A stretch of DNA of 64,000 nucleotides. Source: Fischerella sp. CENA71 (GTDB lineage: Bacteria; Cyanobacteriota; Cyanobacteriia; Cyanobacteriales; Nostocaceae). The position numbers were made by a program, and so were the translations under genes. This document shows positions 1 to 64,000 of this stretch, in pieces. The stretch covers positions 1 to 64,000 of the forward strand of contig JANBVI010000043.1 in the NCBI GenBank assembly GCA_024239075.1, read 5' to 3'. A model generated the notes under the pieces. That model was given only the letters and a program-made list of their open reading frames with translations, had not been told where the DNA came from and ran no database searches. The stretch's first letter is position 1. Each line of letters opens with the position of its first letter.

Positions 1-2
1 TT

Positions 3-353
3 GCGATCGATAGATTTACAGGTGGAGCTTTGCATGGTGCGTTGTTCAACGAGCAACCTGTTTTTGGAAATGATGAAACAAGTTTAGTCATTACACTAGA
101 ATTGCGTCAACCAAAGCATTATGAAATTGGGTTACTACTTTTATTGCTCAAAGATTTATGGACTGGTGATTTACCTGTAGGTGGAACCAGTAGTATTGGA
201 AGGGGAAGGTTGCAGGGAAAACACGCAACTATTGAGTTTGACAAGAAAACTTGGGTAATTGAACAAAAGTCCGTAAATGAACATTTATTAATAGATAATG
301 CTGAAGATTTAGAAACATTTGTTGCTGCTTTACATCAGGAGGTAACTGCTTGA
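3..353 (+). CDS. Cas7-like RAMP protein, 3' end only (type III CRISPR-Cas)
   Basis: The frame is already open at the left edge, so only about the last 116 residues are present. The first codons read DRFTGGALHGALFNE, a motif typical of Csm3/Cmr4-like Cas7 RAMP subunits, and a glycine-rich loop GGTSSIGRGRLQG follows near the C-terminus, as in RAMP folds. Such subunits form the crRNA-binding backbone of type III effector complexes. The stop overlaps the TTG start of the next gene by four bases (TTGA), so the two are probably translationally coupled in one operon that begins upstream of the window. The assignment to a RAMP subunit is firm; the exact subtype is inferred from the neighbours. Confidence 0.8.
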   Translation, partial: AIDRFTGGALHGALFNEQPVFGNDETSLVITLELRQPKHYEIGLLLLLLKDLWTGDLPVGGTSSIGRGRLQGKHATIEFDKKTWVIEQKSVNEHLLIDNAEDLETFVAALHQEVTA

Positions 354-934
354 ATAAGCCAAATTGTGAACATTTAAAACTTCCAGCTAATTTTGACATG
401 AAAATATGGTTGGAAGCACAAGCGAGTCAATATAAATTAAAGTTTTTATTAGCACATGCTGAGGATGGAATAATTTGGGGTAAATTTCAAGATGGAAATT
501 TAATAACAGCAGATAGTGTATTTTCTCAATTTGCCAAATTACGTAAATTAACATTACAGCAATGTCGGATTTTTGGTGAAAATTCTGAAGTGATGCTTTG
601 GAAAACTGATGAGGATTTTAAAGCGCGTCTTATTCAAGATGAAAAAAGCACAGAATTTATTCCTGAAAATCAGATTCTTTGGGGTACACAAGCAGAAAAA
701 ATTTGTGAGGGTTTTACTTTAGTATCGGATGGTTCACAAGGTTTGTGTCATGCTGTACCTTTAGCTGATATTAATTTTGATGCCAAACAAAAATTATATC
801 GTCCATTGCGTTTGTGTGTTCGTCACTATATTAATTATGACGAAGAAACTGGTTTAGCTCGTATTTATTTAAGTCGATTAGTTAATCTTACTACGGAAAA
901 GGAGTTAGCGAATGCTTCCCAGACATCTAAATAA
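350..934 (+). CDS. csx19: Csx19-like CRISPR-associated protein (TIGR03984-type)
   Basis: A 194-residue protein with a TTG start overlapping the preceding stop. It resembles the TIGR03984/Csx19 group found in type III-D CRISPR loci: an acidic N-terminal half with LLAHAEDGIIWGKF and a C-terminal stretch RPLRLCVRHYINYDEETGLARIYLSRL. I recognise it from composition, size and position between two RAMP genes; no catalytic residues are known to me for this family. Its end overlaps the following RAMP gene by 23 bases. It is likely a structural or accessory part of the effector complex. The alternative is an unrelated Csx protein. Confidence 0.65.
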   Translation: MNKPNCEHLKLPANFDMKIWLEAQASQYKLKFLLAHAEDGIIWGKFQDGNLITADSVFSQFAKLRKLTLQQCRIFGENSEVMLWKTDEDFKARLIQDEKSTEFIPENQILWGTQAEKICEGFTLVSDGSQGLCHAVPLADINFDAKQKLYRPLRLCVRHYINYDEETGLARIYLSRLVNLTTEKELANASQTSK

Positions 935-3251
935 TGTACCAGATAATAAAAAAGCAAGAGCACCTTATAATTTCGTAGAGTTACCAAATGATATTGTTGA
1001 GGTTAAAGCTGAATCTCTACCTCAGCATAATGTTTATTATCCGGAATCAGAGAATCGATATACAGGTCGGATTAAATGCACACTGACAACTGAATCACCT
1101 TTATATATTCGTTGCGGATTAACTAAAGAAGAATTTGCATCTGGTGCTGAATCAAAAAATTTACCTGATTTTTTCTATACTCAACCAGAATTTAAAGATT
1201 TAAAGCCTGTGATTCCTGGTAGTACTTTGCGAGGAATGACTAGAAGCCTGATTGAAATTATCAGTTTTAGTAAATTTACAAAAGTTACCAATAGAAAACC
1301 TTTTTATCGTTCTTTAGGAGATAAAGCTCTAAAAGAAATATATGCTTCTAACTTTATTCAAGAATCAGAAGCAACACATCCTAATAATTCAAGTAAAAAA
1401 ATTCCTTGCTATCGCTCTAAAGTTCGTGCTGGATTTCTAAAAATGAAAAATAATAATTATACAATAGAAGAATGTAATTATGGGCGTATTGATAGAAGTC
1501 CTAGTAACAAAGTTATTCCGAATTTAGTAAATAAACCAAACCTTCCCAATAAACCGCTTTACCAGGGTGCTGGTGCAGGAAAAACGCCAAGTTGGGACTA
1601 TCAAAATAAAACTATTTATGTCCAAATAGACTCAAAAGAGATAAAATATTTTTTTGCGCGTAAAGTAAATAGCAACGGCAAACAACGTCATCCAGACCTT
1701 TATTTATGCTTTCGTAAAGTACATCAAGCTAGTTATGAAAAAACTACAGGATTTTTACCAGGAAAATTAGTGATTACTGGTGATATGCAACATAAACATC
1801 TAGAATTTGTATTCTTAGATGAAAAACTGAAGGAATACCAAGTAAATGAAGAAATTATTAGGCGTTTTCATGATGATGATCAAATAACAAAGTGGCAGGA
1901 AGATGCTTTTCCAAAAGATAAACCTAATCAGAGCCGTGAAAAGAATGGATACCTTCAAGATGGCGAACCTGTATTTTTCCTATTAAATGAAGATGGAGAA
2001 AGTATCCATTTTTTAGGTCGAGCGCAAATGTTTCGTTTACCTTATGATTTATCTCCTTATGATTTAATTCCGGATAATTTATGTGATGCTTCTGTAACTG
2101 ATATTGCTGAAGCTATTTTTGGCTATGTTGATGGACAAAATAGAGATAAAGCTCACGCAGGAAGAGTTTTTTTTAGTGATGCAATTTGTAACCAACCTGG
2201 AAATGTTTGGTATCAGGGAAATTTTGAGAAGACGCTAACGCCCAAAATATTGGGTAGCCCAAAATCTACAACATTTCAAAATTATTTAGTTCAAACTAGC
2301 ACTCAAAGAGAAGAACTCAAGCACTATTCACCCCAAAGTGACAAAGATAAAACTACTATTCGCGGTCATAAACTATATTGGCATAAGGGAAGTAATCCTG
2401 ATATTGAACATCCAGATGGTGATAGTGCTACAGGAACTCAAATCACTAAAATTAAACCTATTAAACCAGGTGTTGCATTTAAATTTAATATCCATTTTGA
2501 AAACCTCAGCGATATTGAATTAGGTGCAATTTTATGGATATTAAAAATAGCAGCAGACCCTAAATATTGTCTATCGTTGGGTATGGGGAAGCCTTTGGGT
2601 ATGGGTGCTGTTAAAATTGAACATCAGGTTTTGTTAAATACTCGTCAAGAACGTTACTCACAATTATTTAATGGTAATCAGTGGTTAACTGGAGAAGAAA
2701 ATCAGAGCAATACTGCATCAAAATCTGAAGATTGTATCAATGTTTTTGAGAAATATATTACTGATAATCTTCATCCTGATGACCATCCAGAAGGATACAA
2801 TGCCATCAAGTTAGACGAAATACCTCGGATTCAGATGCTTTTGTTGATGTTGCGGTGCGATAACCAACCATCAGCAGATGATACTCGTTACATGACTATT
2901 GAGCCTAATGAATATAAAGAAAGACCTGTTTTACCTACACCATTTCAAGTAATGGGCGTTCCAGAACAAGATAAACGAAGGTTTCAGAGTAATAGTAATG
3001 CAAATTTACCAAAACTCCAAAAAAATATTCAAGCTAAATTATCTCAGAAATTTGTAGAAGGTCAAATTTTAGATGCAAAAGTTTCTAATATCAAGGGAGT
3101 TGAAGTCACCTATCAATTACTAGATGGAACGAAAAAAACCACAAAAGAGCATAAAAAAGCGGCTTTTTTGGAAGAAGGACAAGATGTCAAAGTCAGAATT
3201 ACTGCTTTAAAGGATGACGGTAGCATCAAAAATGTCAAATATTATGAGTAA
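912..3251 (+). CDS. Large RAMP-superfamily CRISPR protein (TIGR03986-type)
   Basis: A 779-residue protein with two RAMP-style glycine-rich segments: PGSTLRGMTRSLIEI around residues 100-115 and LGMGKPLGMGAVKI around residues 555-570. This arrangement, the length and the Csx19-like neighbour fit the TIGR03986 family of type III-D systems, thought to be a Cas7-like backbone or crRNA-binding subunit. The last 70 residues (VEGQILDAKVSNIKGVEVTY onward) look like a small OB/S1-like nucleic-acid-binding tail; that is inference from pattern only. It overlaps the gene before by 23 bases and the helicase after by 8 bases (ATGAGTAA). The protein appears intact. Confidence 0.75.
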   Translation: MLPRHLNNVPDNKKARAPYNFVELPNDIVEVKAESLPQHNVYYPESENRYTGRIKCTLTTESPLYIRCGLTKEEFASGAESKNLPDFFYTQPEFKDLKPVIPGSTLRGMTRSLIEIISFSKFTKVTNRKPFYRSLGDKALKEIYASNFIQESEATHPNNSSKKIPCYRSKVRAGFLKMKNNNYTIEECNYGRIDRSPSNKVIPNLVNKPNLPNKPLYQGAGAGKTPSWDYQNKTIYVQIDSKEIKYFFARKVNSNGKQRHPDLYLCFRKVHQASYEKTTGFLPGKLVITGDMQHKHLEFVFLDEKLKEYQVNEEIIRRFHDDDQITKWQEDAFPKDKPNQSREKNGYLQDGEPVFFLLNEDGESIHFLGRAQMFRLPYDLSPYDLIPDNLCDASVTDIAEAIFGYVDGQNRDKAHAGRVFFSDAICNQPGNVWYQGNFEKTLTPKILGSPKSTTFQNYLVQTSTQREELKHYSPQSDKDKTTIRGHKLYWHKGSNPDIEHPDGDSATGTQITKIKPIKPGVAFKFNIHFENLSDIELGAILWILKIAADPKYCLSLGMGKPLGMGAVKIEHQVLLNTRQERYSQLFNGNQWLTGEENQSNTASKSEDCINVFEKYITDNLHPDDHPEGYNAIKLDEIPRIQMLLLMLRCDNQPSADDTRYMTIEPNEYKERPVLPTPFQVMGVPEQDKRRFQSNSNANLPKLQKNIQAKLSQKFVEGQILDAKVSNIKGVEVTYQLLDGTKKTTKEHKKAAFLEEGQDVKVRITALKDDGSIKNVKYYE

Positions 3252-4942
3252 CGCAACTCAAATTACGATCCCCCACCTCTTCCACACCCTCACTACCCAT
3301 CATCCCTACAACTTCCAAACCCAAGCGATCGCACGCCTTATCAATCATGAAGATACAATCCTGCGCGCACCCACGGGTTCGGGGAAAACTGAAACCGCGA
3401 TCGCACCTTTTTTATTCGCCAAAACCCTGAATCTCGATTTTCCCAATAAGCTGATCTATGTTGTACCTCTGCGTACCCTGGCAAATAGTTTGCGTCAAAG
3501 AGTAGAGGGATTAATTGTTAACTGGAAAAGGCTTTATCCTTCATCTGGTGACTTGGTAGTGACTTTACAAACGGGGGAAACCCCTGAAGATCCTCGTTTT
3601 GAGGGTGATATTATTTTCTGTACAATTGACCAGTTGTTGAGCAGCTTTTTAAATATTCCCTACTCTGTGGGTCGTGGTTCTGCAAATGTGAATGCAGGAG
3701 TAGTGTTTGCGTCTTATTTGGTGTTTGATGAATTACATTTACTCGACCCAGAACGGTCTTTTGCTACTGTTTTAAAGGTGTTGCAACAAGTTAAAGGAAT
3801 TTCACCTTGTTTATTAATGACTGCAACGCTAACAGATGAGATTGCAAGCCAAATTCAAAAGATAATTGCAGAGTAAATATCAAATTTATCTTTATATAAT
3901 GGAAATTATTCGCGTTGAAGACTCTGATTTAAAAGCAATTGAAGCTAATCGCTGTCGAGTTTTTCGTGCTATGTCGCTACCTCTGAGCGCACAAGTTATT
4001 TGGGATGGTATTTATGCAAAGCAACGGCAGCGAGTTATTATTATTTGTAATACTGTTTCTCAAGCACAAGGAATTTATCGTGATTTGTCAAGTTTAAATC
4101 ACGAATGTGAGTTAAGTATTACCCTACTACACGCAAGGTTTTTACCTGAACATCGTGCTAAAAAAGAAAAATATTTAACACATATATTTGCTGAAAACTG
4201 GCGAGATAACAATGATAAAACTTGTCAAGTTTTGATTGCTACTCAGGTAATTGAAGCGGGAATTAATATTACTTGTGAAGTTTTGCATACTCAACTTTGT
4301 CCGATGAATTCTCTGTTACAACGTGCTGGACGTTGTGCAAGGTTTTCAGGGGAAAGTGGCGAGGTTTTTGTCTATAGGAAAGTGGAAGTCAATCAAGAGA
4401 ATCAGGAATTAGCTAATACTGATTTATTTGAATGGGAAAATTCGGCTGATTTGTCTATAGATGCTTCCGTTGAGAGTCTAAATTCTGAAAATATTGAGAC
4501 AAAGAAATCAAAAGAAAGTTTTTTACCTTATCAAAAAGAAATATGTGAGTTGACTTGGCAAGTTTTACAAGCACATACAGAATCGGAAAATGTGAGTCAT
4601 CACGTTGGTTTTAGAATTGAAGAAGAATGGATTAATCTAGTTCATGCTGAGGAAGATTTGCTGACTCTAAAACGTAGAAATAACAGCCAGATGGAGTTTG
4701 AAAGAAGATTTGCTGATGCTGTTTTTAGAGGAGACGAATCTGCGGCGAGCGATTTGATTCGTAAGGTAGATAATCGCAGTATTTTTACTTGGGAAGAGCC
4801 TGGTTTAATTGATTGCGATGATGAGCAAGAAATCGATATACAAAAGTTACTACCTTTTTCTGTTCCGGTTTCTACTATTTGCAAAGCTTGGCGAGATTTT
4901 CAAGAGAGTTTAGCTTTTGGGGATGATTGCAATCTCGATTGA
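3244..4942 (+). pseudogene. cas3: Cas3-type DEAD/DExH helicase, frameshifted and 3'-truncated
   Basis: Two consecutive frames encode one SF2 helicase. The first (ATG at 3244, stop at 3876) holds motif I APTGSGKTETA, motif II FDELHLLD and motif III LLMTATL. The second frame continues from about 3877 with motif IV-VI elements, including TQVIEAGINI and LLQRAGRCARF. Skipping one base near GAG-TAA at 3871-3876 would join them, so a single-base insertion is likely. The second frame ends at 4942 after [15 protein letters not shown], where the DNA switches into histidine-kinase sequence, so the C-terminal part normal for Cas3-like proteins is missing. In type III loci such helicases are accessory; here it is very probably dead. 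A real two-protein arrangement is less likely because the split falls inside the helicase core. Confidence 0.8.
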
Positions 4943-6446
4943 AAATGCGACTCTCTATACTCAGTTAGAACAAAAAGTGGAGCAGCGCACTGCTGAACTT
5001 GCTTTGGCTACAGAGCAAGCGCAAGTTGCAAATCAAGCCAAAAGCACTTTCCTGGCAAATATGAGCCATGAACTGCGTACTCCCCTGAATACAATTCTCG
5101 GCTTTTCCCAATTGCTGGCTCGCTCACATGAGTTGTCTGATCAATCGCAAGAATATATAGAAATTATTAACCGCAGTGGCGAATACTTACTGACTTTAAT
5201 CAACCAAGTTCTAGAATTATCCAAAATTGAGGCGGGACGTATAACACTCAACTGTGGGTCTTTTAACCTACATCGCCTGTTGAGTGAATTGGAAAATATG
5301 TTTCAACTCAAGGCTCATGATAAGGGGTTGCACTTAGGTTTTGAGTTGACACAACAAGTACCACAAGTTGTCTGCACAGATGAAGTGAAACTGCGGCAAG
5401 TATTGATTAATCTGCTCTCAAACGCTATTAAGTTTACTTGTTCAGGTGGTGTATCAGTCAAAGTATCAGTTTTGTCAGATGAATTATTACTAGCAGAAGA
5501 TAACCCACAACAAAAAATCCACTTTGAAGTTAGAGATACTGGTGCTGGTATTGCTTCCCATGAGTTGGAACAACTGTTTGAAGCTTTTGTACAAACCAAA
5601 ACTGGGACTCAATCACAACAAGGGACGGGTTTAGGATTAGCTATCGCTCGCGAGTTTGTACAATTGATGGGGGGCGACATCAGTGTTAGTTCTTCTGTAG
5701 GATATGGCAGTATTTTCAAGTTTGATATTTGCATTGCTCGTATTGAAACTCCCCAAACTGAAAATCTACAACCTCTTCGCCGTGTCTTGGCTCTACAACC
5801 AAATCAACCAAACTATCGTATGCTGATTGTAGACGACCATCCAGAAGGTCGCCAATTACTAATGACACTACTTTCTAGAGTGGGCTTTGAACTACAACAA
5901 GCAACTGATGGTCAACAAGCAATTGAAATTTGGGAAAACTTCTCACCGCACTTAATTTTTATGGATATGCGGCTACCAGTACTCGATGGACGTGAAGCCA
6001 CTAAACGTATTAAAGCCACTACTGTTGGTCAAACGACTAAGATTGTGGCTGTGACTGCCTCGTCTTTAGAGTCAGAGCGAACTATGATCATGGCTGCTGG
6101 TTGTGATGACTATATCCGTAAACCGTTCAAAGAAACTGATATCTTTGATACTATCAGTAAACATTTTAATGTACGCTATATCTACGATGAACCTGTTAAT
6201 ACACCACAGGTGACTAAAACCGAACCAGATATGATTACTCCTGCTGACTTAAGTGTCCTGGATGCTGATTTAGTTCAACAATTGCACCAAGCTGCTCTGA
6301 GGGTGGATGCAAAATTACTTCATCAGTTGATTGATCAAATTTTGGAATCCCGCGCTGATATCGCCTCAAGCCTTATTTATCTGGTTGATAACTTTTGTTT
6401 TGAAGAAATTATCACTTTAACTCAACCACACGAGCGCCAACCATGA
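4917..6446 (+). CDS. Hybrid histidine kinase lacking its sensor end (HisKA-HATPase-REC)
   Basis: 509 residues: coiled linker [11 protein letters not shown], HisKA with MSHELRTP (His51), HATPase_c with N, G1 (DTGAGI) and G2 (GTGLGLAI) boxes, and a REC domain with phospho-acceptor Asp350 in [14 protein letters not shown]. The last 60 residues ([19 protein letters not shown]) match the tail of the kinase at 11534-15088, so the two are paralogues. The frame opens only at 4914, and the first residues ([15 protein letters not shown]) are normally the end of a GAF domain. The sensor half and any promoter are therefore gone, replaced by cas3. Start is TTG 4917 or ATG 4923. It may be expressed from the CRISPR transcript as an input-less kinase, or be decaying. 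Confidence 0.85.
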
Positions 6447-6580
6447 CGTTTAGAAAACTACTGAGACAATCTACTGTTTCTCCGTTTTCTCTGGTTTTCT
6501 TTCCTAGCAGCTATGACCGATACCAAAAAATATAAAAAAAGTGCTATTGGTAATCCAGAAGGACCAGTGATCAGGAAAAA

Positions 6581-6778
6581 CTAATGCATCCCAAACATTT
6601 GATTAACTAGGCTACATCTTGGTGCTGAGTTTGGGTAACCACAATGAAAAAATAAAACGTCTAACACTTCCCCAACAATAGCAATAAATACAGGCGTAAA
6701 GCTATATATAATTGCAATACCAAGTAGTACACGAAGAAAACGCTCAATTTTGCTAAATTGACGGCTTCTTTTGGGCAT
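6581..6778 (-). CDS. Small membrane protein, unknown function
   Basis: 65 residues with a basic N-terminus (MPKRSRQFSKIERFLR) followed by one or two hydrophobic helices (VLLGIAIIYSFTPVFIAIVGEVL) and a cysteine-containing tail. The start of the hydrophobic part (IERFLRVLLGIAIIYS) recalls DUF2892/YgaP-like small membrane proteins, but the match is by eye only. It lies alone between the kinase and the DUF3598-like gene, both more than 45 bases away. No function can be assigned. Confidence 0.4.
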   Translation of the reverse strand: MPKRSRQFSKIERFLRVLLGIAIIYSFTPVFIAIVGEVLDVLFFHCGYPNSAPRCSLVNQMFGMH

Positions 6779-6824
6779 AGGGTATTTCTTTTTATTTTTT
6801 ACTTTTATCTTTTTACTTTTTAAG

Positions 6825-7607
6825 TTAGATATTCTGTTGCAAAGTTGCAGAGATTAGTAATGTAAACACACCAACGGCATTATATTGAGCTGTAAGATAT
6901 TTCAATTGATGGTCTACTGTTCGTTGAAGAGCAGCTATCTGAATTGGTTGCTCAATATTAACCCTCTCAGGAAACATTATAATCATGCCTCCGGCAAGCG
7001 AAATCATCTTATCGCCACTGATTTGTGAGAAGGATATTTGAATATCTTCTTCAGGTGAAACGGTTAAATCAGGAGCTATCGAGAGTTTTTTTCCGACCCA
7101 ATTACCCGAAATTTCTGAGGATTGTAAACTGGCTAATTCATCAGAGAAACAACCCAGATGTTCTCGAATGTGTACAATTCGATTTAGCTTACCGTTTTCT
7201 CCATAGATAATCGCAGCACTCGATCGCCAATTATGATCCCTAAAAAAGAATTCTACACCAAAAGGTTTTCCGGGGATGAATTTCTGCGAAATCCAAGCCG
7301 TTGCACCTGCTCCAAACGACAACGCTCGCATTAAGGACATAGCAGGATGAATAACTCCATCAGGCTGATTACAAGTTTCTCGATCAATTTGCCAGGTTTT
7401 CTCCTCAATATTCTCATTTGCATCAAAATAGCGATTGATATGAGTAATGACTGTGTTGTCTGAATTTGATCGAAAACTTCTGATTGCTTGCTGGGTTTTC
7501 ATCACTTCTTGGTTTGGGGAATACACCGTCCAGCATCCATACCAAGCAGTCTCATCAATCGTATACTCACCAAATAGGTTGTTCCAGTTCTTTTCTAGAG
7601 CATTCAT
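6825..7607 (-). CDS. DUF3598-like cyanobacterial protein
   Basis: 260 residues, no signal peptide or membrane segment. The pattern of a Trp-rich N-terminus (NWNNLFGEYTI, WYGCWTVYSP), alternating strands such as AAIIYGENGKLNRIVHIRE and a hydrophobic C-terminal end resembles the lipocalin/calycin-like DUF3598 family known mainly from cyanobacteria, whose role is unknown. The assignment is by general appearance, not by a diagnostic motif. It is monocistronic, transcribed away from the peptidoglycan-binding gene upstream. Confidence 0.55.
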   Translation of the reverse strand: MNALEKNWNNLFGEYTIDETAWYGCWTVYSPNQEVMKTQQAIRSFRSNSDNTVITHINRYFDANENIEEKTWQIDRETCNQPDGVIHPAMSLMRALSFGAGATAWISQKFIPGKPFGVEFFFRDHNWRSSAAIIYGENGKLNRIVHIREHLGCFSDELASLQSSEISGNWVGKKLSIAPDLTVSPEEDIQISFSQISGDKMISLAGGMIIMFPERVNIEQPIQIAALQRTVDHQLKYLTAQYNAVGVFTLLISATLQQNI

Positions 7608-7691
7608 GAGGTTACTTCCTCTCGTCTTAACGGTTATAAGAGAGATGCGATCGCATCCCCCTCGCTTAAGAGTTTATGCAAAATTACTTAA

Positions 7692-7940
7692 TTAACAAAC
7701 ATTTAATTTCCGCCAAGTTTGTTCACCAACAATTCCATCACATCTCAAACCATAGTGACTTTGGAAAAGTTTAACAGACCTTTCGGTATCATTCTCGAAA
7801 ATTCCATCAATTTTTGTATCAAAACCATAACCAGTCAATTTGTTTTGCAGAAGTCTGACGTTTGCACCTCTAGCACCTTTTTGTATTTTCAAAGGACAAA
7901 CAGCTAGAGTTTGATTTGAGGACTGAGATTCTAATTCCAC
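7692..7940 (-). CDS. Single-domain peptidoglycan-binding protein (PG_binding_1)
   Basis: 82 residues, almost all one PG_binding_1 domain: LQKGARGANVRLLQNKL-type start (here IQKGARGANVRLLQNKL), the loop IDGIFENDTERSVKLFQ and the end CDGIVGEQTWRKL. This three-helix fold binds peptidoglycan. There is no signal peptide, so export is either non-classical or absent. The AGGAGA ribosome site lies 13 bases before ATG 7940. It is one of five units in the window driven by the shared promoter element (copy at 8048-8122), and its divergent neighbour at 8493 is the same domain type under the same element. Confidence 0.85.
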   Translation of the reverse strand: MELESQSSNQTLAVCPLKIQKGARGANVRLLQNKLTGYGFDTKIDGIFENDTERSVKLFQSHYGLRCDGIVGEQTWRKLNVC

Positions 7941-8047
7941 TGTTGATTTCTCCTGATTTTTTTAGTTTGTTAGCTTTGTTTCTAATTCCTCATAAGTGTT
8001 AATTAAATTACCTTATAAGCTTAGAATTGAGCTTGTTTATGTGAAGT

Positions 8048-8122
8048 TAGTTCTCAATTTATTCCTAAGCAGCATTGCTTCACATCTACTAAATGTCATC
8101 TCCACACCATTACATTTGTCAT
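8048..8122 (-). promoter_or_regulatory. Shared promoter element, copy 1 (for 7692-7940)
   Basis: Read on the minus strand: ATGACAAATGTAATGGT, six variable bases, ATGACATTTAGTAGATGTG, then 19 bases, then TAAATTGAGAACTA. The same layout with identical spacing occurs at four other places (8370, 16619, 17794, 20256), always pointing at a nearby gene. TAAATT (8056-8061) is 116 bases from the start codon and could be the -10 box; no good -35 is visible, which suits an activator-dependent promoter. Confidence 0.75.
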
Positions 8123-8369
8123 CTGGTAAGCAATGTAATTGTTTGAGATGAGATAATTAGCTAACTATCTAACAATGACTCTAGTGTGTAGATACATCTG
8201 GTCTCAATACGGATCAATTAGCACTCTTTGTGTCTTAGTGTATTGGTGGTTTAAAAATTAGCCTTTTCACCACAAAAATAGCATCATCAATTGAGTATAT
8301 AAATCTAATTTTTGCCGAAATTTGCTAACTATTACTTTTTTAATATAAATAAAACTTAATTATTAACTC

Positions 8370-8444
8370 ATGACAAATGTAATGGTATAAAGATGACATT
8401 TATTAGATGTGAGCAAGTATTTATTTTAGATAAATTAAAGCTAT
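8370..8444 (+). promoter_or_regulatory. Shared promoter element, copy 2 (for 8493-8744)
   Basis: Plus-strand copy: ATGACAAATGTAATGGT at 8370, then ATGACATTTATTAGATGTG, 19 bases, TAAATT at 8431-8436. The ATGACA half-elements are 23 bp apart as in the other copies, and TAAATT is 57 bases before the start codon. It stands back to back with copy 1. The rest of 7941-8492 is AT-rich with no other gene that I can support. Confidence 0.78.
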
Positions 8445-8492
8445 CAAATTCATCAAACCTCAAATTCAATAATGTTCAAGGAGAAATAAATT

Positions 8493-8744
8493 ATGCAAGC
8501 TAATCAACAACCAACAACTCAAGCTACAGTCAGTATACCCACTGTGCGTAGAGGTGATAAAGGCACTGCTACTGAGATTGTACAAAGACTTCTCAAGTAC
8601 GTTCATGGTAACCCTATTACTATTGACAGTGATTTTGGTTCGCAAACCGAAAGTGCTGTTAAAGATTTCCAAAGCTTCAGAGCTATACCTGTTACAGGAG
8701 TTGTGAATTTAGAAACTTGGAAAGCGTTGGCTACTCAAGACTAA
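8493..8744 (+). CDS. Single-domain peptidoglycan-binding protein (PG_binding_1)
   Basis: 83 residues: a short polar N-terminus (MQANQQPTTQATVSIPTV) then one PG_binding_1 domain (RRGDKGTATEIVQRLLKYV, DSDFGSQTESAVKDFQ, VTGVVNLETWKAL). The ribosome site AAGGAGA sits just upstream of ATG 8493. No signal peptide. It shares domain type and promoter element with the divergent gene at 7692-7940, so the pair is probably co-induced. A hairpin at 8760-8778 closes the unit. Confidence 0.87.
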   Translation: MQANQQPTTQATVSIPTVRRGDKGTATEIVQRLLKYVHGNPITIDSDFGSQTESAVKDFQSFRAIPVTGVVNLETWKALATQD

Positions 8745-8759
8745 TCGCTATTTGCGCTC

Positions 8760-8778
8760 AGGTGGGATAATCCCACCT
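8760..8778 (+). terminator. Hairpin terminator after the PG-binding gene
   Basis: The 19-base palindrome AGGTGGGATAATCCCACCT begins 15 bases after the stop of 8493-8744 and is followed by a T-rich stretch (TATTTACTT). It fits an intrinsic terminator, though the T run is interrupted. Confidence 0.6.
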
Positions 8779-8842
8779 TATTTACTTAAATTGAGCCAAA
8801 AAATCAAATTTCCATACTATTTATCATACTAGGACAAATAAC

Positions 8843-9235
8843 ATGATTCGCAAGGTTTTAGTATTAGCAACATTACCATTAATAGCAACTTCTTTTATCT
8901 CTCCAGATACTAGATCAGCTGCGGCACAACCAACTAGAGAAAGTAGTTGTCCGAAAAATAATCCCAGTGAATTTGTTTACGCCTATACCCAAAATTATCA
9001 TGTTTATATCTGCGGTAGAGAGCTTCCTAATGTTTACGTTGCTATAGCTAAGAAAAACAGTCGTAGAATTACTCTACCCCTTCATCGAACCAAAGATAAT
9101 TACACTTGTGTTGCAATTAACCAAGCTTATCCTAATACTTATCGTTACGTTCTCACTCCTGCTGAACTAAGAATTACTAAAAATGGTAGAACAATTGTTA
9201 GCGAAAAAGCTACATGGATTATGGATGACTTTTAA
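8843..9235 (+). CDS. Small exported protein, unknown function
   Basis: 130 residues with a clear Sec signal peptide (MIRKVLVLATLPLIATSFIS, cleavage likely after a nearby AAA/AAAQ). The mature part is about 100 residues, has three cysteines (SSCPKN, VYICGR, YTCVAI) and alternating strand-like segments ending ATWIMDDF. I do not recognise the family. It is followed by two more small exported proteins (9414 and 9833) on the same strand, each with its own gap, suggesting a neighbourhood of secreted proteins next to the peptidoglycan-binding pair. Confidence 0.7.
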   Translation: MIRKVLVLATLPLIATSFISPDTRSAAAQPTRESSCPKNNPSEFVYAYTQNYHVYICGRELPNVYVAIAKKNSRRITLPLHRTKDNYTCVAINQAYPNTYRYVLTPAELRITKNGRTIVSEKATWIMDDF

Positions 9236-9413
9236 AGGTATTGTGTCAAGACTTACGTATTGATAAAATATCACAAATATAGATTTCTGATAAATCAAAG
9301 TAGAAATGAATTTTTAATAGCTGGGGAATATATATAAGGCTACAAAAACTGAAATGCCGATTATGCACTGGCTTAACCAAACTGAAACTATTGACTATTT
9401 AGAAGTAGAGAAA

Positions 9414-9767
9414 ATGATGAAGAAGTTTATGATTTCAATTAGTGCGGGTATGGCGATCGCCGCCACTGCATTGTTTCCTAAAACAGCCCAAGCACATGTT
9501 GGTTGGAAGCACACCTACTACTGTGGTGGATACACTGTTACATTGAATGAATATGCTCAAGAGCAATATTCCTACAATGCTCGTAGTCGTAACGGCAACT
9601 TATTTCTCGACAATGGAAATTCGCGCAACAGTGGAAACTCTTGGATTTACAGTTTCAACAATGCCAATACAACTTATGAAATAGAAGACCCTTGGAGTCG
9701 TCGAACCGCTTATCTTAGTGTTCTTCAAGATGAGCAGACCATCCTTAAGCGGAGTTGTCAAAAGTAA
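9414..9767 (+). CDS. Small exported protein, unknown function
   Basis: Start chosen at ATG 9414 (MMKKFMISISAGMAIAATAL) because a classical signal peptide begins there, ending at TAQA; the in-frame ATG about 60 bases further upstream would put a polar 20-residue stretch ahead of it. The mature protein is about 90 residues, rich in Tyr, Asn and Ser, with two cysteines (YYCGGY and SCQK). No family recognised. It lies between two other exported proteins. Confidence 0.65.
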   Translation: MMKKFMISISAGMAIAATALFPKTAQAHVGWKHTYYCGGYTVTLNEYAQEQYSYNARSRNGNLFLDNGNSRNSGNSWIYSFNNANTTYEIEDPWSRRTAYLSVLQDEQTILKRSCQK

Positions 9768-9832
9768 GATTGATGACTCACACACGTTCTCACCAATTGT
9801 CAAGTATATTCAAAATTTAGGAGTCATTCACA

Positions 9833-10384
9833 ATGAAAATTAATTGGAAAATTTTGTTATTGTCATTAAGTCTGCTAAGTTCTCTTAGTGCTTATCTCAA
9901 TACCGTTATTGCCGAAGAAACTAATAAAACTAACCTATCAATTCAATCAGTCACTCAACAAGATAGCAACTTTGGTTTATTAGCAACAAACAATGTCAGA
10001 GATAAAGAACTTCAAGCTTTTTTCAATAGCAAGTACAATTATTGGGATGCGTCTGTTTTGGCAGATTTCTGGGGACAATCGGTGGACGATGCCAAAGCTC
10101 GAATTGGTAGAAAAATTCTCTGGGGTAAAAAAGATGTTGCTATCCTAGAACAATTTCTTTTAGATGCAAGAATGAAAGCTCTGGAGTCGGCACAAACAGC
10201 CCCAAATCCAAGTTCTTACAAACTATTTAGAGAGTCAGAATTTAGGGCTTATAAGGATGTAGAAGCACTGGCAAAATTTTGGGGAGATCCGTCACCTATG
10301 GATACAAAGCTACGTATTGAGCGCAACTTAATTATGGGCAATTACGAAACAGTTAAACAAGCATTGCAATATGCTCGCCGCTAG
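9833..10384 (+). CDS. Exported protein with two FWG repeats
   Basis: 183 residues with a signal peptide (MKINWKILLLSLSLLSSLSA, end near VIAEE). The mature part holds two copies of one repeat: YWDASVLADFWGQSVDDAK...IGRKILWG at roughly residues 67-95 and YKDVEALAKFWGDPSPMDTK...IERNLIMG at roughly 138-167, each followed by a helix ending in ALxxAR or LLDAR. The repeat looks helical, with a conserved FWG turn. I do not know a function. An AGGAG ribosome site precedes ATG 9833. Confidence 0.7.
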   Translation: MKINWKILLLSLSLLSSLSAYLNTVIAEETNKTNLSIQSVTQQDSNFGLLATNNVRDKELQAFFNSKYNYWDASVLADFWGQSVDDAKARIGRKILWGKKDVAILEQFLLDARMKALESAQTAPNPSSYKLFRESEFRAYKDVEALAKFWGDPSPMDTKLRIERNLIMGNYETVKQALQYARR

Positions 10385-10422
10385 TGGGACTTAGACAAAA
10401 GTGAAAAACCCAAGCCAAGATG

Positions 10423-10563
10423 CAATACGGTTCGGTTAAGAATTTTTCGTCATGCTTTGGGATGTAGAGACGTGCCAATAGCGCTATAGCGCATGGCTTC
10501 GCTAAGGCACGTCTCTACAGGGTATTAGATGTCTAATCGATTTGTCTTATCCGAACCGTATTG
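10423..10563. repeat. Nested palindromic element (MITE-like), 141 bp
   Basis: Outer inverted repeats CAATACGGTTCGGTTAAG (10423-10440) and CTTATCCGAACCGTATTG (10546-10563) differ at one base. An inner perfect pair GTAGAGACGTGCC (10464-10476) and GGCACGTCTCTAC (10506-10518) encloses a short GC-rich hairpin. No coding capacity. The layout fits a small non-autonomous element. It fills the gap between 9833-10384 and the hydrolase gene. Confidence 0.75.
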
Positions 10564-10603
10564 AGCCAAGACGCTATTGTAGTTTATTGAAGGTTTTAGT
10601 TAC

Positions 10604-11464
10604 ATGGACGAGTTTCCAAGAAAGAAATTTAAAACTTCCGATGGTGCAACATTAAGCTACATTAGCACGGGCAAGGGACAATCTATTGTTCTGATTCATG
10701 GTTGGTCGCAGTCTGCGGAACAATTCAAATATCAAATTTCTGTCTTTGCTGAACGATACCATGTTGTCGCTGTCGATTTGAGAGGACACGGTGAGTCAGA
10801 GAAAATAACCTATGGTTATCGAATATCTCGATTATCTAAAGATATACAAGAATTAATCGATCTTCTGCAATTAGAAAAGCCACATCTACTTGGCCATTCT
10901 ATGGGGTGTGCTGTTATCTGGAGTTACATCGATCTGTTCGGACAAGATGGGATTGATAAATTAGTATTTGTCGATCAATCTCCGCTATACACATCTCGCC
11001 CACATTGGAACTCTCAAGAAATGGAGGAAACTGGAGCGATCGCCACATCCGCACAACTAAATAAAACAGTACATGCTTTGGAGAGTTCGTCAGCAGAGGA
11101 AATTACTCGAACTATTCTTGCACCGATGGTAACTGCTGCGATGCCAAAAGAACAATTTGAGTGGATGGTACAATGTAATCTTCGGTGTCCGCGATCGCTT
11201 GCTGCAACTCTGCTGTACAACCAATTTCATACAGACTGGCGAGATCAAATTGTCAGGATTCGTAAGCCAACTCTAATCATTGCTGGCAGAAAAAGTATTA
11301 TCCCGTGGAAATCGCAAGTCTGGATCAATAAAAGTATTCCTAACTCAGAGTTAGAAATCTTTGAAGAAGCTGAAGGTGGAGGACATTTCATGTTTATTGA
11401 AAATCCACAAAAGTTTAATCGGCGAGTTTTGCAGTTCTTAGAATCATCGATGTTTGAACTATGA
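10604..11464 (+). CDS. Alpha/beta hydrolase
   Basis: 286 residues of the alpha/beta hydrolase fold: oxyanion motif LIHGWSQS, strand VVAVDLRGHGESE, nucleophile elbow GHSMG (Ser about 104) and the terminal catalytic His in GGGHFMFIENP. A lid-like helical segment lies between about 130 and 200. No signal peptide, so cytoplasmic. It resembles esterases or non-haem haloperoxidase-type hydrolases; the substrate cannot be told from sequence. It stands alone before the large kinase gene, with a 69-base gap. Confidence 0.85.
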   Translation: MDEFPRKKFKTSDGATLSYISTGKGQSIVLIHGWSQSAEQFKYQISVFAERYHVVAVDLRGHGESEKITYGYRISRLSKDIQELIDLLQLEKPHLLGHSMGCAVIWSYIDLFGQDGIDKLVFVDQSPLYTSRPHWNSQEMEETGAIATSAQLNKTVHALESSSAEEITRTILAPMVTAAMPKEQFEWMVQCNLRCPRSLAATLLYNQFHTDWRDQIVRIRKPTLIIAGRKSIIPWKSQVWINKSIPNSELEIFEEAEGGGHFMFIENPQKFNRRVLQFLESSMFEL

Positions 11465-11533
11465 TAAAAGCACTTATAATCAAGAGACCGCTACAATGAT
11501 TGCAAACATTATGAATCAGCAATCAATGAGTGA

Positions 11534-14500
11534 ATGATGTTAGCTGTACGTCTACGTCTTGGTAAATTCCTAACTGCTGTCAACGCTTATGTGCTGCCAG
11601 CAGGGGTAGTATTGCTGTTTTTATTTTTGTGGATCAAGTCGCAGGCTGTTAACTCTGAACAACATCAGCGCTACATTAGCAATTTACGTCAAATTCAAGA
11701 ACTTGATGCCCGCATTAATCAAAATGTTTTACAGACGAGGCTAGGACTACTGCGCGATTACGACCCGATTGTAAATGAACAGACAAAACTGAGACAAATT
11801 CTGGCAGATTTACAGCAAATTCCCTCGTATATTGAGTCAGATAGACGGCAAATATTAAATCATGCAATTGAGGCTTATATCCAGGTTAAGTCGCAAAAAG
11901 AAAAACAAATTGAGCGGTTTAAATCTCAAAAAGCAGTTCTTAGCAATTCGTTGACTTATTTTCCTACCGCCATTGCCGATTTGACAAAAAACCAAACAAT
12001 TAATCCTACTTTAGCAAATCGCCTCAATAAGTTGTTGCGCGATACCTTACTATATAATCTTTCTAATAATCAAGAATTAAAACCGCAAATTGAAAAAGAA
12101 ATTAAACAAATTCTCACTGATGCTCGCTCAACAAACCAAAGCACAAATGTAGAACGTGCGATCGCCCACGCTCGAATTATTCTGGAGCAAAGCCCAAAGG
12201 TGAATCGCAGCGTCAATAGTACGTTAGCACTGCCAACACGCGATCGCGGTGAAGATATTGCCCAAGCCTATTACACTGCTCATGAACAAGCACTTGATAA
12301 CGCGAACCTATATCGACTAGAACTGTATTTACTATCTACGATTATCATCATTTGGGTTGCTGCCTCAATTATTTACAAACTCCGCACATCTGCGATCGCA
12401 TTACAGCAAAGTGAAGCCAAATTGCGAACAATCTTTGAAAACTCCCAGGTGGGTATTTTTCGAGTCGGCCGAGAGGATAATTTGATTCTAGATGCCAATC
12501 AGCGCCTAGTGAGCATGTTGGGATACAACTCTGCTACAGAGATAATTGGACACAAACGTAGTCATCAATTCTACGTAAACCTGGATGAACGGCAGCAAAT
12601 CATCAAAATTTTGCAAACTCATGGTGAAGTTCATAACATTGAGATTGAGTTAAAAAAACGTGATGGCACGTTATTCTGGGGATTATTGTCGGCGCGATTG
12701 AACGCTACAGAAAATTGCATCGAAGGGGTAATTACCGATATCAGCGAACGCAAACAAACAGAGGAAGAGTTGCGGTTGAGTGAAGCCAATTACCGCGCCT
12801 TGGTACAAACCGGTAATTGGATTGTTGTACGTTCCAATGCTCAAGGACAAATTACATTCTTAAACGATTACGGACAGAGATTTTTTGGCTACCAGGAGAG
12901 TCAAATTCTGGGGCGCAGTCTTTTGGAAACCATTATTCCAGAAACCGAGACTTCTGGACGTGATCTCAAACAACTCGTCAGCAACGTCTTTGAGGAGCCT
13001 GAGTCCTATCTGTTAGTCGAGAATGAAAATATTTGCAGTGATGGCAAACGGGTGTGGATCGCCTGGTCGAATAAACCGATTCTGGATGAACATGGTCAGT
13101 TATTAGAAATTCTATCAGTAGGTACGGACATCACCCAACGCAAACGCACAGAATCAGCGTTGCAACAAAGCGAGACGAAGTTCCGCAATATCTTCGAGAA
13201 CTCCCAAGTTGGCATCTTCCGGACTCGTTTTAAAGATGGGTTAATACTTGATGCAAATCAGCACTTTGCAACTTTAATGGGGCATAATTCACCCACAGAA
13301 ATGATCGGGCAGAAGCGAGCGTTTGAATTCTATGCTAACAAGAGCGATCGCATCCGGATGTTAAAAATTCTGCGTACCAATGGAGAAATTCATAACTTTG
13401 AAGCACAGTTTCGGCGGTGTGATGGTTCGGTGTATTGGGGGCTATTTTCAGCCCGTTTGAATGTAGAAGAAGGTTACTTAGAAGGAGTACATTCCGACAT
13501 TAGCGATCGCAAACTTGCAGAAGCCGCCCTTGAGCAGGCTAAAGTTGCCGCAGAAGCAGCAAACCATGCCAAAACCCAATTTCTCTCTCACATGAGCCAT
13601 GAGTTACGTACTCCTCTGAGTGTGATTTTGGGATTTACTCAACTACTCAGCCGCAGTGCTTCTCACCAGCCAAAACAGCAGGAATATCTCGAAACGATTA
13701 GCCGCAGTGGCGAACATCTGCTTATCTTGATCAATGATATTTTGGAAATGTCCAAAATTGAAGCAGACAGAGTTACCATCAACGAGCAAGATTGTAACTT
13801 ATATTATCTGTTGGATGGGCTGCAACAAATGTTCCAATTTAAAGCTACATCCAAAGGGCTACAATTTATTGTTGAGCGATCGCCCGATCTTCCTCAATTT
13901 ATCCGCACCGATGAAAGCAAATTACGCCAAGTTTTATTCAACTTAGTTGGAAACGCAGTCAAGTTTACCCAAACTGGAAGCGTGACACTGCGTGTGAAGC
14001 TAGGGACTGGGCAAGAAGAGGACGCGGGGAGGTGGAGACACGGTGACATGGAGAGAGTTTCTGATAATTTCTCCACGTCACCGCGTCTTTTTCTCACCGC
14101 GTCAAATGAAACCGCGTCTTCCTCATCAACCCGATCCCTAATCTTTGAGGTCGAAGACACTGGCCCTGGGATTGCTGCTGAAGAATTAGATCACCTCTTC
14201 GAGCCATTTGGACAAACAGAAACAGGGCGTCGCTCTCAGGAGGGAACGGGGTTAGGTTTGCCAATCAGTCGCAAATTTGTGCAGTTGATGGGTGGAAGTA
14301 TCACTGTTGAGAGTACTTTAGGTCAAGGTAGTTGCTTTCGGTTCCATATCCAAGCAAAAAGTACTGAAGCTGATGTCATACCACTGCTGACAACCCACCA
14401 ACAAGTAATTGGGATAGCTGCTGGACAACCCACTTACCGGATTATGATCGTTGAAGACAAATTAAGCAACCGACGGCTTTTAGTTGAATTGCTTAAACCT

Positions 14501-15088
14501 ATTGGCTTTGAGGTGCGAGAGGTGGAGAATGGAATTGAAGCGATCGCACTTTGGCAGAACTGGGAACCGCATCTCATCTGGATGGACTTGCAAATGCCCG
14601 TAATGGATGGTTACGAAGCTACTAAACAAATCAAATCATCCGAAAAAGCCCCCATTATTATTGCATTAACAGGTAGTGCTTTTGCCCAAGAGCAACAAGC
14701 TGCTCTTGACGCTGGCTGTGATGATTTTATCCGCAAGCCCTACCGAGCAGAAGTCATATTTGAAAAAATGACACAATACCTGGGTGTTCGCTATGTTTAT
14801 GCTCACAAAGATGAAGTAGAAAGTATAAAGAACGAAAAAATATCTTCAGCCTTTAGCCTTAAACCTACTCTGCGAGAAGGACTAAGCCCTACATCATTAA
14901 CAGTCATGTCCCCTGAGTGGGTCAAACAATTGCATCAAGCGGCAATTTGTGTTAATGCAAAGTTACTTCATCAGTTGATTGAGCAAATTCCTGAATCCCA
15001 TGCTGATGTAGCTAATGCGATCGCTCACTTAATTGATAACTTCCGCTTTGAAGAGATTATTAATTTAACTAGGCAAGAAAATCTGTAA
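11534..15088 (+). CDS. Membrane hybrid histidine kinase (DAHL-PAS x3-HisKA-HATPase-REC)
   Basis: 1184 residues. Membrane segment about 17-34, an extracytoplasmic helical domain of DAHL type (about 40-255, LRQIQELDARINQNVLQTR), second membrane segment about 262-280, three PAS domains (about 292-405, 415-535, 540-660; the first and third are close duplicates beginning FRxIFENSQVGIF or LRTIFENSQVGIF), HisKA with MSHELRTP (His689), HATPase_c and a REC domain with Asp1018 in HLIWMDLQMPVMDG. The last 60 residues match the truncated kinase at 4917-6446. Between the N and G1 boxes it carries about 27 extra residues encoded by a palindromic repeat (14039-14085). It likely senses a periplasmic signal and phosphorylates its own REC domain; no partner regulator is adjacent. 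Confidence 0.93.
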   Translation: MMLAVRLRLGKFLTAVNAYVLPAGVVLLFLFLWIKSQAVNSEQHQRYISNLRQIQELDARINQNVLQTRLGLLRDYDPIVNEQTKLRQILADLQQIPSYIESDRRQILNHAIEAYIQVKSQKEKQIERFKSQKAVLSNSLTYFPTAIADLTKNQTINPTLANRLNKLLRDTLLYNLSNNQELKPQIEKEIKQILTDARSTNQSTNVERAIAHARIILEQSPKVNRSVNSTLALPTRDRGEDIAQAYYTAHEQALDNANLYRLELYLLSTIIIIWVAASIIYKLRTSAIALQQSEAKLRTIFENSQVGIFRVGREDNLILDANQRLVSMLGYNSATEIIGHKRSHQFYVNLDERQQIIKILQTHGEVHNIEIELKKRDGTLFWGLLSARLNATENCIEGVITDISERKQTEEELRLSEANYRALVQTGNWIVVRSNAQGQITFLNDYGQRFFGYQESQILGRSLLETIIPETETSGRDLKQLVSNVFEEPESYLLVENENICSDGKRVWIAWSNKPILDEHGQLLEILSVGTDITQRKRTESALQQSETKFRNIFENSQVGIFRTRFKDGLILDANQHFATLMGHNSPTEMIGQKRAFEFYANKSDRIRMLKILRTNGEIHNFEAQFRRCDGSVYWGLFSARLNVEEGYLEGVHSDISDRKLAEAALEQAKVAAEAANHAKTQFLSHMSHELRTPLSVILGFTQLLSRSASHQPKQQEYLETISRSGEHLLILINDILEMSKIEADRVTINEQDCNLYYLLDGLQQMFQFKATSKGLQFIVERSPDLPQFIRTDESKLRQVLFNLVGNAVKFTQTGSVTLRVKLGTGQEEDAGRWRHGDMERVSDNFSTSPRLFLTASNETASSSSTRSLIFEVEDTGPGIAAEELDHLFEPFGQTETGRRSQEGTGLGLPISRKFVQLMGGSITVESTLGQGSCFRFHIQAKSTEADVIPLLTTHQQVIGIAAGQPTYRIMIVEDKLSNRRLLVELLKPIGFEVREVENGIEAIALWQNWEPHLIWMDLQMPVMDGYEATKQIKSSEKAPIIIALTGSAFAQEQQAALDAGCDDFIRKPYRAEVIFEKMTQYLGVRYVYAHKDEVESIKNEKISSAFSLKPTLREGLSPTSLTVMSPEWVKQLHQAAICVNAKLLHQLIEQIPESHADVANAIAHLIDNFRFEEIINLTRQENL
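14039..14085. repeat. Palindromic repeat inserted in frame in the kinase ATPase domain
   Basis: CACGGTGACATGGAG (14039-14053) pairs with CTCCACGTCACCGCG (14071-14085), 13 of 15 bases. The flanks (GGGGAGGTGGAGA, CACCGCGTC) continue the same GC-rich repeat style, which also appears between genes at 16795-16830 (CACCGTGTCATCGC). The frame stays open and codes for a low-complexity polar stretch absent from the paralogue. Confidence 0.6.
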
Positions 15089-15271
15089 TACCAAACTGCA
15101 TTCAAAAACGTAATATTGTCATGCTGAGGAACGAAGCATCTCGAAGAGTAGCATCTGTCAGGATTCTTCACTACACTTCGTTTCGTACCCTGCGGGAAGG
15201 CTTACGCCTACAAAATTGAGTCAACCACATATTTAATCTTCTGTTCTGATACCCTATTTGATAATTTTAAG

Positions 15272-15507
15272 GAGAAAGCAAACTCTGGTTTGTTTGCGGA
15301 AAACACCAAAATGAGAAAGCATTTTAACCAAATGAGAAAGCAAACTCCAGTTTGCTTGCGGAAAACACTAAAATGAGAAAGCATTTTAACCAAATGAGAA
15401 AGCAAACTCCAGTTTGCTTGCGGAAAACACCAAAATGAGAAAGCATTTTAACCAAATGAGAAAGCAAACTCCGGTTTGCTTGAAGAAAACAGCAAAATGA
15501 GAAAGTA
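15272..15507. repeat. 62-bp tandem repeat, about 3.8 copies
   Basis: Units begin at 15272, 15334, 15396 and 15458, exactly 62 bp apart. Each contains GAGAAAGCAAACTCC, an inverted repeat GCAAACT/AGTTTGC, GCGGAAAACACC and AAATGAGAAAGCATTTTAACC. Copies differ by a few substitutions. Open frames across it on the minus strand are a by-product of the repetition. The rest of 15089-15656 holds GC-rich repeat debris (15121-15210, ATGCTGAGGAACGAAGCATC) and nothing else that I can support. Confidence 0.88.
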
Positions 15508-15656
15508 ATTAGGCATTTTAAGTAAAGATTAATTTTGAAGACTGCGAGATTCCCGACGAAAAGAAAAGCGAACAATTTGTGCGATCGCTCTATTGGCGAC
15601 GAGCGAGAAGCAAATTTACTTCAGGGCATCTTTAGCCTCTCGCTATCTGCTAAGAT

Positions 15657-16592
15657 TTAAGGAATGATGGCATCGTGATTAGGCGTTTTGACATGAATTG
15701 GGCCGCGTAAATTCAAATTGCCAGCTTTGAAAATATCTGATAAAGCATCGCAACGATCTACTGACTCTTTCCATGCATCTCCGGTTTCTGGATTGTGTGG
15801 GTTCTCCAAATCGTCTCGGCGTACCTTGATAAAAATCTTGAGCCATTGTTTCTCATCAACGCCCGTCTTAGGAGTACCACCTGCTTTTTTTTCTGCACTT
15901 TTTAATAACGCTGGTAAACCATCTGGATCGTCTCCTTCACCATGCTGGATGATTGTGTCATATAAAGCAGCTCTGGAAAGTGCAAATTTTAATCCAGCAG
16001 CATTTGCACGTTTAGCAGATGGTTTATAGTACAGCTGATCAACAACCTGATCTTGAGCGTCACGGAAAACTGAATCTTTGGCAGCTTTTTTCCAAGCATT
16101 TTCAAATCCACCCAGATTTTCAGTATCGTCACTTTCTTCCTCAGCTAGGCGTTTAAGTTCGGGCAGATACTTTGCTAAGGGGTTATCTGGCTGCTTTTTG
16201 GTATAAAGTTGTACCACTTGCACAGCATCCCCGGTGGCTGTGGTAAAACCTGCTCGTCCGCAAGTAAAGCCCCGACCATCGTCTATGTTTTCGACATAAT
16301 CGTATTGCAGTTCAATTGTGTCATTCTCAAATATGCTGGTAAACTGCTCTGCACGACGCTTTTGTTCGGCAGTTAGTCCACCATTGCTAGGTGGTGGCAC
16401 AGTAGGATTACCATTGGGTATGCAAACTTCTTGACCTTCTTGTAAATTCTTCGCTTCTTCTTCGGTAAAAGCAGTGCCATTTGGATTTAGGATTTCCCGC
16501 CAGCGATCGCCATCTCCTAACTCTCGTTCGGCAATGATAAAAAGTGTGTCGCCTGCTTTGATTTTGTATGAACTACCGATGATACAAGACAT
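15657..16592 (-). CDS. LysM + GH46 chitosanase-like protein
   Basis: 311 residues. A LysM domain occupies about 8-58 (YKIKAGDTLFIIAERELGD), then a Pro-rich linker, then a GH46 chitosanase-type domain from about 75: IFENDTIELQYDYVENIDDGRGFTC matches the GH46 active-site block, placing the catalytic pair at Glu89 and Asp105, followed by GRAGFTTATGD. GH46 enzymes cleave beta-1,4-linked glucosamine polymers. No signal peptide is present, as in the PG-binding proteins that share its promoter element (16619-16693, TAAATT 35 bases before the start). It may act on cell-wall or matrix polysaccharide after release; substrate unproven. Confidence 0.85.
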   Translation of the reverse strand: MSCIIGSSYKIKAGDTLFIIAERELGDGDRWREILNPNGTAFTEEEAKNLQEGQEVCIPNGNPTVPPPSNGGLTAEQKRRAEQFTSIFENDTIELQYDYVENIDDGRGFTCGRAGFTTATGDAVQVVQLYTKKQPDNPLAKYLPELKRLAEEESDDTENLGGFENAWKKAAKDSVFRDAQDQVVDQLYYKPSAKRANAAGLKFALSRAALYDTIIQHGEGDDPDGLPALLKSAEKKAGGTPKTGVDEKQWLKIFIKVRRDDLENPHNPETGDAWKESVDRCDALSDIFKAGNLNLRGPIHVKTPNHDAIIP

Positions 16593-16618
16593 AATGCAAC
16601 TTTCATTTCCTTTGATTT

Positions 16619-16693
16619 ATAGTTCTAATTTAGAGACAACAAATAATTGCTCACATCGCATAAATGTCATATTCCTACCATTACATTTGTCAT
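16619..16693 (-). promoter_or_regulatory. Shared promoter element, copy 3 (for the LysM-chitosanase)
   Basis: Minus strand: ATGACAAATGTAATGGT, six bases, ATGACATTTATGCGATGTG, 19 bases, TAAATTAGAACTAT. Spacings equal those of the other four copies. TAAATT lies at 16627-16632, 35 bases from the start codon. Confidence 0.77.
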
Positions 16694-16745
16694 CAATAGA
16701 TATTTTTGAAAAGAATATGCGATCGCTATCACTACTTCACTTTTA

Positions 16746-16857
16746 GGCGTTGCATAATTGCGGGATGATTTTGGAATTTGCATAAAAAATAATCACCGTG
16801 TCATCGCATCTCCCCGTCTCCGTGTCAGCCTAAATCATCCCCTTATTCAGCAACGCC
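16746..16857. repeat. MITE-like element with IS1-type ends, 112 bp
   Basis: Ends GGCGTTGCATAATTGCGGGA and, read on the other strand, GGCGTTGCTGAATAAGGGGA, both continuing TGATTT, form 26-bp imperfect inverted repeats. The same terminus (GCAACGCC preceded by TTCAG and ATCATCCC/ATTCATCCC) closes the IS1-family transposase remnant at 57397, so this is probably a non-autonomous derivative mobilised by such an element. Confidence 0.6.
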
Positions 16858-16876
16858 CACTTTTATAGACATCTGA

Positions 16877-17053
16877 CTAATCATTTATAATCCATTTGGC
16901 AACCAAACGCTGACGCTCTCCATCAAATTCTTTCACCCAAATCATTGAAAGCTTAGGTTTCTTCGTTTTTAGGTTTTCAGTTAGAGAGATATCTGATAAC
17001 AATGCTGGCTCTGAGGAAAGTAGAGAGTTGCTATAAGAAATTAAATTTTGCAT
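16877..17053 (-). CDS. 58-residue conserved-looking small protein
   Basis: ATG at 17053, stop at 16877. The N-terminal half is polar (MQNLISYSNSLLSSEPALLS), the C-terminal half is compact and better ordered: KLSMIWVKEFDGERQRLVAK then WIIND. The pattern of an aromatic strand followed by DGE and a second strand suggests a real small folded protein rather than noise. It is the third gene on the minus strand after 17455-17742 and 17143-17406 and may belong to their transcript. No family recognised. Confidence 0.45.
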   Translation of the reverse strand: MQNLISYSNSLLSSEPALLSDISLTENLKTKKPKLSMIWVKEFDGERQRLVAKWIIND

Positions 17054-17142
17054 TTTTACACCTTTAGTTGACTAATTAAGAATTATGGTTGACAATGTAA
17101 ACCTGATTAAAATCAAATAATTTTAATAGATCAAAAGTATTA

Positions 17143-17406
17143 CTACATCCACCAATAAGCACGGCTTTTTCTAAGCGTTAAAGTTTTTTTGGGAAGTGGT
17201 TCTGATTGGCATTCATCCCATTCTGAAATCAAATTTGTCTTGTTTACAACATTTGGTAAGTACACATTATTACTATTTATGTTGGAAACTATTCTAAAAT
17301 TTTTACTTGGCGATAACTTGCCCTTTTGAGACAATTGGGTATCTTGACTAGATTTAATATCGGACATCACAGCTTCTTGTTTGAAAAAATTCAGATGAAA
17401 TAGCAT
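17143..17406 (-). CDS. Small hypothetical protein
   Basis: 87 residues. ATG 17406 is preceded by TTTAGGAGAAAATGT, a good ribosome site, so this start is preferred over the internal ATG that gives MSDIKSSQDTQ. The sequence is polar, rich in Ser, Asn and Lys, and ends RKSRAYWWM. No domain, signal peptide or membrane segment. It sits 48 bases downstream of 17455-17742 and is likely co-transcribed from the shared promoter element at 17794-17868. Function unknown. Confidence 0.5.
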   Translation of the reverse strand: MLFHLNFFKQEAVMSDIKSSQDTQLSQKGKLSPSKNFRIVSNINSNNVYLPNVVNKTNLISEWDECQSEPLPKKTLTLRKSRAYWWM

Positions 17407-17454
17407 ACATTTTCTCCTAAAAATAAACTTGCAAAATAGTAGTAAAATTTGGTG

Positions 17455-17742
17455 TTAGCAAGATTCAGTTATATTTTCCCCACATTCTTCTGCGAGATAA
17501 CATAAGGCTTTAAAACGTAAACTAACTACCTCCTCGTATAAAGGATTTAACTTACACATTGGAGGAATACGAAATAACTTATAATTAAAGATGACAATAT
17601 TTCGTTCAAAAGGACACTGTGCTGGAATAATCTTGCACAATAAATGAGCTTGATGAGCATTACAAATCGTTCCAGAATTTAACCATTTACGGACTAAAGA
17701 TAAGAAGTCGTTTTTGGTTATAATTTGAGTTAAAATAGTCAT
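17455..17742 (-). CDS. Mo-dependent nitrogenase C-terminal-like protein
   Basis: 95 residues matching the small cyanobacterial proteins annotated by the Mo-nitro_C domain: CNAHQAHLLCKIIPAQCPFE, LFRIPPMCKLNPLYEEVVSL and RFKALCYLAEECGE. Five to six cysteines are spread through this block and could bind metal, but nothing proves it. These stand-alone proteins are common in filamentous cyanobacteria, and the family name does not show a role in nitrogen fixation. It is first gene after promoter copy 4, with TAAATT 60 bases from the start. Confidence 0.8.
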   Translation of the reverse strand: MTILTQIITKNDFLSLVRKWLNSGTICNAHQAHLLCKIIPAQCPFERNIVIFNYKLFRIPPMCKLNPLYEEVVSLRFKALCYLAEECGENITESC

Positions 17743-17793
17743 ATATAGTTACCTTAACTATTTGAAGATGAGGTTATCTTTTCCCTCAACTTG

Positions 17794-17868
17794 ATAGCTC
17801 TAATTTATCGAAAATAAATACTTGCTTACATCGAATAAATGTCATGTCCTGACCATTACATCTGTCAT
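17794..17868 (-). promoter_or_regulatory. Shared promoter element, copy 4 (for 17455-17742)
   Basis: Minus strand: ATGACAGATGTAATGGT, six bases, ATGACATTTATTCGATGTA, then AGCAAGTATTTATTTTCGA (19 bases), then TAAATTAGAGCTATCAA. It closely matches copy 2 even in the 19-base spacer. Confidence 0.77.
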
Positions 17869-17901
17869 TAAAAGCCTAGAAAATAGCTAATTACGCCAAG
17901 A

Positions 17902-17931
17902 AACTAGAGTGAACAATTGCCCACTCTAGTT
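17902..17931 (-). terminator. Hairpin downstream of the two-component operon
   Basis: AACTAGAGTG (17902-17911) and CACTCTAGTT (17922-17931) form a perfect 10-bp stem with a 10-base loop. In the minus direction it follows the NarL-type regulator gene (ends 18047) by about 115 bases and precedes promoter copy 4, so it may separate the two units. There is only a short T run. Confidence 0.45.
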
Positions 17932-18046
17932 ATGAATTTATTAGAAATAGCAAAGCTGATATCTCTTCAAAAGGTATTGTCAATTGAGTTTTGCGCTCAC
18001 TTGCCCTGTGCCACACGCTTTGTTGCGATCGCCAGTTTATCAAATA

Positions 18047-18721
18047 CTATGGATTTTCAAGATATGAGAGAAACGCGCTAGCCACAATCGCAGCTTGAGT
18101 GCGATCGCGCAAATCTAGGCGAGTTAAAATATGCGAGATATGGTTTCTGACTGTCCCTTCTGAGAGAAACAGTTTCTGAGCAATTTCTCGATTACTCGAA
18201 CCAGCTGCAATCATTCGTAAAACCTGCTTTTCCCTGGGTGTAAGTTCTGCAAACCCTGGTGGAAGTTCTTGAGATTTTTCTGATTCTGTTAAAGCGGTGT
18301 TAGCAATAATTTTTTCTATAATACCTGGGCCAAACTGAGTATGACCTTTGTGGATGCTGCGAACAGCTTCTGCTAATTCTTCAGCCGGGGTATCTTTTAA
18401 TAAATAACCCTTTGCTCCAAAGCGTAGAGCTTGCGATACATACTTAGTATCATCAAAAGTAGTGAGTACTAAAATTTTGCTACTTGGAAACTGTTGACAC
18501 AGTTGTTGGGTAGCAGTCACACCATCCATCACTGGCATCCGAATATCCATGAGAATAACATCCGGTGACTGAGATTGTGCATGTAGTGTTTTAACCAAGT
18601 CAATGGCTTGTTGACCATTACTAGCCTCGCCAACCACTTGCAAATCGGGTTTAATTTCTAACAAGGTTTTTAAACCTCGTCGTACAACCTCTTGATCTTC
18701 GACTATTAAAATCTGAATCAT
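18047..18721 (-). CDS. NarL/FixJ-type response regulator
   Basis: 224 residues: REC domain with acceptor Asp59 in DVILMDIRMPVMDG, conserved TTFDD and Lys (LLKDTP), and a C-terminal LuxR-type HTH (LTPREKQVLRMIAAGSSNRE, then LSEGTVRNHISHILTRLDL). It is a DNA-binding transcription factor activated by phosphorylation. Its start overlaps the stop of the upstream kinase gene by four bases (18718-18721), so the two are a cognate pair made together. It lies between two copies of the shared promoter element (17794 and 20256), making it a natural candidate for the regulator; that link is inference. Confidence 0.94.
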   Translation of the reverse strand: MIQILIVEDQEVVRRGLKTLLEIKPDLQVVGEASNGQQAIDLVKTLHAQSQSPDVILMDIRMPVMDGVTATQQLCQQFPSSKILVLTTFDDTKYVSQALRFGAKGYLLKDTPAEELAEAVRSIHKGHTQFGPGIIEKIIANTALTESEKSQELPPGFAELTPREKQVLRMIAAGSSNREIAQKLFLSEGTVRNHISHILTRLDLRDRTQAAIVASAFLSYLENP

Positions 18722-19821
18722 GCCGTCATTCTGGGAAACTTGGCCATAATTCTACAACCATTCCCAGGTTCACTATTAACTTCCAATTGTCCACCTAATG
18801 CTAGGACTCGTTCCCGCATTCCCCGCAGACCAAAACCAGTTTGGTTTTCATCTATACAAAAGCCCTTGCCATTATCTTGCAGCGTTAATGATAATTCAGT
18901 AGGTGTAGTATGAATCTGTAACTGTACTACTGTTGCTTTTGCATGTTTGCAGATATTGGTCAAGCCTTCCTGTACAATTCGATACACAACTGTATTTACT
19001 GAGTTAGAGAACGGCATAGACAAATCAATATCACATGCGGGTGTAATTCCTGTGGTGTACTGAAATTCTTGGGCAAGGGTAGCGATCGCCTTCTCCAACA
19101 ACTGACCTTGTAAGACATCTGAACGCATATCTGCAACTGATTTGCGAACAGCATTTAATGCAGTTGAGCCTAATTTTTTCGCTTCAACTAAAAACTCGTA
19201 AGCCTTCTGGGGAGCATCTTTCCAAAGATGAAGCGCCGTTTCCATTTGAATATTTAGCGCCACTAAGGAATGTCCCAAAGAATCATGAATATCACGAGCA
19301 ATCCGATTACGCTCTTCATTTGCTGTCATTTCTTCAATACGCTGGTTGAGTTCTCGCTCTTGCTCTAGCGCCCTGCGGAGATCGGCTTCTGCTTGCTGCA
19401 AGCGTTCATTTTGCCTTTGCAGTACCCTTTGCATTCTCCGTAAGGACAACTGTGTTTGAATGCGAACTAAAACTTCCTCTTCTTGAAACGGTTTAGTAAT
19501 ATAATCAACGCCTCCAACTGAAAAACCTTTGACTTTATCCAAAACTTCATTTAAGGCACTGATGAAGATAACCGGAATTTCCTGAGTCAGCGAATCTGCT
19601 TTTAGATGTTGGCACACATCATAGCCATTCATACCAGGCATATTAATATCTAATAAAATTAGGTCTGGTGGCTGTGCTTTCGCTCCGATGAGAGCAACTG
19701 AACCACTCATTACTGCCCGTACATCATAGCCGCGATCGCTCAACATCGCCGACAACAACCGCAAGTTGTCCGGTTTGTCATCAACAATCAGAATGTCTCC
19801 TTTTAATTCATCGGCATTCAT
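18718..19821 (-). CDS. REC-HisKA_3 histidine kinase (cognate to NarL-type regulator)
   Basis: 367 residues. An N-terminal REC domain (Asp58 in DLILLDINMPGMNG) is followed by a coiled coil (about 125-170), a HisKA_3 dimerisation domain with phospho-acceptor His179 in RIARDIHDSLGHSL, and a HATPase_c domain (N box EGLTNICKHA, G1 DNGKGF, G2 GFGLRGM). There is no membrane segment, so it is a soluble kinase receiving input from another kinase through its REC domain or from a partner protein. It overlaps its regulator gene downstream. Confidence 0.93.
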   Translation of the reverse strand: MNADELKGDILIVDDKPDNLRLLSAMLSDRGYDVRAVMSGSVALIGAKAQPPDLILLDINMPGMNGYDVCQHLKADSLTQEIPVIFISALNEVLDKVKGFSVGGVDYITKPFQEEEVLVRIQTQLSLRRMQRVLQRQNERLQQAEADLRRALEQERELNQRIEEMTANEERNRIARDIHDSLGHSLVALNIQMETALHLWKDAPQKAYEFLVEAKKLGSTALNAVRKSVADMRSDVLQGQLLEKAIATLAQEFQYTTGITPACDIDLSMPFSNSVNTVVYRIVQEGLTNICKHAKATVVQLQIHTTPTELSLTLQDNGKGFCIDENQTGFGLRGMRERVLALGGQLEVNSEPGNGCRIMAKFPRMTA

Positions 19822-19873
19822 ACTAAAGTATAAAGGAGTATGCAGTGTTGATTATAGCAATCCTACATCAATA

Positions 19874-20182
19874 TCATGGTGAAATAACCCCATAGGGAAC
19901 TGAAACAGTCCTGGCTTTTGCAGTGTTGCTAGGTTGACTCATTACAGTAACTTTCCCGTGTGCAGTTCTATTGACTAAATAAGCGATACCTCGATAGATC
20001 AAGTTATAACTTACTGGTGTATTAGGAAGTTCCGCAGACTTGGCATTGGGATCGACACGATAGCTGACTCCACGGTAACTTAAATTATATGCCGAGCCAG
20101 AAGCTCGAACTGGCTGAAATGGACGAGTTGAAGTCTTGCCAGGATTATAATCATAGCTATTACCACGATAGAACAGTTTCAT
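19874..20182 (-). CDS. DUF4278 protein
   Basis: 102 residues with three repeats of the DUF4278 signature: LFYRGNSYDYNP, LSYRGVSYRVDP and LIYRGIAYLVNR. These YRGxxY units are found in small cyanobacterial proteins of unknown function. No signal peptide. The gene has the fifth copy of the shared promoter element upstream (TAAATT 82 bases from the start), and lies next to the two-component genes, separated by about 50 bases. Confidence 0.88.
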   Translation of the reverse strand: MKLFYRGNSYDYNPGKTSTRPFQPVRASGSAYNLSYRGVSYRVDPNAKSAELPNTPVSYNLIYRGIAYLVNRTAHGKVTVMSQPSNTAKARTVSVPYGVISP

Positions 20183-20255
20183 TTTTCACCTCTGCAATGA
20201 ATATATGGTTTGTAGAAAATAATTAATTTTGAGTGTTGAGGTCTTTCTCGATTCG

Positions 20256-20330
20256 ATAATCTTAATTTATCAGTAAGGCATACTTGCCCACATCTAATAA
20301 ATGTCATGCTCAGACCATTACATTTGTCAT
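20256..20330 (-). promoter_or_regulatory. Shared promoter element, copy 5 (for DUF4278 gene)
   Basis: Minus strand: ATGACAAATGTAATGGT, six bases, ATGACATTTATTAGATGTG, 19 bases, TAAATTAAGATTATC. Core halves are identical to copy 2. Confidence 0.77.
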
Positions 20331-20462
20331 CACTCGATCTTTTTGAATATACAGCTGGCGATTCAGAGGTAACACGCCTCACCCCATGATTTTATAGAAT
20401 TTACGATGTAATCTTAATGATGCGATCGCTTGTTGAAAACCTTGTTTTTGAGTTAGATTGAG

Positions 20463-20579
20463 GGATCAGACCATTTTACTAAAACCTTGGTACAAATACA
20501 GGCGGTGTAAAGACGCGCTGTTTGAAGCGTCTCTACAAATTTATATGGATCGTGATTAACGTGAAATGGTATCAGACCC
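20463..20579. repeat. Palindromic intergenic element
   Basis: GATCAGACCATTTTACT near 20464 and GTGAAATGGTATCAGACC at 20561-20578 are imperfect inverted ends; between them is a hairpin GTAAAGACGC...GCGTCTCTAC (20507-20536), the same AGACG hairpin style as in 10423-10563. No gene is visible in 20383-20724 apart from this element. Confidence 0.5.
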
Positions 20580-20724
20580 CCTATTCGCCAACTGCATCTT
20601 TTGAAGTGTGGAGACAAGTTAGCGAAAGATTCGCGTTTGTTGGTTGAAGCGGGTTTAATTCTATATAGATCGCAGAGGTTTGATCTAAACTTAGGACTAT
20701 GTTATTTGCCTGTGAGGCGGTAAA

Positions 20725-21837
20725 CTATACAATGCTTGCAGCACGAGACAACCAAACAGAGCGAAAATGTTCGTCCATTGGTAGTGCTTTAAGAAACTCT
20801 TGCACAAATTCTAATTTCCATTCCAACGGTGCAGTAGGTGATATTTTGGGTACAGAAGCTACATAACGTAGGATTGCTTCCATTAATGCGGCCGCTTCAA
20901 TAATAGGTTGTGGGTATAACCAAGAAGGAAAAATACGAGCTTCAAAAGTAAACTTTTCAGGAACCGAGTGAATTAAATTTTTGAGGTTAAAGTCACAGTA
21001 TTTTGTTAATTGGAGTTTGACAAGACGAGCTTGAGCATCAGACCAAGCTAACTCGCAAAAATCAGATTCATTGACTAATGCTAACAACTCCATATCCCAT
21101 GTTCCCAAACGTCTGCAATTAGGGTTAGTTCCCACCAACCGTTTAATATTTGCTCCATGCGTCCATAAAAGATTAACTAGGTTAGCAAAAACTCTTGCAG
21201 AGCATAAGGGAACAGCATCAAAGTGTAGATGTGTTGCACCTTCAAGTGGGACTGTGAAACCAAGAGAGCGCGCGGTGAAAAGGAGAGCTTCCAAGCGCTC
21301 AAAATGATTGGTTTCGATAGGTGGAGTAATTAACTCACAAGGACGCTCTCGTTCCCCTGGTAAAGGTGCAGCGATCGCGATCGGATTACCAATACTATCA
21401 GTAACACGTACCATTCCCCCTGCTCCTTCTTCCAGATCGGTAGCAAATAAATGAGCGATCGGTTTGAGGACTTTATTTAGGGGATCAGCAGGATCAGTTT
21501 GACAGGTTATAAGTTGCAGAAGTCTGGTATCATCACTAACAATTCGATACCATCCTGGCTTCGGTTGCTGAGTTTTGTCTAAGTCATCCACCAAGGTGAG
21601 GTCATCCACACAACGAGCAATCCAATTTTCTTGTTTATCGATAACTTCAAACCCTAATGTGAGATTGTGGAATAAAGGAGTTCCTGGAACCTGACTAAGT
21701 TCCGATTGTGGGTGAAAAACACGATGTACCAAGCCATCATTAGCTTGAGCTATTGACTCTGCTAAATCCTGTCTGCTCAATCCTAATGGTGCCATCAGTT
21801 CAATTTCAAAGCCAATTTTCCAGTTCAAAAAAGACAT
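20725..21837 (-). CDS. Amidoligase-like protein (ATP-grasp-unrelated GCS fold)
   Basis: 370 residues. Opens with KIGFEIELMAP, the metal- and ATP-binding start typical of the glutamine-synthetase-fold amidoligases, and has THLHFDAVPL at about residue 205 and KFTFEARIFPSW near 310, which fit further conserved strands of that fold. Such enzymes join an amino group to a carboxylate; some act on peptides or cell-wall components, but the substrate cannot be inferred here. No signal peptide. It stands alone, with a 300-base gap on each side. Confidence 0.7.
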   Translation of the reverse strand: MSFLNWKIGFEIELMAPLGLSRQDLAESIAQANDGLVHRVFHPQSELSQVPGTPLFHNLTLGFEVIDKQENWIARCVDDLTLVDDLDKTQQPKPGWYRIVSDDTRLLQLITCQTDPADPLNKVLKPIAHLFATDLEEGAGGMVRVTDSIGNPIAIAAPLPGERERPCELITPPIETNHFERLEALLFTARSLGFTVPLEGATHLHFDAVPLCSARVFANLVNLLWTHGANIKRLVGTNPNCRRLGTWDMELLALVNESDFCELAWSDAQARLVKLQLTKYCDFNLKNLIHSVPEKFTFEARIFPSWLYPQPIIEAAALMEAILRYVASVPKISPTAPLEWKLEFVQEFLKALPMDEHFRSVWLSRAASIV

Positions 21838-22133
21838 AATTTTTCAAAGTTTCTTTGTTCTTCCTATTTAGCAATTCATAAATTACATAAACTTTATTTG
21901 ATGCGTACAACTTTCATACTATACTGCACGCATCACAACAGCAAGTATTATTTTAAAAATTAAGAGCGAGCATATTTTAGCGCTTTTTTAAATAGCTCAT
22001 CATTCCCTAAAATTAAGTTGCGTTCAATGCGTAGCTTTGTATCCATAGGGGACGGCTTCACCCAAAATTTTGCTAACGCTTCCACATCTTCTGGATGCTA
22101 GTAAGTCTTCCTGCTTTTACTCGCTACCCCTAC

Positions 22134-23489
22134 TTATTGAGCCGATACGACTAAGGGATTTCTACTTCTTGTTTTAATATAGAAATCCACTGCTGTTAAT
22201 CCTGCGCTTTTCTTGGAAAAGAGTGTTGTTTTGAGAGTGTAATTTGGTGGATCGATTTCGGGATTGACTATGTACAAAAGAGTTGCTACAATTAGCATCA
22301 TTTGTATTTCTGCCAATCTTGCTCCTGTACAAGTATGCTCTCCAAAAGAGAATGGTGCAAATGCTCCTGGTTGCTTATGTTCTTGCCGAAGTGGAGTATA
22401 ACGTTCTACATCAAAAGTATAGGGTTCAGGATAAAATTGTGGTAAAAAATGTGATATCCCTAAAGCAATGTATATTAATTGTCCACTCTCAACTCTATAG
22501 CCTGCAAAATCAAATGGGTTTTTTACATAGCGTGGCAGTATAAATGCAGCGGGGTACATACGCAAGGTTTCCATTACTGCCCACCGCAAGACTTTCATAT
22601 TTTTAATATTTTCAAGATTAGGAATACCTTTAGCAAAAGCCGCATCTACTTCCGTCATGACTTTTTCGTGTAACTCTGGATTTTTGAGAATCTCGTACAT
22701 GAGAAATGATGCAGTTTTAGCAGCTGTACCAGGTACAGCAAAAAAAAGTCCCAATGTAAAGCTAAATATTTCCTTTTCTGTCAGGGCTTGCCCATCATCA
22801 TGAGCCATGATGAGTAAAGTATCCAACATATCTGGATTTTCAGTTTTAATCCCCCTTTTTTTTCGTTCTTCAATCAGGTTATTTATAAAACTAATCGTTC
22901 GATTCTTAGCTTTTATATATTTTATTTTTTTTAATTCTCGCTTTGATGTAACCCCAAACAAAGCTGCTTTGATCGCTGTATCTAGATATACATAAATGTC
23001 TTGGTAGTAATCACTGACGTCACAGTTTAGGAAAGCTAAAGCTACTTGTGTAGAAGTAACTCTTCTCATCAAATCATCTACTGCCAATCGCTGTCCTATA
23101 TGCCAGTTTTTTGACACATCTATGATGGCTTGGATCATTGAGTTCACATATTTATCTGCTTTATTAGGAGAGTAAAATAACTCATTTATCTTACGATAGC
23201 GACGATGCTCCTCACCATCCAAATTAACTGCAAAGTTCACATCTAATTCTTGAACAAAATCAGCGTAAGTTTTATAATTACTAAAGTAATCTATCTTCTT
23301 TTGAGAGAGAAATATATTAGCTTCTGGTCCCCCTAATATTGTTAATACTCTTCCAGGAACACAAACTTTGTAAAGAGGTCCAAGCTGCTGATAAGTTTTG
23401 ACAAAAAACTGATATGGATTTTTTATTAAAGGAATAGTATTTCCAATCAGAGGCAATCCTTTAGCTATTGGTATTTCTTTTTTAGTCAT
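22134..23489 (-). CDS. Cytochrome P450 of the triterpenoid cluster, atypical I-helix
   Basis: 451 residues. Haem-binding FSFGEHTCTGARL puts the thiolate at Cys387; the ExxR motif is in METLRMYP. In the I-helix, where the sister P450 at 30389 reads VGHETTANA, this one reads AVPGTAAKT: the conserved Thr is kept but the preceding acid is Gly. It lacks the CYP51 signature, so sterol 14-demethylase is not supported. Its ATG overlaps the stop of the Rieske gene (23486-23489), so it is the last gene of the tightly coupled operon and probably oxidises the cyclised triterpene. Redox partners are not in the window. Confidence 0.9.
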   Translation of the reverse strand: MTKKEIPIAKGLPLIGNTIPLIKNPYQFFVKTYQQLGPLYKVCVPGRVLTILGGPEANIFLSQKKIDYFSNYKTYADFVQELDVNFAVNLDGEEHRRYRKINELFYSPNKADKYVNSMIQAIIDVSKNWHIGQRLAVDDLMRRVTSTQVALAFLNCDVSDYYQDIYVYLDTAIKAALFGVTSKRELKKIKYIKAKNRTISFINNLIEERKKRGIKTENPDMLDTLLIMAHDDGQALTEKEIFSFTLGLFFAVPGTAAKTASFLMYEILKNPELHEKVMTEVDAAFAKGIPNLENIKNMKVLRWAVMETLRMYPAAFILPRYVKNPFDFAGYRVESGQLIYIALGISHFLPQFYPEPYTFDVERYTPLRQEHKQPGAFAPFSFGEHTCTGARLAEIQMMLIVATLLYIVNPEIDPPNYTLKTTLFSKKSAGLTAVDFYIKTRSRNPLVVSAQ

Positions 23490-24589
23490 ACGTTTTTTCC
23501 CTGAGTCTTAAGCAAATGCTCTTCCCATTTTGAAATTGTTAATTGCTGAAACAAAGTTACTGCTGGATTTAGTTCAATAATAGGTTTATCAAAGTGAGTT
23601 TCATATCCTTCCTGCTCTGCTTCAACAGCAACTCCATCTTGACTTAACAGTGGCTTTATTAATAGCAAGTTAGCAATTCTAAGTACAAAAGTCATTAACC
23701 ACTGAGGAATTCTTACTTTTGTAAAAGGAATTCTGAGAGCATCAAAGTAGAATAAAAAGAATGTGCGGGTTGTTCGTTCATTTATTGGGAGAATAAAGCA
23801 CCAGTGTTTAATTTTACCGTCAGTGTTTGACCACTGATATGGATATTCATAACAAAGTTCCATAGAGTTAGTATTTACACGTTGACGGTCAACAAATAGC
23901 CCAGAAATTAGACCAGTCCCAACTTGAGTATCGTAACTCACAAAAACGCGATCGCTTACTGTTTCACACTTAGTTAATTTGGCATCGACAAATGGACGAT
24001 ACTTACGATGCAAGTAAGCATGAGTAAAGTCGCTTACATTGTCGATAATCATAGAATGATGTGCCTGCCAAGTAAAATCTAATGGTACGCAAGCCCAAGG
24101 ATTTTTTCCTTCTAGCTCTGGGATATCGGGAATTTGTCTAATCTCGGCAAGGGCTGGGTCGCCAGGAAAAATCCAAATCAGCCCATAGCGGACTTTGACA
24201 GCATAAGTACTGATTTTGCAGGATGGCATTCGGTTGTCGAAGAGATCATGCGGGGTCTCAACAAGCCGCCCTTCTTCGTTATATTGCCAGCCGTGGTAAT
24301 AGCACGCCAAATTACAACCATCTACCTCACCTAAAGAAAGCTTAAGCTGACGGTGAACACAACGATTTTCTAAAGCTCTAAGCTTGCTATCTTGTCCTCG
24401 GTATAAAGCAATCGAAGTTTTCCAAAACTGAATCTCAACAACTTGACCAGGTTTAATAGCATGGTCATATTCCACAGCATACCAATAATCTGGGTTCATG
24501 CCTGATGAACGGACTTTTTGGCGACGGTTTTTTGTTTCAGAGAAGGTAGGAGGAGAAGAAGCTGAGAATTTATCAAGGTTAATGCTCAT
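23486..24589 (-). CDS. Rieske non-haem iron oxygenase (candidate sterol/triterpene C-4 oxygenase)
   Basis: 367 residues. Rieske [2Fe-2S] ligands Cys77, His79, Cys96 and His99 (RCVHR, CYYHGW). The mononuclear iron site follows in DNVSDFTHAYLHRKY, with His190 and His194. In Methylococcus the Rieske protein SdmA with the reductase SdmB removes a C-4 methyl of sterols; the same pair of families sits here next to an oxidosqualene-type cyclase, so an analogous role is a reasonable inference, not shown. The gene overlaps its neighbours by one base upstream and four bases downstream. A ferredoxin reductase is not present. Confidence 0.88.
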   Translation of the reverse strand: MSINLDKFSASSPPTFSETKNRRQKVRSSGMNPDYWYAVEYDHAIKPGQVVEIQFWKTSIALYRGQDSKLRALENRCVHRQLKLSLGEVDGCNLACYYHGWQYNEEGRLVETPHDLFDNRMPSCKISTYAVKVRYGLIWIFPGDPALAEIRQIPDIPELEGKNPWACVPLDFTWQAHHSMIIDNVSDFTHAYLHRKYRPFVDAKLTKCETVSDRVFVSYDTQVGTGLISGLFVDRQRVNTNSMELCYEYPYQWSNTDGKIKHWCFILPINERTTRTFFLFYFDALRIPFTKVRIPQWLMTFVLRIANLLLIKPLLSQDGVAVEAEQEGYETHFDKPIIELNPAVTLFQQLTISKWEEHLLKTQGKNV

Positions 24590-25659
24590 TATGTATTGTT
24601 ATGATTGTGTTGTAGACGATAATCTTTTCCGGACACAGTGAATTTAACGGTGTTGTTGGGACGAGCAATCAAACTCCGACGAGCAAAGTCTTCGTATGCT
24701 TCATAAATTGCCTGTTGAACAGAAGTTGGCTGATACCCTAACTCGTTTTTCGCTTTGCTTATGTCAGCACGGCGATTCATCTGCAAGATTCGTACTGCTC
24801 CTGATGTAAAACGCCGGGGTGCATTTGGGAAAATTTGGGGAAAGACAAAGTCTGCAATAGAGGCAATCCCTGCCATCACTTTTCCGGGTAAGCGCAGCTT
24901 GGGACGTGACATTCCTGTAACTTCCTCGAAAATTTTCATCAATTCATCCACTGTGAGAAACTGGGTGCTAAAAATATATTTTTGCCCACCCCGCCCTTTC
25001 TCCATCGCTAAGATATGACCTTCGACAATATCTCTGGCAGCTACAAAGTCAAAGCCACCGGGAATGTAAGCGAGTAACTTACCATGAGCAAAATCCAGTA
25101 GTGTTCGTCCCATCCGTGAAGGTTTAAAATCGTTAGGGCCAAGAATTGCACAGGAGACAGCAACTACCACATCTAGACCATCAGCAAAGGCTTTAAGACA
25201 TTCGTGTTCTACTAAAGCTTTTGTAAATCCATAAGGTAAGTGTTGAGCAAACGGATAGAAAGGCACTGTTTCATCGCTAGGACGAGATGGATGATGACCA
25301 ACTGCACTAAAGGAACCACTGACTACAACCTTAGAAACATCTGCATCAAGGGCAGCACGCAGCACATGAATTGTTCCTTTAACATTACAATCATAAATTT
25401 CTTGCTTGAGGTGGGTATCACCATTCAGGGTGGAGACGTTAGCAGCACAATGATAAATACGATCGCATCCTTTAACAGCTGCAACAGTGGAAGCAAAATC
25501 TCGCAAGTCTCCGTATACACATTCGACATCTAAACCATCAATCGCAGTATTATTAGTTCCTTCTCGTAAAAGAACCCGTACACTATTGCCATCTTCTAGC
25601 AAGCGACGAACCAAATTGGCTCCTAAGTGACCACTGGCTCCAGTAACTAATATTGTCAT
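24589..25659 (-). CDS. NAD(P)-dependent epimerase/3beta-HSD-type reductase
   Basis: 356 residues of the extended short-chain dehydrogenase family: nucleotide-binding GASGHLGANL at the N-terminus, VYGDLRD, and catalytic YGFTK with Tyr and Lys four apart, plus a Ser strand VVSGSFSAVG. It resembles 3beta-hydroxysteroid dehydrogenase/HpnA-like proteins. Next to the Rieske oxygenase it could do the SdmB-like decarboxylation/oxidation step at C-3/C-4 of the triterpenoid. It follows the cyclase gene by 28 bases and overlaps the Rieske start by one base (TAATG). Confidence 0.88.
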   Translation of the reverse strand: MTILVTGASGHLGANLVRRLLEDGNSVRVLLREGTNNTAIDGLDVECVYGDLRDFASTVAAVKGCDRIYHCAANVSTLNGDTHLKQEIYDCNVKGTIHVLRAALDADVSKVVVSGSFSAVGHHPSRPSDETVPFYPFAQHLPYGFTKALVEHECLKAFADGLDVVVAVSCAILGPNDFKPSRMGRTLLDFAHGKLLAYIPGGFDFVAARDIVEGHILAMEKGRGGQKYIFSTQFLTVDELMKIFEEVTGMSRPKLRLPGKVMAGIASIADFVFPQIFPNAPRRFTSGAVRILQMNRRADISKAKNELGYQPTSVQQAIYEAYEDFARRSLIARPNNTVKFTVSGKDYRLQHNHNNT

Positions 25660-25687
25660 ATAACTTTTTGCTTAAAATCTCAATTTT

Positions 25688-27715
25688 TTAAACACTTTCT
25701 AACGATATCCGTTCTTTTCGACGTGATTCATACATTCCTAATGCCCATACAGGAAAATAGCTACGATAGAGGGTATAGTCCAACAAAGCAGTGTGGAAAA
25801 AAACACCAGCCCAATCTTGCTTTGGCCATTCGCCGTTTTCTAACTGCATATTTACTAAGAAATTTGCTCCTTTGGCGATCGCTTCCCAATGATTTGTCCC
25901 CACAGTAAGTAAAGCCATCATTACCCAAGCGGTTTGAATGATTTGGCTTTTAGTGTGTTCAACGTATTGATTTGTTAAACATCCTTGAAAATGTTCTCCC
26001 CATCCTCCATCTGGTCTTTGTTTACTCACTAACCAGCGACACGCTTTGCGAATAGCTGGAGATTTAGTTTCACCAGCAGCTAATAATCCACGAATCCCGA
26101 ACATTGTGCCGTAGATAAAATTCACTCCCCAAAAACCTGGCCACGAACCATCTGGCATCTGTTGTTTAAGTAACCATAACTTTGCTTGTTGAATAGCTAT
26201 GTCAATCTCTTGGCTCATGACATCTGGATAATGCAGACTATATTCTCCTAAGGCTTCTAAACACGACGCTGTACACTCAATATATGAATGCTCTGTCATT
26301 GAATTGCCAAACATCTCTGCGGGATTCATCCACTCTAAAGTTGAAGCTATTTTTCGCCGTTCATAGCTTCCGAACCCACCATCAGAGTTTTGGCATCGGA
26401 GGATAAATTTCACAGCGTCTTGTAAATTGCAAGAACTAAGTACAGTAGACGGTGCATTTGTTAAGGCTAAGAGTGCTTCAGCTGTACAGTCACTAACAGG
26501 CCAACCATGCCAGACTCCCGCGAAGCAAAATCCCCCTTGCGGATCGATTCGATGAAAGTGTTGATAGTTGGGAAAGCTTTCTGTTATTTGTTGGCTTGCT
26601 AGAAATGTTTGCGCTTTCAGAAGACTTGCAGACACATCTAAATTAGAACTCGCTACTTTTAAAGCTTGAATAGCAAATGCGGTGTCCCAAGTGCTACTAC
26701 GCGCACCTGCAATCCGTAGTCCATTTTGCTCATCCTCCCACATCCACTCTTCTAAGTGATTTATGGTCTGATGAAGGTTTTGATCGTTGCGATCGTACAA
26801 CCACAGAGCAACAATATTCAGCAACCCACTAACAGGAGATAGGCTTGTATAATCTGTTGTTTGCAATTCGTATTGTATATTTTTTATCAGTTCATGGCTA
26901 ACTTTTTGACGCAAAGCTTTGGAGTAAAGGCTTTCATAAATATTGTTAATGTAATAAATAATACGTAATATAGAAGTGGGTGGATTATAAACATCCTCAG
27001 TCCTCAAAGCATGACGTGCTGCCTTCCATGCGATCGCATTGTAATCGCTCACGTATAATTCTTGGCGTAATTCCTGAATCAGTTGTGTTAGAGGAACTTG
27101 AAACTTGCGACCATAAATAAAGCTCATCGGCATATAAATCAGCCGAGTATGACAGTAGTAATTCTTAGGGTGAACAGGAAGCCAATCTGGCAATAACCAC
27201 GCTTCTGGTAATACGGGATTCACGCCGCGCCAGTCATATAGATTTAACATCGCAAGCCAAAACTTACCCCAGCTGGGAATTGCGATAACTCCGCCCACTT
27301 GTTGGATAAATTGCTGTGCAGGAACTAAAAGGGGATCGTCTTTATTAACTCCTAGAATGCGTGCTGCTACATATACCAAGGTTGTAGTAAAAAGGTAAGG
27401 CTCAGACTGATTATGCAAACCCCACAAGCCACTAGGTAACTGGGTTGCAGTAAATTGAAGTAGCAGTGCTTCTCGCCGTTTTTGAGAAATAGGTGTTTGA
27501 GTAATGTAACAAGTTAACGCATACTGGGCTGCTAGCATAGCACACCATACAACTTCCCCTTCCCAAGAACCATCAGTTGCTTGCTGAACAATAAGAGCAT
27601 TAACACCACGTAAGAGAGCGTTTTTGCTATCTAAGGGAGGAGATTGAGAAGATGGTAAGGATGAGGAAAATTTTTCAGTTTTCATTTTTACTTTACTTAT
27701 TAGTAAATATGTCAC
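25688..27715 (-). CDS. Oxidosqualene-type triterpene cyclase
   Basis: About 665-675 residues (GTG 27715, or ATG 27685 giving MKTEKFSSSL; both plausible). Catalytic motif VSDCTAE with Asp409 is the DCTAE of oxidosqualene cyclases, not the DxDDTA of squalene-hopene cyclases. Other OSC-type blocks agree: PMSFIYGRKF, STWDTAFAIQAL, HSYIECTASCLEAL, DGSWPGFWGVNFIYGTMFGIRGL and YFPVWALGMYE. QW repeats such as QNSDGGFGSYE and QRPDGGWGE are present. It should cyclise 2,3-oxidosqualene, made by the enzymes encoded just upstream. The product skeleton cannot be read from sequence. The epoxidase gene ends 6 bases before the GTG. Confidence 0.93.
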   Translation of the reverse strand: MTYLLISKVKMKTEKFSSSLPSSQSPPLDSKNALLRGVNALIVQQATDGSWEGEVVWCAMLAAQYALTCYITQTPISQKRREALLLQFTATQLPSGLWGLHNQSEPYLFTTTLVYVAARILGVNKDDPLLVPAQQFIQQVGGVIAIPSWGKFWLAMLNLYDWRGVNPVLPEAWLLPDWLPVHPKNYYCHTRLIYMPMSFIYGRKFQVPLTQLIQELRQELYVSDYNAIAWKAARHALRTEDVYNPPTSILRIIYYINNIYESLYSKALRQKVSHELIKNIQYELQTTDYTSLSPVSGLLNIVALWLYDRNDQNLHQTINHLEEWMWEDEQNGLRIAGARSSTWDTAFAIQALKVASSNLDVSASLLKAQTFLASQQITESFPNYQHFHRIDPQGGFCFAGVWHGWPVSDCTAEALLALTNAPSTVLSSCNLQDAVKFILRCQNSDGGFGSYERRKIASTLEWMNPAEMFGNSMTEHSYIECTASCLEALGEYSLHYPDVMSQEIDIAIQQAKLWLLKQQMPDGSWPGFWGVNFIYGTMFGIRGLLAAGETKSPAIRKACRWLVSKQRPDGGWGEHFQGCLTNQYVEHTKSQIIQTAWVMMALLTVGTNHWEAIAKGANFLVNMQLENGEWPKQDWAGVFFHTALLDYTLYRSYFPVWALGMYESRRKERISLESV

Positions 27716-27721
27716 ACAGCA

Positions 27722-29017
27722 TTAGTGGAAGGCTCTATGGACAAGACTGACTGCCGGCGATCGCATCCATTGACCAAAAGATTGTAGAACTTTCGTTCCA
27801 TGTTGCCACTGACGTTTAGAAGCAGAATCTTTAATTACGTATGCCATAGCCAAAGCAACTCCACTGATAAATGATTTGCCAAAAAATAACAAATTAGTTT
27901 CTGCTCCTGACAACAATCGCATAGTAGATACACAATAAGTAGGGTTTTGACGCCACATTTGGTAAATAGCTTTACGAATAGCTACAGCACTATCGTCATC
28001 ACGGCTAAATACTTCATGAAGGGTAGTCGCAAGCATTTCTGGCACATAAGTATGTAATTTGCGCTCACGTCGATAAGCCTTAAAACTTCGGCTATGAACA
28101 AGGGACTCGCCGTCCAAAAATCCAGTAGTCATCCCCGTTGCTGTCATTGGGTGAAAATGCCCAGTTGCATCACCCACTAATGCCAAGCCATCACGACCAT
28201 AATGAGTACGAGAACTAAATTGGTTTGCAGCCCAGACAACTTTATCATTTTGCAAAGCTTGCCGGAATGCTGGTAACAAGGACTTGGGCAATACCTGACT
28301 GTAAGCATCCCATAAATAAGAAGCTTTTTTTTGAGAATCAATTGGTACATCTAAACACACACGGATCTGTCGCGCTCCAATGCGATATGTTAACGCAGGG
28401 CCTGGTCCTCCCAAAAACACATGACCAAATCTTTCAAAAGGTAATTCCACATCTTCCAATAACACTCCAGCCATATAAGAAACGAGAGAGTAATTATTAG
28501 AAATATTTAGAGTTTTTCTAGCAAAAGAAGAGCGACCATCAGCGCCAACAATGCATTCAACTGATATAGTTTGAGTTTGTTGATGCTTGATATCTAAGAA
28601 AGTAAGATTTTGACCTTCGATATGAGTAACCTTAGCACTAAGAATTAACTGAATATTTGGATGAGCAGCTGCTGTGTTTCGTAGTGTTGATACAATTTTG
28701 TTATGCTCACAGCTAAATCCTATTAGTTCGTCAGGGTAATTGAGTTTAATTGGCTCAGTACCATCATCAGGAAAAACAACAAAGCCAAGACCTGTACTAT
28801 GTTCTAATGCCTGTAAATTTGACCATACACCAAAATGCTGTAAGATTTTGATTGCAGGAGGGTGTAACCATTCACCAGCAAAGCGCTTGTCATTTTTGGG
28901 GTGTGCTTCAAGTAGAACAACAGAATAACCACTATGAGCAAAAGCTAAGGCTGTAATACAACCAACTGGCCCTGCACCAATCACTGCGACATCAGAAGTT
29001 AAGTGTAAGCTTTTCAT
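27722..29017 (-). CDS. FAD monooxygenase, squalene-epoxidase-like
   Basis: 431 residues with the three FAD motifs of this class: GAGPVG at the N-terminus, GADGRSSFARK (DG motif) and ALVGDATGHFHPMTATGM (GD motif). After the first motif comes EWLHPPAIKILQHFG, similar in place to the GELLQPGG block of squalene epoxidases. No N-terminal membrane anchor; a weakly hydrophobic stretch lies near the C-terminus (SFISGVALAMAYVI). With a DCTAE cyclase directly downstream, making 2,3-oxidosqualene is the best-supported role. A gap of 218 bases separates it from the squalene-synthase-like gene; nothing was recognised there except a probable promoter region. Confidence 0.87.
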   Translation of the reverse strand: MKSLHLTSDVAVIGAGPVGCITALAFAHSGYSVVLLEAHPKNDKRFAGEWLHPPAIKILQHFGVWSNLQALEHSTGLGFVVFPDDGTEPIKLNYPDELIGFSCEHNKIVSTLRNTAAAHPNIQLILSAKVTHIEGQNLTFLDIKHQQTQTISVECIVGADGRSSFARKTLNISNNYSLVSYMAGVLLEDVELPFERFGHVFLGGPGPALTYRIGARQIRVCLDVPIDSQKKASYLWDAYSQVLPKSLLPAFRQALQNDKVVWAANQFSSRTHYGRDGLALVGDATGHFHPMTATGMTTGFLDGESLVHSRSFKAYRRERKLHTYVPEMLATTLHEVFSRDDDSAVAIRKAIYQMWRQNPTYCVSTMRLLSGAETNLLFFGKSFISGVALAMAYVIKDSASKRQWQHGTKVLQSFGQWMRSPAVSLVHRAFH

Positions 29018-29235
29018 AAGAATTGTATGAGCAAGCTATTATCAAAAAAGTTTGCTAATTTTTCATTGATTCTGCGTATAGAAAACGAACATAATATAGG
29101 AAAGTCACCCTACCAAACTTAACTTTTTGAAAGTAAACTTCTAAAAATTCTCTATACTAGGCACAACATCATTTTTCGTTATGCCAAGCTCGATAAAAAA
29201 GAAGTATGCACAGCCACAAAGACAATTGTTATTAA

Positions 29236-30054
29236 TTATTTGTTAGCTGTTAATTGTTCAACAATCTTGATTACATCGTTGCGGCTAAGTTGCGATTTTC
29301 CTACAGCTAAAACATTTAGTGTCGCATGAGCTAAAGCAAGAGGGACTTGACAAAAATCTTTAGCTGGACAATTTGGAAGAGCATTAGTGTAAGCATCAGC
29401 AAGCATGAGATTGCGGCTGGCATACATCTGCATATCCTCTTGACTCCAGCCCATAGGAAAGAAATCGACTTGACGCGTTAAGTCTTCAGAACGATTACGT
29501 AGAATGTTGACTGCTTGTAAGCCTCGACCAAAACCGATTGCATAAGTACGGTTAGTCTGAGTGCCATCATACCAAGTCCATAAATCAGAAAGTAACAATC
29601 CTACAGAGCCAGCAACGCTGTAAGTGTAACAATCTAAATCGAACTCTTTATCAATTGTCCAACCACACTCAGCCCAGTAAGCCATTCTATCAGCCATTGC
29701 TGCGATCGCATCCCAAATCCGAGGGGCAATAGTTTTAGGTGCAAGCAATGCCCATTCACCAATACGAACTGATACCTCTGCTAGTAATGTTTCGTGTTGA
29801 CTTAGTGCTAAAGCAAACTCTGAGGTATTTAAACTATCACTCATAGCCTGCAATTTTAGACTTATTGTTCGTAATAATACAGCTTTAGTAAAATTATCAA
29901 GTCCAGAATGATCTTCAATTTCATCAATTGCACGCATACATAGGTATGCAGAACTCACAGCTTCTTGCAATCCTGAAGGTAAATTACTAATAGGAATATA
30001 GAAAGTTCGGCTTGTTTCTTTAAGAATCTCTAAAGCATCTTTACAAAGTTTCAT
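29236..30054 (-). CDS. Squalene/phytoene-synthase family enzyme with altered second Asp motif
   Basis: 272 residues. First Asp-rich motif RAIDEIEDH (Asp44-Asp48) resembles the DTVED of squalene synthases. The second motif, normally NxxRDxxED, reads NILRNRSED (Asn187 in place of the first Asp). The trans-isoprenyl fold is otherwise clear (SRTFYIPI, VAGSVGLLLSDL, GRGLQAVN). It should join two farnesyl diphosphates into squalene and feed the epoxidase. It lacks the C-terminal membrane anchor of eukaryotic enzymes. The Asn may reduce or change activity. Confidence 0.88.
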   Translation of the reverse strand: MKLCKDALEILKETSRTFYIPISNLPSGLQEAVSSAYLCMRAIDEIEDHSGLDNFTKAVLLRTISLKLQAMSDSLNTSEFALALSQHETLLAEVSVRIGEWALLAPKTIAPRIWDAIAAMADRMAYWAECGWTIDKEFDLDCYTYSVAGSVGLLLSDLWTWYDGTQTNRTYAIGFGRGLQAVNILRNRSEDLTRQVDFFPMGWSQEDMQMYASRNLMLADAYTNALPNCPAKDFCQVPLALAHATLNVLAVGKSQLSRNDVIKIVEQLTANK

Positions 30055-30388
30055 TTGTATACCTTGCTTAAATATGAGTTAGCGAGGAGCCGTTAAAAAA
30101 ATCTCAGCCTTGGCAGCAAAGCTATTGCCAGGAAGCTACCTCCACGACAAAAATATGAATGATGCGCTCACACTCTGAGCAGTTGCAATCAATTCCTCAG
30201 TTATAGCAGTAGCGATCGCTAAATAGTTTTTCGTTTTGTGGGCTCAAGTAGGGGAATAGTCATAGCAGGTTTCTCCTTGGTAATTGAACCTTTATTGATT
30301 TATCTGAAGTCATTAGATGTTTTATGCATCAATTAAGAAAAATTTTGGGGATGCATTAGCTGGTTCTAAACTGACTACAACGGAGATT
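30055..30388 (-). other. Intergenic region with a possible gene remnant
   Basis: On the minus strand AAGGAGAAACCTGCT precedes an ATG that reads MTIPLLEPTKRKTI and then stops; shifted frame continues AIATAITEELIATAQSVSAS. A good ribosome site before such a short frame suggests the start of a decayed gene between the squalene-synthase-like gene and the P450. Nothing else is visible. Confidence 0.3.
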
Positions 30389-31789
30389 CTACGATTTGTG
30401 TACTCTATTCTTTCGCTCTTTCACTAGCAATCGCACACCACCAGAAGGTACAAACATTAAGCCTCGACGTTCAGGTAAAAGGGGACGCTTTTGTGCTAAT
30501 ACCAATGAGTATTGAGACAACACTGTTGCCAGTACCAGTTTCATTTCAAACATGGCAAATGCCATCCCCAAGCAGCGACGATTTCCTCCGCCAAATGGTA
30601 AGTATTCATAAGGAGAAAACTGCCGCTCTAAAAAGCGTTCTGGTTTAAACTGTTTTGGTTCAGGGTAAATATCTGGACGCTGATGTATTAAATAAATACA
30701 GGGAGATAGCATTGTTCCTGCGGGTAATTCATAGCCCATTAATTGCATTGGAGTTTGTAAAATCCGTGTAAAAGTAAAGAAAACCACCGGATAAATTCTC
30801 AAAGTTTCGCAACACACGGCATTTAAATAAGGCAATTGTGCAATTGCCATTGGTTCAGCGCTAGCGAACTCGATGGAATTAAGTTCTTGCAGTAATTTCT
30901 CTCGCACTTCTGGTAGATAATGCACCCAATATAAAGCCCATGCCAAAGCATTTGCTGTCGTTTCATGTCCGACAAATAGCATTGTCATTAATTCATCGCG
31001 CAGTTCCTCATCTGTCATTGGTTGTCCATCTGCATCGCGGGCTGATATTAATAGACTGAGGATATCTTCACCTAATAATTCTGGCTGATTTTTCCGTTCT
31101 CTTATTTCTTGGTAAACTAATTCATCAAGTCGCTGTTTTTGCCGAAGATAATTTCCCCAAGGACTCCAAGCACCCCAATCTCGTTGTAGGGCTTTGAAGA
31201 AAAGTACGCTAGCGCTCCAAGGAGAATTAAACGAATCCAACATTTTTGTTAAAATCTGATGAATTTGTTGGTAACGCTCTCCATCTTGAAGTCCAAAAAC
31301 TGTGCGTAATATCACCGTGAGGGAAATTTCTTGCATACAAGGACGCGCTACAAATGAATCTTTCGCCGTCCATGTGCTCATCACTTGTTGAGCAATATCA
31401 AAAATCGTGTGACCGTAAGCCCGCATTCTTTCCCCATGAAAGGGCGGCATTAATAGCTTGCGTTGCTGTAGGTGGCGGTTACCATCAAGTAAGATTAATG
31501 AATTTCCTCCCACAATCGGTCGAACTATTTCGTTACCGACTCCTGACTTAAATAATTGTGAATCAGCAGTAAAAATTTCTTGAATTGCTTGGATGTTACT
31601 AATCACAATCATCGGAGGAAAAATGCTGAATGGAGGTGTGTAAAAAATATCTCCATATTTTTGTTGCATTTGTTCGAGAAAATGTACTGGTTGTAAAACC
31701 AATTTCATATTCTGCAACAAATTTAATTTGAGTGTTCTACCTGGTAATTTATAGATTTGATTAGAAGAGTTTTCTGGTAGTGTTACCAT
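30389..31789 (-). CDS. Cytochrome P450 (CYP110-like)
   Basis: 466 residues. Haem loop PFGGGNRRCLGMAFA with Cys406, ExxR in CETLRIYP, and a canonical I-helix LFVGHETTANALAW. The overall look is that of the cyanobacterial CYP110 group, known as fatty-acid or terpene hydroxylases. It starts at ATG 31789 after a 165-base gap and reads in the same direction as the triterpenoid cluster, 334 bases upstream of the squalene-synthase-like gene, so membership of the pathway is possible but less certain than for the other P450. Confidence 0.9.
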   Translation of the reverse strand: MVTLPENSSNQIYKLPGRTLKLNLLQNMKLVLQPVHFLEQMQQKYGDIFYTPPFSIFPPMIVISNIQAIQEIFTADSQLFKSGVGNEIVRPIVGGNSLILLDGNRHLQQRKLLMPPFHGERMRAYGHTIFDIAQQVMSTWTAKDSFVARPCMQEISLTVILRTVFGLQDGERYQQIHQILTKMLDSFNSPWSASVLFFKALQRDWGAWSPWGNYLRQKQRLDELVYQEIRERKNQPELLGEDILSLLISARDADGQPMTDEELRDELMTMLFVGHETTANALAWALYWVHYLPEVREKLLQELNSIEFASAEPMAIAQLPYLNAVCCETLRIYPVVFFTFTRILQTPMQLMGYELPAGTMLSPCIYLIHQRPDIYPEPKQFKPERFLERQFSPYEYLPFGGGNRRCLGMAFAMFEMKLVLATVLSQYSLVLAQKRPLLPERRGLMFVPSGGVRLLVKERKNRVHKS

Positions 31790-31953
31790 AGTATTTTTGC
31801 TGGGCGATCGCCCATGACGACTGTTGCCAAATTATTTCAAAACACATTGGAATATCCAATAAACTCGTTATTTTGAAAAATCTTGGTTTTCCTTACGTCA
31901 ACCCAACCTACTGGCGTGTCAATTGAATTGAAGCCTGGTGATCTCAGCTTGCT

Positions 31954-32397
31954 TTATACCTTTTCAGCAGTACTTGTGATCACTCTCCCATCAGGAACGA
32001 CTTGAATTAAGAGAATTTTTCTACCTTGATTGACAATCACGCCTTCCAATTTGCCTGAGTTACCGAGATTATCGGTAAAACTCAAAGAAATTTTACAGTT
32101 AGGCTCTACTGCATAACTCCCACTAAATTCTCTGGAGATAACTTTACCGTTAAAGCTGACAGTATCATTGCCATTAAAATTTCCATAGCCATCGAAGCTA
32201 ACCCAGCCAACTTTGCCAAAAGGTCCGGGAGGTAAAGGTTCTGAAATGATTGTTCCAGTTGCCTGTACTCCATATGGTGATTGCAATGTATGGAGTGTAC
32301 ATACTGACTGAGCTCGTACATCACTGGGAAAACATAGTTCTACAAGACAAGCTCCAGTAGCAATACCCGGTAGGATTAAGGATTTAATGTTCATCAC
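31954..32397 (-). CDS. Small exported protein, unknown function
   Basis: 147 residues with a signal peptide (MMNIKSLILPGIATGACLVE, cleavage likely after VRA or AQS). The mature part is a beta-rich pattern with glycine-rich strands (SFDGYGNFNGNDTVSFNGKV) and two cysteines, CTLHTL and NCKISL, that could form a disulphide. No family recognised. It is 165 bases upstream of the CYP110-like gene; co-transcription is possible but not obvious. Confidence 0.65.
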   Translation of the reverse strand: MMNIKSLILPGIATGACLVELCFPSDVRAQSVCTLHTLQSPYGVQATGTIISEPLPPGPFGKVGWVSFDGYGNFNGNDTVSFNGKVISREFSGSYAVEPNCKISLSFTDNLGNSGKLEGVIVNQGRKILLIQVVPDGRVITSTAEKV

Positions 32398-32604
32398 TTC
32401 CTATCCCTCATGGATAAGTATTTTATGTTTGTTTACTTATCGCAGGTATGTTAGAAGTTTACGCAACTGGACACAAGCTTTTTCGATTAAAAATTTTTAT
32501 TTTTGTAAAATTGAGGCAGATTCGTTAGGCACAAGCCCACGAATAAATCAGTACACCAGAAGAAAGCACGCTCACCATCTAAAATTTTATTTAGGACTTT
32601 TGCC

Positions 32605-33408
32605 TTGACCTACATGAATACTCAAACACGCTCCAACTCCCCAGATATTTATTCGATTTTGAGTCAAACTCAACGCCTGCGAGTGAGTGATGGAGAGATT
32701 AAACCTGTTTTAGATGGTTACTCCAATACTTCAAAGCTACTCGTAATTATTTGGTCACAGTTGGGAGATTTTGATAATTTAGAATACGCTTGGTGGCTGC
32801 AAAGAGAAAAAGAACAGATCCAAGCCAGAGGAATCACAATTCGTGCTATTGGAATTGGAGATCGTAATTCTGGCATCAAGTTTTGTGAATATACAAGCTT
32901 TCCTCAAGAATGGTTGTTTGTCGATGCAAAAGCTGAGATTCACAGTCTTTTAGGTCTTTATCGGGGGTTGTCTATACAATTCCCGATACTATCAACTTCA
33001 CAAAAAGCTTGGCTAAATTTAATGCTCATGTGTGCGGGGATTGGTAGCCCTGGAACGCTGAAGGAAGTTTTTCGGGGTTATAGAGGTGATAAAAAAGCAC
33101 CTCAATTAATTGCAGATGAGGAAGTTGTCAAGGGTACACCATTACCACCAATAAAAGGTTCGTTTTTCAAAGCGGCTGGAGGAAAAGGCTTTCAGCGTCC
33201 ATTTGAATTAGCCACCTTGCGCCTGCGAAACATGACTGAAGTTTTGAGCAACTGGAATATTTATGTACCAGATTCATCTTATTTGACACAACGTGGGGCA
33301 ACTTTTCTATTTAATTCTCAAGGTAAATTAATTTACGAACATCGCGATCGCGGTATTCTGGGTTTTGCAGAAAATATGAGCAATCCCTTATCTTTCTTAT
33401 ATAAGTAA
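32605..33408 (+). CDS. Peroxiredoxin-like (AhpC/TSA, PRXL2-type) protein without redox cysteines
   Basis: 267 residues. Thioredoxin-fold elements are visible: LLVIIWSQLGDFDNLEYAWW (strand and active-site helix), IRAIGIGDR and a late strand TFLFNSQGKLIYEH. Where redox enzymes have CxxC or a peroxidatic Cys, this has WSQLGD, so peroxidase activity is doubtful. AGGA 12 bases before TTG 32605 favours that start; ATG 32614 is the alternative. Its gene is oriented away from the exported-protein gene. Function unknown. Confidence 0.7.
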   Translation: MTYMNTQTRSNSPDIYSILSQTQRLRVSDGEIKPVLDGYSNTSKLLVIIWSQLGDFDNLEYAWWLQREKEQIQARGITIRAIGIGDRNSGIKFCEYTSFPQEWLFVDAKAEIHSLLGLYRGLSIQFPILSTSQKAWLNLMLMCAGIGSPGTLKEVFRGYRGDKKAPQLIADEEVVKGTPLPPIKGSFFKAAGGKGFQRPFELATLRLRNMTEVLSNWNIYVPDSSYLTQRGATFLFNSQGKLIYEHRDRGILGFAENMSNPLSFLYK

Positions 33409-33605
33409 TTCATGAATGCAAAGTTCTCTTAATAACTAAAGACTAATTATCTTTGGGATTTGCTAAACTCCAATCCATTGTTTATTGTCTCACCTATCCC
33501 ATTTTTATTTTCCTTACTCACCCTGCTTTTCATTTTTATTCTGCCTAGAGTGACAAAAGAGGGGACCAGAAAATAGGCTTTTCATCTTCGGGAGGAAATG
33601 TACAA

Positions 33606-36281
33606 CTACAGCCAATTACCCACTAGAATAAACGCAGACCAATGATAGGGACGATTGTAATCTCTGTCTGAAGTTTCTTTCAAAAATGCCAGTTGAGTAT
33701 TTCTTAAAGCTTCTGCTTTTGTTATTTTGCTACGATTAAGTTCTTGGTAAAACTTAATCATAAATTCGGCAGTAGAAGCATCATTAATCTGCCACAAGCT
33801 AGCTAGAGTAGTGCGCGCACCAGCTCGAATTGCTACTCCTGCTAATCCCAAAGCGGCTCGTTTGTCTCCAGTTGCTGTTTCACAAGCACTAAGGATTAGT
33901 AATTCAATAGGATTAGTACTTTTTTGGAAATTAAAACGCAGCAAGTTATCTAAATCTTTGACCTTAATGCGTTCATTCCAGTCAAGAATATATGTTTGTT
34001 CGGGGTTATAACTAAACTTACCATGAGTTGCCAAGTGAACAATATTAAAGGGTGTTTTATTAATCTTAGCCTGAAGATTTTTCTTGATAAATTCCTGATT
34101 TTCTAGCGTCTGATTGCGTTGAGTATTCTCTTTAATTCCTCCTAATTCTACTGCTACATTATCAATCGCTCCTAATCCTTCTTTTTTAAAGCTGGGCGCG
34201 TCAGTTGCTCCGGCTATTAAGACACTGAGTGCTTCCCTGTGTAGCGGTTTGGGTTCAAGTAGCTGTAAAGTGGGGGTTACACTCACAGCATACCTTTCTA
34301 CCAAATACCTTTGTCCGTCGTAGAGAACCGCCATTGGTAGATTCCGCAATGAACCATCGAGAACAAATACTAAGGTTTTAATCTGGCTTTGCTCTCGCGC
34401 TGTTGTACTTTCAAGTTCATCTGCAAAAGGTTTAATCAACCAGTCATATAGCTGTTTTGCTTCTGTTTTTATTTGCTTTAAGCTGGTGCTGCGTCGCTTG
34501 AGAGAGTTTTGCAGTTGTGTGACTGCTGCATCAACTTGAGTTTCCGAAAGATTGGTATGGGCATAGTGACGTAAATTATCCAAGCCTGGTAATTTCAGAA
34601 TTACTTCTAAACGGTTTGGTAAGATAATTGGGTAAATAACGGCTGCATAGGGGTCTAATTGGTCAATATTTACCTGTTTTGGCTTGGCACAGGCATCACC
34701 AAAAAAGTTGTCTAATTCTGCTAGTTGTAGCGCTTCCATCACCTGACGAGCTTGAATGAGATGATCTCGATTTGGTTGTGGCGATCGCAAAAGTAAATCA
34801 ACTAATTGCCGATAGACTGGTTCTGCACTGTCTCGAAAGGAAAACTGAACTTCTGGATTTAGAGCTACTAAATCACTGCGTAAATTACTGAGGCTATCAA
34901 AAGCTTGTGTATAATATAGAATAGCTTCTTGATTTGCATTTTCATTGTGCAATGTCTTTTCTGTTTCTGCCTGAAACACCCTTCCCATTTGCCACTGCCA
35001 TTGATAGCTGATATCTGCTGCATTGATTGCCTGTGCCAGAAGTAGGGCAGACTGAGTAAGTTTTTTTGCATTTAACCAGTCTCCATTTTTTTCGTAGAAT
35101 GTACCGAGAGTTCCAAGTGCGTAAGATTCTGCGCGTTGATCTTGTAAACTTTGAGCTTGGTCTATGGCTGTTTGCAGTATTTGAATTATTCTTGAACTAT
35201 CATCTGGACTATTAACTGCTCTTTTTATCTTCATCCAATTTTGAGCAAAATTGATGCGAGCATAAATAGCTACTCTACTGGCAGGTAATTGATTGATTGA
35301 TGCTTGGATTTGCTCAATCACAGATGAAATAGATGTTAATTTACTAGTTTCAATTAACACTGCAAATTGATTGAGTAGTGCCTGAACTTTTGTAGTAGGT
35401 AAAGTTGCGATCGCATTAGCTTTTTGATAACGTTCTAAAGCTTTTTGCCTGTATTGTTGGGTGCGTTGTGTATCTTTTAATTCTTCTGCTCGTTTGGCGA
35501 TCGCTAATTCTGTATTCCCCAAATTGAGTAAAGCTGTACTTTCTTCTTGGGGTAAGCGCAATTTTTGGGCAATAGCCAAACTCTGGGTTAAAATTTCTGA
35601 GGATTTTTCTAAATCACCATCAAATCGGTAAATGTTACCAAGGTTCAGCAAGCCAGCCAGCTTAAAGTTAGAGTCAGGTTGTTGGTAAAACTTTTGCTCT
35701 ACTTGCGTTAAAAGTTTCTCGGCGCGCCGATAAAGTCCTAAAGCTTGCAATGCTAAAGCTTGATTCATCTGGCTACCAATTATACTGAGGCGATCGCCAG
35801 ATTGAACATACAATTTTTCAGCTTTTTCCCAACTCAAAAGAGCAGCTTCAGTTTGCCCCTGTGCCAATTGCCACTGCCCTAAATTATTCAATACTTGGGC
35901 ATGAATGCGGCTGAACTCTTTGTCAGATGGTAATTTATCTAATAAATTTAAACTAGTGTCAATTGCTGCCTTTGCTTTTTGCCAATGCCCCAGTTTTTGC
36001 TGAACCAAGGACATTAAACTTAATGCTTGAGCTTGGTGAGTTATGTCTCCTGAAGCTTGATAAATTTGCACTGCTTGTTGTAAAAGTTGTGCGGCTGCGG
36101 AAAACTGTCCAGCATCGTAATATTTTTGACTAGATTGTACTAACGCTAAGGCTGATGCAGGTTTACTTTGTTGAATTTGGGTTGAGGGATTTTGGGCAAT
36201 GACAGGTAATAGCACTGGAATACCCAGGCTCAATATTAACCCGAAAATCACAAGTAAAGTTAACCCCAGCAAACGTTTCAT
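33606..36281 (-). CDS. TPR-CHAT protease-like protein
   Basis: 891 residues: signal peptide or N-terminal anchor (LLGLTLLVIFGLILSLGIPV), TPR repeats about 45-480 (for example QALSLMSLVQQKLGHWQKAK), then a CHAT domain from about 580 with catalytic His in VHLATHGKF and Cys in LILSACETATG. CHAT domains are caspase/separase-related. In cyanobacteria such proteins are typically encoded beside haemagglutinin-type TPS proteins; here the gap to the haemagglutinin gene is 3 bases. Exported orientation suggests action on surface proteins; substrate unknown. Confidence 0.92.
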   Translation of the reverse strand: MKRLLGLTLLVIFGLILSLGIPVLLPVIAQNPSTQIQQSKPASALALVQSSQKYYDAGQFSAAAQLLQQAVQIYQASGDITHQAQALSLMSLVQQKLGHWQKAKAAIDTSLNLLDKLPSDKEFSRIHAQVLNNLGQWQLAQGQTEAALLSWEKAEKLYVQSGDRLSIIGSQMNQALALQALGLYRRAEKLLTQVEQKFYQQPDSNFKLAGLLNLGNIYRFDGDLEKSSEILTQSLAIAQKLRLPQEESTALLNLGNTELAIAKRAEELKDTQRTQQYRQKALERYQKANAIATLPTTKVQALLNQFAVLIETSKLTSISSVIEQIQASINQLPASRVAIYARINFAQNWMKIKRAVNSPDDSSRIIQILQTAIDQAQSLQDQRAESYALGTLGTFYEKNGDWLNAKKLTQSALLLAQAINAADISYQWQWQMGRVFQAETEKTLHNENANQEAILYYTQAFDSLSNLRSDLVALNPEVQFSFRDSAEPVYRQLVDLLLRSPQPNRDHLIQARQVMEALQLAELDNFFGDACAKPKQVNIDQLDPYAAVIYPIILPNRLEVILKLPGLDNLRHYAHTNLSETQVDAAVTQLQNSLKRRSTSLKQIKTEAKQLYDWLIKPFADELESTTAREQSQIKTLVFVLDGSLRNLPMAVLYDGQRYLVERYAVSVTPTLQLLEPKPLHREALSVLIAGATDAPSFKKEGLGAIDNVAVELGGIKENTQRNQTLENQEFIKKNLQAKINKTPFNIVHLATHGKFSYNPEQTYILDWNERIKVKDLDNLLRFNFQKSTNPIELLILSACETATGDKRAALGLAGVAIRAGARTTLASLWQINDASTAEFMIKFYQELNRSKITKAEALRNTQLAFLKETSDRDYNRPYHWSAFILVGNWL

Positions 36282-36284
36282 CAG

Positions 36285-38984
36285 TTATCCCCTCAGCATC
36301 TGACAGTCTTGGGGATATAACCAATTACCTTTAGGTGTCACCGTGACTGGTTTCGCCGTAAGTACGACATTACCATTTACGTCTTTTACCCAACCTTGGG
36401 CTTCGATAATTGCTGTAGATTCTGTTTGTTTTTGAGGTGTTGGGTTATTATTTGTTGGTGTTGGTTTAGTTTGAGTTTGTGGTGATATCCACCAATCTTC
36501 CCAGGTTGTATCTGCACTGAAGACTCCATAGGGAGAAGCAGGTAAGCCACCTCTACCAGTAACAATAAATTCACTTCCTTGAGATGCAACGCAGAGGTTT
36601 TGGTTAATTAATCCAGAAACATCGACAATATCTGTTGGTAATTTTTCCACTCCTTCGGTAGGGTCAATATCAGGTGTGTTGAGATTTACCTCACCATTTA
36701 AGGAAGGGTTGCTTTGAGAGATGGCAGTGATGTCACTTGTTGGTAACTGATTGGGGTTTAATTTTATGGGGTCACTTGTTTGCAGCAACCCCTCAAGTTC
36801 TTGACGGCTGCGTGATTTTAGCCCAAATATCCCAGCAGCATTAATAGTAACCTTGCCACCGCTACCCTTAAAAGCATTAGCGGTAATATCATTGTTTTCG
36901 TTTGGGGAAGCGACGATAAAGCCTTTGGGTGCATTAATGGTAATATTGCCACCATTGCCATCCTGTTGTGCGGTGCCTGCTGTGGAAGAAATTTGACTCT
37001 TACGCCGTAGCAGTAATAAATCTTGTAGTTTGAAGCTGATATTACCACCAGTATTACTGGCAGTTTCGGCAGAAATGGCAGATTTATTGTTTAGGGAAAG
37101 GGAACTAGCCTGAATGTCGATATTTCCACCCTTGCCATTGCCTTGGTTATCTACCGTGATAGCTGCACTATCCTGGAGGACGACTTGATCCCCAGTCACA
37201 ATATTTACATTGCCTGCATCCCCTTGACTACCTCTGACTGTACTAGCGGCAATTCCAGCACCATTAGTCAGAGATAGTGATTTTGCAGTAATCTCAATGT
37301 TTCCCCCCCGACCTATTGCTGGAATAGTTGTATCACCCTTGACTTCTCCCACGGAACTGGCTGCTCCACTGCCGCCAAGAATCGATACTCCATCAAAAGA
37401 GACGCGATCGCTAACTTCAATCTTGATATTACCTGCATCCCCTTTTTCAAAGGTATTGGCAGTCAATTGAGCGCCATTTCTCACATCCAAGGATCGCGCT
37501 TGGATATAAATATCTCCCCCTCGACCTTCACCATCAGTCCCCACTGCGGTAAAAACTCCAGTGAAGTTGTTAATATCACTTGTATCTACTGCATCAAAGT
37601 AAATGCGATCGCGGACTTGAATTATGACATTACCTGCATTTCCCTTGCCACGGGTATTAGTTTGCAGGCGACCGCCATTGGTCAAAGAAAAGGAACCTGC
37701 CGTTAACTTGATATCTCCGGCATTACCCGTTGCATCTGGTCTGACATTGTTAAAGATCGCACTGGGGAATCCTTCACTATCTGTACCATCGAAGGCGACG
37801 CGATCGCGAACTTGTACAGTGATATTGCCTGCATTTCCCTGTGCGTAGGTCTCCGCTATTAATTCAGCGCCATCAGTCAAAGAAAATGAGCCAGCCTGAA
37901 TTTTAATGTTACCGCCATTACCAATGGCATTGGGATCGACGGAATTGAAAATAGTGCTAAAACCTGATAGCGAAACTGTTTCAGAGGTAATGTTTATATC
38001 ACCAGCCTGACTATTAACTGTTCCCAAACCTTCGTTAATCCCAGCCACCAGAAAGCTGTTTCCTAAAACCCTGAAGTTTTGGGCATTGATGAAAATACTC
38101 CCGCCCTTGTCAGCAGTTCTTACGTCTATAGATCCATCGATGATAGAAACATCAGTTTTTTGGACATTTTCAGGGAAACTGAGATTTAGGTGTTCACCAT
38201 CAATATTTAATCCCACTGTTCCCAAACCAGTAATTCCTCCCAATTCTACTTGACCACCCTTAGCATTTAATCTACCTCCGTTGATAACTACATCTCCTCC
38301 CAGCAGTAGCAAGCTACGACCATCCGGAACCCGCAGACCAAATAGACGAAATCCGGCTTGATCAAATCCTGCTGGTGCAGTTGACCTGTTTTCAATCTTT
38401 CCAGGCTGAATTTGATTAAAGAAAAATGCAGAAGGATTTACTGTCAATAAAGAGGGATACTCTGGATTAGTAGCGCTGAAAAAACCTTGCTCATCAAACT
38501 TAATTGCATTTGCTGTACTCGCTACAAATGAACCCCCCACATCCAAGCGTGCATTCTGCCCAAAAATTATCCCGTTGGGATTAATTAAAAATAAATTGGC
38601 ATTGCCATTAACACCCAGCGTCCCTAAAATATCCGAGGGGTCATTACCTGTAACTCGACTCAGGATATTATTTATCCCCGCAGGATTTGAAAAATATACT
38701 CGCTGTCCATCTTTGATATTAAATTCACGAAAACTGTGAAAAAGATTACTTCCCCTGATTGCACCCCCATCAATTTGGTCAGCAGCAGCACCTTTAATAT
38801 CAACATTGGGGGTAATAATTGAACGTTCATTACCTAAAGTGTCATCGGGAGTAATTTGGGCTAAAGCGCTAGTGTGAGAGAATGCGATCGCCAATACTCC
38901 CAAAAGTGAGAATAATCTAGCTAAAATTAATGAAACAAAAGCACTATCTGTACATAGTAAAAGAGTATTATTGCTGCTTTTCAT
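36285..38984 (-). CDS. Filamentous-haemagglutinin-type TPS exoprotein
   Basis: 899 residues. After a signal segment ending near SALA, the TPS secretion domain shows RGSNLFHSFREFNI, YFSNPAGINNILSRVTG and the signature LFLINPNGIIFG. The rest is a repetitive beta-helix (NAGNITVQVRDRVAF, GGNIKIQAGSFSLTDGAEL and similar about every 60 residues). It ends with a Thr/Pro/Gln-rich linker and a short conserved tail. It is secreted through an outer-membrane TpsB partner, not seen in the window. It forms an operon with the CHAT gene directly downstream. Confidence 0.92.
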   Translation of the reverse strand: MKSSNNTLLLCTDSAFVSLILARLFSLLGVLAIAFSHTSALAQITPDDTLGNERSIITPNVDIKGAAADQIDGGAIRGSNLFHSFREFNIKDGQRVYFSNPAGINNILSRVTGNDPSDILGTLGVNGNANLFLINPNGIIFGQNARLDVGGSFVASTANAIKFDEQGFFSATNPEYPSLLTVNPSAFFFNQIQPGKIENRSTAPAGFDQAGFRLFGLRVPDGRSLLLLGGDVVINGGRLNAKGGQVELGGITGLGTVGLNIDGEHLNLSFPENVQKTDVSIIDGSIDVRTADKGGSIFINAQNFRVLGNSFLVAGINEGLGTVNSQAGDINITSETVSLSGFSTIFNSVDPNAIGNGGNIKIQAGSFSLTDGAELIAETYAQGNAGNITVQVRDRVAFDGTDSEGFPSAIFNNVRPDATGNAGDIKLTAGSFSLTNGGRLQTNTRGKGNAGNVIIQVRDRIYFDAVDTSDINNFTGVFTAVGTDGEGRGGDIYIQARSLDVRNGAQLTANTFEKGDAGNIKIEVSDRVSFDGVSILGGSGAASSVGEVKGDTTIPAIGRGGNIEITAKSLSLTNGAGIAASTVRGSQGDAGNVNIVTGDQVVLQDSAAITVDNQGNGKGGNIDIQASSLSLNNKSAISAETASNTGGNISFKLQDLLLLRRKSQISSTAGTAQQDGNGGNITINAPKGFIVASPNENNDITANAFKGSGGKVTINAAGIFGLKSRSRQELEGLLQTSDPIKLNPNQLPTSDITAISQSNPSLNGEVNLNTPDIDPTEGVEKLPTDIVDVSGLINQNLCVASQGSEFIVTGRGGLPASPYGVFSADTTWEDWWISPQTQTKPTPTNNNPTPQKQTESTAIIEAQGWVKDVNGNVVLTAKPVTVTPKGNWLYPQDCQMLRG

Positions 38985-39210
38985 CAGCTCCCTCAGATTT
39001 GACGCTAGAGCAAACAGTTATGAATTTTCCATTGATACCTGATTCTTAAAAAGCTTTCAACAAAATTTTATTTGAGTGATTTTATTGTGAGTATTACATT
39101 ACCATTGGCATTTAGGAAATTTTATAAATAATTTGCAAAATTGTAATAAAATAAAAAATAATTATATAGTTCGTAACATCTAGACTTGTTTTATTGTTAA
39201 ATAAATTACT

Positions 39211-41520
39211 TTACTTATTATTTTCCAATATTTTATATCTATAAATAACTAAACTACTTTCAACAGCCACTAATCCTAAAGCTGGGGAAACTAAAGGTAT
39301 CCAACCTCCCTTAAAAATCAACAAACCCCAACAAGTTACGTATAAAACACCCAAAGCCACTCCTCCCCCCAGTAAAATTAGACGCAGTGACATCAAACGC
39401 CAACCTAGCAAACCTCCTATTAACGACCAACCGCAAATCCACATCGTTTCAATTGGTTTTGACCACGACCAAATCAACGGCCGTTGATCTAATACTCTAC
39501 TGAGAATTTGACTGACCATGTGTGCTTGAATTTCCACACCTGTCATAGTTTTAACTGAAAAAGAACCACTACTGTAGGGCGTACGCCAATGATGGTCGTT
39601 AAAACTGGGGTCTGTAGTACCAACAATAACAATACGATTTTTGACTAAATTCGTATTAAATTGATTGCTGAGAATTTCTTGGAGAGTCACTTTTTCTGCA
39701 ATCTCTTCTGAGGCGCGATAGTTGAGTAATATTTGATGACCGCTAGCATTAATATTGTGGTAGCTACCTGTATTTTTTTCTAAAGTTTTAAATACGACTT
39801 TACCCAATTTTAAGTAATTATCTGGTGTAAAGTCTTGCTGAATTCCGGCTTCGGTTAGGTAACTAACTGCAAGCTTCCAAGCAAAGGAATACTTGCTTTC
39901 ACAGGGAGATGCAGAATCTACAGCTAATATTTGCCGACGGAGAACAGCATCAGAGTCAAGTTCTACATTATTAAATCCTTGACCGTGTTTTGAAGCTTCT
40001 GGAGGAGGTTTAATACCAGGTTTTCCATAGTGACAAACAATAAAGAGATTATTACTATTTTTTATCTTTTCAGCTAAATTTTTGTGTTTTGCTTCCAGAG
40101 GAGTTTCTCGATAGATATCGAAACCGATCGCTCGCGGTTTTGACTGTTCTAGTTTTGTTAGTAATTGTATAAAAGAACGCTCAGACAAAGAAGCAGCTTT
40201 TCGTTCTGTAATCGGTTGAGATTGGACATCTTCTTCTGTGATAGTAACTAATAATAACCGTTTATCTATGCCTTCATCGGGTCGCGATCGCATCAGTTGA
40301 TCGTAAGTTTGTAGCTCCCATACTTGCAAAAAACCAAGAGTTCTGATGACAATAACTATAGTGGTAATAGCAAAACTGGCTACAGCGACTTGCCAAAATG
40401 GGAGAGCAGCTTGGTATTTATTTTGCTGTTTTAACTGTTTTTTTAACCACTTTAAATCAAATATTGCTTTATATATGGGATTTTTAATAAATATTTTGCC
40501 TTGGTGCTGATTTACTAGACCAGATAGGCGTAATTCCAGACAGGAATCAGAATTATTAGTAAGTATTTCCCCTCGCTGCAAAATTTTTTTATACAATAAA
40601 AGTAAAGATTTGCTGGAACGGGAATTTCTCAAAATGCGATCGCGAATCGTCCGCAAATGCTCCGGTTCATCCTGAGATTCCCAATTCTCAATGATGCGCT
40701 TTCTCACTAACTGCTTGATAGATTGCGGTGTCTGCATCTCAGATTCCTGAGAAATCAACCAACAAAGTTTTTGAGTTAAAAATGGTTGTCCACCAGTCCA
40801 ATACAGGATTTCTTTGAAAACGGCTTCCGGATCATTAACTTTTTCCACCAAACCCTGTACTAAACTAACACTCTCATGCAGTTGAAATCCTTTTAATTCA
40901 ATCGCTCGACCAATATTAAAGGGAGTCGCATTTTCATCTTGAATTAAATCAGCAGGTGTCGCTACACCCAGTAATGCAAAAGATAGTCTTCTATACTTTG
41001 GGTTGCTTGCCCTTTTATCGTAGCAGTGACGAATCAAAGCAAAAAATTCGTCCGTAGGAAAATTTAAACTCAGGATGCTATCAATTTCATCAATAAAAAT
41101 TACAATTTTTTGCTTAATTTGTGTTAGCAAGAAATTTTCAATAAACTCACCCAAGCATTGCACAGGTGATAAATCTTCGTGTTCGCGCAACCAACTACGA
41201 CGGTTTACTTGTAGCTCAAATCCACTGATTAATTCTTGAATAATCCCGCCATACCATTGCTGTGCTGTAATTTGTTGACTACCAATCCCGCTTAATTCAA
41301 TTTCGACACAGTTAATATTTTGTGCTTGTAATTTGCACATTGTCTTAATTCGCAAACTAGATTTACCCATTTGTCGGGAGTTCAGAACATAGCAATATTC
41401 CCCAGCTAACAAAGCATTGTAAAGCTCGTGGTCTGCCTCCCGGACAATATAGGTAGGAGCGTCAGGGGGTAAACTTCCTCCGGCTTGATATTTGTAGTGG
41501 GAGTAGAGTTCAGTACTCAT
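39211..41520 (-). CDS. AAA-like ATPase + CHASE2 membrane protein
   Basis: 769 residues. The N-terminal part is an AAA_35-type P-loop domain with variant Walker [11 protein letters not shown] and Walker [15 protein letters not shown] first membrane segment lies at about 378-395, followed by an extracytoplasmic CHASE2 domain ([40 protein letters not shown]), and three membrane helices end the protein. CHASE2 is a sensory domain of unknown ligand. It is divergent from the lanthipeptide precursor gene, with three TTACCTGAA repeats in between. It belongs with the CHAT/haemagglutinin genes by family association. Confidence 0.92.
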
Positions 41521-41558
41521 AAGGGGTTAGTACCGCTATAAAGCTCACAATTTATTTC

Positions 41559-41619
41559 TTACCTGAATTTAACTGAGTTTACCTGAATTAACTGAAATAG
41601 CTATATTTAATTACCTGAA
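41559..41619. promoter_or_regulatory. TTACCTGAA direct repeats between divergent AAA-CHASE2 and lanA genes
   Basis: TTACCTGAA occurs at 41559, 41579 and 41611. The first two are part of a 20-bp near-repeat TTACCTGAATTTAACTGAGT / TTACCTGAATTAACTGAAAT, two helical turns apart. Such spacing suits a dimeric regulator that could control either divergent gene. Confidence 0.5.
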
Positions 41620-41733
41620 AACATAACTTATTTTAACTCAACTATTCCTTTTAATTATCAAACATACTGTGAACATGAAAGCAAATTAAGTTTGTTTTCT
41701 GAACACTTAAAACTTTTATCAAGGAGAAAAACA

Positions 41734-41958
41734 ATGTCACAACAAGATATTATCCGCGCTTGGAAAGATGCAGAGTTTCGCGAAAGTCTGAGTGAAGAGC
41801 AACGCTCTCAACTACCTAAAAACCCCGCAGGAATAGACGAAATACCTGATGAATCTCTGGAAACCATAGTTGGTGGTCGTGGTTGCGGCGGAGGTACTGG
41901 CTGTGGAACAGGAGGTAACTGTACTTGCTGCGGTGGAAATTGTACTGGGAAATTATAA
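41734..41958 (+). CDS. lanA: Lanthipeptide precursor (mersacidin/lichenicidin-type leader)
   Basis: 74 residues from ATG 41734, preceded by AAGGAG. The leader MSQQDIIRAWKDAEFRESLS matches the mersacidin/lichenicidin type, and ends ESLETIVGG, a double-Gly cleavage site (Gly47-Gly48) for a C39 peptidase. The 26-residue core is half glycine, with six Cys (51, 57, 63, 65, 66, 70) and four Thr (55, 59, 64, 71), no Ser. LanM would dehydrate Thr and form methyllanthionines. Thr71 lies after the last Cys. A hairpin at 42002-42035 separates it from lanM. Confidence 0.92.
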   Translation: MSQQDIIRAWKDAEFRESLSEEQRSQLPKNPAGIDEIPDESLETIVGGRGCGGGTGCGTGGNCTCCGGNCTGKL

Positions 41959-42001
41959 ATAACCTCTTTAGTTGTTAACAAGAAGTTCGGCTAATTTCCA
42001 A

Positions 42002-42035
42002 AGCAGTAATTGAAAAATATTTTTCGATTACTGCT
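42002..42035 (+). terminator. Hairpin between lanA and lanM
   Basis: AGCAGTAATTGAAAAATA pairs with TTTTTCGATTACTGCT (one mismatch), a 16-bp stem. No T run follows. Such partial terminators between precursor and synthetase allow excess precursor; that role is inferred. Confidence 0.5.
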
Positions 42036-42090
42036 AAACCTTATCAAATAAACATAATTGAATTGCAATTATTTATAGGAGTTAAATATT

Positions 42091-45000
42091 GTGGATCAAG
42101 AATATTTTCAATCTTCTAACTGGTATCGTGCAGTTACTTTAAGAGAACGAATTATTGCTCAAAATACAGAACAAAATCATAAGTCAGTCAATAGAGATTT
42201 GGCTCAACGTCGGCTGAATCGCTGGCAAAGTCAAACTCCCTTCAATACTGATTCTTACTTTGCCGAACGTTTAGCGTTAGATGATATTTCCCAAGAGGAA
42301 TTTTTTTCTGTTCTAGGGGGATCTATTGATGAAGTCAAAGAAAGTTTTACTACAACTCCCAACTGGTTGATACAGTTAAAACAGGCATTTTTAGATGCTG
42401 CCAATTGCGATAAGCAATTTCAGCTGCCAAAGTCAATAAAAACCCCAGGCATAGAGAAGTTCTTATACTTGATCGAACCACTTATTATTCAAGGTTGTCG
42501 TCGTTTGTCTGATGAAATCCAAAGGTTGAGCCAAGAGCAATCAGAACTACCGTTTGATCCGCAAGCAGTTGTAGAAATGTTATTACCACATCTAGCACGA
42601 AGACTGCTCCGAATTTTAGACCGTACCTTAGTTCTGGAGCTTAACGTTGCTCGCTTACAAGGTTTACTAAAAGGCAATACTTCTCAAGAGCGATTTGAAA
42701 GTTTTGTAGAACTTCTTTGTCAATCTGATGTGGCTCTTTCTATTTTGCAAGAATATCCTGTCTTGGCTCGACAAGTTACTATTTGTATTAATTATTGGGT
42801 GAGATTTAGTCTAGAGTTTCTTCAGCATTTAAGTGCAGATTGGGATGCAATTAAAGCTACATTCAGTTCCGATCGCGATCCTGGTTTGTTAGCAGAAGTT
42901 TATAGCAATGTTGGTGATATTCATCGGGGCGGACGTTCTGTAATGCTCGTAAAATTCAGTTCGGGTTTTCAATTAATCTACAAACCGAGATCCCTAGCAG
43001 TAGATGTACATTTTCAGCAACTTCTGACCTGGCTCAACCAGCGTGGCGATCGCCTATTTTTCCGTACGATCAAAGTTCTAGATCGTAACAATTATGGTTG
43101 GCTGGAATTTGTCAAGACTCAAGGTTGTACGTCAAAAGAAGAAGTTCAACGCTTCTACGAACGTCAGGGCGGTTATTTAGCTCTACTTTATGCCCTACAA
43201 GCAACTGATTTTCACGCTGAAAATTTAATTGCTGTTGGCGAGCATCCAGTTTTAATCGATTTAGAAGCCCTGTTTCATCCTGCTGTTGGAGAATTAGATT
43301 CTGCCAAAGCCAACCTACTGGCTAGCGATAAAATGACTTACTCTGTTGTAGGTATAGGCTTATTGCCTCAGAGGATTGGGAAGGACGATCAATCTGATGG
43401 TATTGATTTGAGCGGTTTAGGTAGCAAAGAAGGACAACTGAGCCTGACTCAGTTTCCCTATTGGGAAAATATAGGTACTGATCAAATGCGGTTGGAACGT
43501 AAGCAGATGGAGATGCCTGCAACTCAAAATCGACCAACTTTGAATGGTAATAACGTCAACCTATTGGATTATACAGAAGAGATTATTAATGGATTTACTA
43601 ATATATATCAGTTACTTCTAAAATATCAGGATGAATTACTCTCTGCTGATAGTCCCATTGCTGCTTTTGCTCAAGATGAAGTACGGGTGGTCATCCGTCC
43701 TACTCGCCTCTATAGTTTCTTATTAGAAGAAAGTTTTCATCCTGATCTGTTACGAGATGCCCTAGAGCGCGATCGCCATTTTGATCGACTATGGTATTAC
43801 GTTAAATACCGACCCTATCTGAAGCAAGTGATTTCAGCAGAGTGTCAAGACCTGCTCCAAGGAGACATTCCACTGTTTACTACTCGCCCCAACTCGCGGG
43901 ATGTATGGAGTAGTTCGGGTCAGAAAATCGACGGATTGCTGAAAGAACCTAGTTTTGATATGGTTTGTCGCCGTCTCCAGCAGTTGAGCGAGCGAGATAT
44001 GACACAACAATTATGGTTTATCCGTGCTTCTTTAGCAACAGTAAACTTGGGCTTAGATGAAGTTAATTTTCCTAGCTATTCGCTTTCAGAACCTAAAATT
44101 GTAGTTGATCGCCAGCAACTCTTAACTGCTGCCAGTGCAATTGGCGATCGCCTAAATTTCTTAGCAGTACGTGGCGAAGAAGACGCGTCTTGGATTGGTT
44201 TAACTTTTTTAGGCGAGCGTCATTGGTCTCTTGTATCTTTAGGCTTTGATTTATATGACGGTTTACCTGGAATAATATTGTTTCTCGCTTATCTTGGTAA
44301 GGCTACAAAACAAGAAAATTATACCAATCTGGCACGAGCAGCATTAATAACTATGCGTTCTCAAATAGAGGAATTTCGATCAGACCTCAAACGGATTGGA
44401 GCTTTTGGTGGCTGGGGAGGAATCATCTATACCCTAACCCATCTAGCGGTACTATGGAATCAACCAGAATTAATAAGTGAAGCGGAAAAGATAGTTGAAT
44501 ATCTTCCTAATTTAATTGAGCAAGATACGCAGTTTGACATTATCAGTGGTGCTGCTGGATGTATTAGTAGTTTACTTGCTCTGTATAAATGTCAACCTAA
44601 TGATGATACTCTGACTGTCGCAATTCAATGTGGTGATCTACTCATCGCTCATGCTGAAATGATGGCGCATGGTGTTGGTTGGACTTGGAAAGATGAGATG
44701 TTTGAAGAGAAGCCACTGACAGGTTTTTCTCATGGTGCGGCGGGAATAGCAGCATCATTGCTAGAATTAGCAGCAGTAACAGGCGAGCAACGTTTTGCAA
44801 CTACAGCTGTAGCTGCTATTGAGTACGAGCGAAGTCATTTCCTTCCTGAAGCCGAAAATTGGTTAGACTTACGTAGTTTTACAGATACAGTACTCAAAGA
44901 ACAAGAAAAACAATCTGCTTCTTGTATGTGTGCTTGGTGTCATGGCGCTACAGGAATTGGGTTAGCTCGCCTACGCAGTCTTCCTCATCTTGATAATCCC

Positions 45001-45396
45001 AAAATCCGCTTTGAGATCGACACCGCTTTGAGAACTACCCTCGCCAAAGGATTTGGTAACAATCATTCTCTGTGTCACGGTGATTTGGGCAACTTGGAAT
45101 TGCTTTTGCAAGCTAGTCTCATTCTCGATCAGTCCCAGTGGCAACCTCAAGTTGATCGCTTGGCTGCCATTATTCTCGAAAGCATTAATAAACACGGTTG
45201 GCTTTGTGGCGTTCCTTCAGGAGTGGAGACTCCTGGTTTAATGACTGGACTGGCTGGTATTGGTTATGGATTGCTACGTTTGGCAGAACCAGATAATGTT
45301 CCTTCAGTTCTAGTGTTGGAATCTCCAAAGTTAAATAGTGCAATGTCAAACTACTTAACTCAAGAAAAAGAGCAGATTTCCATCGCCTTTACCTAA
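42091..45396 (+). CDS. lanM: Class II lanthipeptide synthetase LanM
   Basis: 1101 residues from GTG 42091, with ATAGGAG ahead. The N-terminal dehydratase part (DUF4135, about 130-620) contains LIYKPRSLAVD and DFHAENLI, as in kinase-like dehydratases that phosphorylate Ser/Thr. The C-terminal LanC-like cyclase (from about 715) carries zinc ligands Cys950 in AWCHGATG and Cys995-His996 in LCHGDLGN, plus GFSHGAAG. It both dehydrates and cyclises the precursor encoded just upstream. The transporter gene follows after 22 bases. All key residues look intact. Confidence 0.96.
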   Translation: MDQEYFQSSNWYRAVTLRERIIAQNTEQNHKSVNRDLAQRRLNRWQSQTPFNTDSYFAERLALDDISQEEFFSVLGGSIDEVKESFTTTPNWLIQLKQAFLDAANCDKQFQLPKSIKTPGIEKFLYLIEPLIIQGCRRLSDEIQRLSQEQSELPFDPQAVVEMLLPHLARRLLRILDRTLVLELNVARLQGLLKGNTSQERFESFVELLCQSDVALSILQEYPVLARQVTICINYWVRFSLEFLQHLSADWDAIKATFSSDRDPGLLAEVYSNVGDIHRGGRSVMLVKFSSGFQLIYKPRSLAVDVHFQQLLTWLNQRGDRLFFRTIKVLDRNNYGWLEFVKTQGCTSKEEVQRFYERQGGYLALLYALQATDFHAENLIAVGEHPVLIDLEALFHPAVGELDSAKANLLASDKMTYSVVGIGLLPQRIGKDDQSDGIDLSGLGSKEGQLSLTQFPYWENIGTDQMRLERKQMEMPATQNRPTLNGNNVNLLDYTEEIINGFTNIYQLLLKYQDELLSADSPIAAFAQDEVRVVIRPTRLYSFLLEESFHPDLLRDALERDRHFDRLWYYVKYRPYLKQVISAECQDLLQGDIPLFTTRPNSRDVWSSSGQKIDGLLKEPSFDMVCRRLQQLSERDMTQQLWFIRASLATVNLGLDEVNFPSYSLSEPKIVVDRQQLLTAASAIGDRLNFLAVRGEEDASWIGLTFLGERHWSLVSLGFDLYDGLPGIILFLAYLGKATKQENYTNLARAALITMRSQIEEFRSDLKRIGAFGGWGGIIYTLTHLAVLWNQPELISEAEKIVEYLPNLIEQDTQFDIISGAAGCISSLLALYKCQPNDDTLTVAIQCGDLLIAHAEMMAHGVGWTWKDEMFEEKPLTGFSHGAAGIAASLLELAAVTGEQRFATTAVAAIEYERSHFLPEAENWLDLRSFTDTVLKEQEKQSASCMCAWCHGATGIGLARLRSLPHLDNPKIRFEIDTALRTTLAKGFGNNHSLCHGDLGNLELLLQASLILDQSQWQPQVDRLAAIILESINKHGWLCGVPSGVETPGLMTGLAGIGYGLLRLAEPDNVPSVLVLESPKLNSAMSNYLTQEKEQISIAFT

Positions 45397-45418
45397 GAGA
45401 GATTATTACCTTTGTCTA

Positions 45419-47566
45419 ATGAAATATCAGCTTGTCCAACAGCATAGCGAAGAAGATTGCGGTGCGGCTTGTCTGGCAAGTATCGCCAAATATTATGGTC
45501 GTATTTTTACCATCAGCCGTATCCGTGAAACAGTAGGAACTCGTAGCAGTGGTACTACTTTATTAGGATTAAAGCAGGGAGCAGAAGTCCTTGGTTTTAA
45601 TGCCAGAGCAGTTAAAGCTCCTCTAGACGCGATCGCGCAAAAAGCCTTGCCTCTACCAGCTATCATTCATTGGAAAGGTGATCATTGGGTAGTTTTTTAT
45701 GGTAAACGAGGTAACAAATATGTAGTGGCTGACCCTAGTGTCGGTATCCAGTTTCTGGACAAAAAATGGTTCTTAGAGGCATGGGCAGGCGGGACTATGC
45801 TGCTTTTAGAACCAGACCCAGTACGCTTTTTTACTCAGTCGGATGAGAAAGATAAAGTTGGCGGATTGGGTCTTTTCCTCAAACGCATCTGGCCCTATCG
45901 TGCCATTGTTGCCCAAACCTTTCTATTAAATGCAGTTCTTGGCCTGTTTTCCCTAGCTTCCCCCTTTCTGCTGCAAATGCTCACCGATGATGTGCTGGTA
46001 CGTGGTGATATGCAAATGCTTACTGGCGTTGTCATTGCCGTGATCGTCATGCACCTCGTTAGTAGTAGTCTGCGACTCGTGCAATCTAACCTTGTTGCCC
46101 ACTTTGCCCAGCGTCTAAAACTAGGGCTAATCTTTGAATTCGGACGCCAAATTCTCCGCTTGCCCCTAAGTTACTACGAATCCCGACGTAGTGGTGAAAT
46201 AGTCAGCCGTCTAGAAGATATTCAACAAATTAATTATTTAATTTCCCAAGCTATCGTTAGTTTGCCCAGTCAATTTTTTATCGCTCTCGCTTCCGTGGCT
46301 TTTATGCTGTTTTACAGCCTCAAACTGACAGCAGTTGCGATGCTAATTGCCATTTTCATGACCCTTTCAACCCTGATTTTTTTACCCACTCTTCAACAAA
46401 AAATTCGCAATGTTTTAGTCTTATCAGCAGAAAACCAAGGGGTATTAGTAGAAACATTCAAAGGAGCTATCACCGTAAAAACCACTACTGCTGCCCCTCA
46501 ATTCTGGGAAGAATTTCAAAACCGTTATGGTCGTCTTGCAAACTTCTCCTTCCGCACAATCCAGATCGGCTTCTTCAACAGCATATTCTCTAATTTAGTT
46601 GCCAATATCGGTAGTATTGTCTTGTTATGGGTAGGCAGCAGCCTTGTCATTAATAAGGAATTATCCATTGGTCAACTGCTGGCATTTAACAGTATAAGTA
46701 TTAATTTTAACTCTTTTACTGATACCGTAATCGGCTTCGTCGATGAATTTACCCGTGCCAAAACTGCTACCCAGCGGCTTACGGAAGTTATTGAGGCTAC
46801 CCCAGAAACTCCAGACAATACTATTAAGCCTTGGGTAACAATTGCCAACAATACAGATATCGCCTGCACTCAGCTTAACTTTCATCACACTGGCAGAGTT
46901 GACCTGCTGCAAGACTTCTCTCTCACCCTTCCCGGAGGTAAGGCGATCGCTCTCATCGGTAAATCTGGCTGTGGTAAAAGTAGTTTAGCGAAATTAATTG
47001 CGGGGTTATATTCGTCTCAGTCTGGTAATATTCGCTTTGGTATCTATAACCAACAAGATATTTCCCTCAATTGTTTGCGGCAACAAGTAGTACTGGTTCC
47101 CCAAGAAGCCCAGTTTTGGAGTCGGTCGATTATCGAAAATTTTCGCTTAAGTTCACCTGATATCAGCTTTGAGAGCATAGTTAGAGCTTGCCAGATGGCT
47201 GGTGCTGACGAATTTATCAGTAAACTACCAGACAAATATCAAACCGTTTTAGGGGAATTTGGAGCCAATCTCTCTGGTGGACAACGACAGAGATTAGCCA
47301 TAGCACGAGCAATAGTCAACGATCCACCGGTACTAATTTTAGATGAATCGACTAGCGCTCTCGATCCGGTAAGTGAAACCGAAATCTTAGACAAGTTGTT
47401 AACCCATCGCCAAGGCAAAACCACAATTATGATTAGCCACCGTCCGAGAGTAATTCAGCGTGCCGATTGGATTGTCTTACTAGAACAAGGACAATTGAAA
47501 CGGCAAGGTGCTTTGGAAGATTTACGCCATCAACCTGGAGATCACCTAGACTTCCTGATTCCTTAA
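45419..47566 (+). CDS. lanT: C39 peptidase-ABC transporter (LanT)
   Basis: 715 residues. N-terminal C39 peptidase with catalytic Cys in HSEEDCGAACLASI, His in HWVVFYG and Asp in ADPSVG; then six membrane helices (about 160-430), then the ATPase with Walker A IGKSGCGKSS, signature LSGGQRQR and Walker B VLILDEST. It cleaves the leader at Gly-Gly and exports the modified peptide. It is followed by the HlyD-type adaptor gene with five bases between. Complete by all motifs. Confidence 0.95.
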   Translation: MKYQLVQQHSEEDCGAACLASIAKYYGRIFTISRIRETVGTRSSGTTLLGLKQGAEVLGFNARAVKAPLDAIAQKALPLPAIIHWKGDHWVVFYGKRGNKYVVADPSVGIQFLDKKWFLEAWAGGTMLLLEPDPVRFFTQSDEKDKVGGLGLFLKRIWPYRAIVAQTFLLNAVLGLFSLASPFLLQMLTDDVLVRGDMQMLTGVVIAVIVMHLVSSSLRLVQSNLVAHFAQRLKLGLIFEFGRQILRLPLSYYESRRSGEIVSRLEDIQQINYLISQAIVSLPSQFFIALASVAFMLFYSLKLTAVAMLIAIFMTLSTLIFLPTLQQKIRNVLVLSAENQGVLVETFKGAITVKTTTAAPQFWEEFQNRYGRLANFSFRTIQIGFFNSIFSNLVANIGSIVLLWVGSSLVINKELSIGQLLAFNSISINFNSFTDTVIGFVDEFTRAKTATQRLTEVIEATPETPDNTIKPWVTIANNTDIACTQLNFHHTGRVDLLQDFSLTLPGGKAIALIGKSGCGKSSLAKLIAGLYSSQSGNIRFGIYNQQDISLNCLRQQVVLVPQEAQFWSRSIIENFRLSSPDISFESIVRACQMAGADEFISKLPDKYQTVLGEFGANLSGGQRQRLAIARAIVNDPPVLILDESTSALDPVSETEILDKLLTHRQGKTTIMISHRPRVIQRADWIVLLEQGQLKRQGALEDLRHQPGDHLDFLIP

Positions 47567-47571
47567 AATGT

Positions 47572-49032
47572 ATGGTCACTACACCTCAAGAAGATTTTCT
47601 GCCATTAGTTGAAGGCTCCGATTTTCTGCCGCCGATTGGTTTTTGGGCAAAGCTGGGCGGACTATTTATCGTTGGTGCAGTAGGAGTAGCGATCGCGCTT
47701 GCGTCGGTAACTAAATATAAGGTAACTGTCAAAGCACAAGCAACCGTTCGTCCTGTTAGTGGATTGCGGATTATTCAGGCTGCCACAGCAGGCACAATTA
47801 CGCGCATCGCCGTCAAAGAAAATCAAGTTGTCAAAACAGGAGATGTCATTGCCACTATCGATAACTCCCGGTTACAAACCCGAAAAAGCCAACTGAAAAG
47901 CAATATCCAGCAAGCACAGTTGCAACTCATGCAAATCAATGCTCAGATAAGTGCCACAGATAGCCAGATCAGAGCCGAAACTGATGCTGATTTCAGAGGT
48001 CGTCGCCGCTCATATCAAGAAAAACAAATTACCACCGTCACTGAAGTCCAAGAAGCCGAGGCCAACATCAAGATCGCTCAAGAGGAATTACACGTAGCTC
48101 AGGCAGAGTTAAAATCAGCATACGCAAACTTAAGAGCAACGCAAGCTTCCTTGGTAGCAGCTAGGATAAAGCGTAACAGATATGAGACTGTAGCCAAACA
48201 AGGAGCTATTTCTCAGGATCAATTCGAGGAAGTACAACTAGCTTTTGAGCAGCAATCGTCGGCGGTGGAGGCGCAAAAAGCAGTAGTTGAGGTGCAAAAA
48301 CAAAAGATTGAACAGCAACAACAAGCAGTCTCGGCAGCCGTAGCTAGATGGCAAAGTACTCAAGCTACCATCAATCCCAGGAATGCAGAAATAGCGATCG
48401 CCTCTGAACACCTTGCCCAAGAAAAAGCCACTGGTGCAGCAAACCTTGCAACATTAACTAAAGAACGTCAAGCTCTCATCCAACAACAAATTCAAATCAG
48501 CAAACAGTTAGAGTACAATATCAATGAACTGCAACAAGTTGAAATCGACATTAAGCAAACTATTATTTCTGCCCCAGCCAACGGTACTCTCTTCCAACTG
48601 AAACTGCGAAACTCTAACCAAACTGTGCAACCAGGAGAGGAAATTGCCCAGATTGTTCCCAGTCACAGTATCCTAGTTGTCAAGGCTTTGGTCAGTGCTG
48701 AGGATATTGGCAAAGTAAAGATTGGTCAAAAGGCACAGTTGCAGATATCTGCCTGTCCCTATCCAGATTACGGTACTCTCAAAGGTCAGGTCAATGCAAT
48801 TTCTCCAGATGTGATTGTTCCTCAAGGAAATGGTGCTATGGTAACCACCGCCACCACAGCTTCCACAGCTTTCTACGAGGTAACGATCCAACCAGAAAAC
48901 CTATTTCTAGGTACAACGAACAACCAGTGCGCCATCCAAGTAGGGATGGAGGGTGCAGCCGATATTATTTCCAAAGAAGAGACTCTACTCCTGTTCTTTC
49001 TCAGGAAGGCAAGGTTAAGAACAAACTTATGA
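47572..49032 (+). CDS. HlyD-type membrane fusion protein of the lanthipeptide exporter
   Basis: 486 residues from ATG 47572. A longer in-frame start overlapping lanT is unlikely, since ATG 47572 gives MVTTPQEDFLPLVEGSDFLP, usual for these adaptors. One membrane helix (about 28-48), a biotinyl/lipoyl strand set (AGTITRIAVKENQVVKTGDV), a long coiled coil (about 100-300) and a beta-barrel end (ISAPANGTLFQL). It bridges the inner-membrane transporter to an outer-membrane channel, as in type I secretion. Confidence 0.9.
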   Translation: MVTTPQEDFLPLVEGSDFLPPIGFWAKLGGLFIVGAVGVAIALASVTKYKVTVKAQATVRPVSGLRIIQAATAGTITRIAVKENQVVKTGDVIATIDNSRLQTRKSQLKSNIQQAQLQLMQINAQISATDSQIRAETDADFRGRRRSYQEKQITTVTEVQEAEANIKIAQEELHVAQAELKSAYANLRATQASLVAARIKRNRYETVAKQGAISQDQFEEVQLAFEQQSSAVEAQKAVVEVQKQKIEQQQQAVSAAVARWQSTQATINPRNAEIAIASEHLAQEKATGAANLATLTKERQALIQQQIQISKQLEYNINELQQVEIDIKQTIISAPANGTLFQLKLRNSNQTVQPGEEIAQIVPSHSILVVKALVSAEDIGKVKIGQKAQLQISACPYPDYGTLKGQVNAISPDVIVPQGNGAMVTTATTASTAFYEVTIQPENLFLGTTNNQCAIQVGMEGAADIISKEETLLLFFLRKARLRTNL

Positions 49033-49064
49033 ATTCTCCTCTCATACCAATTTTGGATATTAGA

Positions 49065-50483
49065 TTAACAATCTTTACATCGCTTCTGAAAATACTGACG
49101 GTATAAATGACAGCGAGGCTCTACCGAGTCACCAAAAAGTTTCACCAACCCCATATTTTGTAACTGATAAGCTAACATCGGTTCTAATTGGACAGGTTTG
49201 ATAGAATTGACAACTTTTTTAAAAGCTGCTGCCAATTCCTGGTGCTGTTGCAAATTTAACCAATGTTCACGCAAATGATGACTGTAAATACCAGCTTCTG
49301 TAGTTGCTTGTGTCAAGATTTGCTCAAGGGTAATGTTTGGATAACTTTTGAGGTGGGAGAAAGCTATCTCTAACAAATAAGGATGTCCCCCAACCAAGTT
49401 CATAAGAGAGTCTATTAAAGCACTTTCTATATTGAGCCGATGTTGCAAGGCGAAATCTTGTACTTGCTCACGAGTAAATGCCGATAATTCAATTGGCAAT
49501 CCTACATTAAATGGAGATTGATTAATATTTAGTCGAATGTAAACATCCGTCGAATGTATAAGTACCAACCGCAGCTTTTTCCAAATTTGTCGGCTTCTTG
49601 CCTTCTCATACCAGGAGCGTAAAAGTCCAAAAAAATCTTCGTAAATTTCCCGATAGGGGAAGAGTAAATCGATGTTATCTAGGCATAAAATAAGAGGATT
49701 TTGAGAACTAGTTAACAAATATTCTTCAAAGTAAGTTGTACAACTTACTTTAGCTCCCATACCTTCCTCATCCCAATATTCATCCAACTCACTGGTTAGC
49801 CCTAAATCTCGACTAACATTTATACAAAACCAGCGCAAGAATTTATTAAGGTGGGTAAAGTGCGTGCTTCTATCTGCTAGCTCAAAACTCAAAATAACGG
49901 TGCGGTAACCTTCACCTGCTAACTGAGCCATCACCCTATTCATTAGAGATGTCTTGCCCATCAAACTAGGGGCTTTAATCCGAATAAGCGAACCTGGCTG
50001 CAAAAGTGTTTCATAACAGATAGATTCGATGGGATCTCGCTTTACATAAATATCAGAAATTTTATTTTCTGGCTGTTTTTGCTCAAGCTCTAGGTTGATT
50101 GTTATTTTATTATCTACTAAATTTCTATTTGGAACTGATAAATTTGGGGCAAAACTATAATGAAGATGATTATTGTTTATTCTAATTAAGGAATTTGTAT
50201 TATTAGATAATTGCTGCTCCCATTTGCGTTTTAGTGCTTCTTTAAAATTACTTTTTTTTACTTTTTCTCCTAAAGCATCACTTAAACTTCTCCAGAGCTT
50301 TGGAGCAATATCTTGACTGATATAAGTAGTGGCGTATTGATGTTTAGTTGCTATCTCATCATACTCTTCTCGCTGCCAAGCTCCTTTTAAGATAATAATT
50401 TCAATGTCTGTTAACTTCCGATAAAATTTAAGATTAACTACTTGATTGGCAACTTTGATTGCCTCATCTAAGTTGAAAAGCAT
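49065..50483 (-). CDS. AAA-like ATPase with N-terminal HTH (vMAP-type)
   Basis: 472 residues. The first about 90 residues (LTDIEIIILKGAWQREEYDE, YISQDIAPKLWRSLSDALGE) look like the helical HTH domain found at the start of many cyanobacterial AAA proteins of the vWA-MoxR group. The AAA part has Walker A APSLMGKTSL and Walker B LILCLDNIDLLF and ends in a winged helix-like region. It shares the AAA_35-like style with the CHASE2 protein at 39211. No membrane segment. Tail-to-tail with the lan operon. Confidence 0.8.
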   Translation of the reverse strand: MLFNLDEAIKVANQVVNLKFYRKLTDIEIIILKGAWQREEYDEIATKHQYATTYISQDIAPKLWRSLSDALGEKVKKSNFKEALKRKWEQQLSNNTNSLIRINNNHLHYSFAPNLSVPNRNLVDNKITINLELEQKQPENKISDIYVKRDPIESICYETLLQPGSLIRIKAPSLMGKTSLMNRVMAQLAGEGYRTVILSFELADRSTHFTHLNKFLRWFCINVSRDLGLTSELDEYWDEEGMGAKVSCTTYFEEYLLTSSQNPLILCLDNIDLLFPYREIYEDFFGLLRSWYEKARSRQIWKKLRLVLIHSTDVYIRLNINQSPFNVGLPIELSAFTREQVQDFALQHRLNIESALIDSLMNLVGGHPYLLEIAFSHLKSYPNITLEQILTQATTEAGIYSHHLREHWLNLQQHQELAAAFKKVVNSIKPVQLEPMLAYQLQNMGLVKLFGDSVEPRCHLYRQYFQKRCKDC

Positions 50484-50590
50484 GATTATCTGACCTCCTA
50501 TTTAAATAGCAGTTCAAAAAAGATAAAGTCTGACGGAAATACCAGTTAATAAAATACATTCTCTTCTTTACATCTTTTTTAATATATTTA

Positions 50591-51457
50591 TTATTCAGAT
50601 ATCATTTTGGATACTTCGAGTGTAATATTGCCGACAATAGGCTCTTGAGAAACTTTTTTTAAACCAATATTTTCAGTAGTTAAAAGCTCAATCCAAACTT
50701 TCTTAAATGTAGAATTGTTTGGCTCTTGTAAACGTAGTTGAGCTAACTCTGTTACCGTTTCATACCAGATGCCATGTTTAGCGTAAGCAACAATCTGTTC
50801 CAGAGGTGTTTTTGCTGTTTTTAACTCTCTTTCGAGTTCAGCTGATATTGATATTCGTTGCACCAATCCTGTTACTGAAGCAGGCGTCGGTGAATCACCA
50901 GAGAATACAGAAGCAGAACAATTAATGTCGAAATACCAACGATATTCTTTACCAACTACTAAAGCTGGGATGGTTGATGGCAAACTAATACCAACAATTC
51001 CAGATTTTGCGGGTAGTTGAAAGCGGATACGAAATATCTCGGAGTCTCCATCCTGTAGGGAAAATTCTCCGTTAGTAGCTTCCTGAGAAGTATAAGGCAG
51101 ATAAACCCAAAAAGTTGGATACCCCTTGGTTGTTAACTTCAATTGACTATCACCTACCACGCGCGTTAGTGGAGGCATGTCCTCCTTGTAAATACAGTTA
51201 CCTCGGCTCCCAGTTCCTTCTTTGGCTGGAGGTGTTCCTCTATTCGGAGGGTCTTTTTCAACAGAGATAAAATGAATTTGTACCTCAGATTTTCTGTCAT
51301 TGCTGGTTTGGTTTTCAGCCCATGCTACTAAATGTATTGAACAGCTAACCCAGCTAAAGAGTACCCAAGAAAGGATAAATAAACCTTTTCGCTGTAATCG
51401 AGTCAATTTTTTCCAATTTAATAATTTTGGGTACATTTTTCGTTTACAGTCACACAT
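50591..51457 (-). CDS. DUF928 exported protein
   Basis: 288 residues with a signal anchor (GLFILSWVLFSWVSCSIHLV) and the DUF928 pattern: GSRGNC, a strand region FWVYLPYT, FRIRFQLP and KEYRWYFDINC, then a helical C-terminus (LEQIVAYAKHGIWYETVTEL). DUF928 proteins usually occur beside CHAT, haemagglutinin and CHASE2 proteins in cyanobacteria, which supports the view that the lanthipeptide operon lies inside such a locus. Function unknown. Confidence 0.88.
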   Translation of the reverse strand: MCDCKRKMYPKLLNWKKLTRLQRKGLFILSWVLFSWVSCSIHLVAWAENQTSNDRKSEVQIHFISVEKDPPNRGTPPAKEGTGSRGNCIYKEDMPPLTRVVGDSQLKLTTKGYPTFWVYLPYTSQEATNGEFSLQDGDSEIFRIRFQLPAKSGIVGISLPSTIPALVVGKEYRWYFDINCSASVFSGDSPTPASVTGLVQRISISAELERELKTAKTPLEQIVAYAKHGIWYETVTELAQLRLQEPNNSTFKKVWIELLTTENIGLKKVSQEPIVGNITLEVSKMISE

Positions 51458-51588
51458 CGATTTACTACAACTAGATGTTGTAGTATTTCGGATTAGCTAT
51501 GCATGAGTCACATATTTGTTAACAAAAGGGTGAAGAGTTAGTGTCGCGCTTGTAAACTTATGTGGTGGCTGCTTTACAGCAATTATTT

Positions 51589-52683
51589 TTAATTTAACTC
51601 TGGATGCTCTCCCGTCAGTGTCCTCAAAAACTGAGCAATCAAGAGCGTGTCTTTGTCAGAGAGCGATCGCCCCAACTCATATTTCGCCATCACCCTAATT
51701 GCTCCTTCTAATGTTTTCACAGAGCCATCGTGAAAATAGGGAGAAGTGAGTGCAACATTGCGGAGGCTAGGAACTCGAAAGACAAATTTATCTGCTTCAT
51801 CCTGAGTGACATTGTAGCGCCCCAAATCAGCTTGCGTGATATTGCCGCGATCGCGAAAGTAATCACCCATAATGCCAAATTTTTGGTACAGATTGCCTCC
51901 GACATTCATTCCTTGATGACAACTGACGCAGCCGTTAGCTTTAAACAGTCGATAGCCCTCTTTTTCTGCGTCAGTGAGTGCTTTTTTATTACCGCGTAAA
52001 TACTGATCAAATCGCGAGTTGGGAGTATATAGTGAGCGTACATAAGTGGCGATCGCATTCTTGATGTTTGCTGCCGTTAATCCGTCACTATAATTTTTAG
52101 CAAATGCTTGTGTGTACTTTGGAGACTGTTGCAGTTTTTGTCTCAAAACAGACCATTGGATTCCCATTTCCATTGGATTTTGTATCACTGCTTGTATAAA
52201 GTCTTCTAGCGTTTCATATTTACCATTCCAGTTCAAGTGAGCATTGAATTCAGTATTATAGATAGTCGGTGCATTAATGTTACCAACATTACCATTTACG
52301 CCAAAAGAAAAGGCTTTGTCGTCTGCTCCTCCTCTACTAAGATGATGGCAACTAAGACAAGAAACACGATTATCTGCTGAGAGGCGGGGATCGCGAAACA
52401 ATGTTTTGCCCAATGCAACTTTACTTTGATTCAGAGCGAGCTTCAATGGGATAGGTTGAATTGGTTCATCCACTACAAATGTTTGAGGTTGAGCCAGAGC
52501 AGTTACGGTAATTGATTGGGGAGTTTGGACTTTCTCCCACCAAATAGCCACCAACGTTGCCACAATAACTAATGCAACCAGATACAACCTTCGCAAAACT
52601 CTTCGATTCAGAATTGAGAATGGAATGCTAGGTTTCTGATACATTTGCTTTCTCCCAAGAATATATCGCATTTGGCGAATCAA
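51589..52683 (-). CDS. Di-haem cytochrome c peroxidase family protein
   Basis: 364 residues, N-terminal membrane anchor (LYLVALVIVATLVAIWW, about 33-50). Two CxxCH sites: Cys109/Cys112/His113 (SCLSCHH) and Cys252/Cys255/His256 (GCVSCHQ). Blocks such as LFRDPRLSADNRVSC and RVPSLRNVALTSPYFHDGSV are typical of the CcpA/MauG family. It reduces peroxide in the periplasm or acts as a redox partner. Monocistronic. Confidence 0.94.
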   Translation of the reverse strand: MIRQMRYILGRKQMYQKPSIPFSILNRRVLRRLYLVALVIVATLVAIWWEKVQTPQSITVTALAQPQTFVVDEPIQPIPLKLALNQSKVALGKTLFRDPRLSADNRVSCLSCHHLSRGGADDKAFSFGVNGNVGNINAPTIYNTEFNAHLNWNGKYETLEDFIQAVIQNPMEMGIQWSVLRQKLQQSPKYTQAFAKNYSDGLTAANIKNAIATYVRSLYTPNSRFDQYLRGNKKALTDAEKEGYRLFKANGCVSCHQGMNVGGNLYQKFGIMGDYFRDRGNITQADLGRYNVTQDEADKFVFRVPSLRNVALTSPYFHDGSVKTLEGAIRVMAKYELGRSLSDKDTLLIAQFLRTLTGEHPELN

Positions 52684-52998
52684 TCAGGAAACTAATGGAA
52701 TAGCTAACAAAGCGGAAGTTAAGCTTGAAAACTTTCCTTCTGTATTGTTAATTGGTTTGAGCAAAAGTAATTTATGCACATGTAGAATAAAATAGACGAA
52801 TTCTGTGTTTTTTTTTAACTAAACTTTTTTTAAAAGGTTTCTCCTAAAACTGAATCAAAGTAGTGGCTGATTTAGAAAGCACATAAGTTTTAACAAAGTA
52901 GTATTGTTGTAATCTATAAACGACACGATCCATAATAATTATCGAGTAAGCCTGCTATTTTTACGCAATGACCCTACTTTTTCGCGTCAAAAAACCTA
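52684..52998. other. Intergenic region upstream of the cytochrome peroxidase
   Basis: About 315 bases of AT-rich sequence containing the promoter side of 51589-52683. I see no gene, hairpin or repeat worth naming. It ends at the TA target site of the IS630 element. Confidence 0.6.
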
Positions 52999-53011
52999 GT
53001 GGTCTGTCCCA

Positions 53012-54269
53012 TTAATTTTGAGGGATTGGATAAATCTTTGAAAGCTTAACTCTTGCATCTTCTGTACGAAAACGCCAATCTACACAAACCTGATTAAGAT
53101 TGCGATCGCATTCCCAAATTGAAACCTCGTGTTCTAAAGTTTCAATATTGGGAATTCTTCGTTGAAGACATTGACGGACAAGTACAGACAATTCAGATTC
53201 AACCATATTGAGCCAACTCCCATGTTTCGGTGTATGGTGAATCTCTAATTTTTTGGCAATTCTTCTGGCTTCGGCTGGGGCAAAAACTTCATACAATGCA
53301 CCGATTGTATGCGTATTTAAGTTATCCATTACCAAGCGAATAATTTCAGCATCTGGAAAGTGGATATCAACCAATTCTTTCATACAATAAGCAAAATCTA
53401 CTTTGGTACGGCGCTCTGTTACTTTGATGTGCCTCCATCCGAAATAGGGTGCAAAAAAGGCGAACAAATTACAACTACCCTGGCGTTCATACTCGTAATC
53501 AAATTTTGCAACTCTTCCTGATTTAGCTGCGGTTTTAGGGACAGGTGGCATTGGTTGATGTACATCAGCAATTAATTGGCATAACCTTTCATCAAAGCAT
53601 ACTAGCGGGCGTTTGGCATCGGGTGGTTGAGCATATAAGGGATCTCCAAATAATAAAATGCCCAGCCGTCGCTTTCGCCCTTCAGGCGAAAGCGCCTAAA
53701 TTCTTGGGCTTGGCCAAAATATATTTAATACGGCTGGGCATTTTATTACTTGGAAGTGCCTAAATCAAGTACATCTTCCATCCGGTATACGAATTCTGAA
53801 CTCAGTTGTGGGATGCACCATTGTTCTTTTAACCAAGGCTTTAGCTCGTTTTTTTTAATATTCTACCAACTGTACTTTTGCTCAAACTATCAACTATTTC
53901 CAGACTGACAAGTTGCGAGGCTAACATTCTTAAAGTCCAACGTGTACTCCCAGTAGGTGCATCACTACAAGTTGTTGCTATTAAATATGCTTCGCCATAA
54001 TTAGTTAACTTCTGTGGCTTTCCTGGACGTTTTTTCTCTGTTAATGTCGCTACTAAATTTTCACAACAGAACCGTTTACGAGTTCGCTCCACTGTGGCCA
54101 CAGACACATGTAACATTTCTGCTATTATCTCATCCGTCTTACCATCTGCAGCCATTAATAATGTATGTGCCCGCCGAATTGTTCTGGCTTTCGCTGAACC
54201 CTTTTTGACTAGATCTAGTAGTTCTTGCCTCTGCTCTTCGCTGAGATTAATTTCATACTTCTTGCTCAT
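53012..54269 (-). pseudogene. IS630 transposase (HTH part and DDE part, MITE-disrupted)
   Basis: The N-terminal part from ATG 54269 is an HTH region (LSEEQRQELLDLVKKGSAKA). At an A8 run (53849-53856 on the plus strand) a -1 shift would continue into NELKPWLKEQW. After VLDL the 123-bp element at 53638-53760 intervenes; removing it and one TA restores VLDLYAQPPDAKRPLVCFDE. The DDE end begins FDYEYERQG and holds LVMDNLNTHT and the final Glu in NMVESELS. The disruption makes this copy inactive unless in trans. Confidence 0.88.
53638..53760 (-). repeat. 123-bp MITE, copy 1 (inside IS630 transposase)
   Basis: Ends AGGGATCTCCAAATAATAAA and, on the other strand, GGCACTTCCAAGTAATAAAA, both leading into ATGCCCAGCCGT. 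The TA dinucleotide lies on both sides (53636-53637 and 53761-53762). A second copy of the same length is at 59937-60059. No coding capacity. Confidence 0.93.
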
Positions 54270-54384
54270 ACACCTTTTTCCTTATGTACGCGATCGCCTG
54301 ACAGTTTTTGGCTAGGGATACACTCATATTGCTATTTAAGCATGATCTAGTATAACCCCTCAAAATTAATGGGACAGACCACTA

Positions 54385-54747
54385 GTCTACTCAACAAAGC
54401 GGTCTTGGCAGTCTGCCGCATTGTACTACTTCAATCCCAGAACACCGATGCCTGCCGTGGGGTACGCCTGTGCAAGTCATAATCATATGCCAAACTTTAG
54501 CTGCCTGTATAACAAATTGTATATTTTTTTATAAAGAGCTTGACAAAAATCCTACATCAAAATGTGTAAGATAAACTAAGTAAGTAGATGGCATAAAAAC
54601 AAACTGATAAATATTTAAAATTTGTTTTTCGCCTATCATTAAATACCCCGTAGCCTATACTTAACCAAAACAAGTAAAGTCGATGCTTAGGAGCAACTGA
54701 GCAGATATTTTTCTTTAGGTTTGGAGTCTAGTGGCTAGAGGAATGAA
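54385..54747. other. Intergenic region before the UbiA-type gene
   Basis: About 360 bases. It contains no recognisable gene or repeat; the last 100 bases (for example GTAAAGTCGATGCTTAGGAG) are probably the upstream region of the prenyltransferase gene. Confidence 0.5.
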
Positions 54748-55731
54748 ATGGTATTTGTGATTACCCACATTATTAAATATGTGAGGTTGGCGATGAGGGA
54801 ACAATTGCATATTAATAAAAAAGCTGTTGCGTTCATTTGTGCATCAGGACAAAATGCTTGTGTTTATGCCCAACAGAGTCACACAATCAGACTAATTCGT
54901 GATTTTACCCAACTTTTCCGATTACCAGTTGCAATTATTGCTGCTTTAACAGGCTGTGCCACAATCTATGCACTGAATTCAGCAGCTTCATTACAGCAAT
55001 ATCTATTAACAGCAACAATTTTAATCTGTACACACTCTGGGGCCTGTGCAATCAATGACTATTGGGATGTGGATAAAGACCGCATTGATCACCCCCAAAG
55101 ACCACTTCCATCTGGTCGCCTTTCACCTGTTACAGTTTGGTGGGCTGCTTTGATTCTATTTATCGTTGCGGTGAGTGCGGCCATTCCTTTAGGAATCTCT
55201 TGCTTAGTATTAGTAATTGTAAGTTCCATTTTGCTGTGGAATTACTCGCACATATTACTCAAAAACGGTATTGTCGCAAATTTTATTGTGGCAACGGTCA
55301 CGGCGGCGGTGATTTTCCTGGGTAGTTTAGTTGTAGCTCGACCCAAAGCGATGCTTTACCCTATCTGCTTCCTCTTTTTGTATATATTAGCTAAGGAAAT
55401 TATCTGGGATTTACACGATACAGCAGGCGATCGCAGTCAGGGAATTTTCACAATTGCCAATACCTGGGGAAAAAATACAGCTTTTTGGATTGCTTGGGGC
55501 TTAATTGGCACGTTGATTGTATCAATTCCGATGACACTGCTACTATTGCCAATGGCACATCCTGTGTTGTTTTTAGTCTTCTCCACAGCGATGATGCTGA
55601 GTGTGACAATTGCACTGGTACGCTATCAACAGCAAGGTAGTATGAGTGCTTACGAAGGATTTGTCTTCTGGGATCGGATTGGGATGCTGTTGGGAGTAGT
55701 AGGGCTGTTAGGAACCGCTCCAGCATTGTAA
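54748..55731 (+). CDS. UbiA-family prenyltransferase
   Basis: 327 residues; ATG 54748, with ATG 54793 (MREQLHINKKA) as a plausible alternative. First Asp-rich motif NDYWDVDKDRIDHPQRPLPS, second motif DLHDTAGDRSQG, and about eight membrane helices between and around. The shape is that of the geranylgeranylglycerol/digeranyl-type UbiA branch, which moves an isoprenoid chain to a hydroxyl or ring. It is not adjacent to an obvious partner, being flanked by IS elements, so the substrate is open. A link with the triterpenoid cluster 23 kb away is speculative. Confidence 0.88.
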   Translation: MVFVITHIIKYVRLAMREQLHINKKAVAFICASGQNACVYAQQSHTIRLIRDFTQLFRLPVAIIAALTGCATIYALNSAASLQQYLLTATILICTHSGACAINDYWDVDKDRIDHPQRPLPSGRLSPVTVWWAALILFIVAVSAAIPLGISCLVLVIVSSILLWNYSHILLKNGIVANFIVATVTAAVIFLGSLVVARPKAMLYPICFLFLYILAKEIIWDLHDTAGDRSQGIFTIANTWGKNTAFWIAWGLIGTLIVSIPMTLLLLPMAHPVLFLVFSTAMMLSVTIALVRYQQQGSMSAYEGFVFWDRIGMLLGVVGLLGTAPAL

Positions 55732-55837
55732 CTAGATCCATCACCATTCCATTATCGATTGAATTTGCTCTTCCATTCTGATTTAATTTTTTGCTCTCTC
55801 AATCTTTCGTTCTTAATGCTTTAATTGTGCTTATTGT

Positions 55838-56077
55838 CTGACGGGGCGACAAAATAGCCTGAAAAGCTCATGAGATAAAGTATGTAGCAATTTATGGTAA
55901 GAAAAGATAGGTCTCATGAGTGTCAATAAGACCTATCTAATGACAATATTGCCTGAATCCTCACTTATTCTTTTTTTCACTATCTTGTCAAGGCACACTA
56001 CCAACAAACAAAAAAGTTGATATTTCACTGATTGACCAGAAACGATTCCAAGCTTTCCTCAATACAATATAGCTATC
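55838..56077 (+). mobile_element. 5' remnant of an IS4-family element
   Basis: Bases 55838-55899 are identical over 62 bp to 63939-64000, both starting CTGACGGGGCGACAAAATAG. A hairpin GATAGGTCT...AGACCTATC and an ATG at 55939 (MTILPESS) follow, the same arrangement as upstream of the transposase at 63593 (GGTCTCG...CAAGACC before ATG). The frame is broken within 30 codons, and the remnant ends at the IS630 element at 56080. Confidence 0.6.
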
Positions 56078-56079
56078 TA

Positions 56080-57214
56080 TAGGAATCATATTTGATTTTT
56101 GAAAAAAACTACGAGATAATACTGAGAAAGAGTATTGTCTAATAGTTAACAATGATAAACCAGGAGCTACAGTCTAAAATTGCAGAACTACAAGAATTTA
56201 TAGATGAACGTCCAGATGCGCGGGAAGTAAGAAAGGCATTGGCAGTGAAGCTGGTTTATCAAAGCTACAAGTATGAGGAAATTCAAACAATTTTAGATGT
56301 TTCACTTGGTTCAATCACAATATGGAAACAAGCCTATGAGAAAGATGGAATTCTAGGACTGCGCTTGAAACACAAAGGGAGAAAAAGCCACCTGAATACT
56401 CAACAAACAGAAGAATTACTAGCTTGGTTACAAACAAAGGAATCTTGGGAACTTGGCGAACTTGAGTATAAATTGGCTTTTGAATATGATGTAGTTTATG
56501 AATCAAAACGAAGTTATTATGACTTGTTTGATGCAGCAGGAATTAGTTGGAAGAAGTCTTCTTCGGCAAACCCAAAAGTTAATGAAGAAGCAGTCGCCGC
56601 AAAAAAAAAGAGATTTCATCACTGTTGGCGAGCCGCCGAGAAGATATAGAAACTGGGTTATTGAGAGTCTTGCTATTAGATGAGTATCATTTACTTTGGG
56701 GAGATAGCATTGGGTATGTTTGGGGTAGAACTGACCAAGAAATAAGCATTCCCATTAGTAACGAACGAGATAAACAAACTTATTATGGAGCAGTTGATTA
56801 TCTGGATCAGAATTTATTGTTGAAAACTTACGATACAGCTAATTCAAAAAATACGATTGATTATCTCAGCTATTTACTAAAAGAGTCACCTAACCAACAA
56901 TTACTCATTTTTTGGGATGGAGCTAGTTATCATCGTTCAAAAGAAATTCAAAATTTTTTAGCATCTATTAACCAAGGTTTACCTCTAGAGCAATGGAAAA
57001 TTTATTGCGTCCGCTTTGCTCCTAACTGTCCCTCCCAAAACCCCATAGAAGATGTTTGGTTGCAAGCGAAAACTTGGGTGCGACGTTTTTGTGCTTTAAT
57101 CCCAACATTTTCTCATCTTAAGTCGATGTTTGAGTGGTTCATTAAAAACACTACCTTTGATTTTCCGTCTCTCCAGATGTACGGAGCTTTTTCAAAAATC
57201 AAATACTAGTCCTA
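56080..57214 (+). mobile_element. IS630-family element, apparently intact
   Basis: Inverted ends TAGGAATCATATTTGATTTT at the left and, complemented, TAGGACTAGTATTTGATTTT at the right, each followed by TGAAAAA. TA on both sides (56078-56079, 57215-57216). It sits between an IS4-type remnant and the 3' end of an IS1-family transposase. Confidence 0.88.
56152..57209 (+). CDS. IS630 transposase expressed by -1 frameshift
   Basis: The first frame (56152-56649) gives the HTH part (VYQSYKYEEIQTILDVSLGS). At the A9 run 56601-56609 a -1 slip moves into KKKEISSLLASRREDIETG, which continues to the stop at 57209 with the DDE residues LLLDEYHLLWGD, IFWDGASYH and NPIEDVWLQA. The A-run slip is a known mechanism in IS630 elements. 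Both halves look intact, so the element may be active. Confidence 0.85.
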
Positions 57215-57218
57215 TATG

Positions 57219-57368
57219 ACACGAGTTGAAAATGAAAACACAAGGCTTAGACATTATCTTGCACGCCTTCACCGAAAAACTTTATGCTATTCCAAGACAG
57301 AAGAAATGCTGAAATACTCCGTTAAATTATTACTTCATTATTTGAAGTATCAAAGTGTACCTACATAA
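57219..57368 (+). pseudogene. 3' end of an IS1-family transposase
   Basis: 49 codons read NTRLRHYLARLHRKTLCYSK and continue EEMLKYSVKLLLHYLKY, the usual C-terminus of IS1 InsB. The N-terminal part is missing on the other side of the IS630 element. Its terminus CAACGCC at 57391-57397 matches the ends of the small element at 16746-16857. Confidence 0.8.
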
Positions 57369-57407
57369 ATCGATTCATCCCTTCATTCAGCAACGCCTAA
57401 ACTTTTA

Positions 57408-57845
57408 GAGTGCGAGATATCATCCGGCACGCGATCGCATATTTTGCTATTTCACATTTCACAACTATATCATAACAGTTGTTGATGCGTCTCTGCATTC
57501 GATTATACATTCGTAAAACTAAGCCTTTTATTCAACTATTTTTGCTTTTTATTCCTACAAACTGCATTCATGTTTATAGTAATTGTCTAAACATAAACAG
57601 GATAAAATATTAATTTAAATCGTCATATTCACAGTCATTAAATACTTTTATTTCAGATTATTTTGTTGTTCATAAGTTACGATCTAACCATTGTTTTACC
57701 TCTGCTAATTGATTAGATGCTGCCCCTTTATCTATTTCTCTTTTCGCACGCGAGCAATTGCACTCAGGCGATCGCCTGCGGCGGAGTGCTTATATCAAGG
57801 CCAATCCTCGAAATAAAATGACAGCGCCGTTGCACTGTCTCCGAC
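57408..57845. repeat. Duplicated non-coding segment, copy A
   Basis: Contains ACTATATCATAACAGTTGTT, TCTCTGCATTCG, ACTAAGCCTTTTATTCAACT and ACTGCATTCATGTTTATAGT. The same sequence recurs at 58784-59345 (with an insertion) and partly at 63781-63938. It leads into a transposase remnant in copies A and B. No gene seen. Confidence 0.75.
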
Positions 57846-57847
57846 AA

Positions 57848-58078
57848 AATTGGTGCGTGGAAGACCCTAACTCTATCAAATATATTTTGCAAATGGATAG
57901 AGGGTTTGCTGGTTTGAATTTTGTTCAGGAATTAGACCAAAGTAAAAAATATTTTGTCTTGCGGATTAAGAATAATTGGAAGTTAGAATTTGATGCCGTT
58001 ACCGGACTAGTCAAAATTAGTTCATCAACAGACGCTCAATCTTATAGAGTTTTTTGTGATTTAGAAACCAAAGTATAA
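57848..58078 (+). pseudogene. IS4-type transposase remnant A
   Basis: Reads EDPNSIKYILQMDRGFAGLN, then QELDQSKKYFVLRIKNNWKL, a central part of a DDE (IS4-type) transposase with Asp in QMDRGF. It stops at 58078; the next codons still read FRLITNLPVDGN, so the stop interrupts a longer frame. No start or N-terminus is present. Confidence 0.65.
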
Positions 58079-58265
58079 TTTCGGTTGATTACTAATTTAC
58101 CAGTGGATGGAAATGCCGGAGTCACAGATTGGTGTCCACTGATGGTTGTTGCATCTAAACGTACTTGCTCTACCCCTAAGTCATAGGCTCGGATGGTGTT
58201 TTGCGTGAGATACCGTTCTATTTGTTCCCAAGTTTCGGGCTTACTTAATCGTGATCAAGAGACAG

Positions 58266-58303
58266 CCAGTTTGTCTGTTAATAAATATTAACAGACAAAC
58301 TGG
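58266..58303. repeat. 38-bp perfect palindrome
   Basis: CCAGTTTGTCTGTTAATA, two bases, TATTAACAGACAAACTGG: an 18-bp stem without mismatch. It could be a terminator or a relict of inverted ends. It is the strongest hairpin in this stretch. Confidence 0.8.
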
Positions 58304-58950
58304 TTATATCTAGTCCGATCCCCCTACCTCAAATTTTATATAACTAGTTGTTTTGAGAATCTAACTGGTTATCTTGTCTTTTGTGTAACTCTTGCTGGAT
58401 AAGGCTTTTAGCGTTCTTGCATCTCATAATCCTGAGCATTTCGTTATAGTTAAATGAACTAGTTAGATTTGTGATATTTATCATCTTATTTATATAACTA
58501 GTTATATTTTGTGTGATAAAATAACTAGATTAATTTTCCAAAGGATTTTAGTAAATTTCATAGATTTAAATCAATGTATAATTTGATACTTATACTTGCG
58601 ACTGTGAGATGCTATTTGGTTAGGTCTGCGATCGCATACTTTCTCTTCATCTAGTTATAATTCAAGAACTAGTTCTTTTTATTATAACTTATAAGTATAT
58701 AACCATTTACTGGATAACATCTCAAAATTTTCTCCTTTTTTTGTATACATTTTGTCTACAGTTGTAAACTTTTAGAGTGACGCGATCGCATATTTTGCTA
58801 TTTCACATTTCACAACTATATCATAACAGTTGTTGATACTTCTAGTTATTTATTATCGTACTAGTTATATTATTCTTAACTCGTTACAATTTTATAACCA
58901 CTTATTGCTTATTATCGCAATTTTTTCCTATTGCATACATGCGAAGTGTC
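58304..58950. other. AT-rich gap with AACTAGTT palindromes
   Basis: About 650 bases without a supportable gene. AACTAGTT occurs at 58342, 58457, 58496 and 58667, with near-matches (AACTGGTT, TACTAGTTA) between. Further exact copies are at 60190 and 62515. Confidence 0.6.
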
Positions 58951-59336
58951 ACGCACTTTAACTTTACCATGCTACTTGTCTCTGCATTCGGCTATACATT
59001 CGTAAAACTAAGCCTTTTATTCAACTATTTTTGCTTTTTATTCCTACAAACTGCATTCATGTTTATAGTAATTTTCTAAACATAAACAGACAAAATATTA
59101 GTTTAAATCGTCATATTCACAGCTATTAAATATTTTTATCTCAATATTATTTTGTTGTTCATAAGTTATGATGTCACCATCATTTTATCTCTGCTGATTG
59201 ATTAGATACTGCCTCCTTATCTATTATTCATCTTTTCGCATACGAGCAATTGCACTTTCTTCGATCGCCTGCGGCAAAGTGCTTATACCAAAGTTAATAC
59301 TCGAAACAAAATGACAGCCTCCTTGCACTGTCTCCG
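58951..59336. repeat. Duplicated non-coding segment, copy B
   Basis: Very similar to copy A from TCTCTGCATTCGGCTATAC through ATGACAGCCTCCTTGCACTG and CTCCGACAAAATTGG. Compared with copy A it carries an additional 140 bases before the shared block and a 69-bp palindromic insertion at its end. Confidence 0.75.
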
Positions 59337-59415
59337 ACAAAATTGGGCAGGCTTATATCAGGCTTATTTAATTGGCCGATGAGTTATCTCTCGAATAAAG
59401 CCTGCCCAATTTTGG
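59337..59415. repeat. Palindromic insertion element in copy B (empty site in copy A)
   Basis: AAAATTGGGCAGGCTT (59339-59354) and AAGCCTGCCCAATTTT (59398-59413) are perfect inverted repeats. Copy A reads GACAAAATTGGTGCGTGGAAG without it. Related elements with ends AAAATCGGGCAGCCTT and AAAATTGACCAGCCTT lie at 60951 and 62017. Confidence 0.85.
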
Positions 59416-59416
59416 T

Positions 59417-59637
59417 ACGTGGAAGACCCTAACTCTACCAAATATATTTTGCAAATGGATACAGGGTTTGCTGGTTTGAATTTTGTTCAGGAATTAGACC
59501 AAAGTAAAAAATATTTTGTCTTGCGGATTAAGAATAATTGGAAGTTAGAATTCGATGCCGTTACCGGGCTAGTCAAAATTAGTTCATCAACAGACACTCA
59601 ATCTTATAGAGTTTTTGTGATTTAGAAACCAAAGTAG
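59417..59637 (+). pseudogene. IS4-type transposase remnant B
   Basis: Nearly identical to remnant A (EDPNSTKYILQMDTGFAGLN), but one T is missing near the end, so the frame closes with QSYRVFVI. It is the second copy of the same fragment; both are non-functional. Confidence 0.65.
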
Positions 59638-59936
59638 AATTCCTGAAAGGCGGAACGCTTACCAGTTCTTGGACGCTCGCCAAAATATATTTGATAGGGC
59701 GCTCTCATTTTATTTCTTGGAGATCCCTTATCTGATTTTACAATTTATTTTTGTTCCCAAACAATGAAGCAATAAATTATTAGATAAATTCCGTTATCTC
59801 TAAGCTTGTATGTGTCAACAAATTAGTTATGTACATTGGATGGAAGATATTATCCTATGTTGACATTTTATTTCTTTATAGCATGATTATATCTGATTAT
59901 GTTAACTTTTGTTAATACATTCAGCATTTCTGATTA

Positions 59937-60059
59937 GGCACTTCCAAGTAATAAAATGCCCAGCCGTATTAAATATATTTTGGCCAAGCCCAAAGTAGAG
60001 CGCGCTTTCGCCCTTCTGCTCGTAGCGACGGCTGGGCATTTTATTATTTGGAGATCCCT
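59937..60059 (+). repeat. 123-bp MITE, copy 2
   Basis: Same element as 53638-53760 in the opposite orientation: starts GGCACTTCCAAGTAATAAAA, ends TATTTGGAGATCCCT, flanked by TA at 59935-59936 and 60060-60061. A degenerate partial copy lies at about 59670-59712 (GCCAAAATATATTTGATAGG). Confidence 0.92.
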
Positions 60060-60061
60060 TA

Positions 60062-60397
60062 AATAATATTTCGCCAAAAGTATTTGCTACGCGATCGCCT
60101 GTCTTCTATCCCGTTATAAATACTTTTATGATTACTAGTTATTTTTCCTGAACTGGTTATTTATTCTGAGAATTCTTCATCATTTATGTAACTAGTTATC
60201 TATCACAACTAATCATTATCGAGTTTGTCAGTCTTTTTTTATACATGTATTTTTATAAAGTTTTTCTCTTTTTCAGCATTTGTCTTCCTCTATTGTCCTT
60301 TAGTCACATATTTCTTTACATTTGCGATTAACGTTAATTAGGCACATCTCAATTTGTGGACTTTGGTAGTAAATGATCACTGGATGATCGATCTCAA
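60062..60397. other. AT-rich gap downstream of MITE copy 2
   Basis: About 340 bases. One exact AACTAGTT at 60190 and near-copies at 60134 and 60151; otherwise nothing recognised. It ends at the 3' end of the IS4-type transposase pseudogene. Confidence 0.5.
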
Positions 60398-60700
60398 TTA
60401 AAAATCACCCTGATACAATAACTGCCAAATTCCTGCTATATCATTTAATCGTTGAAATCCTCTCCATAACGTCTGGATACCTGGATCTCCATCCCCTTTT
60501 CGTCCAAGAAAACCACCCAAACGAGCTATCCACCGTACACACTCACCCAAACTTGGAGCCTCACTTGGAGGCTTATTAGTTTTGTGAATCTTACAGTACA
60601 ATGCTTGCCACTCGTGAGTTTCTAAGATTCCTTCGACTGTGCGCTCTGGATTTCTACGTGCTTCATATGTTAGCCACAACAGTCTCCAAGCTACGATCGC

Positions 60701-60805
60701 CCGTATGTTGCCCAGCCTGCTCTGTTAGAGCAGGCTGCACTCAAGCAAAGCTTGAGTGGGATGGCACTGAGTGCCATCCGGCAACAGGGCGCGCTTCGCG
60801 ATCGC
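60701..60805. repeat. 105-bp element inserted at a HIP1-like site in the transposase
   Basis: The element carries three hairpins: CCTGCTCTGTTAGAGCAGG, ACTCAAGCAAAGCTTGAGT and GGATGGCACTGAGTGCCATC. CGATCGC stands at both ends (60694-60700, 60799-60805). Removing the insert plus one repeat restores ATYAIVAWRLLWLTYEAR, the sequence expected for Tn5-like transposases. Confidence 0.85.
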
Positions 60806-60950
60806 ATATGTTGCTAAGGCCCGTTTAATTCGCTCACCATCCTCCAATTGCAATTGTTCTATCCGACATCCACTTTTTAAACAGTAGTGATAACGTTCTA
60901 TGAGCCAGCGATCGCGCTCACATTTCAAGCATTGGCGAGGATTCAATGTG

Positions 60951-61054
60951 TTCAAAATCGGGCAGCCTTATATCTATTCAACAAGCCGTCGAATTTACTC
61001 GTGGAGGTCGCACAGTGCCCAATAGGGCACTGTGCAAGGCTGCCCGATTTTGAA
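60951..61054. repeat. 104-bp palindromic element in the transposase
   Basis: Perfect 19-bp inverted ends TTCAAAATCGGGCAGCCTT (60951-60969) and AAGGCTGCCCGATTTTGAA (61036-61054), with an internal hairpin GCACAGTGCCC...GGGCACTGTGC. Interrupts the frame before the region encoding the catalytic Glu. Confidence 0.88.
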
Positions 61055-62016
61055 AAGGAGAAGATGCGTGACAAGCTGACTCAAAATCTTTCACTTCCAT
61101 TGTTGTCAACAATAGCCACGATATTGGCTTTTCACCTTCAGGAGGATTTTCTTCACAAGCTTCAATCACATGCACTTCTATTGCTTGCGTTGACTGAGAT
61201 TGAAGCGATGCTGGTGGTTGCAACCATAGCTTTGTCACTCGCACGCTTAATGTTGCACTCCGAGCAGCACGTCTAGGTGTACGTTGTAAATCTAAAGTCA
61301 ATTTGCCTAATATTGGCGTAGTACGAATTGCTTCAAATAAGGGAACTACCTCATCACAAAAGGCGTTTGATTTGGTGTTGCGATTTTGTGCTGCACGGAT
61401 CAAAAACTCAGAATTTCTTTGTCTAGCAAGCGCAAACAATTGGTATATATCTGCTTCTCTGTCTGCTACTGTGATCACAGTAGTTAACCCAGGCATTAAT
61501 CCTTGAGTCAAATCCAGGCCTTCTAACCAACGTATGCTTTCCTTATTCTCGATCGCCTGTCGCTTTTGCTTGCTAGCATTAGATCTTGTTTTCTCCCGCG
61601 ACCAGACTTTTTGATGTAATACCCCCAATGGCACACCTTCTGTGCTTGCTGCTAAAACCGTATGAACCTTCAAGCCTTTGGCTTCTGGGTTACTGAGTGG
61701 CCCCATGCCTCTTTTACTTTTATGATCACTAAAATCTAATTCTGTTGTGTCTTGAATCGCCAAAATTGTTTCATGATCTTTGATCCGTTCTACTGTGCTA
61801 ATTGCATGTGAAGAAATTATCGCTTCCGCCTTGATGCGCGGATTTGCCCAGAATTCATACACCCCTTGTACTGCTGCTGCGTCTCTTGAAGCCTGGGTTA
61901 CACTCTCATTTGGTTGTGCTGATAAATCTTCCACAATCTTTATTAATCGTTGATTTCGGCGTTTATCTCCCAAATCTGCTCCCTTTAATTCTTCTGCTGC
62001 CGTTGGGGAATTCTGT

Positions 62017-62151
62017 CCAAAATTGACCAGCCTTGGTCGCTGGGCGGTTTTGTATGACTTAAATACACGATGTCTCTATCAACCCGCCCAGCGACCTCCT
62101 CCATGAAAAATCTTCGATTGAGGTTGTTTAATGAAGGCTGGTCAATTTTGG
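62017..62151. repeat. 135-bp palindromic element at the 5' end of the transposase
   Basis: Perfect 18-bp ends CCAAAATTGACCAGCCTT (62017-62034) and AAGGCTGGTCAATTTTGG (62134-62151), followed inward by GGTCGCTGGGCGG and its complement. Belongs to the same family as the elements at 59337 and 60951. Confidence 0.88.
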
Positions 62152-62284
62152 ATTACTTTTAATGAAATCCCAGCTCATCAGATTTTTCCTCTTTCTACAT
62201 GAAGTCGCTCTTCGCTTATCACTGTTTATTTTATTTACTCATACCCGTTAGAAATTCCTAATCCCTTTTTCTCTCACATATTTT

Positions 62285-62415
62285 CTCAAAGCGATCGCGC
62301 TCACATTTTATTATTTGCAGATCCTCAAAGCGATCGCGCTCACATTTTATTATTTGCAGATCCTCAAAGCGATCGCGCTCACATTTTGTTATTTACAGAT
62401 CCTTTAAGCGATCGC
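62285..62415. repeat. 39-bp tandem repeat with a HIP1 site in each unit
   Basis: Units start at 62285, 62324 and 62363, with a partial fourth. Each reads CTCAAAGCGATCGCGCTCAC then ATTTTATTATTTGCAGATC. The second half resembles the right end of the 123-bp MITE (ATTTTATTATTTGGAGATCC). The rest of 62152-62795 is AT-rich, contains one AACTAGTT (62515) and no gene. Confidence 0.85.
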
Positions 62416-62795
62416 TTTTCTACTCATTTTTCCACTTTTTGATCACTTTCCTGTTCAATCTAACTACTTCTTGCTACTTTTAGATCACTTTTAGATCACT
62501 TTTCTCTTAAATCTAACTAGTTGTTGCTACTTAAGTTTTGTTAACTTTTTACAGCCTTAATTACCCTCAAATCCTTACCGGATATATCTTATAGCCTCTT
62601 CACTCTACTTTGTTATCATCTGTTACTGATTTTTAACTAAATTACAATTTTCTTCTTTTTTCTACATTTTCTGTTTACTTTATACACAATTCATATTTAC
62701 TTTTATTGCTTTTTACCTCATCTCCACTCTCTTTGCTTAATACATTTTTCTCTCAAACCCTTACTACGCACCTATCCTACTTCTTCACCCTTTTG

Positions 62796-63593
62796 TTAAG
62801 AAAGATGTGACTTAAGCATAGGACCATATATTTTGACAGCAGTTGATATAGCTGTCAGATTAGTTGATAAATACCAAGGCTCTTTCTCTTGTTTACCACG
62901 ATATTTTCGTTTCCAATAAACTGCTAAATTACAACGACCAAAACCCTGATTTTGTGTGAGATTAACCTTTTGAAAGAATCTGCGGTCGCCAGGGGAAATT
63001 GAAATCGTATGTAAGGGTTGAAATTTTTGTCTTTTTTCTCGAAAAGTAGTATCTTTTTTTTGTCGGAAAACATACTTCAACCCTTGACGGTGTAACCAAC
63101 TGGCTAATTCAATTCCATGAAATTCCCTATCCCCAACTACAACTAATTGATAATGTTTCAATAGCCGGATTACTGGACGTAATATCTTTTGTTGTTCTTG
63201 AAGGTTACTGCAACCATCTTTCTTGAGTACACACCAATATATTGGCAATGCCCTTTTTTGATAAATGACGCTCACCATGAGAATATTATTGTCTTTCCAT
63301 TGGGTTCTATCCAGGGCAATAATCAATTGTGATTTGGGTTTGAATAGACGTGATAATATTTCCTCAATAATGGGAAACCATAGTAGAACTACACTTAACG
63401 CATTCGATTTGAGAAATCTTTGTAAGTGACGACGACGGCTATTTTGTTGTATTGGTAAAGGCAGAGTAGCAGCTAATCTTTCAATTTTGACCTCTTTTTG
63501 ATTTTGTAGCAACCATATCAGCATTTTTAGGGTAATTAATTGTGTCTTACTCAGGTACTTTTCTAAGATTTCTTGATAGAATTGGGGGAGCAT
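62796..63593 (-). pseudogene. IS4-family transposase, C-terminally truncated
   Basis: 265 residues: RRRHLQRFLKSNALSVVLLW, Asp in IIALDRTQWKDN, Asp in VVVGDREFHG and PWYLSTNLTAI. The last residues KIYGPMLKSHLS diverge where the family normally continues to FGIEAMFKD, which holds the catalytic Glu, so the copy is inactive. Upstream lies an end CTTGAGGGGGCGACAAGAAT similar to the one at 63939 (CTGACGGGGCGACAAAATAG). Confidence 0.8.
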
Positions 63594-63780
63594 TTATTTG
63601 TGTGGTCTTGTTAATTTTACGAGACCATTCTTTTTTACCATCAAACTGTCCCTTCTAAGTAGCCGTCTAATAACCGCACAGTATTGTCAATAAGAATCGT
63701 TTTTTTTGAGAGGCTATTTTACTTGAATGCCTTTCCCTGTAATACTTTGACTATTCTTGTCGCCCCCTCAAGTTACACAC
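63594..63780 (-). other. 5' untranslated side and left end of the truncated IS4-family element
   Basis: No gene. Contains the hairpin-like GGTCTCG...CAAGACC before the transposase start and the terminal sequence GTCGCCCCCTCAAG at about 63760-63773. Confidence 0.55.
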
Positions 63781-63938
63781 TTTACCATGCTACTTGTCTC
63801 TGCATTCGGTTATACATTCGTAAAACTAAGCTTTTTATTCAACTATTTTTGCTTTTTATTCCTACAAACTGCATTCATGTTTATAGTAATTCTCTAAACA
63901 TAAACAGGTTAAATATTAATTTAAATCGTCATATTTAC
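63781..63938. repeat. Duplicated non-coding segment, copy C (interrupted)
   Basis: Matches copies A and B from TCTCTGCATTCGGTTATAC to TTTAAATCGTCATATT, then stops where the IS end at 63939 begins. In the uninterrupted copies the sequence continues CACAGTCATTAAATAC or similar. Confidence 0.75.
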
Positions 63939-64000
63939 CTGACGGGGCGACAAAATAGCCTGAAAAGCTCATGAGATAAAGTATGTAGCAATTTATGGTA
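63939..64000 (+). mobile_element. Left end of an IS element running out of the window
   Basis: 62 bases identical to 55838-55899. It interrupts copy C of the non-coding repeat, so a further, possibly complete, copy of this IS4-family element probably continues beyond the right edge. Confidence 0.6.

Follow-up and report, generated by a model that had tools for sequence, protein, structure and literature searches.

A gene cluster of probable sterol-biosynthetic type and reduced form in Fischerella sp. CENA71, tentatively linked to 14alpha-methyl sterols

Gene content and layout of the locus

The window, that is, the whole stretch of 64,000 nucleotides of Fischerella sp. CENA71 that was analysed, carries between positions 22134 and 31789 seven open reading frames, all on the minus strand (Table 1). 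By their Pfam profiles these encode, in ascending order of coordinate, a p450, a Rieske protein with VanA_C, a short-chain reductase (SDR) of the Epimerase/3Beta_HSD type, a cyclase with both SQHop_cyclase domains (N and C), an SE and an SQS_PSY protein and a second p450, and the profile scores are far above chance (e.g., E 1e-216 for the cyclase against TIGR03463 and E 4e-123 for SdmA). The gene order follows the proposed pathway, SQS, SE, OSC, SdmB, SdmA and then P450a, and the genes between SE and P450a are closely packed (gaps of 6 and 28 bp, overlaps of 1 and 4 bp). A preliminary description of this DNA had listed the same seven minus-strand genes, all of which are present and open, and had placed an epoxidase-type gene directly before the cyclase, where only the 6-bp gap separates the two; its gene set has nevertheless been revised, since P450b probably lies outside the pathway and a relic of the C-14 reductase gene ERG24 had been overlooked. 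Judged from sequence, the locus is probably a reduced version of a bacterial operon for sterol biosynthesis.

Table 1. Features of the locus and its right flank, with functions as predicted
Feature	Coordinates	Strand	Length	Assignment	Support or remark
P450a	22134..23489	-		divergent P450, predicted tailoring oxidase, not CYP51	overlaps SdmA by 4 bp
SdmA	23486..24589	-	367 aa	predicted Rieske-type sterol C-4 methyl oxidase	NF052579, 411 bits
SdmB	24589..25659	-	356 aa	predicted SDR-type C-4 decarboxylase/reductase	NF052578, 340 bits
OSC	25688..27715	-	675 aa	predicted lanosterol synthase	GTG start; in-frame ATG at 27685
SE	27722..29017	-	431 aa	predicted squalene 2,3-epoxidase (squalene monooxygenase)	PF08491, E 1e-29
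ERG24 relic	29094..29225	-	44 codons	last codons of a sterol C-14 reductase gene (ERG4/ERG24 family)	two in-frame stops; non-functional
SQS	29236..30054	-	272 aa	squalene synthase, cyanobacterial (hopanoid) type	first gene of set; PF00494, E 2e-20
P450b	30389..31789	-		CYP110-like P450 (label from first sequence reading)	334-bp gap to SQS
Right flank	33606..49797	.		blocks shared with congener G537 (blastn)	92% and 95% nucleotide identity, to end of stretch read

Homology to the congener ends at 33606, and the cluster therefore lies in a variable stretch. On the left, the matches listed for 15600-22100 against four congeners are either short repeats or no longer than about 1.3 kb (65%). A foreign base composition can be dismissed, given that the G+C content stays between 0.36 and 0.42 from 21 to 35 kb without any step (2-kb windows). 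No RNA regulator reached the Rfam gathering score within 20000-33600, and a scan for promoters and terminators remained near the level of shuffled sequence (35 vs 28.5 and 6 vs 7.9, respectively).

Assignment of the pathway enzymes

The cyclase is an oxidosqualene cyclase and not a hopene cyclase, as profiles, residues and phylogeny agree at the level of sequence. Among NCBIfam models it scores 721 bits with TIGR03463 and 282 with hopene_cyclase, and in comparison with single cyclases 531 bits with human lanosterol synthase (LSS) and 205 with squalene-hopene cyclase (SHC). Its motif GWPVSDCTAE aligns with D455-C-T-A-E of the human enzyme (SDCTAE being human positions 454-459), whereas the other cyclase of the host genome, its SHC (C55), reads PDVDDTA, so that the DCTAE reported earlier in place of DxDD holds. 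In a tree of 35 OSC rows and nine cyanobacterial hopene cyclases (the host's own and 8 of 29 fetched), it groups with the oxidosqualene cyclases at 100/100, on a long branch from the hopene cyclases; the preliminary description had proposed this phylogeny as a check and a position inside the hopene cyclases as counter-evidence, and by sequence the cyclase stands outside them. The score lies below the TIGR03463 cut-off of 851 bits, as does that of the lanosterol-forming Calothrix OSC (732).

The assignment of the SE as a squalene-epoxidase-like FAD enzyme, already suggested from the first reading, likewise agrees with the sequence comparisons. Its best PDB match is human squalene monooxygenase (SQLE; 114.9 bits), followed by VisC at 61, and among the best 25 of 64 NCBIfam families the top model is of UbiH type (98 bits) with no SE model present. 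SE adjoins the OSC or is fused to it in many relatives, the fusion being found in 19 of 38 related loci, a recurrence that provides a useful functional link and on which nothing to the point was found in the literature searched. The SQS matches TIGR01559 below its cut-off (E 1e-19, 71 bits). Its first aspartate-rich motif, DxxED, is present as DEIED, and the second reads NRSED, with Asn for the first Asp (NILRN). The same Asn occurs in all seven cyanobacterial cluster SQS compared, the window's included, and in the SQS next to the host's SHC, which also carries NILRN; it is therefore a lineage trait, and decay of the SQS on account of this motif can be set aside.

For the Rieske protein the best NCBIfam model is SdmA and for the reductase SdmB, and the two genes stand adjacent to each other beside an OSC; the SdmA/SdmB assignment of the preliminary description holds. 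The SdmA iron sites (CxH...CxxH and D..H...H) are laid out as in Calothrix, and SdmB has the motifs TGASGHLG and YGFTK. Both scores fall short of the equivalog cut-offs of 600 bits each, but so do those of the tested pair of Calothrix sp. NIES-4105 (392 bits for SdmA, 348 for SdmB), to which the window proteins are 74% and 73% identical, respectively, and the cut-off thus does not discriminate. According to Lee et al., the Calothrix OSC makes lanosterol in E. coli and the Calothrix SdmAB take both C-4 methyls off lanosterol in the same host (Lee et al., 2023; PMC10202945). By analogy with these homologues, the window SdmAB are predicted to remove one or both C-4 methyls.

The missing C-14 genes and the predicted product

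Neither CYP51 nor an intact ERG24 is present in the window, and the C-8 isomerase (ERG2), the C-24 reductase-like gene (GGR-type) and the KshA-type Rieske genes are absent from it as well; it therefore does not amount to a complete cholesterol-type cyanobacterial cluster, in which CYP51, ERG24 and ERG2 all occur. The host genome (99.9% complete) yielded seven matches to cyanobacterial CYP51, none above 27% identity. A genome-wide search of the host for ERG2 found none, but the controls in that search were silent too; the C-24 reductase query, run on the window only, matched solely the SE gene itself (40 bits), and the best methyltransferase match in the host genome reaches 34%. ERG24 has left a trace. 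The relic is identical to its query at 26 of 44 positions (tblastn, E 8e-10 and 1e-9 in two runs) and scores 49.3 bits, against 22.3 for the best of four queries on 1000 single-base shuffles of the interval. Most relatives keep ERG24 where the window has the relic, and in four related loci (L039, L041, L065 and L066) the intact gene occupies this very interval between SQS and SE. Of the 10 other cyanobacterial OSC loci, 8 carry CYP51 together with ERG24; the Amazonocrinis and Prochloron loci, like the window, have neither.

P450b is probably a bystander. It shares 53% identity with another P450 in the host genome and 69% with one that Amazonocrinis encodes outside its OSC cluster, which marks this CYP110-like protein as a common type and makes a dedicated pathway role unlikely, despite relatives at 44-53% within the OSC loci of Planktothrix, Amazonocrinis and Rivularia.

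With these genes, SQS would convert farnesyl diphosphate to squalene, in parallel to the host's own SQS beside its hopene cyclase, SE would epoxidise the squalene, and OSC would fold the oxidosqualene, most likely to lanosterol. SdmA would then oxidise the C-4 methyl group(s), SdmB would carry out decarboxylation and reduction of the 3-keto intermediate, and P450a may perform a later sterol oxidation, to which no position is assigned. With CYP51 absent and the C-14 reductase gene reduced to its relic, the 14alpha-methyl should stay; since the cluster also lacks the ERG2 isomerase and the GGR-type reductase, the double bonds at C-8 and C-24 are expected to persist as well. The most likely product is thus a C-4-demethylated, 14alpha-methyl sterol that is further oxidised, with an expected backbone of 14alpha-methyl-cholesta-8,24-dien-3beta-ol if both C-4 methyls go and of the 4-monomethyl homologue otherwise. 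That C-14 demethylation was dropped with CYP51 and ERG24 and that a new type of P450 tailors such end products is a tentative reading, to which we give a little less than even chances. The preliminary description had regarded the product as not predictable, a judgement that the Calothrix experiments (PMC10202945) overturn, as they strongly predict lanosterol formation followed by C-4 demethylation.

Three other readings have to be weighed against this one. It is improbable that the pathway is complete after all, with P450a a fast-evolving replacement for CYP51, a distant reductase standing in for ERG24 and a zymosterol-like product. P450a does adjoin SdmA, as CYP51 does in relatives, its best PDB matches are CYP51 enzymes, and another contig of the host (C88) holds a weak ERG4/24-like C-terminal match (30.5 bits, 90 of 432 positions, in a 225-aa frame). 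However, P450a reaches only 125 bits with its top match, the Methylococcus CYP51, where a true cyanobacterial CYP51 scores 421, and its identity to cyanobacterial CYP51 (23%) is no closer than that of most other P450s compared. In the alignments its I-helix reads AVPGTAA in place of AGHHTSS and the PIFG stretch is missing, AGHHTSS and PIFG being marks of CYP51, and ERG24 at its usual place is a relic. P450a can thus be rejected as a CYP51; its nearest relative found is a P450 of the Planktothrix OSC cluster, at 38%. Decay of a once-complete cluster that now makes nothing would account for the relic with its stops and for the loss of the genes that stand between OSC and SdmB in the Scytonema locus described below, yet six pathway genes retain open frames and five of these lie close together, the motifs are intact, and comparison with that locus indicates purifying selection on OSC and SE (dN/dS 0.14 over dS 0.34 and 0.24 over 0.25, respectively), so we regard this reading, too, as improbable.

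The products of oxidosqualene cyclases can be switched by single residues, and the OSC might instead form a non-sterol specialised triterpenoid, e.g., parkeol or a protostane, decorated by SdmAB and P450a. In Planktothrix the homologue is part of a larger oxidative cluster that includes a carbamoyltransferase, an arrangement resembling specialised metabolism, and at 12 of the 32 positions mapped the window OSC departs from human lanosterol synthase, so that the lanosterol prediction is drawn solely from Calothrix. Against this, 31 of the 32 positions, which were hand-picked and carry the same residues in most other bacterial OSC rows, are identical to those of the Calothrix OSC, a lanosterol former in E. 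coli, and the locus encodes SdmAB, homologues of enzymes shown to act on lanosterol (PMC10202945). Lanosterol remains the most likely OSC product by this analogy, and a specialised triterpenoid is unlikely.

Distribution and comparison with known sterol clusters

De novo sterol synthesis in cyanobacteria has been disputed, as discussed by Lee et al. (2023; PMC10202945). These authors regarded their sterol analysis of Calothrix NIES-4105 itself as inconclusive, and in vivo sterol production by such clusters is therefore putative; the available part of a Hormoscilla paper (PMC6520454) holds nothing on sterol genes. The cluster is rare in the family, with an SdmA orthologue in 6 of 218 genomes. 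The earlier statement that most cyanobacteria make hopanoids does not fit our sample, in which 89 of 386 genomes gave any match to the cyclase query in a search of uncalibrated sensitivity. Compact, with six genes arranged in the order of the chemical steps, the set lends itself readily to reconstitution in a heterologous host, and retention of the 14alpha-methyl would test the need for C-14 demethylation in sterol function and might point to cyanobacteria as a source of 14-methylated sterols or steranes.

The nearest SE (87%) and OSC (91%) belong to an uncultured Scytonema sp. metagenome-assembled genome (L037), with SdmB at 80% and SdmA at 82%. SdmAB are far more diverged from this locus (dS 2.8 or saturated) than SE and OSC, and the cluster looks mosaic in make-up. 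The Scytonema locus has ERG24 (cut by the contig end), ERG2, CYP51, three KshA-type Rieske genes and a methyltransferase; it also holds a 259-aa gene (9915-10691 of L037) with no Pfam match. Amazonocrinis nigriterrae CENA67 (L038) resembles the window in what it lacks, its locus being without CYP51 or ERG24 and having SdmB and SdmA adjacent, and among 11 P450 matches in its genome none exceeds 29.1% identity to CYP51. In contrast to the window, it retains ERG2, a KshA-type Rieske gene, a GGR-type FAD gene and extra SdmB copies. If our reading is true, this strain would be a second case and a 14-methyl sterol branch would exist in cyanobacteria, no description of which was found in the literature searched; as a named strain with a related CYP51-less locus, it offers a direct test.

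The Planktothrix agardhii No.2A plasmid p2 cluster (L035) is alike in OSC (67%), SE (57%), SQS (64%) and SdmB (63%), and differs in having CYP51, ERG24 and three Rieske genes; in the stretch examined it lacks ERG2, and its best match to SdmA, at 29%, is not an orthologue. In Methylococcus capsulatus the Rieske protein SdmA and the SDR SdmB are likewise the C-4 demethylation enzymes and remove one C-4 methyl (PMC10202945); this organism has a CYP51 (solved structure 6mi0), and none was found here. Calothrix sp. NIES-4105 (L071) combines SQS, SE, OSC (62% amino acid identity), SdmB and SdmA in one cluster, as in the window, and has in addition CYP51, ERG2, a methyltransferase, KshA-type Rieske genes and a truncated ERG24, of which the window has the ERG24 relic only, with P450a in place of those genes. 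The kind of cluster is thus already known (Lee et al., 2023) and the novelty is one of gene composition: the Fischerella set is most likely a pared-down form of the cholesterol-type clusters of a few related cyanobacteria.

Gene set and cyclase type

The seven minus-strand ORFs for which a preliminary description had proposed an oxidosqualene-type, sterol-like cluster are all open, with their coordinates unchanged, and the family names given there agree with Pfam and NCBIfam assignments. Matches to NCBIfam profiles lie far beyond chance for the cyclase (TIGR03463, E 1e-216), the C-4 Rieske protein SdmA (E 4e-123) and the C-4 SDR SdmB (E 3e-101). From the squalene epoxidase (SE) to the first P450 (P450a) the spacing is operon-like, with 6 bp between SE and the oxidosqualene cyclase (OSC), 28 bp between OSC and SdmB, and overlaps of 1 bp (SdmB/SdmA) and 4 bp (SdmA/P450a). 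SE starts 218 bp after the squalene synthase (SQS), which in turn follows the second P450 (P450b) by 334 bp, and the presumed chemistry runs in gene order, SQS-SE-OSC-SdmB-SdmA-P450a.

The window cyclase scores 721 bits against the NCBIfam 2,3-oxidosqualene cyclase model versus 282 against the hopene cyclase model; with human lanosterol synthase its score is 531 bits, versus 205 with hopene cyclase. The phylogeny bore out the proposal that it is no hopene cyclase: in a tree of 44 rows, 35 OSCs including that of the window are set apart from nine hopene cyclases, and the window OSC pairs with that of an uncultured Scytonema MAG (L037; 100/100) within a ten-row cyanobacterial clade (95/92), the placement of the long human row being unsure. 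The true hopene cyclase of this genome, with a DVDDTA motif, is found on another contig (C55) beside the genome's own squalene synthase, and thus the hopene and oxidosqualene branches coexist. At 32 positions of human lanosterol synthase, selected with active-site work in mind, the window OSC is identical to the human enzyme at 20 and to the OSC of Calothrix NIES-4105 (L071) at 31. The latter is reported to yield lanosterol when expressed in E. coli (PMC10202945).

The nearest solved structure to SE is human squalene monooxygenase. SE followed by OSC forms a single open frame in 19 of 38 loci (L035-L072), some of them incomplete at the edge of a contig or broken in frame, which ties the FAD enzyme to oxidosqualene supply; two of the 19 are cyanobacterial (Rivularia and Calothrix rhizosoleniae). 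These fusions, of about 1100 aa where complete (two examples are tabulated; 17 more loci carry them), span cyanobacteria, Actinomycetota, Pseudomonadota, Elusimicrobiota, Myxococcota and one Dehalococcoidia MAG, and no description of them was found in the literature searched. The window SQS is of the type adjoining the genome's hopene cyclase, and its unusual second motif is common to all seven compared cyanobacterial cluster SQSs, its own included, and to the hopene-cyclase-adjacent copy.

Positions of features in the window and in compared loci
Feature	Position	Location	Remarks
ERG24 relic	29225-29094	between SQS and SE	44 codons against the last 44 ERG24 residues, 26/44 identical, E about 1e-9
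Close L037 homology (blastn)	27723-29225; 25687-27726	ERG24 relic to OSC stop	
RAMP-superfamily and Cas3-like helicase C-terminal genes	912-4942		probably part of a CRISPR-Cas locus
Tandem repeat	15269-15510		62 bp
Direct repeat	16619-16710; 17794-17885; 20256-20347		92 nt, three copies, 73-76% alike
Two repeats of about 110 nt	16746-16864; 20470-20575		many near-identical copies in host genome; the second also abundant in congeners, with part matches in both orientations
Lanthipeptide-type locus	42091-47566		DUF4135/LANC_like protein (LanM-type lanthionine synthetase), then C39-peptidase ABC transporter
SE-OSC fusions	L039:8618-11962; L040:957-4301		
Calothrix NIES-4105 ERG24 parts	L071:4280-4426; L071:8069-8584		C-terminal 171-aa frame plus distant fragment
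Calothrix NIES-4105 GGR-type match	L071:14547-14963		partial

The predicted C-4 demethylation pair and the P450s

The NCBIfam cut-off of 600 bits is missed by SdmA and SdmB of the window (411 and 340) and equally by the biochemically tested Calothrix NIES-4105 pair (392 and 348), to which they are 74% and 73% identical. In E. coli, that Calothrix pair is reported to have stripped lanosterol of its two C-4 methyls (PMC10202945), and therefore C-14 demethylation is not a prerequisite for C-4 demethylation. An SdmA orthologue (at least 75% identity) occurs in eight of ten other cyanobacterial OSC loci, the exceptions being Planktothrix and Prochloron. A second SdmA-like Rieske family, 31-35% identical, is present in 20 of 218 genomes of the family (L100, L101, L102, L103), preceded by a Cupin_8 gene in L100; a similar ORF occurs in L101.

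Against Methylococcus CYP51, the C-14 demethylase P450, P450a scores 125 bits versus 421 for the CYP51 of L037, to which it is 23% identical, and the printed alignments have AVPGTAA in P450a at the place of AGHHTSS in CYP51. Its sole near relative found lies in the Planktothrix OSC cluster (38%), and the ten genomes or records searched held no other full-length match above 30%. P450b is probably a bystander: its own genome has a paralogue at 53%, and in Amazonocrinis a relative at 69% lies away from the OSC cluster, but relatives of 44-53% also occur within the OSC loci of Planktothrix, Amazonocrinis and Rivularia.

Missing pathway genes and the ERG24 relic

In the ten other cyanobacterial OSC loci compared (L035, L037-L042, L065, L066 and L071), CYP51 and the sterol C-14 reductase ERG24 occur together in eight (ERG24 being truncated in L071 and cut by the contig end in L037 and L040), and both are missing in Amazonocrinis nigriterrae (L038) and Prochloron (L042). 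Neither CYP51 nor an intact ERG24 is present in the window. A cyanobacterial CYP51 query against its own genome (99.91% complete) returned seven P450s, none above 27% identity, and an ERG4/ERG24 query only a C-terminal match on contig C88 (30.5 bits, 90 positions). The ERG2-type C-8 isomerase, present in eight of the ten loci (all but the stretches from Planktothrix and Prochloron), is likewise lacking in the window, and an ERG2 query gave no match in the genome, in a search where no control gave a signal. L038, L039 and L040 each have an intact GGR-type FAD gene, a putative C-24 reductase; its relatives are reported as a bacterial C-24 reductase that also occurs in sterol-competent cyanobacteria (PMC12004948). 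This gene was not found in the window, where the query's single match, of 40 bits at 28109-28990, corresponds to SE itself.

What persists of ERG24 is a relic interrupted by two in-frame stop codons. It matches at 49.3 bits, versus at best 22.3 bits for the four queries when the interval was shuffled 1000 times. An intact 368-aa ERG24 occupies the same place between SQS and SE in L039, L041, L065 and L066, as does a truncated part in L071; in L037 and L040 it immediately precedes SE at the contig end, and in Planktothrix it lies elsewhere. The ancestor of the window block therefore possessed a C-14 reductase. In Calothrix NIES-4105, the apparently split and truncated ERG24 and the partial match to the GGR-type gene may bear on the unstable sterol production of this strain.

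Origin of the locus and comparison with known clusters

Nucleotide identity to L037 is 90.7% for SE (dS 0.25) and 90.6% for OSC (dS 0.34), and 72.3% for SdmB (dS 2.8) and 74.9% for SdmA (dS saturated). The relic stretch is 70% identical, versus the much higher value of the adjoining SE, as expected because a relic drifts freely. Deletions inside a full cluster fit these data, as does the history that we favour, in which an L037-like SE-OSC block bordered by a stub of ERG24 would have been imported into an Amazonocrinis-like cluster already devoid of CYP51. The window joins Amazonocrinis in the SdmB tree (SH-aLRT 94, under the strict mark) and in the SQS tree (89), from which the L037 SQS, beyond its contig end, is absent; the SdmA tree gives the window no resolved placement, and by plain identity of SdmA and SdmB L037 is equally near or nearer than Amazonocrinis.

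The cyclase query matched in 89 of 386 sampled cyanobacterial genomes; leaving aside the match to the window itself, none that spanned more than 500 residues exceeded 31% identity, the level of hopene cyclases. SdmA orthologues (at least 75%) occur in six of 218 family genomes (its own and five others) and in none of four congeners at E 1e-60. In one congener (G537) synteny restarts at window position 33606 and the preceding DNA differs, so the cluster sits in a variable stretch, whose left border was not found.

The absent genes and the relic are observations; the product, a 14alpha-methyl sterol, is predicted. A cyanobacterial variant keeping C-4 but losing C-14 demethylation was not found in the literature listings searched. 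Besides CYP51 and ERG24, the OSC cluster on plasmid p2 of Planktothrix agardhii No.2A (L035) carries additional P450s, three Rieske genes, SDRs and a carbamoyltransferase, and its product may be a heavily decorated steroid. Since the OSCs of Planktothrix, Prochloron and Westiella were already listed in 2016 (PMC4919349) and tests of a sterol cluster from a cyanobacterium followed in 2023 (PMC10202945), this kind of cluster is already known.
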